The notes beneath the pieces were generated by a model, which saw only the letters and a list, made by a program, of their open reading frames with translations, was not told the origin of the DNA and ran no database searches. The translations under genes were made by a program, and so were the position numbers. 34,188 nucleotides of DNA from a virus, in the IMG/VR virus record IMGVR_UViG_3300032236_001742, positions 1-34,188 of that record; one strand, given 5' to 3'. This document shows positions 1 through 34,188 of the stretch, one piece after another; position 1 is the stretch's first letter; every line of letters begins with the position of its first letter.

Positions 1-2
1 AG

Positions 3-578
3 ACCCAAGGTGGTGAGTTTACATTAAACGGTACTGATTACAGAGGACCGTACTATGAAACTTACGATGGGGATACTTTTAGTGGACCAGACCCTGTGAC
101 AGGACCTTCTTTTAAGTTAACACCCATTCAAATACCAGCTGTTACTACCTCGGATACACCTGTAATTGCACCGGGGAATGAAACGTATAATGCAGTAGCA
201 TCACCATCGCTCTTACTTACATCTCAAGTACCTAAATCTTTCAACCCACAACCAACTGATCAAGATTACAAAGCAGGTTATTTCACAAGGTATTTTGCCA
301 AGAAAAGAACTATGGCTGGATTTGTTATTGAAATAGACCAGCCTACCTATACTTCTTTACAGAATGCCGATAGTGTTTATGATTATATTACTTACCAGGC
401 TACAAATTTACTATGGCAGTTAACCGGACCTTTATATAATACTAGACCTCCAGGTAAGTATCCAATCGCCGGTATCATTGATACAAATACAAGACTTGTA
501 GCAGCTAAAGAACCAACTTTCCAAGGTCTAACAGATTATATTGGAGGTAACTATACTAAATTTAGTAAACCTTCATAG
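3..578 (+). CDS. Probable structural protein, C-terminal part (cut by window start)
   Basis: The reading frame is open from the first bases of the window to a TAG at 576-578, so this is the C-terminal 191 residues of a longer protein; an internal GTG at 96 is unlikely to be the true start. The visible part begins with a Gly/Tyr/Asp-rich stretch (NGTDYRGPYYETYDGD), then a Pro/Thr-rich linker, then a compact domain with YFTRYFAKKR and a C-terminal DYIGGNYTKF. No membrane segment or enzymatic motif is visible. The composition and the position before LRR and candidate virion genes fit a tail, neck or baseplate protein, but I do not recognise the family and the structural role is inference. Confidence 0.6.
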   Translation, partial: TQGGEFTLNGTDYRGPYYETYDGDTFSGPDPVTGPSFKLTPIQIPAVTTSDTPVIAPGNETYNAVASPSLLLTSQVPKSFNPQPTDQDYKAGYFTRYFAKKRTMAGFVIEIDQPTYTSLQNADSVYDYITYQATNLLWQLTGPLYNTRPPGKYPIAGIIDTNTRLVAAKEPTFQGLTDYIGGNYTKFSKPS

Positions 579-588
579 CTATTTATTA
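579..588 (+). promoter_or_regulatory. Motif 2 site (CTATTTATTA), candidate late promoter
   Basis: First of nine copies of a CTATTTATwATTA box in the window, lying directly after the stop at 578 and 14 bases before the ATG at 593. No -33 TTG lies at the spacing used by the other promoter class, so if it is a promoter it is a single-box type, as T4 late promoters are. Function inferred from recurrence and position only. Confidence 0.35.
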
Positions 589-592
589 GTAT

Positions 593-1132
593 ATGAATGC
601 ACACATACATCAATTTTTTGATTTTCTAAAGAATAAAGAAGGAAAAAACAAGCCTCTTAAGTATAAGCTTTTCTACGAACCTGATTCTATAATACCTGAA
701 GATTCGTACGTGAAAGGTGATCTAGATCTAGGCAATACCTCAATTACTTTCCTACCTAAAAATTTAAAAGTAAGTGGAAATCTTGATTTACATAACACTA
801 AAATTACTTCTCTACCTGAAGGATTAGAAGTAGGTGGAAATCTTGATTTATATAAGACACCAATCACTTCTTTACCGGAAAATCTTCATGTAACAAAGGA
901 TCTTATGTTACAAGCTACACCGCTTGATACTTTACCCCGCGGTCTAAAAGTAGGGGGATATTTACTCTTATTTAGAAATAATATAACTTCTCTACCTCCG
1001 GATTTAGAAGTAGGTAAAGGTATAGATTTAACTCAAACACCACTTGCTGAAAAATACACTAGAGAAGAAATTAGAAAAATGTGTCCTGGTATAAAAGGTC
1101 AAATTGCTCTTGATCACATCTTTAAAAACTAA
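593..1132 (+). CDS. Leucine-rich repeat protein, paralog 1
   Basis: A 179-residue member of a seven-gene phage family. It has three parts: an N-terminal cap (IHQFFDFLKNKEGKNKPLKYKL, here given as a helix around residues 5-25), about five 20-residue LRR units of the type V-G-G-N-L-D-L-x-x-T-x-I-T-S-L-P, and a C-terminal cap with EKYTREEIRKMCPGIKG. The repeats should form a short solenoid with a parallel beta face. No signal peptide or membrane segment is visible, so it should be cytoplasmic or virion-packaged. The stop TAA shares its last A with the ATG of the next paralog (TAATG), suggesting coupled translation. Partner and function are unknown. The reverse-strand open frame here is a shadow of the repeats. 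Confidence 0.85.
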   Translation: MNAHIHQFFDFLKNKEGKNKPLKYKLFYEPDSIIPEDSYVKGDLDLGNTSITFLPKNLKVSGNLDLHNTKITSLPEGLEVGGNLDLYKTPITSLPENLHVTKDLMLQATPLDTLPRGLKVGGYLLLFRNNITSLPPDLEVGKGIDLTQTPLAEKYTREEIRKMCPGIKGQIALDHIFKN

Positions 1133-1413
1133 TGAATACACATATAAAACAATTTTTTGATTTTCTAGAAAAGAAAGATGGTAGAAAAAAGCCTCTTACA
1201 TATAAGCTTATTCATGAACCTGATTCTCTAACACCTGAAGGTTTAAAAGTAGGTGGAGATCTTTATTTAAGTGAAACTAAAATTACCTCTCTACCTCAAG
1301 GTTTAAAAGTAGGTGTAGATCTTTATTTACACGACACTCCACTTTCTGAAAAATATACCAAAGAAGAAATTAGAGGAATGTGTCCTGGTATACAAGGTAG
1401 AATTTATATGTAA
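1132..1413 (+). CDS. Leucine-rich repeat protein, paralog 2 (minimal form)
   Basis: A 93-residue, shortest version of the LRR family: the same N-terminal cap (IKQFFDFLEKKDG) and C-terminal cap (EKYTKEEIRGMCPGIQG), with only about one and a half repeat units between. It overlaps the previous paralog by one base (TAATG). Both caps are intact, so this looks like a repeat-contracted but complete gene rather than a fragment. A solenoid this small probably cannot bind a ligand as its longer relatives might; the caps may carry the function. The gene ends just before promoter 1420-1450. Confidence 0.8.
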   Translation: MNTHIKQFFDFLEKKDGRKKPLTYKLIHEPDSLTPEGLKVGGDLYLSETKITSLPQGLKVGVDLYLHDTPLSEKYTKEEIRGMCPGIQGRIYM

Positions 1414-1419
1414 AAAAAA

Positions 1420-1450
1420 GTTGGAAATATGAAAATAAGTTCATAACTTA
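1420..1450 (+). promoter_or_regulatory. Bacteroidota-type promoter for the PolA-like gene
   Basis: GTTG at 1420-1423, then exactly 20 bases, then TAACTTA at 1444-1450. The spacing is the same as in ten other sites here and fits the Bacteroidota -33 TTTG / -7 TAnnTTTG pattern. This copy is the weakest match: it lacks the internal GTCTGA but keeps AAGTTCA just before the -7 box. The ATG follows at 1466. Confidence 0.6.
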
Positions 1451-1465
1451 CAACAAAAGGTTTTG

Positions 1466-2788
1466 ATGTTTTACATAGTAGAAACGAGTGAGCAGCTAGC
1501 TAGGCTAGTCTTAAGAGAAGATTGTTATATAAAGGTTATATTAGGTAGTGATAACTATCATCCTGAATTAAATTACGTTAGTCTTATTTATATAAGAGAT
1601 AAGTATAGCGGGTATATTCTGGCTATTAATCATAGTGAGACTCTATCTTTAACTCTAGAAGAAGTCCAAGCATTTTTAGCCGGTTGTAAGAAGATATACT
1701 GTCAAGATCAAAAACTGACGTCTAGATTCATTAAACATGATAACATAGTTGATATCAATCAAACTATTCTAGATCAGGAAAATAAACACGTTATCTTTGA
1801 ATGTACACCTAAAATTATACAGCACTACTGTACCGATCATTCACTACTTCCAAATCTCAATAGTATTATTCCTGTATCTAAGCATTATGAAAAATGTGAA
1901 TGTTTATACGACCAGGTTAAAGCCTATATAGGAAAGGAAGAAGATACAACCTTTAATACTAATCTAGCTAGAGAATACAGTAGAATAGAGAGTAATGGGA
2001 TTAAAATAAATCCAGCTATCTTTGATAAGTACTATGAACCAACTTGGGGACCTTATTCAATTAAGGATAACACAATCTACACTTCCTATAACCTCTACAA
2101 CCTGACTGCTAGACCTACAAATGCATTTAATGCTATAAATTTCCTTGCACTCAATAAAGAGGATTCTTCAAGACAGGCATTTATACCTAAGAATGATTTA
2201 TTTGTGGAGTTTGACTTTGAAGCCTATCATCTAGCTCTAATTGCAAAACTGGTTGGATATAAATTCGATACCGCCGAATCTATTCACACACAGTTGGGTA
2301 GACATTACTTCCAAAAAGAGGAATTAACAGAAGATGAATATCAAGAAGCCAAAGCAATATCCTTCAAGCAAATCTATGGAGGAGTACAGAAAGAATACAA
2401 ATCCATACCATTCTTCCAGGAAATAGAGAAGTATATTGATAAGCTATGGATAGAGTATCAAGAAACAGGTAAAACTATATTGAGAACAGGGAGAGCCCTA
2501 CATCTCTCAAAGATCTCTTTGAATCCACAGAAACTATTTAATTACAGTATACAGAACGAGGAAACTAGACAAAATGTAACTTTCTTGATCGAGATTAATT
2601 CAATCCTAAATAGGTATAAGAGTGAGGTAGTATTAGTGGTTTATGATTCTTTTTTACTAGATTTTTCACTAGAAGACGGTAAAGAAGTGTTACTAGAAAT
2701 TAAAGAGGTAATTGAAAGAGAAGGGTTTAAAGCTAAAGTAAAAGTAGGTAAAGACTATGCTTCCCTTACAAGAACAAGCTATTTATAA
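1466..2788 (+). CDS. Divergent family A DNA polymerase-like protein
   Basis: A 440-residue protein whose C-terminal half carries degenerate PolA motifs. These are a TARPTNAFNAINFLA segment, equivalent to the region before motif A; motif A as EFDFEAYHLALIA with Asp about 250; a motif B-like AKAISFKQIYGG near 295-306; and motif C as VVYDSFLLDF with Asp about 394, replacing the usual HDE. Both metal-binding aspartates appear kept. The N-terminal 180 residues resemble a degenerate 3'-5' exonuclease region but show no DEDD set. At 440 residues it is far shorter than the main polymerase at 28162. The ATG at 1466 is preferred over the TTG at 1463. It could be a repair or lesion polymerase, a primase-like factor or a polymerase relic; catalysis is not established. 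Confidence 0.7.
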   Translation: MFYIVETSEQLARLVLREDCYIKVILGSDNYHPELNYVSLIYIRDKYSGYILAINHSETLSLTLEEVQAFLAGCKKIYCQDQKLTSRFIKHDNIVDINQTILDQENKHVIFECTPKIIQHYCTDHSLLPNLNSIIPVSKHYEKCECLYDQVKAYIGKEEDTTFNTNLAREYSRIESNGIKINPAIFDKYYEPTWGPYSIKDNTIYTSYNLYNLTARPTNAFNAINFLALNKEDSSRQAFIPKNDLFVEFDFEAYHLALIAKLVGYKFDTAESIHTQLGRHYFQKEELTEDEYQEAKAISFKQIYGGVQKEYKSIPFFQEIEKYIDKLWIEYQETGKTILRTGRALHLSKISLNPQKLFNYSIQNEETRQNVTFLIEINSILNRYKSEVVLVVYDSFLLDFSLEDGKEVLLEIKEVIEREGFKAKVKVGKDYASLTRTSYL

Positions 2789-2791
2789 TTA
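2779..2791 (+). promoter_or_regulatory. Motif 2 site (CTATTTATAATTA), candidate late promoter
   Basis: A full match to the window's second recurring motif, overlapping the last codons of the PolA-like gene and 30 bases before the ATG at 2809. The following sequence (CATAAAAC) also resembles that after the copy at 3735. It precedes a candidate virion protein, which supports a late role. Confidence 0.4.
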
Positions 2792-2808
2792 CATAAAACT
2801 AAGGACAG

Positions 2809-3117
2809 ATGATACCAACGCAGAATCAAGTAGAGAGAATGCAGGAATTAGCAGGTTTACTTTCAGAAGGAACAATACCTTCACCACAGCCTGTTAAACA
2901 ACAAGCACCCCAAGCAGCAGATGTAAAAGCATTACAACAAGCAAAAAAATCTGCAACCGGTGTTACTTCAAGAGAAAAAAATATTGATACTGCAGCAGAA
3001 TTTCCACAAGCTTTTCACGATTGGTTTGTAGGATTAGGATTCCAACCAGGTAAAATATCTAAATCAGTATTACGTGCTGCTGTAGAAAAAGTGTTAACAG
3101 ATCTAGGTTATAAATAA
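2809..3117 (+). CDS. Small protein with candidate prohead-protease/capsid-targeting N-terminus
   Basis: A 102-residue protein with no recognised enzymatic motif. The N-terminus ERMQELAGLLSEG (residues 9-21) closely parallels that of the next gene (IRMQQLAGIIAEE). It contains L-S-E|G at residues 18-21, which fits the (L/I)-x-E|(A/G/S) cleavage consensus known for T4 prohead protease gp21 and the short capsid-targeting sequences of T4 internal proteins. The middle is Gln/Ala/Pro-rich and probably disordered. The C-terminal 45 residues (FPQAFHDWFVGLGF to LTDLGYK) look like a small helical domain. A packaged internal or head-core protein is inferred, not shown. Motif 2 at 2779 probably drives it together with 3124. 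Confidence 0.7.
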   Translation: MIPTQNQVERMQELAGLLSEGTIPSPQPVKQQAPQAADVKALQQAKKSATGVTSREKNIDTAAEFPQAFHDWFVGLGFQPGKISKSVLRAAVEKVLTDLGYK

Positions 3118-3123
3118 GAAACG

Positions 3124-3720
3124 ATGCATTATACCGAAGAGATTATAAGAATGCAGCAGTTAGCCGGTATAATAGCCGAAGAGCAGGAAGAAGTAGACCC
3201 TGTGGCAGAAAAAGATGCACAAACTGGGTTAACACAAGCTCTCTCTATTTTAAAATCAGGTACAAAGAATCTTCACCGATCTCCTAAAGATGCTAACTTA
3301 GAAGAATCTATATTAGCAGCAGCAATCTTGGGTGCACCTGAAGTTGTATCTCTACTAGGTAAAGCAGTTAATACCGTATCTAGTGTTTTTCAAAAAGATA
3401 AGAAACAAGGTACTGCAGTAGGTAATGCTTTAAAAAAATGGGGACATCAACTAGAAGGTCAATATGTTACCGCTATTGCTTCTATGTTACAGACTGTATT
3501 TCCTTCCGCTTATGCTAGACAGAGTTTAACCGATAAAAACTCAGCTCTAAATAAAACTGCTTTTCAAATATACGGACTACTTATTGCAGCAGTAGCAATG
3601 AAGAGCGGTAAGTTACAGGTAGATGATGCAATAGAAATAGTTGATAAATTAACAAACGGGTACATATCAAGCTTACCTAAATCAGATTTACTACAGGTAA
3701 TAACAAAATTAATAGGGTAA
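3124..3720 (+). CDS. Unknown helical protein sharing the RMQxLAGI N-terminal motif
   Basis: A 198-residue protein starting six bases after the previous gene. Residues 9-20 (RMQQLAGIIAEE) repeat the neighbour's N-terminal motif and include I-A-E|E, a plausible prohead-protease-like site. The rest is predicted by eye to be mostly helical and Ala-rich, with a weakly hydrophobic segment around 60-85 (ILAAAILGAPEVVSLLGKAV) and another near 150-160 (IYGLLIAAVAM). These could be amphipathic helices rather than membrane spans. A packaged or head-associated protein is inferred from the shared N-terminus. I do not recognise the family. Confidence 0.65.
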   Translation: MHYTEEIIRMQQLAGIIAEEQEEVDPVAEKDAQTGLTQALSILKSGTKNLHRSPKDANLEESILAAAILGAPEVVSLLGKAVNTVSSVFQKDKKQGTAVGNALKKWGHQLEGQYVTAIASMLQTVFPSAYARQSLTDKNSALNKTAFQIYGLLIAAVAMKSGKLQVDDAIEIVDKLTNGYISSLPKSDLLQVITKLIG

Positions 3721-3734
3721 CAAGTAAAAACCGA

Positions 3735-3747
3735 CTATTTATAGTTA
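3735..3747 (+). promoter_or_regulatory. Motif 2 site (CTATTTATAGTTA), candidate late promoter
   Basis: Recurring single-box motif in the 39-base gap between 3720 and 3760, 25 bases before the ATG at 3760. The sequence just after it (TATAAAAC) resembles the copy at 2779. Confidence 0.4.
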
Positions 3748-3759
3748 TATAAAACAGTT

Positions 3760-4176
3760 ATGACAGAACAGATAAACATATTCGAATTGAGCAATAAATT
3801 ATTTTGCACCTTTACTGCTAAAGATATCTTAGACGATACTCTTACAACCATTACGACACACTACAGTATTCTGTATAACAAAATATTTGTATTGGAGATA
3901 GTGGATGGTGAAGAGTTTCTTGTTACCTATAATATTGACCCACATAATTCAAGTAGCAGTGTTTTAAAGAACACCATACTTCTACATAGAAAGAAAGAAT
4001 CCAATACATTATATACCATCAATGGTTTAAATGCACTAATACGTACCTTAAACGGCGGTACCGTAGATCCTCAATTTAAAATAAACTGGCAAGACCATCG
4101 TAACACCGTTTTACTTACTCAAGGTCCTGATCTAAGACAACTGAAAACAAAGATTTTTAAGATTGTAGCACTTTAA
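3760..4176 (+). CDS. Unknown phage protein
   Basis: A 138-residue protein preceded by its own motif 2 box. No catalytic motif, signal or membrane segment is visible. The C-terminal half (TLYTINGLNALIRTLNGG, then W-x-D-H-R-N-T-V-L-L-T and LRQLKTKIFKIV) has the look of a small conserved phage domain that I have seen in T4-like marine phages without a function, but this is memory, not a search. It sits between candidate virion proteins and an LRR gene and is probably expressed with them. A structural or morphogenetic role is possible and unproven. Confidence 0.65.
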   Translation: MTEQINIFELSNKLFCTFTAKDILDDTLTTITTHYSILYNKIFVLEIVDGEEFLVTYNIDPHNSSSSVLKNTILLHRKKESNTLYTINGLNALIRTLNGGTVDPQFKINWQDHRNTVLLTQGPDLRQLKTKIFKIVAL

Positions 4177-4192
4177 AAAATTAGTAATCAGT

Positions 4193-5014
4193 ATGTCACA
4201 CATAAAACAATTTTTTGATTTTTTAGAAAAGAAAGAAAGAAAACAAAAGCCTTTTAAGTATAAGTTTATATACGAACCTGAATCTTTAACACCTGAGGAT
4301 CTGAATGTAGAAGGTAGTCTTAGTTTACATAACAAACCAGTAACCTCCCTACCTAAAGGTTTAAATATAAAACGTAATCTCGATCTAAGGAATACTAAAA
4401 TCACATCTTTACCCGAAGGATTAGAAGTAGGTGGATACCTTTGGCTACATAATACTCCAATCACTTCTTTACCTGAAGATTTGGTAGTAGGTGGAGATAT
4501 TGATTTAAGTGACACTAAAATCACTTCTTTACCTAAAGATTTAAAAGTAGGTGGAAATCTTAATTTATATAATACACCAATCACTTCTTTACCTAAAGAT
4601 TTAAAAGTAGGTGGAAATCTTGATTTAAGTGACATTAAAATTACTTCTTTACCGCAAGGTTTAAAAGTAGGAGGGGATCTTGATTTACGTAACACTAACA
4701 TCACTTCTTTACCGCAAGGTTTAAAAGTAGGAGGGGATCTTGATTTATATAATACACCAATCACCTCTTTACCGCAAGGTTTAAAAGTAGGAGGGGATCT
4801 TGATTTAACCGATACACCAATCACTTCTTTACCTCAAGATTTGAAAGTAGGTGGAGATCTTAATTTATATAATACACCAATCACTTCTTTACCTCAAGAT
4901 TTGAAAGTAGGTGGAGATCTTTATTTAGATAAAACTCCACTATCTAAAAAATACACTAAGGAAGAAATTAGAAAAATGTGCCCTGGTATAGAAGGTAGAA
5001 TTTACTTAAAATAA
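4193..5014 (+). CDS. Leucine-rich repeat protein, paralog 3 (longest solenoid)
   Basis: A 273-residue LRR protein with the family N-cap (IKQFFDFLEKKE, residues 4-15), ten full 20-residue repeats and the family C-cap (KKYTKEEIRKMCPGIEG). The repeat core is V-G-G-D-L-D-L-x-x-T-P-I-T-S-L-P. The coding DNA repeats every 60 bases, and neighbouring units share private variants: units 6-8 use CCGCAAGG with AGGAGGGG, units 9-10 use CCTCAAGATTTG, and units 4-5 use CCTAAAGATTT. That pattern means recent tandem duplication or gene conversion inside the gene. It is likely a binding scaffold; the target is unknown. A 230-residue reverse-strand frame over the gene is a by-product of the repeat. Confidence 0.88.
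   Translation: MSHIKQFFDFLEKKERKQKPFKYKFIYEPESLTPEDLNVEGSLSLHNKPVTSLPKGLNIKRNLDLRNTKITSLPEGLEVGGYLWLHNTPITSLPEDLVVGGDIDLSDTKITSLPKDLKVGGNLNLYNTPITSLPKDLKVGGNLDLSDIKITSLPQGLKVGGDLDLRNTNITSLPQGLKVGGDLDLYNTPITSLPQGLKVGGDLDLTDTPITSLPQDLKVGGDLNLYNTPITSLPQDLKVGGDLYLDKTPLSKKYTKEEIRKMCPGIEGRIYLK
4430..4950 (+). repeat. Tandem 60-bp coding repeats in the LRR gene
   Basis: Near-identical 60-base units encode the 20-residue LRR units. A stretch of about 37 bases starting ACCGCAAGGTTTAAAAG recurs exactly at about 4650, 4710 and 4770. Similar units occur in the other LRR paralogs, for example around 13500-13620 and 16680-16760, making these genes candidates for homologous recombination with each other. 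Periodicity and identity were read directly from the sequence. Confidence 0.85.
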
Positions 5015-5015
5015 A

Positions 5016-5046
5016 GTTGCTAATCTAACTAGAAGTCCGTATATTA
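5016..5046 (+). promoter_or_regulatory. Bacteroidota-type promoter for the replication module
   Basis: GTTG at 5016-5019, 20-base spacer, TATATTA at 5040-5046. It precedes ssb by 59 bases, the longest leader among the eleven copies. It may drive ssb and uvsX together, since no other promoter is visible before uvsX. Confidence 0.75.
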
Positions 5047-5057
5047 CTCTTATACGG
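5037..5057. promoter_or_regulatory. Inverted repeat overlapping the -7 box, candidate operator
   Basis: CCGTATA (5037-5043), a seven-base loop and TATACGG (5051-5057) form a perfect 7-bp inverted repeat over the -7 box and expected transcription start of the ssb promoter. Part of it would lie upstream of the start, so a protein operator is more likely than an mRNA hairpin. No other promoter copy has it. Function is inference. Confidence 0.4.
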
Positions 5058-5105
5058 CAATATAAACACTGTATATTATTAATTCACAATAAAACAGCTA
5101 AGAAC

Positions 5106-5960
5106 ATGGGCATGGACCTAACAGCAATCAAGAGCAAGCTGGCTTCCTTACAACAGAAAGGCAATGGAGGCCAAAGAAAAGACCTTTCGCAATTAATTTG
5201 GAAACCAGGCGTTGGTAAACACGCAGTAAGAATTGTACCTTCGATGTACGACAAGCACAATCCTTTTAAGGAATTATTTTTCCATTACGGAGTAGGAAAC
5301 CGTACAATGATCTCACTAGCCAACTTTGGTGAGAAAGACCCAATCGTTGAATTTGCCGATCAGCTAAGAAAGACTAGCGACAAAGACAACTGGGCGATGG
5401 CTAAAAAGCTAGCACCTAAGATGCGTGTATTTGCACCTGTTATCGTAAGAGGTGAAGAAGAAAAAGGCGTAAGGTTATGGGAATTCGGTAAACAAATCTA
5501 CATGGAGTTACTAGCAATCGCTGAAGACGAAGATGTACAAGATTACACCGATCCAGTAGAAGGTAGAGATTTAACAATCGAAACTACTGACGCAGCAACT
5601 AATGGTACTGGTTTTAATCAATCAAAGGTTAGAGTTAGAACTAAGATCACACCTCTATCACCAAACGGTAAAGATGTAGAGGCTTGGTTACAAAACCAAC
5701 CAGATCCAATGACCCTATTCAAGAAGTACGGGTATGATGAAATGAAAAACTCATTACTAGAATGGTTAAATCCTTCTGAAACAGAAGAAGTAGCTGAAAC
5801 ACCAGCACCCACTGTAGCAGCACCAGTAGAAAAAGTAAAGTCAAATTATTCATTAGGTAAGAAAGCATCTCCATTAGATGTAGATAAAGCCTTCGATGAT
5901 ATATTTGCACCTACAAAAGCAGCTAAAGAAATAGAATCAGACGACGATTTACCATTTTAA
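5106..5960 (+). CDS. gp32-like single-stranded DNA-binding protein
   Basis: A 284-residue protein of the T4 gp32 type by pattern and context. It has a basic N-terminus (KSKLASLQQK), a core starting LSQLIWKPGVGKHAVRIVPS with FKELFFHYGVG, then an acidic and flexible C-terminus from about residue 225. It ends ESDDDLPF, which matches the acidic DDDIPF-type tail of bacterial SSB proteins that docks replication and repair partners. The zinc-binding Cys/His cluster of T4 gp32 is not visible. It would coat single-stranded DNA at the fork and in recombination. It is followed 25 bases later by the UvsX-like recombinase. An in-frame ATG also lies at 5115. Its promoter carries an operator-like inverted repeat, possibly for autoregulation. 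Confidence 0.82.
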   Translation: MGMDLTAIKSKLASLQQKGNGGQRKDLSQLIWKPGVGKHAVRIVPSMYDKHNPFKELFFHYGVGNRTMISLANFGEKDPIVEFADQLRKTSDKDNWAMAKKLAPKMRVFAPVIVRGEEEKGVRLWEFGKQIYMELLAIAEDEDVQDYTDPVEGRDLTIETTDAATNGTGFNQSKVRVRTKITPLSPNGKDVEAWLQNQPDPMTLFKKYGYDEMKNSLLEWLNPSETEEVAETPAPTVAAPVEKVKSNYSLGKKASPLDVDKAFDDIFAPTKAAKEIESDDDLPF

Positions 5961-5985
5961 TTAAAACCAATCAATTTAACAGTTT

Positions 5986-7071
5986 ATGGCCAAAGCAGAC
6001 AAGGGTATATCCCTAAACGCAAAGTTATCCGATGCGATCAATACACTACCTGATTTAAGCGGGTTTAAGAAATCTAAAAACCTAGCATCATCACCGGTCA
6101 AGTTTAAAGATCAAGAATGGATACCTTTATCGGAAGCTTTCAAGGATACAGTTTCTGTACCTGGAATACCGAAAGGACATATAACGCTGTTGAGAGGTCA
6201 TTCTGATACAGGTAAGACAACCGCTTTACTAGAGGCAGCAGTGTCGGTACAGAAGATGGGAATCTTACCTGTATTAATTATTACAGAGATGAAATGGAGT
6301 TGGGAGCATGCCCGTCAAATGGGTTTTCAATTCCAAGAAGTAGCAGATAAAGATACAGGAGAGGTAGTAGATTATGATGGATTCTTCTTATACGTAGATA
6401 GAGAGAAATTAGGAACGATTGAAGATGTGGCAGCATTTGTAGCCGATATTCTAGATGAACAAAAGAAAGGTAAACTACCTTATGAATTATGTTTCTTCTG
6501 GGATTCAGTTGGATCAATTCCATGTAAGATGTCAGTTGAAAAAGCATCTAATAACAATGAATGGAATGCAGGTGCTATGTCTACTCAATTCGGTAACTTC
6601 ATTAATCAGAAATTTCCGTTATCAAGAAAAGTAAACCAAGTCTACACCAATACCTTTGTGGCTATTAATAAGGTTTGGGTATTGAAACCAGCAACACCAA
6701 TGGAGCAGCCTAAGTTAAAAAACAAGGGTGGAGATACGATGTATTTCGATGCTAGTATGGTTATTACATTTGGTAATATTGCTAACTCAGGTACCAACAA
6801 AATCAAAGCAACAAAAGGCGGTAAGACTGTACAGTTTGCTAAACGTACTAAAATCTCTTGTGATAAAAATCACGTTACTGGAGTAGAAACAGAAGGTAAG
6901 ATAATAATGACCGCTCACGGATTTATAGCCGACGACAAAAAAGCAATCGACAAGTACAAAAAAGACTATTCAGCAGAATGGTTATCAGTTCTAGGAACAA
7001 CAGACTTCGATCTTATCGAAGAGGCAGCAGAAGATACAAGAGATATCTTTGATGCTTCAGAAGCAGAATAA
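5986..7071 (+). CDS. uvsX: UvsX/RecA-like recombinase
   Basis: A 361-residue RecA-fold ATPase. Walker A is GHSDTGKTT at about 71-79, a Walker B-like hydrophobic strand is CFFWDSVGSI near 170-179, and a segment that could contain the DNA-binding loop (KVWVLKPATPMEQPKLKNKGG) follows near 230. The length is close to T4 UvsX (391) and RecA. It should form ATP-dependent filaments on single-stranded DNA covered by the upstream SSB and drive strand exchange for repair and recombination-dependent replication. The C-terminus is acidic (EEAAEDTRDIFDASEAE). It is probably co-transcribed with ssb. A phage RecA orthologue rather than strict UvsX is possible; the recombinase call is firm. Confidence 0.87.
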   Translation: MAKADKGISLNAKLSDAINTLPDLSGFKKSKNLASSPVKFKDQEWIPLSEAFKDTVSVPGIPKGHITLLRGHSDTGKTTALLEAAVSVQKMGILPVLIITEMKWSWEHARQMGFQFQEVADKDTGEVVDYDGFFLYVDREKLGTIEDVAAFVADILDEQKKGKLPYELCFFWDSVGSIPCKMSVEKASNNNEWNAGAMSTQFGNFINQKFPLSRKVNQVYTNTFVAINKVWVLKPATPMEQPKLKNKGGDTMYFDASMVITFGNIANSGTNKIKATKGGKTVQFAKRTKISCDKNHVTGVETEGKIIMTAHGFIADDKKAIDKYKKDYSAEWLSVLGTTDFDLIEEAAEDTRDIFDASEAE

Positions 7072-7102
7072 GTTGCTAGACTGAAAAAAAGTCCTTATAT
7101 TT
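7072..7102 (+). promoter_or_regulatory. Bacteroidota-type promoter for denV, start codon adjacent
   Basis: GTTG at 7072-7075 directly after the uvsX stop, 20-base spacer containing CTGA and AAAGTCC, TATATTT at 7096-7102. The ATG at 7107 is only four bases past the -7 box, so the mRNA would be leaderless or nearly so. Confidence 0.78.
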
Positions 7103-7106
7103 AGTT

Positions 7107-7514
7107 ATGACACGCATCAATATTGGTATTCCACCCCGGACTTTATCTAATCAGCATTTAATTGCCGAGCATCGAGAATTAAAACGTATTCCAAACGTAG
7201 TATCTAGAGGTAGGTATAATCCAAAGTCTATACCGGCTAAGTTTAGCTTGGGTAAAGGCCACGTTTCGTTCTTCTATAATAAACTAGGCTACCTCAAAGA
7301 GAGGTATCGAGAATTATACCAGGAATGTAAGCGTAGAGGATTTAACGTGCAGAACTGGGAGAGCTCTTGGGATGGAGTACCGGTAGAGATGATGAATACT
7401 TATCAACCTACACAGCAAGATATCCAAATCATAAGTGAAAGAATTGCAGATAGACTTGCAAATCCTCTTGCCAAGCAAAAGAAACAATCTAAATTAACCA
7501 CTAAAACAGTGTAG
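7107..7514 (+). CDS. denV: Pyrimidine dimer DNA glycosylase/AP lyase (T4 endonuclease V type)
   Basis: A 135-residue protein, essentially the length of T4 DenV (138). The start MTRINIG matches T4 MTRINL and supplies the Thr2 whose amino group is the nucleophile. Residues 16-26 (QHLIAEHRELK) match T4 QHLMAEYRELP and give catalytic Glu24, equivalent to T4 Glu23 with one residue inserted. LGKGHVSFFYNKL matches LGAGHVTFFYDKL, and ECKRRGFN is also shared. It removes UV-induced cyclobutane dimers. The C-terminal aromatic tail of T4 DenV (WYKYYGK) is replaced by a Lys-rich end. The stop overlaps the GTG of the next gene by one base, suggesting coupling. Useful to a phage exposed to sunlight. Confidence 0.95.
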   Translation: MTRINIGIPPRTLSNQHLIAEHRELKRIPNVVSRGRYNPKSIPAKFSLGKGHVSFFYNKLGYLKERYRELYQECKRRGFNVQNWESSWDGVPVEMMNTYQPTQQDIQIISERIADRLANPLAKQKKQSKLTTKTV

Positions 7515-8536
7515 TGAATAAAGAATTTAAAGCAATCATAGATGGGCTAAAAGAATCTAAAGAAACTCCGTTACATAAAAACAGTAGAATTCTACTTATA
7601 GATTCGTTAAATACCTTTCTAAGAAGTTTCGTAATGATACACCATATTAATCCTCAAGGAAATCATATTGGGGGTTTGACTGGGTATCTGAAATCAATTG
7701 GTTTTGCTATCAGGCATATCAAACCAACCCGTGTAATCCTTGTCTTTGATGGACATGGAGGATCAACTAATAAAAGGTATCTGTATCCTGAATACAAAGC
7801 TAACCGTAAAATCAATAAAATCTCAAATTGGGATGGATTTGATTCACAAGCCGAAGAATCTGCATCTATTACAGATCAGTTAGTAAGACTTATAGACTAC
7901 CTAAAATGTCTACCTGTGGATATGTTATCAATAGATAAGATAGAAGCAGATGATGTTATAGCACATATCAGTAATACAACAGGTGATTCGGTACATATAA
8001 TGTCTTCAGATAGAGATTATCTGCAGTTAGTATCAGATAGGGTAACAGTGTATTCACCGGTGAAGAAGAAGTTCTATACGCCAAAAGCAGTTTTGGACGA
8101 GTATGGCATACCTGCCAATAACTTTCTAACTCAAAAGATTCTACTTGGAGATAGCTCCGATAATGTACCTGGAGTACAGGGGTTAGGAGTAAAGACGATG
8201 TTAAAGCTATACCCGGCCCTAAAAGAACCTGAGACTCTACATATAGAGCAGATCTTAGAACATGCCGAAAAAGAGCAAGGAAAGTATAAGAAGATCTATG
8301 ACTTCCGTCAGCAGCTAGCTATCAATAAACAGTTAATGAATCTACATGAAGTTAATATCCCAGAAGAAGATCTAATAAGAATTCAACACGTAATAGATAA
8401 TCCTAATATGACTGTAGATAAAGCTACCTTTATGAAGTATTATGCTGAGGATTGTTTAGGTAACAGTATACCTAATGTAGCAACTTGGTTTTACGATACC
8501 TTTCAATATTTGACTGGATTTAAGTTGGCGGTCTGA
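7514..8536 (+). CDS. 5'-3' exonuclease/flap nuclease (T4 RNase H, FEN family)
   Basis: A 340-residue FEN-superfamily nuclease. The N-terminal metal site is ILLIDSLNTF with LVFDGHGGS further on, followed by the arch-region YPEYKANRK. The internal acidic cluster is KIEADDVIAH, then MSSDRDYLQL, and the helix-hairpin-helix region has LLGDSSDNVPGVQGLGVKT. These are the standard metal-binding acidic residues. It would remove RNA primers and 5' flaps, a job carried by a separate protein here because the main family A polymerase (28162) lacks a 5' nuclease domain. Starts with GTG overlapping the denV stop; no ATG lies upstream of the conserved core. Promoter 8524-8554 lies over its last codons. Confidence 0.9.
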   Translation: MNKEFKAIIDGLKESKETPLHKNSRILLIDSLNTFLRSFVMIHHINPQGNHIGGLTGYLKSIGFAIRHIKPTRVILVFDGHGGSTNKRYLYPEYKANRKINKISNWDGFDSQAEESASITDQLVRLIDYLKCLPVDMLSIDKIEADDVIAHISNTTGDSVHIMSSDRDYLQLVSDRVTVYSPVKKKFYTPKAVLDEYGIPANNFLTQKILLGDSSDNVPGVQGLGVKTMLKLYPALKEPETLHIEQILEHAEKEQGKYKKIYDFRQQLAINKQLMNLHEVNIPEEDLIRIQHVIDNPNMTVDKATFMKYYAEDCLGNSIPNVATWFYDTFQYLTGFKLAV

Positions 8537-8554
8537 GATTAAGTAGTTATATTA
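8524..8554 (+). promoter_or_regulatory. Bacteroidota-type promoter for the helicase gene
   Basis: GTTG at 8524-8527 inside the end of the nuclease gene, GTCTGA inside the 20-base spacer, TATATTA at 8548-8554. The ATG is at 8574. Because the TTG box overlaps coding sequence, its conservation there constrains both functions. Confidence 0.75.
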
Positions 8555-8573
8555 TAAAATAAACAGTTACAAC

Positions 8574-9944
8574 ATGACCACATTAAGTAAGTTATCTGAG
8601 TATAGCTCAAGCTTTCAGATAAAAGTTATTACCTCTTTATTAAAGCATAAAGAATTTCTAAACACGATACATGATATCTTAGATCCAGAATCCTTTGATA
8701 ATCCAGCACACAAATGGATTATAGGTGAAATTCTAAGGTATTATAGACAATACCACACAGTACCTTCTTTAGATTCTTTACAGGTTGAAGTTAAGAAGAT
8801 TGCAAACGATGTCTTAAAGGTATCAGTTGTAGAACAGCTAAAAGAAGCTTATAAGACAGTTAACGAAGATAGAGAGTATGTAGAACAGGAGTTCTCTTCT
8901 TTCTTAAAGAATCAACAGCTAAAGAATGCTTTATTCTCTTCTGTAGATCTACTACAGACTGGACAGTATGATAGTATTCGAGGTATTATCGATCAAGCCC
9001 TAAAAGCAGGTCAAGATAAGAATATCGGACACGAATACGTAAAAGATATAGAATCTCGATACAGAGAAGAAGATAGATCTCCTATTCCATCAGAATGGCC
9101 TAAAGTAAATGAATTACTGATGGGAGGATTAGGATCTGGTGATTTCGGTATTATATTTGGTAATCCGGGTGGAGGTAAGTCATGGTGTCTAGTATCGCTA
9201 GGTGCAGAAGCAGTTAGACAGGGTTACACAGTATTACACTATACTCTAGAGTTATCAGAATCGTATGTAGGTAAAAGATACGATGCCTGTTTTACAGGAA
9301 TACCTGTAGACCAACTAAAAGACCATAGAGCCCAAGTAGAAAAGGTTATATCAGAGCTAACCGGTAACTTAGTCGTAAGAGAATATTCACCCGGTAGAGC
9401 TACTATAAGTACTATTGAATCTCATGTACAGAAGTGTATTAGCATGGGTATTAATCCTGATCTAATTATTATTGACTATGTAGACTTACTTAAATCAAAG
9501 AGAAAGTCAACAGAGAAGAAAGATGAGATTGATGATGTATATACAGCAGCAAAAGGTCTAGCCAGAGAATTAAAAGTACCGGTTTGGACCGTATCTCAGG
9601 TTAACCGTGCAGGAGCTAAGGACGATATTATTGAAGGAGATAAAGCAGCAGGATCTTACGATAAGTTAATGATTGCCGACTTTGCAATGTCTTTATCAAG
9701 ACAGAGAAAAGATAAGCAAAACGGTACAGGTAGATTCCACATTATGAAAAATAGATATGGAATGGATGGTATGTCGTATGGTGCTACTGTAGATACTTCG
9801 ATAGGTAAGATTGTATTTGAAGATAGTGAATTAGAGGATACTACGTTTGCACCTAATACTGGAAATACAACAAGTACTTTTGGAGGATTTAGTTCGGTAG
9901 AAAGAGATCAATTAGCTAAAAAATTCTATGAATTGGGGGGATAG
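8574..9944 (+). CDS. DnaB/gp41-like replicative DNA helicase
   Basis: A 456-residue replicative helicase. The N-terminal about 150 residues are helical (domain that binds primase in the family). The C-terminal RecA-like domain has Walker A GNPGGGKS at about 196-203, a Walker B strand LIIIDYVDLLKS near 300, and a downstream VWTVSQVNRAG element typical of the DnaB sensor/H3 region. T4 gp41 (475) and DnaB (471) are similar in length. It would form a hexamer that unwinds the fork for the family A polymerase. No separate primase or helicase loader is visible in this window. The C-terminus ends in a flexible Thr/Gly-rich stretch followed by a short helix. Confidence 0.9.
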   Translation: MTTLSKLSEYSSSFQIKVITSLLKHKEFLNTIHDILDPESFDNPAHKWIIGEILRYYRQYHTVPSLDSLQVEVKKIANDVLKVSVVEQLKEAYKTVNEDREYVEQEFSSFLKNQQLKNALFSSVDLLQTGQYDSIRGIIDQALKAGQDKNIGHEYVKDIESRYREEDRSPIPSEWPKVNELLMGGLGSGDFGIIFGNPGGGKSWCLVSLGAEAVRQGYTVLHYTLELSESYVGKRYDACFTGIPVDQLKDHRAQVEKVISELTGNLVVREYSPGRATISTIESHVQKCISMGINPDLIIIDYVDLLKSKRKSTEKKDEIDDVYTAAKGLARELKVPVWTVSQVNRAGAKDDIIEGDKAAGSYDKLMIADFAMSLSRQRKDKQNGTGRFHIMKNRYGMDGMSYGATVDTSIGKIVFEDSELEDTTFAPNTGNTTSTFGGFSSVERDQLAKKFYELGG

Positions 9945-9947
9945 GGC

Positions 9948-9960
9948 CTATTTATTATTA
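9948..9960 (+). promoter_or_regulatory. Motif 2 site (CTATTTATTATTA), candidate late promoter
   Basis: Recurring motif in the 32-base gap after the helicase stop, 29 bases before the ATG at 9977. Confidence 0.4.
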
Positions 9961-9976
9961 CAAAACAGATCAAGCT

Positions 9977-10171
9977 ATGAGTACAAATCTATTAACAGTA
10001 TATAAGAACAGCAGAGACGTATTAAACCCAAAGAAGTACACTCCATTGAAAGTAGATCCTCTTTTAAAAGAAGCTACTAGTTCAACTAGACCTCCTCATA
10101 CTAAGCTATCTCCGATCGCCTCTCCCCAAAAGTACATTAGCTACATTGCTTCTTTAAAAGGAAAGTACTAA
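9977..10171 (+). CDS. Small unknown protein
   Basis: A 64-residue basic protein, rich in Lys, Ser and Pro (LKEATSSTRPPHTKLSPIASP in the middle), with no cysteine, no membrane segment and no recognisable motif. It sits alone between the helicase and the ribonucleotide reductase with its own motif 2 box upstream and another after it, which argues that it is a real gene and not read-through. If motif 2 marks late genes, it would be expressed with virion proteins although it lies inside the replication block. Function unknown. Confidence 0.6.
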   Translation: MSTNLLTVYKNSRDVLNPKKYTPLKVDPLLKEATSSTRPPHTKLSPIASPQKYISYIASLKGKY

Positions 10172-10188
10172 GTAACCCTTATTGAATT

Positions 10189-10201
10189 TTATTTATTAAC
10201 A
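10189..10201 (+). promoter_or_regulatory. Motif 2-like site (TTATTTATTAACA)
   Basis: Imperfect copy of motif 2 (first C replaced by T) 24 bases before the TTG at 10213 and 39 bases before the preferred ATG at 10228. Weakest of the nine sites. Confidence 0.25.
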
Positions 10202-10227
10202 GTCATAAAAAATTGAACACTAAACGT

Positions 10228-12078
10228 ATGGACGTTTCGCAAAGCATTTTATCAGACCTTACGGTATACATGAAGTATGCAAGGTTTATCCCGGATTTAA
10301 AAAGAAGAGAAGTATGGAAAGAGATTGTAGACCGTAATAAGGGTATGCATATTGAGAAATTTCCGCAGTTAAGAGAAGAAATAGAAGAGGCCTATAGGCT
10401 AGTCTATGATAGAAAGGTTTTACCTTCTATGAGATCGTTACAGTTTGGTGGTAGGCCAATTGAATTAAATAATGCCCGTATCTACAACTGTTCTTTCTTA
10501 CCAATCGATGATTATAGATCATTCTCAGAAGCAATGTTTCTACTGTTATCAGGATGTGGAGTAGGATTCTCAGTACAGTTACATCACGTAGAAAAACTAC
10601 CTGAAGTTAAAGTACCCACTAAATCAAAACGTTTCTTAGTAAGTGATAGCATTGAAGGCTGGGCAGATGCAGTTAAGGTTTTATGTAAGGCTTACTTTAC
10701 AGGCGGTACTCTACCAAAGTTTGACTTTAGAGATGTACGTCCAAAAGGAGCTCTCTTAATTACATCTGGCGGTAAAGCACCAGGACCAGAACCTTTAAAA
10801 GAGTGTTTATTCCAAATTCAAAAGATTTTTGACAGAAAGAATACAGGAGATAAGTTGACTTCTTTAGAATGTCATGACATAGTTTGCTTCCTAGCAGATG
10901 CAGTACTATCTGGCGGTATTCGTAGAGCGGCTCTAATCTCTTTATTCAATCTAGATGACGAGGATATGCTGACTTGTAAGTTTGGTAATTGGTGGGAACA
11001 AAATCCTCAAAGAGGTCGTGCCAATAACTCTGCAGTTATACTAAGACATAAGATAACAGAAGAAGAATTTTTCAAGTTATGGAAGAAAATAGAACTATCA
11101 GGTTCAGGAGAACCAGGTATGTATTTCTCTAACGATAAAGATTGGGGAACTAATCCATGTTGTGAGATTGCTTTACGTCCTTACCAGTTCTGTAACTTAT
11201 GTGAAGTAAATGTATCTGATATTGAATCACAAGAAGATTTAGAGGCTAGAGTTAAAGCAGCTACTCTAATCGGTACCCTACAGGCATCTTATAGTGATTT
11301 CCATTACTTAAGAGATATATGGAAAAAGACAACTGAAAAGGATGCTCTATTAGGAATAGGAATGACAGGTATTGGATCTGGTGTAATTTTAAACTACGAT
11401 TTAGAAAAAGCAGCTAAGGTAGCTAATCAAGAAAATGCTAGGGTAGCAGAAATACTTGGTATTAATAAAGCAGCTAGAGTAACAACAGTTAAGCCATCAG
11501 GTACTAGTTCACTAGTATTGGGTACATCATCAGGTATACATGCATGGCATAACGATTATTATATAAGAACAATTAGAGTAGGTAAGAACGAAGCTATCTA
11601 CAATTACATAGCTATTAATCACCCTGAATTAATTGAAGACGATTTCTTTAAACCTAATATACAGGCTGTAATTTCTGTACCTCAAAAAGCACCTAAAGGC
11701 TCAATACTACGTACTGAATCTGCTCTAGAGTTACTAGAAAGAGTTAAGAAATTTAATACAGAATGGGTTAGAGAAGGTCATAGAAAAGGTGCTAACACTA
11801 ATAACGTTTCAGCAACCATTTCAATCAAAGATTCAGAATGGAAAGAAGTTGGAGAATGGATGTGGAAGTATAAAGAAACTTTTAACGGATTATCAGTTCT
11901 ACCATACTCAGATCATACTTACGTTCAAGCTCCATTCCAGGATTGTACAGAAGAGAAGTATGAAGAGATGTTACAGTATCTACACGCAATAGACTTGAAA
12001 GATATTATTGAAGTAGAAGATAATACAGATTTAACAGATCAAGTAGCTTGTGCAGGTGGTGCATGTGAAATTGCATAA
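10228..12078 (+). CDS. nrdJ: Adenosylcobalamin-dependent (class II) ribonucleotide reductase
   Basis: About 616 residues, close to the monomeric ribonucleoside triphosphate reductase type. It makes deoxynucleotides using a cobalamin-generated thiyl radical. Visible elements: an N-terminal redox cysteine in YNCSFLP (Cys about 88); the active-site loop N-P-C-C-E at 309-313, where Cys311 should carry the radical and Glu313 acts as base (the usual Gly at 312 is Cys here); the loop TVKPSGTSS near 421; and the C-terminal CAGGAC pair that re-reduces the site. No class I NrdB-type subunit or class III activase is present, consistent with class II. The phage also encodes a cobalamin adenosyltransferase at 25177. 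ATG at 10228 is chosen; a TTG at 10213 would add five residues. Confidence 0.92.
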   Translation: MDVSQSILSDLTVYMKYARFIPDLKRREVWKEIVDRNKGMHIEKFPQLREEIEEAYRLVYDRKVLPSMRSLQFGGRPIELNNARIYNCSFLPIDDYRSFSEAMFLLLSGCGVGFSVQLHHVEKLPEVKVPTKSKRFLVSDSIEGWADAVKVLCKAYFTGGTLPKFDFRDVRPKGALLITSGGKAPGPEPLKECLFQIQKIFDRKNTGDKLTSLECHDIVCFLADAVLSGGIRRAALISLFNLDDEDMLTCKFGNWWEQNPQRGRANNSAVILRHKITEEEFFKLWKKIELSGSGEPGMYFSNDKDWGTNPCCEIALRPYQFCNLCEVNVSDIESQEDLEARVKAATLIGTLQASYSDFHYLRDIWKKTTEKDALLGIGMTGIGSGVILNYDLEKAAKVANQENARVAEILGINKAARVTTVKPSGTSSLVLGTSSGIHAWHNDYYIRTIRVGKNEAIYNYIAINHPELIEDDFFKPNIQAVISVPQKAPKGSILRTESALELLERVKKFNTEWVREGHRKGANTNNVSATISIKDSEWKEVGEWMWKYKETFNGLSVLPYSDHTYVQAPFQDCTEEKYEEMLQYLHAIDLKDIIEVEDNTDLTDQVACAGGACEIA

Positions 12079-12146
12079 CCAATGATTCACGATAATTTAG
12101 TTCAAAACATAATAACAGGTCTATACCTCATTATTAAGTATCATAG

Positions 12147-12176
12147 ATAGGTAGGTCTTTTAAAGATTCTACCTAT
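12147..12176 (+). terminator. Hairpin terminator after nrdJ
   Basis: ATAGGTAG (12147-12154) pairs perfectly with CTACCTAT (12169-12176), with a short inner AAGA/TCTT pairing, followed by TTATTATT. The T tract is interrupted, so efficiency is doubtful. The downstream arm runs into motif 2 at 12173, so termination and re-initiation may be linked. The rest of the 130-base gap shows nothing else. Confidence 0.6.
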
Positions 12177-12185
12177 TTATTATTA
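12173..12185 (+). promoter_or_regulatory. Motif 2 site (CTATTTATTATTA), candidate late promoter
   Basis: Recurring motif overlapping the 3' arm of the hairpin, 36 bases before the ATG at 12209, at the switch from replication genes to the virion/LRR block. Confidence 0.42.
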
Positions 12186-12208
12186 AAACAATTTAATTAT
12201 ACTAAACT

Positions 12209-12910
12209 ATGACCTCATTAGTAAAACTGTATGAAAACATACTTAACGAAGTTTCAGAAGAACAGCTTCGTGCACAATTTGTAGATTCTGGTAAAATCTC
12301 AGAAGAAGACTTCGATCAAATTGTAGCTGCATCAAAAGGTAAGACTGCCTATATGACTTGGCTTTGTGCCAGAGTAGCAAAACAAGATATCAAAGCAGAA
12401 GATATCTATAAGTTTGCAGACTACTTAGATGTGTTTGAAAAGAATAAAAGATTCTTCCCATCTCCAGATATTAACTCTTACAGAGATGCACGTCAAGTTC
12501 AAGACTTTACATCAAAAGCAATTGAGATTGCCGAGAAGAATATCGACCGTACAGGTGGTAATATGGAAGCAGGTAAGAATTTAGTACCGCTTCAAGGTGT
12601 AGAACAGCTAGCATCAGTAGGTATCAAACTACTAGGTACTGTAGACGGTTACCAATGCTTTAAAGTTCCAAAATCAGCTAATAACAAGGAGGCCTGGGAG
12701 GTATACAAGAAATGGTTAGCTAACTGTGCTAACAGGGCACAAGGTGCAAAAATCGAAATTTGTACAATGGCTGGATTTGATCACTACCAACGCTATATAA
12801 AAGATGGTGACTACTACGTATTCTACAACTTAAACGATCCATTATCACCATATCAATTCCACTATGAATCAAATCAATTCATGGATAAGAATGATAAGCA
12901 GGTAATATAA
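12209..12910 (+). CDS. Phage protein with conserved C-terminal YQFHYESNQFMD domain, possibly packaged
   Basis: A 233-residue protein. The N-terminus LVKLYENILNEVSEE (residues 4-18) is a short amphipathic helix ending L-N-E|V, another candidate prohead-protease or capsid-targeting signal like those at 2809 and 3124. The C-terminal half (GYQCFKVPKSANN ... ICTMAGFDHYQRYIKDGDYYVFYN ... YQFHYESNQFMDKND) matches from memory a domain recurrent in marine-phage proteins with no known activity; the usual WCT is here ICT. No membrane segment. It begins the block after the terminator under motif 2. A packaged virion protein is inferred. Confidence 0.7.
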   Translation: MTSLVKLYENILNEVSEEQLRAQFVDSGKISEEDFDQIVAASKGKTAYMTWLCARVAKQDIKAEDIYKFADYLDVFEKNKRFFPSPDINSYRDARQVQDFTSKAIEIAEKNIDRTGGNMEAGKNLVPLQGVEQLASVGIKLLGTVDGYQCFKVPKSANNKEAWEVYKKWLANCANRAQGAKIEICTMAGFDHYQRYIKDGDYYVFYNLNDPLSPYQFHYESNQFMDKNDKQVI

Positions 12911-12924
12911 TAAACATACAAAAT

Positions 12925-13230
12925 ATGACACAAGGTAAACTAAAAAGACTTATAAGAGAAGTCGTGGAAGAAATGATAGAAGAACGCCGTTACATAAGAG
13001 AATGGAATCCATATCTACAACCAGACGAAGATGAAGAAGACGGTACACTTGTAATGGATCCAGACGAAGATACAGAAACAGTACCTGAACCTCCAAAAAG
13101 ACGCCGTCATTTAACTCCTGATCCTAATACCGTACCTAAAACAGAACCAAAAGCTAAATACGGAATTGATGAAGAAAAAAGCATAAAAGATATCGCAAGT
13201 AGATTTGTGAGACTAAAGAAAGGTAGGTAA
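12925..13230 (+). CDS. Small acidic/basic protein with LIREVVEE N-terminus
   Basis: A 101-residue protein with a helical N-terminus KLKRLIREVVEEMIEE (residues 5-20), then a strongly acidic stretch (PDEDEEDG, PDEDTE), Pro-rich linkers with a basic KRRRH, and a C-terminal helix SIKDIASRFVRLKKG. The N-terminus resembles short LIREV-type leaders of marine-phage virion proteins and contains L/I-x-E steps that a prohead protease could cut. It is probably disordered in the middle. It starts 14 bases after the previous gene and its TAA overlaps the ATG of the LRR fusion gene (TAATG), implying coupled expression. Scaffold or packaged peptide are guesses. Confidence 0.6.
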   Translation: MTQGKLKRLIREVVEEMIEERRYIREWNPYLQPDEDEEDGTLVMDPDEDTETVPEPPKRRRHLTPDPNTVPKTEPKAKYGIDEEKSIKDIASRFVRLKKGR

Positions 13231-14582
13231 TGCCGGATATAAGTAGCCATATAAAAAGCTTTTTTAATTTCTTAGAAAAGAAAGATAACCGTAAAGTACC
13301 GGCTAGGTATAAGTTTGTGTACGAACCTGATACTATAACACCAGAAGATTTAGATGTAAAAGGTAATCTTGATTTGAATAAAATTCCTATTACTACCCTA
13401 CCTAAAGGTTTAAAAGTGGGTGGAAATCTTTATTTAAGTGAAACTAAAATTACATCTCTACCTCAAGATTTAAAAGTAGATGGATATCTTAATTTATATA
13501 ATACACCAATCACTTCTCTACCTGAAGGTTTGGAAGTAGGTGGACATCTTAATTTAAACCGCAGTAAAATCACTTCTTTACCTGAAGATTTAAAAGTAGG
13601 TGGAGATCTTGATTTACAAGGTACTAAAATTACTTCTCTACCTTCCGGTATACAGGTGGGAGGTAAGATCATAATGACTACTCCCCCGGAAAATTACCCG
13701 GAAAATCTTGCCGATAAGATTTATGTAGGTGGATCTTCTTTAACTAAAATTAAAGAGATTTATGCTGAGTATAATTCACTTCCTGATATCGAAATAAAAG
13801 TTGGTAGAGCAGTTAAGAAAGGCAAAGGAAGAGAATACCCGTATTCTAGTTTAAATACAGCAATACCGTCAACTAGCCGTACCGGAAGGAGTATTAGAAA
13901 AGTACTAAATACACTAGCTACTTCTTTCGGTATAGATTGGGAAAAGATCTATATCACACAGGAACTAAAATCCGGTTGGTTTGTAGGAACCACCGAGGAG
14001 ACTTATGTAGTAGGTACAGATAGTAAAGGAAGAGAGGTACTATATAAAACCGATGGGTTTAACTCTACACTAGTAAGTGATCAAGGTAAAGCAGCAATAT
14101 CAAGTATGCTAACTGCATCCGATCGAGAATTATCACCACGTGCTGTAGCAGAGATAGAATCTAAATTATTTCCTAATAATGCAGTAGAAACTGCACCGAA
14201 GTTAGATAAAAAAGCTATAAAAGCTAAATTAGATAACCCAAATAACCCTTTAGTAAGAATAACTTTCGGTAGAAGGACTAGAAGCGGAAAAGGAATAGAA
14301 GGTAAACCAGAAGATCTACTACCGTTAATACAATCAGCTTCACAGGAAAAAGTTTATGCATTAGGACAAAAACTAGGTATAACTTGGGATAAGATGATTA
14401 TTTATAAAGAAGACGGTGATACTCTATATGCACTTACAGGTAAAGATAAGACAGGTAAAGAATATATGGTAGATAGAGCGGGACATGGTGGAGGTTCATA
14501 TACAAAAGTATACTCTAGTGGCGGTACAAACTTAACAATAAGCCAAGCAATAGATAGCACCCCGGAAGATTACAAAGAATAA
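13230..14582 (+). CDS. LRR protein fused to a duplicated C-terminal domain, paralog 4
   Basis: A 450-residue protein. Residues 1-40 are the LRR-family N-cap (IKSFFNFLEKKDN). About 45-145 hold five LRR units. The family C-cap is missing and is replaced by a transition (GGKIIMTTPPENYPENLADKIYVGG). The remainder carries two copies of a domain, roughly 185-280 and 335-435. Both have a basic start (VGRAVKKGKGRE; FGRRTRSGKGIE), a helix ending in GIDWEKIYI / GITWDKMIIY and then a beta segment (GTDSKGREVLYKTDG; GKDKTGKEYMVDRAG). So the family's repeat module has been joined to a new effector or binding domain. I do not recognise the duplicated domain. Confidence 0.85.
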   Translation: MPDISSHIKSFFNFLEKKDNRKVPARYKFVYEPDTITPEDLDVKGNLDLNKIPITTLPKGLKVGGNLYLSETKITSLPQDLKVDGYLNLYNTPITSLPEGLEVGGHLNLNRSKITSLPEDLKVGGDLDLQGTKITSLPSGIQVGGKIIMTTPPENYPENLADKIYVGGSSLTKIKEIYAEYNSLPDIEIKVGRAVKKGKGREYPYSSLNTAIPSTSRTGRSIRKVLNTLATSFGIDWEKIYITQELKSGWFVGTTEETYVVGTDSKGREVLYKTDGFNSTLVSDQGKAAISSMLTASDRELSPRAVAEIESKLFPNNAVETAPKLDKKAIKAKLDNPNNPLVRITFGRRTRSGKGIEGKPEDLLPLIQSASQEKVYALGQKLGITWDKMIIYKEDGDTLYALTGKDKTGKEYMVDRAGHGGGSYTKVYSSGGTNLTISQAIDSTPEDYKE

Positions 14583-14601
14583 AAACACATTAGTACATAT
14601 T

Positions 14602-15621
14602 ATGAGAAAGACTAGAATACAAGAAGCTGATTACGGAGATTTCCTACAGCCTAAAACGTTAGATAAATTAAATAAGAAATCAGCCGATAGCTTAAGAGAT
14701 ATGCTCGGTGATAAATCAGTTCAACAAGCTATGATGAATTCTATGGTAATTCTAAAGCAGATTCAAGCTATTGAAAAACCTTACCGTACTCAATTAGCTC
14801 AAATCGCTGTTGATATTGTTACCGAAATGTATCCAATCATTTCAGATAACGATATTAAAATAGAAGCTGAAATAGTAACTGCTGTTACACAAGACTTTAA
14901 TCTAGGACCTAATGAAGAAGAAGTAACTTCTGATAACATCTTTGATTTAGATCTAGATATTTCACCTGAAGCTAAACGTAGAATTATCAACAGTATCACT
15001 CAAGGTGCTGCAATCAGAGGTTCATTTGCATTCCAAATGTTTAGAAACAGTCTTTCTGATATAAACCCAGCCCTTGTTGAGAAGTATGGTGAGTTATTAA
15101 ATGATGCTTACGGTATCTACGATGACGATAATACAATTGCAATGATGCTTGCAATGATTTCAAGAAATCAGCAAACAAATGGAGGTGCAAGTGAGGGTGT
15201 ATACGATGAAGAAGAAGATAGACTAATCATAAAAGCAAAAGCAATCTGTTTTCCAATTCTACTACAGGAAATTATAAAAGGTTTATATGAAATTATTTCA
15301 CTACAAGGTTTTAGTAGTGATAAAGAGAAGAATCAAAAAATCGTAAAGAAGGTAGATACGGCCACAAACGAACCTGAAGATATTAGATACGGTAAATTCA
15401 TACATGATGCACTAAGAGATTTAATTTCTGCTTATGGTGATGATGATCCTCGTGTAGCAAGTTACTTCCTGGCAGATCTGTACAGGTTAGATGATACTGA
15501 ATTCTTAGAATTTATAGAGAACCTATTAAATGAAGAGCTTACAAGAGATCAAATCAAATGGGCACAAGATACGATAAGTGATATCGAGAGTGACCTAAAG
15601 AAAGATGATGCAGGCATGTAG
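14602..15621 (+). CDS. Unknown large helical protein
   Basis: A 339-residue, mostly helical and acidic protein. The N-terminus MRKTRIQEADY has I-Q-E|A at residues 6-9, an exact fit to the T4-type prohead protease consensus. The central part has Met-rich helices (QAMMNSMVILKQIQ, IAMMLAMISRNQQTNGG). The C-terminus is acidic and ends DIESDLKKDDAGM. No nucleotide-binding, nuclease or membrane motif is seen. It follows the LRR fusion gene by 19 bases and precedes an LRR gene by 12, so it belongs to that transcription unit. A head, internal or tail-associated structural protein is possible. Confidence 0.68.
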   Translation: MRKTRIQEADYGDFLQPKTLDKLNKKSADSLRDMLGDKSVQQAMMNSMVILKQIQAIEKPYRTQLAQIAVDIVTEMYPIISDNDIKIEAEIVTAVTQDFNLGPNEEEVTSDNIFDLDLDISPEAKRRIINSITQGAAIRGSFAFQMFRNSLSDINPALVEKYGELLNDAYGIYDDDNTIAMMLAMISRNQQTNGGASEGVYDEEEDRLIIKAKAICFPILLQEIIKGLYEIISLQGFSSDKEKNQKIVKKVDTATNEPEDIRYGKFIHDALRDLISAYGDDDPRVASYFLADLYRLDDTEFLEFIENLLNEELTRDQIKWAQDTISDIESDLKKDDAGM

Positions 15622-15633
15622 TATTAGGTAGAT

Positions 15634-16059
15634 ATGCAAGAACATATAAAACATTTTTTTGACTTTATAGAAGATAGAGAAGGGCGTAATCCGCCCTTAC
15701 TTTATAAATTAAGGTATGTTCCTGAAACTCTTACTTCTAGTGATTTATATGTTAACCACAACTTGTCTTGGTACAAAAGAGACATACCACCACTACCTGA
15801 TAATTTAACAGTTAACGGTAAATTCGGTATGACACACTGTACTAATGTAGTACTTCCGAAAGGCTTACACGTGAAAGGAAATCTACAATTAATTTTCTCA
15901 GACGTTAAATCTTTACCACCAGATTTAATTGTAGATGGAGAATTAGACTTAAGACACACCCCCCTTGTTGACGAATATTTTAGTAAAGGAATGAAACGCG
16001 GAGAAATACAACAAGCAATTAGAAAAAAATCCCCCGGTATCGGGCCAATAGACTTATAG
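15634..16059 (+). CDS. Leucine-rich repeat protein, paralog 5 (diverged)
   Basis: A 141-residue diverged member of the family. The N-cap is recognisable (IKHFFDFIEDREGRNPPLLYKL region, residues 5-26), followed by about three degenerate repeats ending in LPDNL, LPKGL and LPPDL, and a final VDGELDLRHTPL unit. The C-cap is extended (SKGMKRGEIQQAIRKKSPGIG) and lacks the Cys of MCPGI. Its DNA no longer shares the near-identical 60-base units, so it is older or under different constraint than paralogs 2, 3 and 7. It lies in a three-gene LRR run with gaps of only four and three bases after it. Confidence 0.78.
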   Translation: MQEHIKHFFDFIEDREGRNPPLLYKLRYVPETLTSSDLYVNHNLSWYKRDIPPLPDNLTVNGKFGMTHCTNVVLPKGLHVKGNLQLIFSDVKSLPPDLIVDGELDLRHTPLVDEYFSKGMKRGEIQQAIRKKSPGIGPIDL

Positions 16060-16063
16060 AATT

Positions 16064-16519
16064 ATGAATCCGACAATACAGAAATTTTTTGAATTTTTAC
16101 GAGATAAAGAAGGGAAAGGAGTTCCAATGTCTGCAGAGCAATTTAAGACTGCTATATTAGACCCTAGTACTGATTTCTCTACTTTAGCAAATAGAGGAGT
16201 AGTAGGTAATGTTAATCTAGCAAATAACAAAGAAATCACAAAGCTACCAGAAGGTATGTTCTTTGGCGGAAATGTACTTTTAAACGAGACTTCTTTAACT
16301 GAAGTACCTAAAGGATCAAAATTCAATAAACAATTAGACCTTAACGGTACTAAGGTAGAGACTCTTCCACCTGATATATACGTAAGGGGGACTCTCTTCC
16401 TTTTCCGCACACCGCTTCGTGAAAACTTAATAGCACGAGGATTAAAGACTGATAGTCAAAGAATTATATATCTGAAAAAGCAATACCCAGGTCTACAAGG
16501 ATATTTAATTTACATTTAA
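16064..16519 (+). CDS. Leucine-rich repeat protein, paralog 6 (diverged)
   Basis: A 151-residue diverged LRR protein. The N-cap is IQKFFEFLRDKEGKG (residues 5-19), followed by a family-atypical insert (SAEQFKTAILDPSTDFSTLA) and about three degenerate repeats (EITKLPEGM, SLTEVPKGS, KVETLPPDI), then a C-cap ending LKKQYPGLQGYLIYI, where PG-Q-G is kept and the Cys is lost. It starts four bases after the previous paralog and ends three bases before the next. It shows that the cap-repeat-cap layout is the conserved unit while the repeat sequence drifts. Confidence 0.75.
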   Translation: MNPTIQKFFEFLRDKEGKGVPMSAEQFKTAILDPSTDFSTLANRGVVGNVNLANNKEITKLPEGMFFGGNVLLNETSLTEVPKGSKFNKQLDLNGTKVETLPPDIYVRGTLFLFRTPLRENLIARGLKTDSQRIIYLKKQYPGLQGYLIYI

Positions 16520-16522
16520 CGT

Positions 16523-17050
16523 ATGATCCACATAAAAAACTTTTTTGATTTTTTAGAGAAGAAAGAAGGAAGAAATAAGCCTCTTATGTATAAGCTTTTA
16601 CATACACCAGAAGACTTAACACCTGAAGATCTAGATGTAGAAGGAGATCTTACCCTACATGACAAACCAGTAACCTCTTTACCTGAAGGTTTAAAAGTAG
16701 GTGGAAGTCTTTATTTAAGTGATACTAGAATCACTTCTTTACCTAAAGGTTTAAAAGTAGGAGGAAATTTTACTTTTTGGAGTACTGAAATCACTTCTCT
16801 ACCTGAAGATTTAACAGTAGGTGAAGGTTTATATGTAAACTGCCCTGTACTTACTTCTATATCTAAAGGTTTAAGAGTAGGAGGAGATCTTGATTTGGAA
16901 GATACAGAAATCACTTCTCTACCTAAAGATTTAAAAGTAGGTGGGGATATTTTTCTTGTTAGAACACCTATAGCCAGAACATACAGTAAACTACAAGTAA
17001 GAGAAATGTGTCCCGGTATAAAAGGTGAGATTTACTATAAGGGATATTAA
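16523..17050 (+). CDS. Leucine-rich repeat protein, paralog 7
   Basis: A 175-residue LRR protein with the full family N-cap (IKNFFDFLEKKEG), about five and a half repeats and the C-cap (REMCPGIKGEIYYKGY). One repeat (VGEGLYVNCPVLTSISKG) has lost the T-x-I-T-S-L-P core while its neighbours keep it. The 60-base DNA units here closely resemble those of paralogs 3 and 4, so exchange between distant copies is plausible. It ends the LRR run; promoter 17052-17082 begins right after its stop. Confidence 0.85.
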   Translation: MIHIKNFFDFLEKKEGRNKPLMYKLLHTPEDLTPEDLDVEGDLTLHDKPVTSLPEGLKVGGSLYLSDTRITSLPKGLKVGGNFTFWSTEITSLPEDLTVGEGLYVNCPVLTSISKGLRVGGDLDLEDTEITSLPKDLKVGGDIFLVRTPIARTYSKLQVREMCPGIKGEIYYKGY

Positions 17051-17051
17051 A

Positions 17052-17082
17052 GTTGCTAGTCTGAATTAAAGTTCGTATCTTT
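17052..17082 (+). promoter_or_regulatory. Bacteroidota-type promoter for the 17089 gene, start codon adjacent
   Basis: GTTG at 17052-17055, spacer with GTCTGA and AAAGTTCG, TATCTTT at 17076-17082. The ATG at 17089 is six bases past the -7 box, implying an almost leaderless transcript. Confidence 0.8.
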
Positions 17083-17088
17083 AGATAG

Positions 17089-17586
17089 ATGATACAGGTA
17101 CAATCTAAAGAGTTTCTACAAGAACAAGTCGGACATTTAAGACCGTTAAAATACAATAAGTTTCAATGGTGGAGAAACTATCTCTTCCCTGAACCTCTAA
17201 GTGATACTCAACCGCTTCTAAACCGTATTATTAACGGTGATTTTGATGTATCCCCCTACTACTGGATAGCACAAATGGCTATTCACGAGATGCAAGATAA
17301 GATGGATACCACTCGCTGTCTAGAAAAGAAAAGAGACATACAGAGTTTCCACAATGAAAAATACCGTAGACTAATCCAGGACTACGAGAAAGACGAAGCC
17401 AAAAGAATGACAAGTCTCAAGAAAGCTTTCATAAAGAGATTCAAACTTACTGAAGAAGAACTTCAAGAAGAAATGGAAAATTGTGTTGGAAGTCTGGAAG
17501 AAATGTACTATATTATAGAAGAGAAATACAAGAAGACTAAACTAACCCATAAAGAGGATTTAGCACAAGTCTTAAAAACACTGTAA
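17089..17586 (+). CDS. Unknown coiled-coil-like protein
   Basis: A 165-residue, charged, mainly helical protein. The N-terminal third (LKYNKFQWWRNYLFPEPLS, then SPYYWIAQMAIHEMQDKMD) has aromatic residues that may form a small fold. Residues 80-165 are Lys/Glu-rich and likely coiled coil (YEKDEAKRMTSLKKAFIKR ... EEELQEEMENC). No nuclease, ATPase or membrane motif. It is first in the unit that follows promoter 17052-17082 and may be expressed with the small gene at 17604. Function unknown; an early host-interaction protein is possible. Confidence 0.68.
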   Translation: MIQVQSKEFLQEQVGHLRPLKYNKFQWWRNYLFPEPLSDTQPLLNRIINGDFDVSPYYWIAQMAIHEMQDKMDTTRCLEKKRDIQSFHNEKYRRLIQDYEKDEAKRMTSLKKAFIKRFKLTEEELQEEMENCVGSLEEMYYIIEEKYKKTKLTHKEDLAQVLKTL

Positions 17587-17603
17587 ATAAAAAATAGAAA
17601 TAT

Positions 17604-17816
17604 ATGCAAGAGTTAATGTCATTGTACGATTATTTAGGAAAGCCTGCCGGCAAAGTATTAGGTGCTGAAATTTATAAAATTGCTAAAGCAGCTAGAACAA
17701 AAGTAAGTATTAGAGAGGTTTCAAACCCTAAGTACAAAGGAAAGGTTATGTTATATACTAGAGATTTCCTAGATAGTTATTTCACTAATAACGAGAATAT
17801 CAGAAAAAGACCTTAA
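17604..17816 (+). CDS. Small basic phage protein
   Basis: A 70-residue basic protein. The sequence SLYDYLGKPAGKVLGAEIYKIAKAAR followed by SNPKYKGKVMLY and FLDSYF (given here in parts) looks like a small conserved phage or bacterial family that I recall without a function. It is compact, without Cys or a membrane segment; the basic middle could bind nucleic acid. It starts 17 bases after the previous gene. Not to be confused with the 7-deazaguanine genes that begin downstream of a 69-base gap. Confidence 0.65.
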   Translation: MQELMSLYDYLGKPAGKVLGAEIYKIAKAARTKVSIREVSNPKYKGKVMLYTRDFLDSYFTNNENIRKRP

Positions 17817-17885
17817 AAGATGTATCGGTTTTGAGACTAATCGATTAATAAAATAATACGTCTCTTATCTTAATTTTTAAATTTT
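17817..17885 (+). other. Structured AT-rich gap before queC, no riboswitch recognised
   Basis: The 69-base gap has GAGAC (17833-17837) pairing with GTCTC (17860-17864) around a TAATCGATTA palindrome, then TATCTTA at 17866-17872, which resembles a -7 box but has no TTG 20 bases upstream. The queC ATG is at 17886. I looked for preQ1 riboswitch landmarks and did not find them. It may hold a variant promoter or an operator. Confidence 0.3.
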
Positions 17886-18713
17886 ATGAGTAAAAAACAA
17901 GCTGTCTTGAGTCTCAGTGGAGGTATGGACAGTAGCACGCTATTGCTACATCTGTTAGCAGAGGGTTATGAAGTAACCGCATTATCGTTCGACTATGGTC
18001 AAAAACATAGAGTGGAATTAGAACGAGCACAGTCGTTAGTCGAGTACATTAATGGTCAATTCTCACCAGAGACTTATATCTACGAGTATTCACGAGTTAA
18101 ACACCAAATCATTAAACTAGACGGTCTAGCTCAATTACTAAATTCAGCTCTAGTAACAGGCGGTAAAGATGTTCCTGAAGGACATTACGAACAGGATAAC
18201 ATGAAAGAAACTGTTGTACCTAATCGTAATAAGATCTTTAGTTCATTAATTCAAGCAGTTGCTTTATCGTTAGCTACTACAGGTGAAAAACATGACGTAG
18301 CAATTGCACTAGGGATACATAGTGGAGATCATGCCATATATCCAGATTGCAGACAAGAATTTAGAGATGCTGATATGGAAGCATTTAAGATTGGTAATTG
18401 GGATTCTGAATTAATATCTTTCTATACTCCATACCTAAATACTGATAAGTTTGGTATCTTACAAGATGGTGAAATAGCATGTGAACAGCTAGGTTTAGAT
18501 TTTAATGAAGTTTACAAACGTACTAACACGAGTTACAAGCCATTCCTATCAGGTAATAGTGATTACAAATCAGCAGCATCAGTAGAACGTATTGAAGCTT
18601 TCTTGAAGCTAGGACGACCAGACCCAGTTCAATACGAAGATGAAACCGGACCAGTAACCTGGGAAGTAGCAAGAGCACATGTTGAACAAGTATTATCAAA
18701 CCACGTAAAATAA
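17886..18713 (+). CDS. queC: QueC-type 7-cyano-7-deazaguanine (preQ0) synthase
   Basis: A 275-residue PP-loop ATPase that turns 7-carboxy-7-deazaguanine into preQ0 with ATP and ammonia. The PP-loop SGGMDSSTL is at residues 11-19 and is followed by the family segments LSFDYGQKHRVEL, VPNRNKIF (112-119) and ALGIHSGDHAIYPDCRQEF (141-159). Oddity: the zinc-binding four-cysteine region seen in bacterial QueC before ERREAF is replaced by NTSYKPF-LSGNSDYKSAAS-VERIEAF (214-239), so all four cysteines are gone. The active-site parts are intact, so it is probably active with a metal-free subdomain. It is followed three bases later by dpdA, then queF and a formyltransferase. Confidence 0.93.
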   Translation: MSKKQAVLSLSGGMDSSTLLLHLLAEGYEVTALSFDYGQKHRVELERAQSLVEYINGQFSPETYIYEYSRVKHQIIKLDGLAQLLNSALVTGGKDVPEGHYEQDNMKETVVPNRNKIFSSLIQAVALSLATTGEKHDVAIALGIHSGDHAIYPDCRQEFRDADMEAFKIGNWDSELISFYTPYLNTDKFGILQDGEIACEQLGLDFNEVYKRTNTSYKPFLSGNSDYKSAASVERIEAFLKLGRPDPVQYEDETGPVTWEVARAHVEQVLSNHVK

Positions 18714-18716
18714 TTT

Positions 18717-19490
18717 ATGTTAATATCACACGAAATACCAAAGCAGCTATTTCTGTATCACGATCTTATATCGGATTACCCCTACGTACTAGGACATCTA
18801 CTAAAGAAAGATCCGGAGTATGCTGCCTTCTATAAAGAGAAATTAAAATCAGCTCCTTATTCTATTCTAGATAATTCTGCTTTTGAATTAGGAGAATCTA
18901 TTCCAATGGAGGAATTGTATGAATTAGGTAAGGAGTATAAACCAACACACTTAGTTCTACCTGATAAAGTTAATGATTACCACGTTACTCTAAGTAATGC
19001 TGCATCATACCTTGGAGCTTATAGAGAAGATGATCAGCAGTATATTGGAGTATGTCAAGGAGAGTCTTTTGATCAAATCTTTGATTGTGTTGAATTTTAT
19101 ACGCAGAATAAAGTAGACATTATAGCATTACCTTTTGATCTTATACCTGATTCTGATCACGTAACTATCCGTTACAGATTCTTAAACTGGATGCTACATG
19201 AAAAAAATATACCGTTAGGAATAAAGATACACCTGCTTGGTTGTCAAAACCCGGTCGAATTTCAATTATTTAAGACTCCTGGAGTAGTTAAAAGCTTCAT
19301 TCACTCCTTAGATACAAGCTCTCCGGTGGTAAATGGATGGGTAGGTAATGAATTAGGTCCACACGGTCTAACTAAACCAAAACCTAAAGCTAAACTAGCC
19401 GATAACCTAGATATCACATTAACACAGGATCAAATAGATCTTATTACTAAGAACGTTAAAACTTTCCGTAGCTATGTTAGAAACAATTAA
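18717..19490 (+). CDS. dpdA: DpdA-like DNA guanine transglycosylase
   Basis: A 257-residue TGT-fold protein, much shorter than tRNA-guanine transglycosylases. It should swap guanine in DNA for a 7-deazaguanine base. Candidate catalytic residues are Asp52 in ILDNSAFELG (equivalent to the base-binding Asp of TGT) and Asp199 in IHSLDTSSPVVNG (candidate nucleophile). VLPDKVND (80-87), GVCQGES (111-117), LPFD (138-141) and IHLLGCQNP (171-179) lie where TGT-type barrel strands are expected. The zinc-binding Cys cluster of tRNA TGT is not seen. DpdA of phages is the known enzyme for this step; I cannot assign its subfamily. It sits between queC and queF. Confidence 0.85.
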   Translation: MLISHEIPKQLFLYHDLISDYPYVLGHLLKKDPEYAAFYKEKLKSAPYSILDNSAFELGESIPMEELYELGKEYKPTHLVLPDKVNDYHVTLSNAASYLGAYREDDQQYIGVCQGESFDQIFDCVEFYTQNKVDIIALPFDLIPDSDHVTIRYRFLNWMLHEKNIPLGIKIHLLGCQNPVEFQLFKTPGVVKSFIHSLDTSSPVVNGWVGNELGPHGLTKPKPKAKLADNLDITLTQDQIDLITKNVKTFRSYVRNN

Positions 19491-19491
19491 T

Positions 19492-20397
19492 ATGAATGAT
19501 GCAGCGGCTAGATCTTTAGGATCTGCTAACTCCTATGCTGTATACACAGATAAATTTGACCCGTCTCAATTAAATCCAATGCCAAGATCTGCCGCAAGAG
19601 GAGACTATGGTATAACAGGTAAGGAATTTGTAGGAGTGGATACCTGGCATTGTCACGAAGCTACTTTCCTATTAGAAAGTGGATTACCTCTAGCAGGTAC
19701 TCTAAAAGTAATCTGTCCATCAGATTCAGAGTTTATGGTGGAATCGAAGTCGTTTAAACTCTATCTCAACACATTCGATATGTGTAGAATGGGTAAAACT
19801 ATAGACGAAGCTATTACTAACTACGAACAGCAAGTCAAGACTGATGTTAGTGCATGTATTGGTGCAAATGTAGATGTAAAGTTCTTTAGATCAGGAGCCG
19901 ATAGACTTATCAGTGATGACCCGGGTAAAAACTATATTGATCTTTATAGTTATATTCCAACTGATAAACTTGAATCTATACAAATAACAGATTATAGTTC
20001 TAGTGAATTCCATAGTGTTGTAGACGATTCAACAGCTACAAGTCAAGAAGCTTATTACTTCACAAATGTGTTAAGATCAAGATGTAGACACACCAAGCAA
20101 AAAGATACTGGTACTGCCTTCTTCTACATTAAAACCAAAAGAGGTGCTGTTAATCCAGTTGAATTACTTAAACTGGTCATATCGTTAAGAGAGGTAAATG
20201 AATTCCATGAATTTTGTGCCGAAAAGTTCTATATCGAACTAATGAGTAATCCTTTAATCGAAGAATGTAGTGTAATGTTACTATATGCTAGAAGAGGTTC
20301 TCTAGATATATGCCCAGTTAGAGCTACTAAACCATCTCTAATACCGCCGGCTATTAAGTCTATATACTACTACACAGTAAAAACAATGGGTCAATAA
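19492..20397 (+). CDS. queF: QueF, NADPH-dependent preQ0 reductase (long bacterial type)
   Basis: About 301 residues, near the 282 of E. coli QueF, and alignable along most of its length. The NADPH-binding motif ESKSFKLYLNTF is at 84-95. Catalytic Cys198 and Asp205 are seven residues apart in RSRCRHTKQKD, as in E. coli (Cys190/Asp197), and REVNEFHEFC (233-242) gives the His/Glu pair. So the true nitrile reductase chemistry (preQ0 to preQ1) is expected, not the amidino transfer of archaeal QueF-like proteins. The ATG at 19492 is one base after the dpdA stop; an in-frame ATG at 19474 would overlap dpdA by 17 bases and add six residues. Confidence 0.95.
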   Translation: MNDAAARSLGSANSYAVYTDKFDPSQLNPMPRSAARGDYGITGKEFVGVDTWHCHEATFLLESGLPLAGTLKVICPSDSEFMVESKSFKLYLNTFDMCRMGKTIDEAITNYEQQVKTDVSACIGANVDVKFFRSGADRLISDDPGKNYIDLYSYIPTDKLESIQITDYSSSEFHSVVDDSTATSQEAYYFTNVLRSRCRHTKQKDTGTAFFYIKTKRGAVNPVELLKLVISLREVNEFHEFCAEKFYIELMSNPLIEECSVMLLYARRGSLDICPVRATKPSLIPPAIKSIYYYTVKTMGQ

Positions 20398-20398
20398 T

Positions 20399-20968
20399 AT
20401 GAAACAACTTAATTGGTGTTGCTTCGCATCACAGACAGGTGGAGAGATATTCGACTTATGTCGTAATCTAGACATAATACCTAAGTTACTTATTACAAAT
20501 AACATTAAAAAGTTAAGAACAGATGTAACTAAGTACCTATATACTAATGGATGTAATATAAAGACAGTACCTTTTAATCCTCAAATCTCTGATTATCTCC
20601 AAGAGGATATCCTAAGTAGTAACATAATAACGTTACATGGATATCTACGCATCTTACCCGCCGAATTAATAAATAGCTATAGTCCTAGGGTGATCTACAA
20701 CGGTCATCCTGGGCTTATAACTTATTACCCGGAGCTAAAAGGAAAAGATCCTCAAATCAGGGCCTGGGAAGGTAAGTACGAGACAGTTGGATCGGTGGTA
20801 CATAAAGTAACGGAAGGAGTAGATGAAGGAGGAGTAGTGAGGTTCTCGGCAGTTAAAAACGTAGCTACAGATCTAGATACGATGTATGACTTACTAAAGC
20901 AAACTTCTTTAGATAGCTGGATTAAATTCTTTAAAGACCAGGTATTAAAGTTGGATAGTTCAAATTAA
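20399..20968 (+). CDS. dpdN: Formyltransferase, probable preQ1-DNA formylase (DpdN-like)
   Basis: A 189-residue GART/Fmt-fold formyltransferase. It has the N-terminal FASQTGG loop (9-15), then ILPAELINSY, then the catalytic region YNGHPGLITYYP with Asn101 and His103, and GVDEGGVV with Asp142. These match the Asn/His/Asp set of 10-formyltetrahydrofolate-dependent formyltransferases. It is about the size of PurN and much shorter than Fmt. It starts one base after the queF stop, in the dpd cluster. Published work on phage 7-deazaguanine DNA describes a predicted dPreQ1 formyltransferase, DpdN, giving 7-(formylamino)methyl-7-deazaguanine; position and fold fit that here. A PurN-like purine enzyme cannot be excluded by sequence alone. 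Confidence 0.8.
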   Translation: MKQLNWCCFASQTGGEIFDLCRNLDIIPKLLITNNIKKLRTDVTKYLYTNGCNIKTVPFNPQISDYLQEDILSSNIITLHGYLRILPAELINSYSPRVIYNGHPGLITYYPELKGKDPQIRAWEGKYETVGSVVHKVTEGVDEGGVVRFSAVKNVATDLDTMYDLLKQTSLDSWIKFFKDQVLKLDSSN

Positions 20969-20980
20969 TTCCTTATATTG
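20950..20980 (+). promoter_or_regulatory. Bacteroidota-type promoter inside the end of dpdN
   Basis: GTTG at 20950-20953 in the last codons of the formyltransferase, 20-base spacer, TATATTG at 20974-20980 (closest to the -7 TAnnTTTG consensus). It is followed by motif 2 at 20992, so the homing-endonuclease-like gene has both promoter types. Confidence 0.68.
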
Positions 20981-20991
20981 AAGATATAAAC

Positions 20992-21004
20992 CTATTTATA
21001 TTAA
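20992..21004 (+). promoter_or_regulatory. Motif 2 site (CTATTTATATTAA)
   Basis: Recurring motif 27 bases before the ATG at 21019, lying 11 bases after a -33/-7 promoter. The dual arrangement is unique in the window. Confidence 0.35.
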
Positions 21005-21018
21005 ATAATGGAGTAGGT

Positions 21019-21831
21019 ATGAACAAGACATTAAACAGAGATCTATATTACGGACCGGAAATTATAACACCAAAGCAGGAGATTGTAATTAATCCAACTA
21101 ATCCAGGAAAAGGATATAGTAAGAATACAGTAAAGTGGCGTCAAACTATTCAAATACTATGTAAAGACTGTGACAGTGTCTATAGTAGAAATTACGGAAG
21201 TCATCGACTGTTTATGTTAAAACGCTTAGCTAATAATTCTGATTATATTTGGAAGTGTCATGGGTGTAAAGTGCGGGAAAACAATATCAAGTACTATAAA
21301 GGAAAGACATTAGAAGAAAGGATAGGAGTAGAAAGAGCTAGTACAGTGAAGCAAAAACTAGGTCTTAAAGGTGCCGCAAATCCGCAATACGGTAAACCAG
21401 CTTATCAAGGAGGAGGAAATGGATGGAGTGGTTGGTATAGAGGTACTTACTTTAGAAGTATCAGAGAATTAAGTTTTATAGTAAAATACTTAGATAGGTT
21501 TAAGTTTAAATATCGAACTACCGAGAAGAAAACAGATGGAATACCGTATCTAGATTACAGGAAAAAACCACGTACATACTTTCCAGATTTCCTAGTTGAG
21601 GATAAGTTTCTTGTAGAAATAAAGCCTAGAGCATTATGGAATTCACAAGAAGTTTTAAATAAAAAAACAGCAGCAGTTGGATACTGTCAAAAAAATAACT
21701 ATATTTACAAAATAATAGATCCAATAACACTATCGTTTCCGGAAATACAGAAACTCTATAATGAAGGGGATATAGTTTGGTTAGATCGATACCAGAAAAA
21801 ATTTAACGAATTTAAAAAAATACACTTATGA
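21019..21831 (+). CDS. Homing-endonuclease-like protein with PD-(D/E)XK nuclease domain
   Basis: A 270-residue protein. Residues 50-95 hold zinc-finger-like CxxC pairs (LCKDCDSVY, KCHGCKVREN). Residues 95-140 hold a DNA-binding segment (KGKTLEERIGVERASTVKQ, NPQYGK) like NUMOD-type modules of phage homing endonucleases. Residues 145-205 give a PD-(D/E)XK nuclease: FRSIRELSFIV, then YFPDFLVEDKFLVEIKP with Asp, Glu and Lys in the expected order. It is free-standing and placed between dpdN and the ATPase/queD genes, so it probably inserted into the modification cluster. ATGGAGTAGGT before the ATG gives one of the few SD-like leaders. Its overlap with the next ATG (ATGA) suggests it is now tied into the operon. 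Confidence 0.8.
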   Translation: MNKTLNRDLYYGPEIITPKQEIVINPTNPGKGYSKNTVKWRQTIQILCKDCDSVYSRNYGSHRLFMLKRLANNSDYIWKCHGCKVRENNIKYYKGKTLEERIGVERASTVKQKLGLKGAANPQYGKPAYQGGGNGWSGWYRGTYFRSIRELSFIVKYLDRFKFKYRTTEKKTDGIPYLDYRKKPRTYFPDFLVEDKFLVEIKPRALWNSQEVLNKKTAAVGYCQKNNYIYKIIDPITLSFPEIQKLYNEGDIVWLDRYQKKFNEFKKIHL

Positions 21832-22337
21832 ATATATTAGTTGGATCCCACGGTACGGGAAAAAGTACACTACTAAAAGCAGTTCAAGAGAAGTATCCGG
21901 ATTACTACGTAACAGATGGATTCTCAAGACCTGTATATAAGATTGGTAAGATGCTAGATTTCTCTGAGCATGAAAAGCAAGTAGTTATTAACGAACTAAC
22001 GATGTGGGGATATCAAAACTACCTATCACATAGAAACGTTATATCTACTCGTAGTATTATTGACTGTATAATCTATACAGGTATCTTACATCCAAAGATC
22101 GATACGTCAGAGATGTTAGAGTTGTTCGAAGCAACTAAAAGTCAGGTAAACTATTTCTTCTATATTCCAATTGAATTTAGCTTTGTATATGATCCACAGA
22201 GATTAAACGAAGAGCTACAAAAGAAAGTAGATAGTCTATTTGTAGACTTTATTGAAGAGTATGTACCTAAGGAGCAGTTAGTTGTTATAACAGGTACTAT
22301 TGAAGAAAGATTAGAAACTATATCACAATACTTATAA
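21828..22337 (+). CDS. P-loop ATPase/kinase-like protein
   Basis: A 169-residue P-loop NTPase with Walker A GSHGTGKST at residues 6-14. The segment VTDGFSRPVYKIGKM follows, and then STRSIIDCIIYTGIL, the kind of strand-plus-helix seen in NadR-like or nucleotide-kinase-like AAA proteins. It is about the size of a small kinase and has no helicase motif. It starts inside the stop of the upstream gene (ATGA) and is followed four bases later by queD, so it may serve the deazapurine pathway, for example as a nucleotide kinase; this is inference. The substrate cannot be told. Confidence 0.75.
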   Translation: MNILVGSHGTGKSTLLKAVQEKYPDYYVTDGFSRPVYKIGKMLDFSEHEKQVVINELTMWGYQNYLSHRNVISTRSIIDCIIYTGILHPKIDTSEMLELFEATKSQVNYFFYIPIEFSFVYDPQRLNEELQKKVDSLFVDFIEEYVPKEQLVVITGTIEERLETISQYL

Positions 22338-22340
22338 ATT

Positions 22341-22802
22341 ATGACATTTCAATCAACTAAATTATTTGATGGGTACTCTACAGTCTTCCGCCAGTGGAAA
22401 GCAGAAGGTACTCACTGCAAATTCTTACATGGCTATGGAGTATCTTTTAAGGTTACGTTTGAGGGTGATCTAGATGAACGCAATTGGGTATGGGATTTTG
22501 GCGGTATGAAACGTGCCAAAGGTACCATCGATGGATTAAGTCCGAAGGCGTGGATGGATTATATGTTTGATCATACGTTAGTAGCTTCTATGGACGATCC
22601 TGAACTAGAGATTTTTAAAGAGCTACATGCTAAAAACATAGTACAACTAAGAATCGTACCTGCTACAGGTGCCGAACAGTTTGCTAAGTATATCTTTGGT
22701 AAACTAGTAGAGTTTGTAGAAGAAGAGACTAACCAAAGAGTCACTATAACTCAAGTAGAGTTTATGGAGAATGGTAAGAATACAGCAATTTATAAATCTT
22801 AA
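22341..22802 (+). CDS. queD: QueD-like 6-carboxy-tetrahydropterin synthase
   Basis: A 153-residue member of the QueD/PTPS family, which makes 6-carboxytetrahydropterin from dihydroneopterin triphosphate, the second step to preQ0. Cys26 in HCKFLHGY is the catalytic cysteine of the C-x3-H motif. DFGGMK (E. coli DFAELK), DHTLVA and GAEQFAKYI match family landmarks. Two of the usual three zinc-binding histidines differ: the His of the FxAAH motif aligns with Gln18 of FRQW, and the HGH is HGY (His30 kept, Tyr32). His25 beside Cys26 might replace a ligand. The FRQW/LHGY form is one I recall in some bacterial and phage PTPS proteins. It forms a short cluster with the ATPase and the next gene. Confidence 0.87.
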   Translation: MTFQSTKLFDGYSTVFRQWKAEGTHCKFLHGYGVSFKVTFEGDLDERNWVWDFGGMKRAKGTIDGLSPKAWMDYMFDHTLVASMDDPELEIFKELHAKNIVQLRIVPATGAEQFAKYIFGKLVEFVEEETNQRVTITQVEFMENGKNTAIYKS

Positions 22803-22821
22803 TATGGCACAGCAATTTATA
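22782..22821 (+). repeat. 13-bp direct repeat across the queD end
   Basis: ACAGCAATTTATA occurs exactly at 22782-22794 (end of queD) and again at 22809-22821 (codons 2-6 of the next gene). It could arise by slippage or mark the edge of an insertion or deletion. Direct observation; function unknown. Confidence 0.6.
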
Positions 22822-23289
22822 TTAAAACGAGGTGGATTAACCACTACTATAGACTCCAAAGTAATAGATCTAGAATACCAGTTAGAATTTACTGCCGGTT
22901 CCTCTCCACGAGATATCCTGACCGAAAGAGTGAACCAAATAGGAGTAAGCTGGGTAACAAAGACTCTAGATAAAACTACTCTAGTTAATCCAGCTAAACC
23001 TGTGGAAGCAAAAGAAAAGATGTGGCGAGTAAGCTTAGCAGGTAAAGACGGTGATTGTGAACCTTCGTTAACTAATCTAGCAAAAGAAATATTTCTAGCT
23101 ATGGCAGTACTGTTTGAAGGTGATGCTGAATTACAGATTAACAGGGTCGTAATTAGTTATGAAGATGAGTATATAGTATGTACAAAAGATACTATAGTTC
23201 CACCTGAACCCCATCAGTGGTTTGCCACACACTACGATTCAGTAAAGGAGTATGCAAAGGTTATAGGATTTACAGAGATTAAGGAATAA
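22804..23289 (+). CDS. Unknown protein in the queD cluster
   Basis: A 161-residue protein whose ATG at 22804 is one base after the queD stop; an in-frame start at 22771 inside queD is less likely. It has no recognised motif. The N-terminus is strand-like (QQFILKRGGLTTTIDSKVIDLEYQLEF), the middle has KMWRVSLAGKDGDCEPSLTNLAKEIFLAMAVLFEG and the C-terminus IVPPEPHQWFATHYDSVKEYAKVIGF, given here as reading fragments. No membrane segment. Tight spacing argues for co-expression with queD, but the sequence gives no role. Confidence 0.65.
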   Translation: MAQQFILKRGGLTTTIDSKVIDLEYQLEFTAGSSPRDILTERVNQIGVSWVTKTLDKTTLVNPAKPVEAKEKMWRVSLAGKDGDCEPSLTNLAKEIFLAMAVLFEGDAELQINRVVISYEDEYIVCTKDTIVPPEPHQWFATHYDSVKEYAKVIGFTEIKE

Positions 23290-23291
23290 AA

Positions 23292-23322
23292 GTTGCTAGT
23301 CTGATTAAAATTACTTATCTTT
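23292..23322 (+). promoter_or_regulatory. Bacteroidota-type promoter, start codon adjacent
   Basis: GTTG at 23292-23295 just after the stop at 23289, GTCTGA inside the spacer, TATCTTT at 23316-23322. The ATG of a 40-codon gene is at 23328, five bases past the -7 box. It may drive the whole unit through queE and the adenosyltransferase. Confidence 0.8.
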
Positions 23323-23327
23323 AGTGT

Positions 23328-23450
23328 ATGGAAGCAGTACTACATTTTCTAGGACTTTGCGGAGATAGCCACGTAAGTATCTTAAGTATGATTATAGAGT
23401 GGCCAAACTTTTCTCCTATCTCAAATTATATCAGGCAATTATTTAAGTAA
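23328..23450 (+). CDS. Tiny unknown protein (40 residues)
   Basis: A 40-residue frame, MEAVLHFLGLCGDSHVSILS and so on, ending SNYIRQLFK. It is supported by its position exactly at the short distance from a promoter where four other genes start (ATG four to six bases after the -7 box). Two cysteine/histidine residues (LCGDSHVS) are the only notable ones. If it is not translated, this stretch would be an untranslated leader for the gene at 23476, which has a strong SD. Moderate confidence that it is coding. Confidence 0.45.
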   Translation: MEAVLHFLGLCGDSHVSILSMIIEWPNFSPISNYIRQLFK

Positions 23451-23464
23451 CAATTTAAAAACAT

Positions 23465-23470
23465 GGAGGT
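23465..23470 (+). promoter_or_regulatory. Unusually strong Shine-Dalgarno (GGAGGT)
   Basis: GGAGGT six bases before the ATG at 23476. Nearly every other gene in the window has an A-rich leader without SD, so this one stands out. It fixes the start of the 68-residue gene. Confidence 0.6.
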
Positions 23471-23475
23471 AAACT

Positions 23476-23682
23476 ATGAAGTGTATTAAGAGTAAAGCAG
23501 ACGGTACTATAAAGAGAGTAACCGATGAAGTAGCATTTGCAACAGTAGGTTCTAAATGGGACTATGTGTCTAAGAGTGAATGGAAAAAGGCTACTAGAGT
23601 AGCTGTAGAAGTAACAGCACCCGCTGTAGTAGAAGAAACCACAGTTGCTGAAAAGCAATTAAAACGTAAAAAGCAAAGGTAG
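23476..23682 (+). CDS. Small Lys-rich unknown protein
   Basis: A 68-residue basic protein. It starts MKCIKSKADGTIKRVTDEVA, then WDYVSKSEWKKATR, a short Val/Ala/Glu linker, and a Lys/Arg tail (KQLKRKKQR). The front half resembles a small domain common in phage genomes (a K-A-D-G-x-I-x-R-V pattern ending Y-V-S-K-S-E-W-K) with no known function, from memory. The strong SD at 23465 suggests it is made at high level. It is followed one base later by the gene at 23684. Confidence 0.68.
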   Translation: MKCIKSKADGTIKRVTDEVAFATVGSKWDYVSKSEWKKATRVAVEVTAPAVVEETTVAEKQLKRKKQR

Positions 23683-23683
23683 T

Positions 23684-24082
23684 ATGAAAGTAGTAGATTT
23701 ATTAGGAAACGAAATTAAAGTAAACGATATAGTAACACATGCCACTAAGTGTACTAATAGCGCTTACCTTAGAAGAAGTATCGTAAAATCAATTACAAGA
23801 GACCGTATCTCTAAAGATACTTTTGACTACACAGTTGCTTTAAAGAGTATAACTGTAGATAAAGGACATAGGTGGAAATGGATAGAGAATGCTTACATAA
23901 AGGTACCTAACGAAACATTTGTAACCTTTGGTAGTACATCACAGAGTATTTACGTATCAAAAGATACACCTGTAGATACCATAGAATTCAAGGGCATTAG
24001 ATTAGGTACTCTAGAACAAGCCTATACTTCTGAAGAAGTGGAAGCAATTAAGAAAACTTCAACAAAATTAAATTATGAGTAA
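23684..24082 (+). CDS. Unknown protein upstream of queE
   Basis: A 132-residue protein beginning KVVDLLGNEIKVNDIVTHA, a start common in small beta-barrel (SH3-like or KOW-like) domains of phage proteins. The middle has RWKWIENAYIKVPNETFV, and the end is helical and charged. No catalytic motif. It overlaps queE by eight bases (stop TAA at 24080-24082, queE ATG at 24075), so translation is coupled. It may regulate or accompany queE, or be an unrelated operon member. Confidence 0.65.
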   Translation: MKVVDLLGNEIKVNDIVTHATKCTNSAYLRRSIVKSITRDRISKDTFDYTVALKSITVDKGHRWKWIENAYIKVPNETFVTFGSTSQSIYVSKDTPVDTIEFKGIRLGTLEQAYTSEEVEAIKKTSTKLNYE

Positions 24083-24926
24083 AATAGACCCAAACAAATT
24101 ATTAATATCTTCTGACTTCTATTCCGTACAAGGAGAGGGTATTTCATCTGGTATACCTTCTTACTTTGTAAGATTAGGTGTCTGTAATCTAACTTGTGGT
24201 ATGTCTCGTCAATTTGCTAATAAGTTGATGAAAGAGAAAACACTAGAGGATGGTGAAATATTCAAAGGTGATTTAGAGTTAGAAGGTAAAGCAACCTGGA
24301 CTTGTGATTCAACAAGTCAATGGTTATGGAGAGGTGAAGATAAAGAATTCCAATACCTAATTGACAGATGGAAGGAACAAGGTATCTACGATGATATTCT
24401 AGACGGTACTATCCATATTATCTGGACTGGTGGTGAGCCAACGATTAAAGGACATCAAGAGGCTATTGTTAATTTCATTGAGTATTGGCGTAAATGGGAC
24501 CTAGAACAACCAGGTAATGTTGAAGACTGTATACCCTATCATGAAATAGAAACTAACGGTACTATAGTAATTGAAGATGAATTGTTTAGTTGGTTAAGCC
24601 AAATTAACTGTTCACCTAAACTAACTAATTCAGGTTTAGATAAAAAGCAACGTATTAATCCAGACGCTATTAAGCGTATAATGCAACATGATAGTTATCA
24701 ATTCAAATTCGTAATTTCAAATGAAGAAGATGTACAAGAAATTTTTAGCGACTTTATCGTACCATTTAGCATACCTCTTAAACATGTAGTAATAATGCCT
24801 GGAATGGATAGTCAAGAAGATTTCCATGAAAGAACTCAATTTAGCTTAGAAATGGCTAAGAAGTATAGACTGAGAGGCTTAACAAGATTACACATCAGCG
24901 GATGGGATAAGACATTAAACGTATAG
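24075..24926 (+). CDS. queE: QueE-like radical SAM 7-carboxy-7-deazaguanine synthase
   Basis: A 283-residue radical SAM enzyme that makes 7-carboxy-7-deazaguanine from the QueD product. FYSVQGEG (15-22), PSYFVRLGVCNLTC, WTGGEPT and HEIETNGT match QueE landmarks. The [4Fe-4S] cysteines are unusual: Cys37 and Cys41 lie in CNLTC, but the third is Cys77 in TWTCDST, so the usual C-x3-C-x2-C is C-x3-C-x35-C, with about 33 residues inserted in the cluster loop. A QueE variant with a spacing change is known in bacteria (C-x14-C-x2-C in Burkholderia), but there the extra residues fall between the first two cysteines. The remainder, ending LTRLHISGWDKTLNV, looks intact. Confidence 0.9.
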   Translation: MSKIDPNKLLISSDFYSVQGEGISSGIPSYFVRLGVCNLTCGMSRQFANKLMKEKTLEDGEIFKGDLELEGKATWTCDSTSQWLWRGEDKEFQYLIDRWKEQGIYDDILDGTIHIIWTGGEPTIKGHQEAIVNFIEYWRKWDLEQPGNVEDCIPYHEIETNGTIVIEDELFSWLSQINCSPKLTNSGLDKKQRINPDAIKRIMQHDSYQFKFVISNEEDVQEIFSDFIVPFSIPLKHVVIMPGMDSQEDFHERTQFSLEMAKKYRLRGLTRLHISGWDKTLNV

Positions 24927-24929
24927 TAT

Positions 24930-25202
24930 ATGATCTGCCCACAATGTAAAGAACAGGGATTAAAATCAACCGTTCAGACTAAAGGTACAATAACTACTCT
25001 AATGGGATATGCTGGGTGGTATGATGAAAGTGGTAAGTATCACCATCATGATGATAATAGTAGAACAACTGTTGGAACCTGTAGCAACGGACACAAGTTT
25101 TTGTATAGATATGAGAATAGCTGCTGGTGCGGATGGGTGGGTAAAACAGAAGAATATAAAGTAATAAACCTACAGTATGAAAGTATACACAAAGAAGGGT
25201 GA
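24930..25202 (+). CDS. Zinc-ribbon-like small protein
   Basis: A 90-residue protein with cysteine and histidine clusters: ICPQCKEQG at the N-terminus, GKYHHHDD in the middle, GTCSNGHKF near 50, and SCWCGWVGK near 65. The CxxC plus C-x3-H plus CxC arrangement suggests one or two zinc-binding ribbons. The HHHDD tract may add a metal site. It lies three bases after queE and overlaps the adenosyltransferase start by 26 bases, so it is co-translated with both. Nucleic-acid or protein binding is likely; no specific role can be named. Confidence 0.7.
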   Translation: MICPQCKEQGLKSTVQTKGTITTLMGYAGWYDESGKYHHHDDNSRTTVGTCSNGHKFLYRYENSCWCGWVGKTEEYKVINLQYESIHKEG

Positions 25203-25692
25203 TGATGGGACTACAAGTCTATTAAGTGGTAAAAGAACTGCTAAAATTACACCTAAGATAAAAGCAGTTGGTGCATTAGATGAATTAAATTCATTTGTTG
25301 GAGTAGTAGAATCTAAAAGTAATAATACACTAAATTTCGAAACCTTACAGTGGGATCTATTCAATATGGGTGCTATGGTCATAAACGATAATGGCATGGA
25401 GCTTGAAACTGTTGAAGAAAGTGATATTACTGATTTGGAGTACGTAATGGATCTCCTACAAGATCAACTACCCCCACTTAAGAACTTTATACTACCTCGT
25501 GGAAGCGAACTAGTAACAGCTATACATGTTTGTAGATCAGTTTGTAGAAGAGCTGAAATAGCCTGTATTGAAGCAGATGCCGATTCAATCATAATAAGAT
25601 ACCTAAACAGATTAAGCGATTACTTTTTTGTATTAGCCCGCTATACAGACTACAAGGAAGGAGGACAGGAAACACTTTGGAAAACTAAATAA
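25177..25692 (+). CDS. PduO-type cob(I)alamin adenosyltransferase
   Basis: A 171-residue PduO/MMAB-type ATP:cob(I)alamin adenosyltransferase. It opens with MKVYTKKGDDGTTSLLSG, the ATP-binding N-terminus of the family (usually TRxGDxGxT), followed by AVGALDELNSFVG. Near the C-terminus come ILPRGSELVTAIHVCRSVCRRAE and RYLNRLSDYFFVLAR, matching the conserved arginine and NRLSD elements. It transfers adenosyl to cobalamin, making the cofactor used by the class II ribonucleotide reductase at 10228, about 13 kb upstream. This is its clearest partner in the window. The start overlaps the zinc-ribbon gene by 26 bases. Confidence 0.93.
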   Translation: MKVYTKKGDDGTTSLLSGKRTAKITPKIKAVGALDELNSFVGVVESKSNNTLNFETLQWDLFNMGAMVINDNGMELETVEESDITDLEYVMDLLQDQLPPLKNFILPRGSELVTAIHVCRSVCRRAEIACIEADADSIIIRYLNRLSDYFFVLARYTDYKEGGQETLWKTK

Positions 25693-25700
25693 AAACAAAT

Positions 25701-25841
25701 ATGACAGTAGCAATTTTAACATTAGTAGTACTAGTAGTAACAGTACTTGTGCTTGGAGTACAGAAAGCAAAAAAGAAAAGAGGTGGTTTACCGCCTGAAT
25801 CTCAAGTAGATTGGAATAATATAGTTGGAGAATCGGAATAA
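25701..25841 (+). CDS. Tiny single-span membrane protein (46 residues)
   Basis: A 46-residue protein with a hydrophobic helix at residues 3-20 (VAILTLVVLVVTVLVLGV), then KAKKKRGG and a polar tail PPESQVDWNNIVGESE. The layout (short N-terminus, membrane span, Lys/Arg-rich cytoplasmic flank) fits a single-pass inner-membrane protein. It starts eight bases after the adenosyltransferase stop. Its last codons overlap the -33 part of promoter 25824-25854. The role is unknown. Confidence 0.65.
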   Translation: MTVAILTLVVLVVTVLVLGVQKAKKKRGGLPPESQVDWNNIVGESE

Positions 25842-25854
25842 AATCCTTATATTA
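25824..25854 (+). promoter_or_regulatory. Bacteroidota-type promoter for folE, start codon adjacent
   Basis: GTTG at 25824-25827, 20-base spacer, TATATTA at 25848-25854. The folE ATG at 25861 is six bases past the -7 box. This excludes the upstream in-frame TTG at 25825 as the start, since that codon is inside the -33 box. Confidence 0.75.
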
Positions 25855-25860
25855 AGACAT

Positions 25861-26574
25861 ATGAGTAAGATAGTAAATATAGAAGAGCTTGAAGTAGCTC
25901 AACCCGGACATGCTAATGGAATCTCTCTACAACTAGCTAGTAAAGTAGCATTAAACCCTACTACGCCATCTTTATCTGAAGATGAAAAGCAAGCAATTAT
26001 AGAAGAGGCTGCCATGCACTTCGGTAGATTCCTAACTGCATTAGGAGTGGATTGGGTAAATGACCCGAATAGTAGTAACACACCAAGACGTGTAGCAAAG
26101 GCTTACGTCCGAGATTTATGGAGAGGTAGGTACGAAGCTTTATCTCCGGTGATAACATTTCCTGCCGATGGTTATACAGGATTAGTATTTGAAGGTAACA
26201 TACCGGTTACAAGTATGTGTTCACACCACCACCAGCAAATCTCAGGTAAAGTACATATCGCTTACATACCAACAGCTGAAGGTAGGGTGATTGGTTTATC
26301 TAAACTAAATCGTATCGTAGAACACTTTGCAAGAAGAGGTGCTATCCAAGAACAACTAACAGTAGCTATACATAGTGCAGTAAAGAATATCTGTGAAGGT
26401 AATCAAGGTGTAGCTGTGATGATAGAGGCCGGACATAGCTGTGTATCTTGTAGAGGAGTTAAGCATCAAGGTGCTAATATGATTACCTCTAAATTAGATG
26501 GAGCATTTATGGATGAAGATGCTTGTAGGAGTGAATTCTACGAGTTCGTAAAGACAAGTAAGAGTGGAAAATAA
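25861..26574 (+). CDS. folE: GTP cyclohydrolase I
   Basis: A 237-residue GTP cyclohydrolase I, the entry enzyme of the 7-deazaguanine pathway (GTP to dihydroneopterin triphosphate). MCSHHHQQ supplies the first zinc Cys and His and GHSCVSCRGVKH the later Cys. NTPRRVAKAYVRD, VIGLSKLNRIVEHFARRG and QEQLTVAI match family blocks, with the usual catalytic histidines. Its own promoter sits immediately in front and the ATG at 25861 is preferred. The product also feeds folate synthesis, so a dual use is possible, but co-occurrence with QueD/QueE/QueC argues for DNA modification. It overlaps the next gene's GTG by 11 bases. Confidence 0.95.
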   Translation: MSKIVNIEELEVAQPGHANGISLQLASKVALNPTTPSLSEDEKQAIIEEAAMHFGRFLTALGVDWVNDPNSSNTPRRVAKAYVRDLWRGRYEALSPVITFPADGYTGLVFEGNIPVTSMCSHHHQQISGKVHIAYIPTAEGRVIGLSKLNRIVEHFARRGAIQEQLTVAIHSAVKNICEGNQGVAVMIEAGHSCVSCRGVKHQGANMITSKLDGAFMDEDACRSEFYEFVKTSKSGK

Positions 26575-26920
26575 GAAAGCAACAGGATTGGGTGATACTA
26601 TAGCACAGTTCACCCATTTCTTTAAACTAGATTTGCTAGCCGAATGGATAGCTAAGTTAAGAGGTAAGAAAGACTGCGGATGTAGTAGAAGGAGAGATAA
26701 GTTGAATAAGCTTGTATCTTATGTACACATACCTGAAGATCAGTATGTATTTACGGAGTCACGTAAGTTTCGAATCTTGGAAGACATAACTATACCTGGT
26801 GATGCTCTTGATTACATTACCTACACAAAAGACGAAATAGTCTTTATTGATCCAAGCTATGGAATCTATTATAACCTAAGAGATCTCCTGGCCAACAATA
26901 AAATTAAACCAGAACAGTAA
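26564..26920 (+). CDS. Unknown phage protein of the GLGDTI type
   Basis: A 118-residue protein starting at GTG within the folE end (no earlier usable start, no other Met nearby). The front half (GLGDTIAQFTHFFKLDLLAEW ... KKDCGCSRRRDKLNKLV) is a pattern I recall in many marine T4-like phages and uncharacterised. The CGC motif next to a basic helix could bind metal or nucleic acid. The C-terminal half (IPEDQYVFTESRKFRILED ... YGIYYNLRDLLA) seems a separate small beta-rich domain. It is coupled to folE and followed two bases later by the dUTPase-like gene. Confidence 0.65.
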   Translation: MENKKATGLGDTIAQFTHFFKLDLLAEWIAKLRGKKDCGCSRRRDKLNKLVSYVHIPEDQYVFTESRKFRILEDITIPGDALDYITYTKDEIVFIDPSYGIYYNLRDLLANNKIKPEQ

Positions 26921-26922
26921 AT

Positions 26923-27435
26923 ATGTTAAATGTAAATCAAATCCTTGAAGAAGGATTACTAAAATTAGAATACACCTTAGGCAAACCAGCCCAGGTTGGT
27001 TATGATCTAGCATTAAAGCAAGTAGATAAGATAGGCGGTAATGGAGCTATCAAAATGGGTAAAGTCCTAAAAGATAAGACAGAGCTAACTACTTACACAC
27101 CTATACCTCTAGCTAACCTAGATGGAGTAACAGGATGGATTCTATACAGTGGAGTATATAGTCTAACATTTGCCGAAGGATGTAAGATTCCAGCCAATAG
27201 AGTCGGATTTATTAAACAGCGTTCATCTCTATATAGAAACGGCGTAATCATTAATTCACCTGTATTTGATCCTGGGTTCGAGACTACGTTTATGGGCACA
27301 CTAGCCTACGTACACGAATCTATCTTTATCGAAGAAGGTGCAAGAGTGGCACAGATCTATTTCCACGAATGTACTCCTCTAGAAGAAGGTCAACTCTATG
27401 ACGGACAATGGCAAGGAGATAAACAAAGAAAATAG
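26923..27435 (+). CDS. dUTPase/dCTP deaminase-family protein
   Basis: A 170-residue protein of the trimeric dUTPase/Dcd fold. Landmarks are KQRSSLYRNGVII near 98-110 (RSSxxRxG), SPVFDPGFE, RVAQIYFHEC and YDGQWQGDKQR near the end. In E. coli Dcd the catalytic Glu follows DPGWSGCIVLEF; here the equivalent stretch reads DPGFETTFMGTLAY, so the standard Glu is not in place, and deaminase activity is uncertain. It should act on dUTP or dCTP and keep uracil out of phage DNA, or feed dTTP synthesis. It pairs functionally with the ribonucleotide reductase. Promoter 27435-27465 starts at its stop. Confidence 0.8.
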   Translation: MLNVNQILEEGLLKLEYTLGKPAQVGYDLALKQVDKIGGNGAIKMGKVLKDKTELTTYTPIPLANLDGVTGWILYSGVYSLTFAEGCKIPANRVGFIKQRSSLYRNGVIINSPVFDPGFETTFMGTLAYVHESIFIEEGARVAQIYFHECTPLEEGQLYDGQWQGDKQRK

Positions 27436-27465
27436 TTGGTAGTCTGAAATAAAGTTCATATATTT
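27435..27465 (+). promoter_or_regulatory. Bacteroidota-type promoter for the 27490 gene
   Basis: GTTG at 27435-27438, GTCTGA and AAAGTTCA in the spacer, TATATTT at 27459-27465. Its box and spacer sequence are almost identical to the copy at 28127. The ATG is 25 bases after the -7 box. Confidence 0.8.
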
Positions 27466-27489
27466 AGTTTAAATAAAAAATTAAAAGTT

Positions 27490-28125
27490 ATGAAACAAAA
27501 AGACAAATTTGTAGACGTAAAGTTAAATTCGTTAGAAACTTACAAAACTACATTAAAGACTTCAATTAAAGAACTTGAAAGTTTAAACTGTAGAGGACAC
27601 GTAAATCGCACACGATCTCTTTGGAGATCAACCGGATGGGTGAAAGAAGGATTTACTCCAGTCGATTATGAATATGATATACAAACAGGAGAAAATTTTA
27701 GCTTTTATGTAGAGTTTATTTCTAAAGAGAAAATAGAAGTAGCTCCTAATGACTTGTCACAAGAACTAATCGATAGAGAAAAAATTCAAGATTTTGTAGT
27801 TAGATGTGAAAATAAAGAAGCATTAATTCATATTCTAAAACTGTTTTCTAATTCTAAAGATGTAGAAATCGAAACTATCACTTATAAAATTGGAGATAAA
27901 GTAGAAATCAATCTTGATATTGTTAGAAATCCATTTCCTGGACGTCAAATTAGAGAAAGATTGAATGGATACGGTGTAATAAAAGGTGATTGTTTTAATG
28001 GAAAAGTTGGTACTATTAGAGGATTTAAGCAAGTATACAGAATACCTCATTGGAGAAATGTACTAATTGATTTTCCTAATTTGACTATGCCTTGTTCTCT
28101 AATATACTTAAATAAAGTAGATTAG
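27490..28125 (+). CDS. Unknown protein with C-terminal KOW-like domain
   Basis: A 211-residue protein. It has a Lys-rich helical N-terminus (KFVDVKLNSLETYKTTLKTS), a middle domain with LWRSTGWVKEGFTPVDYEYD, and a C-terminal third with KIGDKVEI ... GKVGTIRGFKQVYRIPHWRNVLIDF, a beta pattern like KOW or SH3 barrels. No catalytic motif or membrane segment. It is alone between two nearly identical promoters and immediately precedes the DNA polymerase, which has its own promoter. RNA or nucleic-acid binding is possible through the KOW-like end; function unknown. Confidence 0.65.
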   Translation: MKQKDKFVDVKLNSLETYKTTLKTSIKELESLNCRGHVNRTRSLWRSTGWVKEGFTPVDYEYDIQTGENFSFYVEFISKEKIEVAPNDLSQELIDREKIQDFVVRCENKEALIHILKLFSNSKDVEIETITYKIGDKVEINLDIVRNPFPGRQIRERLNGYGVIKGDCFNGKVGTIRGFKQVYRIPHWRNVLIDFPNLTMPCSLIYLNKVD

Positions 28126-28126
28126 A

Positions 28127-28157
28127 GTTGGTGGTCTGAAATAAAGTTCATATATTT
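28127..28157 (+). promoter_or_regulatory. Bacteroidota-type promoter for DNA polymerase, start codon adjacent
   Basis: GTTG at 28127-28130, GTCTGA and AAAGTTCA in the spacer, TATATTT at 28151-28157. The ATG at 28162 is four bases past the -7 box, the same arrangement as denV. Strongest consensus in the window. Confidence 0.85.
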
Positions 28158-28161
28158 AGTT

Positions 28162-30474
28162 ATGCAAGAAATACAAAAAAGTTACGTTACAGTCAATACT
28201 ATTGACACTCTAACCTCGTTAGTAAACCATATCCGTGAAAATGAGCTTATTGCTCTAGATATCGAAACCGATTCACTTAATCCTAGAAAGGGTCGAGTGA
28301 TCGGTTTTTCTATCTGCGGTAAAGAGGGACATAGTTACTACATGCCTACTATGGTATTTAAGGATGAGAAGTTAGATAATTTATACATAGGTAAGCATGA
28401 TTGTCAAGAGTTAGCATATAAGACTCTATCTATGCTTGTAGATAAAAAGGTTATATGTCATAATGCTGCATTTGACTTGAGATTCATTAAGAATTTCTAC
28501 GATATCAACCTAATACCTTCTCTACATGCCGATACAATGTTACTTGTTCACACAGTACAGGAAGAGGGTGCATTTGGGTTAGGTAATCCTTTTGGTTTGA
28601 AATCAATTGCTAAAATGGTTCAGAAGGAGTTAGGTTTAGATATTGATACTGAAGCTAATGAAGAGCAGATAGAACTAAAAGAGAGTATTAAGAGGAATGG
28701 CGGAAGTACGACTAAGGATTGCTTTGAGATTTATAAAGCAGATATGGATATCTTGGCTAAGTATGGTGCTGCCGATACTGACTTAACTCTCCGTATCTAT
28801 AACTACTTTGCACAGAAGCTAATAGACGAGAATCTAGAAGATTTCTTTTTCAACGAAGAGGTTATGCCTGTCTATAAAGAGGTTACGATACCAATGGAAG
28901 AGTATGGTGTTGAACTAGATATGGAATTAATTAAAGATACCAAGGATAAGATAGAGAAAGACTTGGATGAGTATGCTAGATTAGTAACCGAAGAGCTATT
29001 AACTGATTCTAGAGTCAAGCAATGGATAATGGATATAGCTTTAAAGGCTTATCCACCAACCACTAAAGGTACATTTGCCCAGGAATTGATTAGACAATCA
29101 GGTATTGAATTACCTAAGTCTGAGAAGACCGGTAAGTTTACTTTAAATAAGAGTACCGTTTTATCTCTACCAGAAGGGGATCTCAAGCAGTTCTTAGTTG
29201 TAGGTGATCTTAATATACTACCACGAGAAACCCTTGTTAAAACCAGTCTAACACTGTGGAAAGAAGATAATGAAGGTAAGTACTTCAACATACAATCTAA
29301 AGACCAGTTAGGTCAGATTGCTTTTGATGTCTTAGGTATCAAACCTTTATCTACTACAGCAAAAGGTAAACCTCAATTTGATGATGATGTTATTGAAGTT
29401 ATTTCAAAGACTGAGAAGTGGGCCGAAAACTTACGTATCTACAACAAGCTACTAAAGATCAAGTCTACTTATGTAGATAGATTTTACGATAGGCATGAGG
29501 ATGGTAGGTACTATTTTTACTTTAAGCAGCATGGTACAGTATCGGGAAGATACGGTTCTGATCTACAGCAGCTACCTAAACCTAAAGAAGATGGCGAGGC
29601 AGCACCTATCATAGTTCATTACAATAATCTAGTCAGAGCATTCCTGGTAGCAGAAGAAGGTAGGATGTTAATTGACTGTGACTATGAATCTCTAGAACCA
29701 CACTGCTTTGCATCTGTTACAGGTGATGAGAAGTTACAGGAGATCTTTAATATGAACCACGACTTCTACTCCACTGTAGCTATTCAGACCGAAAAGCTAG
29801 AAGGTGTTAGTGCCGATAAGAAAGCACCTAACTTCCTTAAAAAGCTTGACCCTGTTAAGAGAAATAAGGCTAAAGCCTATTCTCTAGGTATTGCCTATGG
29901 GATGGAGTCATTTGCATTAGCTAAGACTTTAGATATACCTCAAAAAGAGGCCGATAAACTAGTACAGGGTTACTTAGATGGTTTTCCTGGTCTAAAAGCA
30001 TGGAGAGAGAATTCAAGGCAGTTTGTTAAAGAGAATGGTTATATCGTTAATAAGGTAGGTAGGATTAGACACTTACCTAGAGTTAAACAGATCTATGCAA
30101 CTACTGGAGATCAAATACTAGATTGGAGGTTTAGAAAGGAGCTAGAAGGTAAGTACGGTAAAGAACGAGTACTTCAAGTCTACAGAGACTATAAGAATGG
30201 ATTGAATAACTGTCTAAACTACCAGTTACAGTCTTTAGCTGCCGCGGTTGTGAATAGAGCTGCTGTACAGATTAATAGAGAGTTAAAGAAGATGGGTATT
30301 GATGGATTAGTCCAGGCACAAGTACATGACCAGTTAATCATAAATGTACCGGTAGAACATGCCGAAGAGGTAGCTAAGATGGTAAAAGAGAAGATGGAAA
30401 ATACTACTAAGCTAGATGGCGTTACGCTTAAAGCACCTCCTGCTTTATCTAAGAATTTTCGTGATGGCCATTGA
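28162..30474 (+). CDS. Family A replicative DNA polymerase with 3'-5' exonuclease
   Basis: A 770-residue DNA polymerase. Residues 30-215 form the DnaQ-like exonuclease: ALDIETDSL (Exo I), HNAAFDLRFI (Exo II) and GAADTDLTLRIY (Exo III) give the metal-binding acids. The polymerase domain has VSGRYGSDLQQLP, motif A LIDCDYESLEPHCFA, motif B KRNKAKAYSLGIAYGM and motif C QVHDQLII (the usual HDE is HDQ). No 5' nuclease domain is present; that role is filled by the protein at 7514. So this is the main replicase, unlike T4, which uses family B. The last residues run on to GHG-like DGH before TGA. The next ATG is at 30510. Confidence 0.95.
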   Translation: MQEIQKSYVTVNTIDTLTSLVNHIRENELIALDIETDSLNPRKGRVIGFSICGKEGHSYYMPTMVFKDEKLDNLYIGKHDCQELAYKTLSMLVDKKVICHNAAFDLRFIKNFYDINLIPSLHADTMLLVHTVQEEGAFGLGNPFGLKSIAKMVQKELGLDIDTEANEEQIELKESIKRNGGSTTKDCFEIYKADMDILAKYGAADTDLTLRIYNYFAQKLIDENLEDFFFNEEVMPVYKEVTIPMEEYGVELDMELIKDTKDKIEKDLDEYARLVTEELLTDSRVKQWIMDIALKAYPPTTKGTFAQELIRQSGIELPKSEKTGKFTLNKSTVLSLPEGDLKQFLVVGDLNILPRETLVKTSLTLWKEDNEGKYFNIQSKDQLGQIAFDVLGIKPLSTTAKGKPQFDDDVIEVISKTEKWAENLRIYNKLLKIKSTYVDRFYDRHEDGRYYFYFKQHGTVSGRYGSDLQQLPKPKEDGEAAPIIVHYNNLVRAFLVAEEGRMLIDCDYESLEPHCFASVTGDEKLQEIFNMNHDFYSTVAIQTEKLEGVSADKKAPNFLKKLDPVKRNKAKAYSLGIAYGMESFALAKTLDIPQKEADKLVQGYLDGFPGLKAWRENSRQFVKENGYIVNKVGRIRHLPRVKQIYATTGDQILDWRFRKELEGKYGKERVLQVYRDYKNGLNNCLNYQLQSLAAAVVNRAAVQINRELKKMGIDGLVQAQVHDQLIINVPVEHAEEVAKMVKEKMENTTKLDGVTLKAPPALSKNFRDGH

Positions 30475-30492
30475 TTTTTATTGTGGACGAGG

Positions 30493-30505
30493 CTATTTAT
30501 AATTA
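30493..30505 (+). promoter_or_regulatory. Motif 2 site (CTATTTATAATTA)
   Basis: Full match to motif 2, five bases before the ATG at 30510. It lies 19 bases past the polymerase stop, which favours 30510 rather than the in-frame TTG at 30471 as start. Confidence 0.42.
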
Positions 30506-30509
30506 CATT

Positions 30510-31124
30510 ATGAATATAGATCCTGATTACTTAAGAACAGCCGGAATAGTATTTGGTGGAGTAATTGCAACCATCGCACCTTACATTGGAAGCTGGATTG
30601 GTAAAAGGTTTTCAAAACATGACGAAGCTACTATATTTATCGATAACACTAAGCATCGAATTACAATAAACGAAATCTTAGTTGAAATAAGAGCTCTAGT
30701 AGGAGCTAATAGAGTAGCTATTGTGGAGTACCATAACGGTAATACAGCTATAAATGGTCTACCGTTCAACTATTCATCAATGACTTACGAGAAAGCCGAC
30801 AACACTACTCGTGAAATGATGCTAAACTATCAAAGAGTTCCGATTTCACCGGTGTGTGAATTGCTAATGGATGTTCATAGTTCAGATGAAGGTTATATAA
30901 GAACAGGTAACGATTACACTAGAGAATCAGTTGTAGAGTTGAATAAGTATTACGGTATAGAGACTAACTATATATTCAGAATCGGTAGTCATATTAAATT
31001 TGGAACTGTACATGTAATGTGGGTAAACGAAGATAAGATACTAACCAAAGAGGAAATAGAGACGATTCATTTAAAAGTTTTATATGTTAACGAGGTTATG
31101 AGTAAGATGAAAAAACATAGCTAA
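30510..31124 (+). CDS. Membrane-anchored GAF-like protein
   Basis: A 204-residue protein. Residues about 9-30 form one membrane span (TAGIVFGGVIATIAPYIGSW), so the rest lies on one side of the inner membrane, probably the cytoplasm given the KR flank. The soluble part has VEIRALVGANRVAIVEYHNG and LPFNYSSMTYE, which resemble a GAF-like domain pattern (DRVxIxxFHNG ... SMTYE) that I recall in other phage proteins, from memory. Such a domain usually binds a small ligand or senses a signal, but none can be named. Two starts exist; ATG at 30510 is favoured by motif 2. It ends 5 bases before promoter 31129-31159. Confidence 0.72.
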   Translation: MNIDPDYLRTAGIVFGGVIATIAPYIGSWIGKRFSKHDEATIFIDNTKHRITINEILVEIRALVGANRVAIVEYHNGNTAINGLPFNYSSMTYEKADNTTREMMLNYQRVPISPVCELLMDVHSSDEGYIRTGNDYTRESVVELNKYYGIETNYIFRIGSHIKFGTVHVMWVNEDKILTKEEIETIHLKVLYVNEVMSKMKKHS

Positions 31125-31128
31125 AAAA

Positions 31129-31159
31129 GTTGGCTGTCTGAATTAAAGTAGTTATATTA
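31129..31159 (+). promoter_or_regulatory. Bacteroidota-type promoter for the groESL unit
   Basis: GTTG at 31129-31132, GTCTGA in the spacer, TATATTA at 31153-31159. The ATG at 31180 opens a unit that continues through groES and groEL with overlaps or 6-base gaps. Confidence 0.78.
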
Positions 31160-31179
31160 ATTAAAGTTATAGAATAGAT

Positions 31180-31416
31180 ATGTTACGAACAGAATTTATA
31201 AAATTTGACGATAAGCTATTCGTCCTTAAGAGAAAAATACACGAACATCAAAACCCTAATGTAGATGCCTGGAAGGAGCATCTAAGAGCAGATACTGTCT
31301 TGAAGAAAGATGGTCTACTCTACTTTCTTGAACTCGTCCCCGAGCTAGAAGAAATCAAAGAAGCAGAAGTTATAGAAACTCCACAATTACAAGAACAAAT
31401 ACAAGAACAAATATGA
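31180..31416 (+). CDS. Small unknown protein before groES
   Basis: A 78-residue protein. The front half (TEFIKFDDKLFVLKRKIHEHQNPNVDAWKEHLRADTVLKKDG, given as fragments) is charged with no motif. The C-terminus is acidic and Gln-rich, ending QLQEQIQEQI, encoded by a short tandem repeat of CAAGAACAAATA. Its stop TGA overlaps the groES ATG (ATGA), so it is translationally coupled to the chaperonin genes. A possible chaperonin adaptor or substrate is only a guess from position. Confidence 0.65.
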   Translation: MLRTEFIKFDDKLFVLKRKIHEHQNPNVDAWKEHLRADTVLKKDGLLYFLELVPELEEIKEAEVIETPQLQEQIQEQI

Positions 31417-31712
31417 GCACAACATTAAAGCCTGTGAATGGGCACGTTATTTTAAAACCTGTAGAAGAACAGGAGCAAATGTCTGGAAACATTATTATTC
31501 CGGATCTAGGTAAAGAAAAGCCTGAGATAGCTGTTATTGTAGCAGTATCGGATACCTTTAATTGGCATACCGGTTATACCGTTAAGATTGAAGGTCTAGA
31601 GGTGGGTAAGAAAGTAGTTATACCTAAGCTAGGTAGTCAACGTATAAGTATTGGAAGTGAAGAATACTTTATGACAAAAGCAACTGAAATTATTTCAATA
31701 ATAGAAGACTAA
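31413..31712 (+). CDS. groES: GroES-like co-chaperonin
   Basis: A 99-residue co-chaperonin. The fold start TTLKPVNGHVILKP, the mobile-loop region EEQEQMSGNIIIPD and the end YFMTKATEIISII match GroES (97 residues in E. coli). It would cap the phage GroEL. The mobile loop carries GNIIIPD, compared with the bacterial GGIVLTG-type hydrophobic tripeptide, so it might be tuned to its own GroEL. ATGA overlap with the previous gene; groEL follows six bases later. Confidence 0.93.
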   Translation: MSTTLKPVNGHVILKPVEEQEQMSGNIIIPDLGKEKPEIAVIVAVSDTFNWHTGYTVKIEGLEVGKKVVIPKLGSQRISIGSEEYFMTKATEIISIIED

Positions 31713-31718
31713 AAGATT

Positions 31719-33368
31719 ATGATAGAAAACACAACAGGAACAGAATTGAAGCTAAAATTAGCTCAAGGTATTAAAAAGCTAAACCAGACCGTCTCCTCTA
31801 CTCTAGGACCAGGCGGTAGAACAGTTCTTATCGAGGATAAGGTTAATGGTATTAAGGTTACAAAAGATGGTGTAACGGTAGCAAGAGCTTTTACGGAGTT
31901 AAAAGACGAAGTAGAAAACATTGGAGCTCAATTAGTTAAGCAAGTATCAATCAAGTCTGCTAATGAAGCAGGTGACGGTACGACTACGTCGACTCTACTG
32001 GCTACAGTATTAGTAGAAGAAGGAATCAAGGTAATTGACCTAGGTACTAATCCGGTAGAAGTTAAGAGAGGTATTGATAAAGCAGTGGCTGATGTGATCC
32101 GTGATTTAAAATCAATCGCCCAAGACATCGCCACTCAAGACCAAGTAAAACAAGTAGCTACTATCTCAGGTAACAACGATGAAGAAGTAGGAAACTTAAT
32201 TGCTTCAGCTATTGAAAAAGTAGGAAGAGAGGGTATTGTATCGATTGAAGAATCAAAGACTGGTGAAACAGTTTTAGAAGTAGTAGAAGGTATGCAGTTT
32301 GAAAGAGGTTATAAATCACCTTACTTCGTTACTAATAACGATTCAATGCAGGCACTTCTAGAAGATCCTTACATATTAATCTTTGACGGTAGAATCGTAA
32401 CCGCTCAAGAGCTATTACAGGTCCTAAATAAGGTAAATGCCGAGAATAAAGCTATCTTAATCATAGCAGAAGACTTTGGCGATGAAGCTCTAGCAACTCT
32501 AATCGTTAATAAGATGAGAGGTATCATTAGAGGTGTAGCTGTTAAAGCACCAGACTTTGGTGAAAGACGTACTCTAATCCTAGAAGATATCGCTATTATG
32601 ACCGGTGGTCAGGTTATAAGTAAGGATAAGGGTCTAAAGTTAGATAAGATGACCGGCCAACAATTATCTCAATACCTAGGTAGAGCTAGAACGGTGACTG
32701 TTGATAAAGAAAAGACTACTATTATAGACGGGAAAGGTGAAGAAGCTCTAATTACAGCAAGAGCCGGTGAGATCAAAGCACAACTAGAACGTCCAGGTGT
32801 TAGTCCATATGAGAAAGAGAAACTACAAGAGAGATTAGGTAAACTAATCGGAGGTGTGGCGATAATATCAGTTGGAGGTAACTCTGAGATTGAGATGAAA
32901 GAGAAGAAAGATAGAGTAGAGGATGCTTTATTTGCTACCAAAGCTGCTTTAGCAGAAGGTGTTGTACCTGGAGGTGGATTTGCATTAACAGTTGCATCTG
33001 AAAGCTTGGCTACACTAAGAGAGACTCTAAGTAGAGATCAGCAAAAAGGTGTTGATATTGTATACGAAGCCTGTCAAGCTCCTTTTAGAAAGATCTTATC
33101 TAATGCAGGTATCGAGAATTGGTACAAAGTAAGTCACGATGTATTAGCATCTGAATTACCTAATGCAACTTTCAATGCTAAGACTCAAGAAGTAGTAGAT
33201 GCTTTTGAAACTGGTCTACTAGACCCGGTAAAAGTAACTAGAATTGCTCTAGAGAATGCTGCATCAGTAGCTGGAACTATTCTAACTACAGAATCAGTTA
33301 TCTATACAAAGAAAGACGAAAAGAAAGATAACCAAGCCGGAGCACCAGGAATGGATATGGGATTCTAA
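31719..33368 (+). CDS. groEL: GroEL-like chaperonin
   Basis: A 549-residue protein, the full length of GroEL (548). It has [13 protein letters not shown] and the ATP-binding GDGTTT loop (about 84-89), a middle of normal size, [12 protein letters not shown] in the equatorial domain, and a C-terminal Gly/Met tail PGMDMGF. All three domains are present, so a folding chamber with the phage GroES is expected. Phage-encoded complete GroEL is unusual but known from some large phages; T4 encodes only the GroES-like gp31. Likely use is folding phage head or replication proteins. An acquired bacterial gene is the simplest origin. Confidence 0.95.
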
Positions 33369-33394
33369 TTTAACTAACTAAACAAAATAAAAAC

Positions 33395-33559
33395 ATGAAA
33401 GCAATGATCACAGCAGCTGTAATCGCACTATTCCTAGTAGCTTGCGTAAACAATACAGCACCAACTACGACTACCGACTCAACAAAGATAGACTCAGTAA
33501 AAGTAGACACTACAGGCGTAGATAGCGGTACAGTAATAATACTACCTACAACTAAGTAG
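33395..33559 (+). CDS. Tiny lipoprotein (54 residues)
   Basis: A 54-residue protein with a type II signal peptide: MKAMITAAVIALFLVAC ends in the lipobox L-V-A-C at residues 14-17. After Cys17 the chain is Thr/Ser/Asp-rich and likely disordered (NNTAPTTTTDSTKIDSVKVD). It should be lipid-anchored in the cell envelope. Such small Thr-rich lipoproteins are typical of Bacteroidota, supporting the host inference. It could serve superinfection exclusion or lysis, as phage lipoproteins sometimes do; no motif decides. It lies 27 bases after groEL. Confidence 0.7.
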   Translation: MKAMITAAVIALFLVACVNNTAPTTTTDSTKIDSVKVDTTGVDSGTVIILPTTK

Positions 33560-33567
33560 TAAACTTA

Positions 33568-33612
33568 AGAAAGGTCGAGGGAGCAAAAAAGGCTCGCAAA
33601 CATTACCTTTTT
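33568..33612 (+). terminator. Structured region/terminator after the lipoprotein gene
   Basis: AGAAAGGT (33568-33575) can pair with ACCTTTTT (33605-33612, one G-T pair). Inside it GAGC (33581-33584) pairs with GCTC (33592-33595) around AAAAAAG. A run of eight or more T follows at 33627. It plausibly ends the groESL unit, but the long loop makes efficiency uncertain. Confidence 0.42.
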
Positions 33613-33635
33613 AAACGAGAAAGATGTTTTTTTTA

Positions 33636-33648
33636 CTATTTATAATAA
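33636..33648 (+). promoter_or_regulatory. Motif 2 site (CTATTTATAATAA)
   Basis: Recurring motif, 23 bases before the ATG at 33659, at the start of the membrane-protein pair. Confidence 0.4.
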
Positions 33649-33658
33649 ATTAAATAGT

Positions 33659-33925
33659 ATGAACTTTGTACAATGGATCCAAGACCTTTTCAAAGACGAA
33701 AAAGGATCAACCTCAATCAAACCAGTCGTAGCATTCGTAGGAGCATTATTTCTATGTTGTACCATGCTAGCTAACAGCTACTCAGCTAAAGACATAGCAC
33801 CTTCCGATAAATTAGTAGATGCTGTAGTAATTATAACAGCAATAGGAATGGGTGCAGATAGCCTAGATAAATTCTCACCAAAGAGAGATACCCCGGCATC
33901 AATAGAACCTAAAACAGAAGAATAA
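33659..33925 (+). CDS. Small membrane protein, holin candidate
   Basis: An 88-residue protein with an amphipathic N-terminus (WIQDLFKDEKGSTSIK), a membrane span at about 22-39 (PVVAFVGALFLCCTML), a second at about 52-66 (LVDAVVIITAIGMGA) and a charged C-terminal tail. The size and two spans fit a class II holin or a holin-like protein, and I recall similar short proteins with a GNTS/STS-K-R/K-P start in flavobacterial phages. No endolysin is visible in the window to confirm a lysis cassette. Motif 2 upstream suggests late expression. Confidence 0.55.
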   Translation: MNFVQWIQDLFKDEKGSTSIKPVVAFVGALFLCCTMLANSYSAKDIAPSDKLVDAVVIITAIGMGADSLDKFSPKRDTPASIEPKTEE

Positions 33926-33942
33926 AACAAAAAATAAAAAGA

Positions 33943-33986
33943 AATACTATACAAAAGTATTCGGGTTGTTTAAATAGTAGAACCGA
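33943..33986 (+). other. Two adjacent hairpins between the membrane-protein genes
   Basis: AATACT (33943-33948) pairs with AGTATT (33956-33961). TCGGGTT (33961-33967) pairs with AACCGA (33981-33986) with one bulged G. The hairpins abut and sit 15 bases before the ATG at 34001. They might control translation of the last gene or form a weak terminator; no T tract follows. Confidence 0.35.
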
Positions 33987-34000
33987 AAACTGAGTGTAGT

Positions 34001-34188
34001 ATGGATAGTTTAAGTAAATTCATCCCACTCTTCCTAAATGGAGGGTGGGTTGTTTTAGTAATAGGTGCAGCAGGAATGGTAGCTAGATTAGCTACAAGTA
34101 AGAATCCTGAAGATAAAACTGTACCGCAAGTATTAAGTAACATAGGTGCATCGATGATTGCTTCATTGATTGCTTGGTTTATATTAGA
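34001..34188 (+). CDS. Small membrane protein (cut by window end)
   Basis: The first 62 residues of a protein that runs off the window. It has a membrane span at about 14-31 (GGWVVLVIGAAGMVARLA), a polar loop (TSKNPEDKTVPQV) and a second span from about 46 (NIGASMIASLIAWFIL). With its neighbour at 33659 it forms a pair of two-span proteins, as in some lysis regions with a holin and antiholin, but identity cannot be fixed without the C-terminus. The ATG at 34001 follows two hairpins. Confidence 0.55.
   Translation, partial: MDSLSKFIPLFLNGGWVVLVIGAAGMVARLATSKNPEDKTVPQVLSNIGASMIASLIAWFIL

Follow-up and report, generated by a model that had tools for sequence, protein, structure and literature searches.

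Genes at the locus

The window that we analyzed is 34,188 nucleotides of viral DNA (IMG/VR record IMGVR_UViG_3300032236_001742, positions 1-34,188), and all coordinates are those of this window (Table 1). One of its genes, which we will call divPolA1 after the family it belongs to (see below), encodes a protein that matches DNA_pol_A in Pfam (PF00476; E = 3.8e-10). The score of 39.7 bits is above the curated cutoff of 34.3 bits, so this match is not due to chance. E. coli Pol I is a weak match (E = 0.003) in a sequence search of the PDB. An earlier note on this DNA had described a 440-residue second family A polymerase here, and the open reading frame, the Pfam match, and the Pol I fold all confirm this. 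The same note had a normal family A replicase at 28162, and by Pfam this is indeed a full PolA with exonuclease and polymerase domains. Its motif A (DYESLEP) retains E710, and its motif C is VHDQ. We found no tRNAs in the window, and no matches to Rfam.

Table 1. Features of the window. Counts out of 100 are for loci with at least 7 kb of DNA downstream of divPolA1. Residue numbers are for divPolA1, with equivalent residues of Pol I after the equals sign.
Feature	Position	Strand	Description
g96	96..578	+	Conserved ORF, no function assigned; upstream of divPolA1 in 290 loci
LRR-like gene	593..1132	+	
LRR-like gene	1132..1413	+	
divPolA1	1466..2788	+	440 aa from the ATG at 1466; diverged thumbless family A polymerase
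N-terminal pseudo-exonuclease domain	1466..1945	+	Residues 1-160; from whole-model structural alignment to Bst
Truncated thumb region	1946..2104	+	Residues 161-213; ~86 residues shorter than E. coli Pol I
Motif A (EFDFEAYHLAL)	2207..2239	+	Residues 248-258; D250 = D705, H255 at the E710 (steric gate) position
O-helix (motif B)	2330..2380	+	Residues 289-305; Y292 = R754, K296 = K758, F300 = F762, Y304 = Y766
Motif C (YDS)	2642..2650	+	Residues 393-395; Y393 = H881, D394 = D882, S395 = E883
Orphan gene	2809..3117	+	
Orphan gene	3124..3720	+	
g3760	3760..4176	+	Small alpha/beta protein of 138 aa; may be a dedicated partner of divPolA1
LRR-like gene	4193..5014	+	
gp32-type single-strand DNA-binding protein (SSB)	5106..5960	+	PF08804 5.2e-13, phrog_1192 1.6e-18; 100/100 loci
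UvsX-like recombinase	5986..7071	+	phrog_97 1.7e-14; 100/100 loci
Endonuclease V-type UV repair N-glycosylase (EndoV)	7107..7514	+	phrog_1183 5.3e-39; 12/100 loci
5'-3' exonuclease (FEN/RNase H type)	7514..8536	+	phrog_107 6.9e-31; 99/100 loci
DnaB-like replicative helicase	8574..9944	+	phrog_19 5.2e-82; 98/100 loci
RNR	10213		Downstream of DnaB; 42/100 loci
7-deazaguanine DNA-modification set	17886..26574	+	QueC, QueD, QueE, GTP cyclohydrolases
DpdA-like gene	18717..19490		32% identity to immuto DpdA (E = 5e-35)
Regular PolA replicase with 3'-5' exonuclease	28162..30474	+	770 aa; PF00476 2.7e-60, PF01612 8.3e-14
Phage GroEL	31719..33368	+	Near the main PolA; immuto has the same arrangement

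The protein is a member of divPolA1

The divPolA1 family has already been published (Yutin et al. 2024, Virol J 21:200, PMC11348598). It was defined from 14 genomes, those of Flavobacterium phage immuto and its relatives, and is described there as having a truncated thumb, an inactivated 3'-5' exonuclease, a conserved palm, and a replication-gene context. In our literature search, the name was used only in that paper and its preprint. The protein from the window belongs to this family: it is orthologous to immuto gp001 (37% identity over 95% of the protein, E = 3e-67), and it shares the published gene order, the short thumb, and the presence of a second, regular DNA polymerase. Members of the family are nucleotidyltransferases derived from family A, occur in large T4-like phages, and exist alongside a regular replicase.

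Using tblastn against 50,697 phage records, the only clear relatives that we found were those in four immuto records, LR756508 (a 484-kb uncultured phage), and Microcystis phage Mel-JY01. The family is much larger in IMG/VR, where one of several scans gave at least 575 relatives. A profile search of bacterial genome contigs found three with divPolA1, all from metagenome-assembled genomes. We kept 309 loci with the gene, which include 237 distinct full-length sequences. Each large record has one copy.

Fold of divPolA1

The AlphaFold2 model of divPolA1, from an alignment of 69 rows, has a mean pLDDT of 95.2 and a pTM of 0.92. Foldseek matched it to Pol I structures (E from 2e-18 to 1e-16), and VIA aligned residues 1-435 to residues 300-876 of Bst Pol I (Z = 27.2, 411 aligned residues, rmsd 3.9). 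Palm geometry, which the earlier note had proposed to check by structure prediction, is correct in the model; the alternative outcome of a non-palm fold did not occur.

The structural alignment spans residues 1-435, so the N-terminal domain has an exonuclease-like fold in the model. The exonuclease had been described as lost, and this is half right: the fold remains, from residue 1 to about residue 160, without a conserved DEDD set of acidic residues. Pfam gives no exonuclease match in the protein. In the first strand of the domain, positions 26-29 vary, and counts by column show no conserved acidic pair; residue mapping by profile alignment failed here. (With hhalign, the global alignment of the exonuclease half to Pol I slid across domains, and the local alignment was insignificant.) By the structural alignment of Yutin et al., the catalytic aspartates are replaced (PMC11348598). 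On the other hand, H32, H56, K83, D96, and P136 are each invariant (69/69), which suggests that this pseudo-exonuclease domain probably has a retained function, perhaps as a binding surface.

A feature that had been overlooked is the thumb. The family profile and E. coli Pol I share two aligned blocks: profile positions 163-191 pair with 534-562, and positions 211-416 pair with 668-911. Between the blocks there are 19 residues in the profile (191 to 211) versus 105 in Pol I (562 to 668), so that about 86 residues are missing where the thumb would be. Together, the model and the alignments predict a Klenow-type fold in which the exonuclease domain is probably non-catalytic and the thumb is cut short; the two-aspartate palm is intact, and dNTP-binding fingers are present.

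The active site is conserved, with a distinctive signature

The motif A and motif C strings that had been reported are both in place: EFDFEAYHLALIA spans residues 248-260, and YDS spans residues 393-395. As had also been noted, both catalytic aspartates are kept. Besides the equivalences in Table 1, the alignment pairs R216 with R668, R236 with R682, H274 with H734, and Q363 with Q849 of Pol I. R216, D250, K296, F300, Y304, Q363, and D394 are identical in all 237 distinct full-length sequences, and this catalytic set holds across sequences down to 24-30% identity.

Three departures from Pol I are fixed or nearly so: His replaces E710 (237/237), Tyr replaces H881 (237/237), and Tyr replaces R754 (236/237). 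The third residue of motif C is Ser or Ala across the 237 sequences. The regular PolA proteins from the same phages, where these positions could be read, retain Glu, Arg, and His at the positions of E710, R754, and H881. Judging from these alignments, the active-site signature of divPolA1 is unlike that of the other PolA enzymes that we examined.

Some of these changes have precedents. The polymerase of phage Tt72, a related phage PolA, carries a natural Ser at the position of E883. Its E389A and S616A variants have 35% and 76% activity, while two Asp mutants have 4% (PMC9324360). These activities imply that loss of the side chain at E710 or E883 is tolerable in a phage PolA.

Among near relatives, dN/dS for divPolA1 is 0.03-0.11. 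This and the invariant catalytic residues are evidence against decay, and by this measure divPolA1 is under strong purifying selection. The earlier note's term "degenerate" overstates the case: the family A polymerase is diverged but not decaying.

divPolA1 heads a replication and recombination cassette

The earlier note had grouped the gene with structural genes and set it apart from the replication block. We found the opposite: divPolA1 is at the head of a cassette (g3760, SSB, UvsX, EndoV, 5'-3' exonuclease, DnaB, and then RNR), and it is the main PolA that stands apart, about 25 kb away, beside 7-deazaguanine genes, nucleotide genes, and GroEL. Immuto is similar: gp001 (441 amino acids, annotated as "DNA polymerase family A") is followed by two small genes, SSB, recombinase, 5'-3' exonuclease, and DnaB, and its 777-residue PolA adjoins GroES/GroEL, which is the same layout as in the window. 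Chaperonin genes are reported near the regular DNA polymerase in all divPolA1 phages (PMC11348598). The cassette is also present in Mel-JY01, where the replicase is PolB. This synteny places divPolA1 in replication or recombination without pointing to a particular step.

Unlike in immuto, the surroundings of divPolA1 in the window include inserted genes: two orphan genes, plus LRR-like genes on either side. The three LRR-like genes are related, with similar N-terminal (HIxQFFDFLxxK) and C-terminal (YTxEEIRxMCPGIxGxI) segments, and two of these genes turned up in no more than a handful of related loci. The orphan genes share a similar MQxLAG segment near their starts, and both are absent from a 98%-identical relative (L006). 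Two of the LRR-like genes separate divPolA1 from g96, which is directly upstream of it in relatives and ends 60 bp ahead of it in L006; a homolog of g96 directly precedes divPolA1 in Mel-JY01 as well. Comparing g96 to PHROGs gave only weak, scattered matches in a few members. Elsewhere in the window, the 7-deazaguanine set and the DpdA-like gene suggest that the phage's DNA probably contains a modified guanine.

A small neighbor, g3760, is paired with divPolA1

g3760 is downstream of divPolA1 in all 100 loci with at least 7 kb of downstream DNA. In the reciprocal set of loci, which were fetched via g3760 and have room upstream, divPolA1 is present in 45/45, and in 43 of these the two genes are within about 100 bp or overlap. 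Among the phage records, g3760 is in exactly the six that have divPolA1, and it is single-copy in all 19 large records searched. It lies immediately downstream in nearly every divPolA1 phage, and we never saw it without divPolA1. In the window, the two orphan genes part the pair, while the gap in L006 is about 18 bp.

The AlphaFold2 model of g3760 (pLDDT of 88.6) has no credible structural relative, with a best Foldseek E value of 0.36. The best VIA match, to the origin-binding domain of SV40 T-antigen (Z = 5.7 over 73 residues), is level with those to unrelated alpha/beta folds, so we assign no fold. Comparisons of g3760 to PHROGs and to Pfam gave only weak, scattered matches in a few members.

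The pairing of g3760 with divPolA1 is our strongest new lead. Co-distribution does not equal interaction; nevertheless, from this genomic pattern we infer, with slightly more confidence than doubt, that g3760 is a physical partner of divPolA1.

Comparison to other family A polymerases

divPolA1 resembles the large fragments of E. coli and Bacillus Pol I (Klenow and Bst) along its whole length (Z of about 27) and shares D705, D882, R668, R682, H734, K758, F762, Y766, and Q849 with them. It differs in lacking about 86 thumb residues and, apparently, the exonuclease residues, in the replacement of E710, R754, and H881, and in its low identity (15-18%).

divPolA2 (AUR84708 from Vibrio phage 1.063.O), which was described by Yutin et al. 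as well (PMC11348598), is likewise an extra thumbless family A palm beside a regular DNA polymerase. However, it has an unrelated N-terminal domain, and its motif A (DFKAFE) retains the equivalent of E710. We found no significant sequence relation between divPolA1 and divPolA2: hmmsearch gave a domain E value of 0.05 without a coherent alignment, and hhalign gave a probability of 0.4%. We also considered a split polymerase as in Rhodothermus phage RM378, but the first 50 kb of the RM378 genome has no match to divPolA1.

T7 gp5 is a family A polymerase whose grip on DNA depends on a small partner, E. coli thioredoxin, which binds at the thumb. We propose gp5 with thioredoxin as a model for divPolA1 with g3760. 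Unlike thioredoxin, g3760 is encoded by the phage, and the structural matches listed for g3760 include no thioredoxin fold.

Possible functions of divPolA1

Of 21 large records with divPolA1, 20 contain a regular replicase (14 PolA and 6 PolB), and the exception is a 114-kb fragment. One of the six PolB records, the 484-kb phage, also has a match to PolC. Similarly, divPolA1 is reported to co-occur with a regular DNA polymerase of family PolA, PolB, or PolC (PMC11348598). Because the type of replicase varies, divPolA1 seems to persist while the replicase changes.

From the fold, residues, selection, and synteny of divPolA1, which were all shown computationally, we arrive at a proposal for its activity, substrate, and partner. 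It is very probably an active polymerase. For the overall picture, we lean towards a non-proofreading, low-processivity, gap-filling polymerase that would work with g3760, SSB, UvsX, and FEN in lagging-strand synthesis or in synthesis coupled to recombination. That its job is specifically gap filling or recombination synthesis seems to us about as likely as not. In this proposal, divPolA1 would carry out distributive, short synthesis without proofreading on SSB-coated DNA, either filling the gaps after primer removal by the neighboring FEN or extending D-loops made by UvsX. divPolA1 and the separate FEN would act like a cellular DNA polymerase I that is split into subunits. Without a thumb, divPolA1 would be expected to bind the primer-template weakly, so it would need a partner to hold it on DNA; g3760, as its constant neighbor, would be the best candidate. 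The loss of the thumb could even abolish primer-template binding, and with E710, R754, and H881 all replaced, catalysis may be weak or altered.

We think it unlikely that divPolA1 is a translesion or UV-repair polymerase. The apparent absence of the exonuclease's catalytic set and the truncated thumb would permit lesion bypass, and the window's cassette includes an EndoV-type UV glycosylase. However, EndoV is in just 12 of 100 loci, so it does not travel with divPolA1. Also, the dNTP contacts R682, H734, K758, F762, and Y766 are kept, and the site is not obviously loosened. The earlier note had suggested lesion-bypass assays; such a role may exist, but we found nothing that specifically points to it.

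The steric gate raises another idea. E710 is the barrier to ribonucleotides in Pol I (PMC9324360), and it is His in all 237 divPolA1 sequences, in contrast to the Glu that the regular PolA of these phages retains. divPolA1 might then admit ribonucleotides and make or extend RNA primers. Yet F762 is kept, His is still bulky, and a DnaG-type primase is encoded by immuto and was found in every searched record of at least 150 kb. divPolA1 is therefore not there to replace a missing primase, and we rejected primase replacement as the main reading. We consider a primer-making or ribonucleotide-tolerant polymerase to be quite improbable. We would give barely more credence to a bolder scenario that, as read from sequences and models, would make divPolA1 a distinct class of enzyme in the PolA superfamily: an obligate two-protein polymerase in which g3760 replaces the thumb and the His gate alters the sugar preference (e.g., for primers or patches that contain ribonucleotides).

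It is very unlikely that divPolA1 is a catalytically dead accessory, with the polymerase fold reused as a replisome scaffold or a DNA-binding subunit. Three normally conserved active-site residues are changed, the exonuclease and thumb are lost, and the pseudo-exonuclease domain has invariant non-catalytic residues, all of which would fit. But if catalysis were dispensable, then some loss would be expected among the two metal-binding aspartates and five substrate-contact residues, which are 100% invariant across 237 sequences.

Least plausible is a swap of roles, with divPolA1 as the true principal (or lagging-strand) replicase and the large PolA as the auxiliary: it is divPolA1, not the large polymerase, that lies in the conserved cassette and stays constant as the regular replicase changes among PolA, PolB, and PolC, and the regular polymerases have a mixed gene context (PMC11348598), but a small enzyme with no proofreading and no thumb is unlike any known replicative PolA, and the large PolA is complete with its exonuclease.

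Implications

With this analysis, divPolA1 grows from the 14 genomes named earlier to a family of at least 237 distinct full-length sequences. Besides scale, it adds the fixed substitution signature, the estimate of selection, the co-residence with replicases, and the pairing with g3760. The main text of PMC11348598, as far as it was available to us, mentions neither the E710H/R754Y/H881Y signature nor the pairing with g3760, and parts of what we add may already appear in the figures or supplements of Yutin et al. For this published and uncharacterized polymerase, the data single out its small neighbor g3760 as a candidate partner. If the partner does replace the thumb, this would bear on how polymerases grip DNA, and the pair would be a new candidate enzyme for gap filling.

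Follow-up and report, generated by a model that had tools for sequence, protein, structure and literature searches.

The window (the whole 34,188-nucleotide stretch of viral DNA analyzed here) carries genes of 7-deazaguanine synthesis between positions 17886 and 26574, which raises the question of what modified base they make and how that base would enter the phage genome. Whether phage deazaguanines are inserted only after replication or whether a modified dGTP is also built was described as open in 2019, in the available sections of that paper (PMC6884629).

Gene content and linkage of the cassette

A sequence-only reading of this DNA had listed seven genes in the region. All of them (queC, dpdA, queF, formyltransferase, queD, queE, and folE) have open frames on the plus strand and identifiable homologies, which for dpdA and queE were found with PHROG profiles; these two genes had no Pfam match at 0.001. 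That list was incomplete, since a kinase gene at 21828–22337 also belongs to the set. The features are as follows:

17886..18713, plus strand: queC, preQ0 synthase homologue without zinc cysteines (Pfam QueC 4.9e-39)
18717..19490, plus strand: small dpdA, 257-aa transglycosylase with TGT fold (phrog_19058 1.8e-23)
19474..20397, plus strand: queF, NADPH-dependent nitrile reductase, preQ0 to preQ1 (QueF_N 3.4e-25; PDB 3bp1 2.7e-31)
20399..20968, plus strand: dpdN-type formyltransferase (Formyl_trans_N 1e-10)
21828..22337, plus strand: P-loop kinase, putative dTMP/dNMP type (phrog_2107 thymidylate kinase 1.1e-15; AAA_28 27.9 bits, cut-off 27)
22341..22802, plus strand: queD, FRQW/HGY subfamily (PTPS 4.3e-14; phrog_2389 1.6e-37)
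24075..24926, plus strand: queE, radical SAM CDG synthase homologue (phrog_2076 6.8e-35)
25825..26574, plus strand: folE, GTP cyclohydrolase I (GTP_cyclohydroI 7.2e-45; phrog_2197 5.4e-61)
28162..30474, plus strand: family A DNA polymerase (DNA_pol_A 2.7e-60)

The longest folE frame begins with TTG at 25825, with a likely alternative start, judged by eye, at ATG 25861; queF starts at 19474 or 19492. Among 80 loci seeded with QueF, dpdN was found in 75, dpdA in 74, and the kinase in 73. When only the 42 IMG/VR loci flanked on each side by 2.5 kb or more were considered, dpdA, dpdN, and the kinase were each present in 41, so the gene set is real and chance grouping is ruled out. The order dpdA-queF-dpdN-kinase occurs in 43 of the 80 loci and dpdA-dpdN-kinase-queF in 26, and both orders hold the four genes together. 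The open reading frame counts given below for queC, queD, queE, and dpdN exclude repeats of one record; the window itself appears as L001 and L002.

The nearest named phage is Flavobacterium phage vB_FspM_immuto_2-6A (MW353175), in which queD, queE, folE, dpdA, formyltransferase, kinase, queF, and polA lie within ∼10 kb and queC is present elsewhere in the genome; the window has all of these genes. The gene order differs, and the identity is 37.8% for dpdN and 31.6% for dpdA. PolA follows the cassette in immuto as well, and the polymerase is a putative member of the system. A gene for a MazG-like PRA-PH domain protein is located just upstream of immuto dpdA. The sequence-only reading had considered such a set easy to miss, which applies to dpdA, annotated as 'hypothetical protein' in CP220 and Youna2, but not to the immuto set, most of which is annotated.

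A cobalamin-related role in the cassette was rejected for pduO (25177–25692), which is accounted for by a B12-dependent class II RNR (10213–12078); pduO was present in 2 of 95 records fetched via dpdN or QueF, compared with 90 of 95 for dpdN.

QueF, the formyltransferase, and the predicted product

QueF matched the NCBIfam QueF model at 1.3e-51, yet its score of 175.8 bits is below the cut-off of 293.45. The Cys198/Asp205 pair named earlier was counted from Met7 and corresponds to C204/D211 in the 307-aa frame. Both residues and the ESKSFKLYLN segment align with the solved QueF 3bp1, so the residues of a bimodular nitrile reductase and the NADPH motif are present. The formyltransferase begins one base after queF, as had been noted (queF ends at 20397, the ATG is at 20399). 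Its N101, H103, and D142 are invariant in 34/34 aligned sequences, and 89 of 90 dpdN reading frames contain both formyltransferase motifs.

The best solved relatives of the formyltransferase are PurN proteins (family profile against 3kcq, 6e-19), and its best NCBIfam match is TIGR00639 (PurN), which would fit a phage PurN enzyme that supplies purine synthesis with formyl-GAR and whose gene adjoins queF by chance. However, the TIGR00639 score is far under the cut-off (48.1 versus 150.1 bits), the gene is kept with queF, dpdA, and the kinase across two gene orders, and in two contigs of one phage lineage a GNAT acyltransferase follows queF in place of dpdN, with no dpdN match in the whole records of these contigs (19,323 and 9,034 bases). 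We therefore regard the PurN assignment as very improbable. A GNAT in the dpdN position is as expected if this slot modifies the preQ1 amine, and the predicted product of that lineage is N-acetyl-preQ1.

The steps from FolE to QueF also form the bacterial preQ1 route, and the pathway might thus boost queuosine in host tRNA instead of modifying phage DNA; raised Q in host tRNA has been proposed for phages without DpdA (PMC6884629, sections available). The cassette itself encodes a DpdA-type transglycosylase, however, and this explanation is the most remote of those weighed here. We also know of no place for formylated preQ1 in Q synthesis, which further counts against it.

In the proposed scheme, FolE, QueD, QueE, and QueC would convert GTP to preQ0, which QueF would reduce to preQ1. 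The formyltransferase would use 10-formyl-tetrahydrofolate to formylate the preQ1 amine, as its family and the gene order suggest, either before or after base insertion, and the small DpdA would exchange guanine for the deazaguanine. We infer every reaction of this scheme from the observed gene content, folds, residues, and gene association. On this basis, we consider it likely that these genes and the kinase together form a cassette that supplies the phage DNA with 7-(formylamino)methyl-7-deazaguanine. Formylated preQ1, already proposed in the sequence-only reading, is the best-supported predicted product, in line with the retained Asn, His, and Asp of DpdN, its linkage to queF and dpdA, and the same genes in immuto. 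A system of this kind has been reported in phages: in 2023 Cui and colleagues reportedly described formylated preQ1 in phage DNA, possibly in immuto (as fdPreQ1), and named DpdN.

Departures in QueC, QueD, and QueE

QueC retains SGGMDSS, which conforms to SGGxDS, and YPDCRQEF, but all four cysteines of the C-x8-CxxCxxC zinc motif are replaced by Ser/Tyr, as in immuto. Among 53 queC reading frames, 48 are cysteine-free (Ser/Tyr in 47, a Ser/Phe variant in one) and five keep CxxCxxC. In QueD, catalytic Cys, Asp-His, and Glu, together with three zinc-binding His residues, are the hallmarks; the first group is present in alignment with QueD of 9g, Dp-1, and Youna2, but only one of the three zinc ligands is kept and HGH is changed to HGY. 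This form is shared with immuto and with 24 of 25 related queD reading frames, none of which has HGH. The candidate cluster cysteines of QueE comprise a CxxxC and, past an insert inside the motif, a third Cys (Cys37, Cys41, and Cys77), and 33 of 38 queE reading frames contain both pieces of this motif; the match to the PDB QueE 4njg is weak (E 0.0042). The earlier statement that every step is covered is thus too strong: with QueC lacking the zinc motif and QueD lacking two zinc ligands, the complete pathway rests on homology.

QueC might no longer be a preQ0 synthase, with the host supplying preQ0 or preQ1 and the phage genes topping up the other steps, a reading compatible with either insertion route discussed below. 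The loss of the zinc cysteines throughout most of the lineage speaks for it, and in the available portion of a 2026 family study, in which C-x8-CxxCxxC is treated as canonical, a loss of activity is predicted from altered QueC signatures (PMC13329287). Since the protein is conserved (63.1% identity to immuto QueC over 99%) and SGGMDSS and YPDCRQEF are intact, QueC is probably under selection, and we consider its loss of function unlikely.

The small DpdA and its kinase neighbor

The AlphaFold2 model of the small DpdA (pLDDT 94.0) was superimposed with VIA-align on bacterial DpdA 7ui4 (Z 17.1, rmsd 3.3, 233 residues) and arcTGT 1iq8 (Z 17.1, rmsd 3.1, 232 residues). Arg152 is invariant in small DpdA. 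Small DpdA could not be usefully aligned with DpdA1 and DpdA2 by profile comparison; control L129 entered that comparison as only 4 residues, since the frame used contained a stop. Relatives were found by single-protein scans, as the conserved stretches were too few for a profile scan, and the scan with Youna2 small DpdA returned none. Enterobacteria phage 9g (dG+, DpdA1) resembles the window in having preQ0 genes and DpdA next to replication genes, but its DpdA is larger (317 aa), does not match the small-DpdA profile A4, and has no kinase within 2.5 kb. Where the window has queF and dpdN beside dpdA, 9g has a combined Gat-QueC (PMC6884629, available sections).

The kinase adopts the TMK/NadR/deoxynucleoside-kinase fold and has a GSHGTGKS P-loop. 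Its top structural match is NadR 8x7f (VIA-align, Z 16.4, rmsd 3.1 over 162), TMK 2pbr also matches (Z 14.3, rmsd 3.7 over 164), and it may also be a nucleoside or ribosylnicotinamide kinase, so the dTMP/dNMP type is putative. Of 87 usable small-DpdA loci, 82 have a kinase of this type no more than 2.5 kb from DpdA (75/80 without seven same-record repeats), compared with 0/18 control loci with 9g-, Dp-1-, or nt-1-type DpdA, although the queries were taken from small-DpdA neighborhoods, a bias that favors this group. Clustering at 50% identity gave the same association (12/14 small-DpdA versus 0/5 control clusters, Fisher 0.0018). The flank rule had removed 24 of 111 small-DpdA loci and one of 19 controls, and four further loci were omitted, namely L119 and L120, whose DpdA matches were weak and partial, L141, where the match fell at the end of a contig, and L146, a repeat of L098; with stops set to X, control L129 still clustered with 9g. 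A Walker A scan, used as a check and not as the main count since it is insensitive (phiST and T4-type kinases were missed), found no kinases beside the controls, nor did a Pfam check among the 25 of 53 families listed. In the record of control L129, an AAA_28 protein lies ∼3.6 kb away from DpdA.

The kinases beside small DpdA span phrog_2107, phrog_761, phrog_139, and phrog_19196, which belong to one P-loop superfamily with some cross-matches. The kinase gene shares 4 bases with dpdA in Youna2, BSTP12, and BSTP10. In Campylobacter phages CP220 and CC_R7 it comes directly after the small dpdA; no Campylobacter phage was among the dpdN or QueF matches. In five small-DpdA loci (L017, L023, L024, L110, and L144) the 2.5-kb neighborhood contains no kinase, although in L023 and L024 it lies farther away. 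The family is not dedicated to this role, as Bacteroides phage SJC03 has a homologue of the kinase but no small-DpdA match in its record. The kinase is a conserved cassette component that the sequence-only reading overlooked; we make no claim that its association with small DpdA is unpublished.

Route of insertion

Since the dNMP-type kinase travels with small DpdA, our leading, though tentative, reading is that this enzyme acts on a mononucleotide. It would swap the guanine of dGMP for formyl-preQ1 or preQ1, the neighboring kinase would raise the modified dGMP to the diphosphate, and the phage family A polymerase would incorporate the modified triphosphate, which would allow complete guanine replacement. 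In T4, the hydroxymethyl-dCMP route and the gp1-type dNMP kinase provide a precedent for a phage kinase that raises a modified dNMP to the diphosphate, except that one-carbon group transfer makes the modified nucleotide there and base exchange would do so in the window. In Ahp1, D479, and Bakedbeans, the kinase next to small DpdA matches the T4 gp1-type family. Complete guanine replacement is reportedly a feature of a DpdA3 subfamily described by Cui and colleagues in 2023; the term 'DpdA3' was not found among the literature matches listed. In the available sections of PMC6884629, Campylobacter phages are reported to be highly dADG-modified, and the modified dGTP idea was voiced for them.

The sequence-only reading had assumed insertion followed by formylation in finished DNA, which becomes one of two readings given the kinase. 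It is about equally likely that DpdA puts preQ1 into finished DNA, DpdN formylates it there, and the kinase serves general dNTP supply. Bacterial DpdA has the same fold as small DpdA, other nucleotide and replication genes (dUTPase-like, polymerase) are also nearby, phage 9g DpdA together with Gat-QueC modifies plasmid DNA already resident in Escherichia coli (PMC6884629, available sections), and a 2025 review names the mechanism post-replicative (PMC12707154, in part). In the portions of the literature surveyed, no phage deazaguanine system is shown to be pre-replicative. Exchange on finished DNA, however, leaves unexplained why kinases of several families recur beside small DpdA and not beside the other DpdA types compared.

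A nucleotide-level exchange might recruit further enzymes, and the lack of enrichment of two candidates counts against it. MazG (PF03819) was rejected, as it was present in only 2/42 records (phiST and one control), and so was a phosphoribosyltransferase (PF00156), present in 10/30 small-DpdA and 4/12 control records, with immuto passing the cut-off only when neighbors in frame are included.

Implications

If QueC is inactive, the preQ0 source would be the host; if it works, a cysteine-free QueC narrows what catalysis by this family needs. The acyl cap is possibly exchangeable as part of the dGMP reading, formyl being added by DpdN and acetyl by GNAT, while the kinases beside small DpdA come from four or more PHROG families. 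A kinase tied to one DpdA lineage, and not to two others compared, names enzymes for the question of whether modified dGTP is built. If exchange does occur on dGMP, it would explain complete guanine replacement, offer an enzymatic source of functionalized 7-deaza-dGTP, and mean that phages vary their anti-restriction chemistry by swapping a single acyltransferase gene.

The pathway genes of the window

The 34,188-base window is a single IMG/VR virus record with a G+C content of ∼35%, and a tRNA search found none. The seven genes named in the sequence-only reading (folE, queD, queE, queC, queF, dpdA and the formyltransferase gene dpdN) were recovered at their places as open frames with family matches, all on one strand. 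The formyltransferase gene indeed follows queF directly, with its start codon 1 base past the queF stop. The Cys198/Asp205 pair ascribed to QueF is also present and corresponds to Cys204/Asp211 in the 307-residue frame (198/205 if counted from Met7). The solved bimodular QueF 3bp1 (2.7e-31) aligns with most of the window protein, and the catalytic Cys and Asp as well as the NADPH motif fall at matching positions. DpdA had no Pfam match at 0.001. Its AlphaFold2 model (pLDDT 94.0) has a tRNA-guanine transglycosylase fold and matches the solved bacterial DpdA 7ui4 (Foldseek 6.7e-7; VIA-align Z 17.1, rmsd 3.3 over 233 residues).

The earlier gene list was incomplete, as it lacked the gene at 21828–22337. 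The product of this gene is a P-loop kinase (AAA_28 match; phrog_2107, ‘thymidylate kinase’), and its model (pLDDT 87.9) adopts a thymidylate-kinase/NadR/deoxynucleoside-kinase fold. Between the formyltransferase and kinase genes lies a gene with a TnsA-like endonuclease domain (21019–21831), which was found in the window only (1 of the 95 records fetched by dpdN or QueF) and looks like an inserted homing-type gene.

Gene association around QueF

A QueF scan of IMG/VR gave 131 relatives, and the loci of the best 80 were analysed. Over its last 250 residues, QueF has 55 different sequences in this set, so not all loci are independent. Among these best 80 of 131, dpdN is present in 75, dpdA in 74 and the kinase gene in 73, and among the 42 whose two flanks each measure 2.5 kb or more, each of the three genes is found in 41. 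The order dpdA-queF-dpdN-kinase occurs in 43 of the 80 and dpdA-dpdN-kinase-queF in 26; the remaining 11, mostly short loci, have other or incomplete orders. The second order is also that of the nearest named phage, Flavobacterium phage vB_FspM_immuto_2-6A (immuto; laboratory host Flavobacterium sp. LMO8), which in addition carries queD, queE, folE and polA, with queC elsewhere. The formyltransferase is rare in named phages: tblastn against 50,697 phage records matched 8 of them (4 of immuto and 4 weak matches of Listeria phages, 26%). QueF was found in 57.

Altered motifs in QueC, QueD and QueE

The view that the cassette covers every step of the pathway stands as far as the presence of homologues is concerned, but the metal-ligand motifs are altered in QueC and QueD. 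The QueC family motif C-x8-CxxCxxC is described in a 2026 study (PMC13329287), and all four of its cysteines are absent from the window protein. The loci hold 53 queC ORFs once repeats of one record are taken out: 47 have the Ser/Tyr version, which immuto QueC shares with the window, one has a Ser/Phe variant and five have CxxCxxC. The window QueD belongs to a subfamily in which HGY replaces HGH (24 of 25 queD ORFs), common to Cellulophaga phage phiST, the IMG/VR lineage L121 and Brevundimonas phage StAshley. In QueE three cysteines are kept, the third separated from the second by an insert. Since these changes are conserved, all three proteins are probably functional, judging from sequence. 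In two loci whose QueC retains the cysteines, the gene beside queC (L017:5113–5796 and L102:8390–9004) starts with MCSIF or MCGIF, a start that by eye resembles that of a class II glutamine amidotransferase.

Other genes of the phage

The phage also encodes a B12-dependent class II ribonucleotide reductase (10213–12078) and a PduO-type cobalamin adenosyltransferase (25177–25692), and may thus look after its own B12 cofactor; among the 95 records, pduO was found besides the window only in its closest relative. Of two DNA polymerase A matches (1463–2788 and 28162–30474), one is a full exonuclease-polymerase and the other a weak C-terminal polymerase match only. A GroEL-like chaperonin gene lies at 31719–33368; in immuto, GroES-GroEL stand directly behind polA. 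Paralogous leucine-rich-repeat-like proteins with SLPEGLKVGG-type repeats are spread across the window, encoded at 593–1132, 4193–5014, 16064–16519, 16523–17050 and by neighbouring genes.

A kinase gene accompanies the small DpdA

A kinase gene lies within 2.5 kb of the transglycosylase lineage of the window (small DpdA) in 82 of 87 usable loci, and of 9g-, Dp-1- and nt-1-type DpdA in 0 of 18 control loci, in a scripted count whose kinase queries were identical for both groups but were drawn from the small-DpdA group, which biases it towards that group; loci with a flank below 1.5 kb on a side were dropped (24 of 111 and 1 of 19, respectively). Removal of repeats of the same record (7 of the 87, including Campylobacter phage CP220, present as L104 and L116) left a kinase in 75 of 80. 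When the loci were clustered, a kinase was found in 12/14 small-DpdA versus 0/5 control clusters at 50% identity (Fisher 0.0018), in 6/7 versus 0/4 at 40% (0.015) and in 18/21 versus 0/7 at 60% (0.0001). The five loci with no kinase within 2.5 kb of small DpdA are L017, L023, L024, L110 and L144; in L023 and L024 it is present together with dpdN, farther from dpdA. A Walker A scan of the 18 control loci matched only the Dp-1 QueC, 2.4 kb away, and among the Pfam families listed (25/53) for 73 control neighbours from 13 loci there was no kinase. The control record L129 has an AAA_28 protein ∼3.6 kb from dpdA.

The kinases belong to several families. One stands beside small DpdA in Campylobacter phages CP220 and CC_R7, an AAA_18 kinase in phiST, and a T4-type dNMP kinase (phrog_139 or Pfam DNMK) in Aeromonas Ahp1, Vibrio D479 and Bakedbeans. 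In Weizmannia Youna2 and Bacillus BSTP12 and BSTP10 the kinase gene overlaps dpdA by 4 bases; the first two kinases are phrog_761 thymidylate kinases, and that of BSTP10 is annotated ‘putative thymidylate kinase’. Two IMG/VR lineages have a fusion protein in which the AAA_18 kinase domain follows a front domain that by eye resembles a T-fold.

Fused kinase genes near small dpdA
L121:3082–3996, directly upstream of dpdA; front domain phrog_17812, of unknown function
L122:1489–2457, one gene away from dpdA, AAA_18 match below the Pfam cut-off; front domain phrog_17812, of unknown function

In CP220, the gene immediately upstream of dpdA encodes an HD-phosphohydrolase and AAA_33 fusion (L104:6868–7899), so that this position holds a second enzyme of nucleotide type. 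Small DpdA is annotated as hypothetical in CP220 and in most Campylobacter phages among the matches listed, and it would fit the gap described for Campylobacter phages by Hutinet et al. 2019 (PMC6884629), where the idea of a modified dGTP was raised.

Base exchange on dGMP or on finished DNA

A kinase is not required if the base is exchanged on finished DNA. The presence of dNMP-type kinases of several families beside DpdA fits an exchange on dGMP: DpdA would swap the base on dGMP, and the kinase would then raise the product to the triphosphate for use by the polymerase. We regard this nucleotide route as a serious possibility that falls somewhat short of an even chance. Against it, the kinase family also occurs in Bacteroides phage SJC03, without small DpdA, and the fold also fits nucleoside kinases and NadR. 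Two further genes that such a route might recruit showed no enrichment with small DpdA. Post-replicative exchange on finished DNA is given the same probability; Cui et al. 2023 reportedly concluded that deazaguanine insertion is post-replicative. The same view of insertion is given in a 2025 review (PMC12707154).

The acyltransferase slot and the predicted product

In the locus L098, a 165-residue GNAT acyltransferase (Acetyltransf_10, 25.7 bits versus a cut-off of 23.6) stands between queF and the kinase gene, in the place of dpdN. The genes are arranged alike in L147, a contig from a closely related strain, as far as the first 30 residues of the GNAT, where the contig ends. The dpdN profile had no match in either whole record (fragments of 19,323 and 9,034 bases). 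This swap was found in one lineage only. It supports the reading that the enzyme in the slot, DpdN or GNAT, would act on the preQ1 amine, and the GNAT would predict acetylated preQ1.

The formylated preQ1 proposed for the window is probably the right product. The modification is of a known kind, and the formyltransferase DpdN has reportedly been proposed before. For specialists, the points of interest are the association of a kinase with small DpdA, the QueC that lacks its cysteines and the exchange of one acyltransferase for another.
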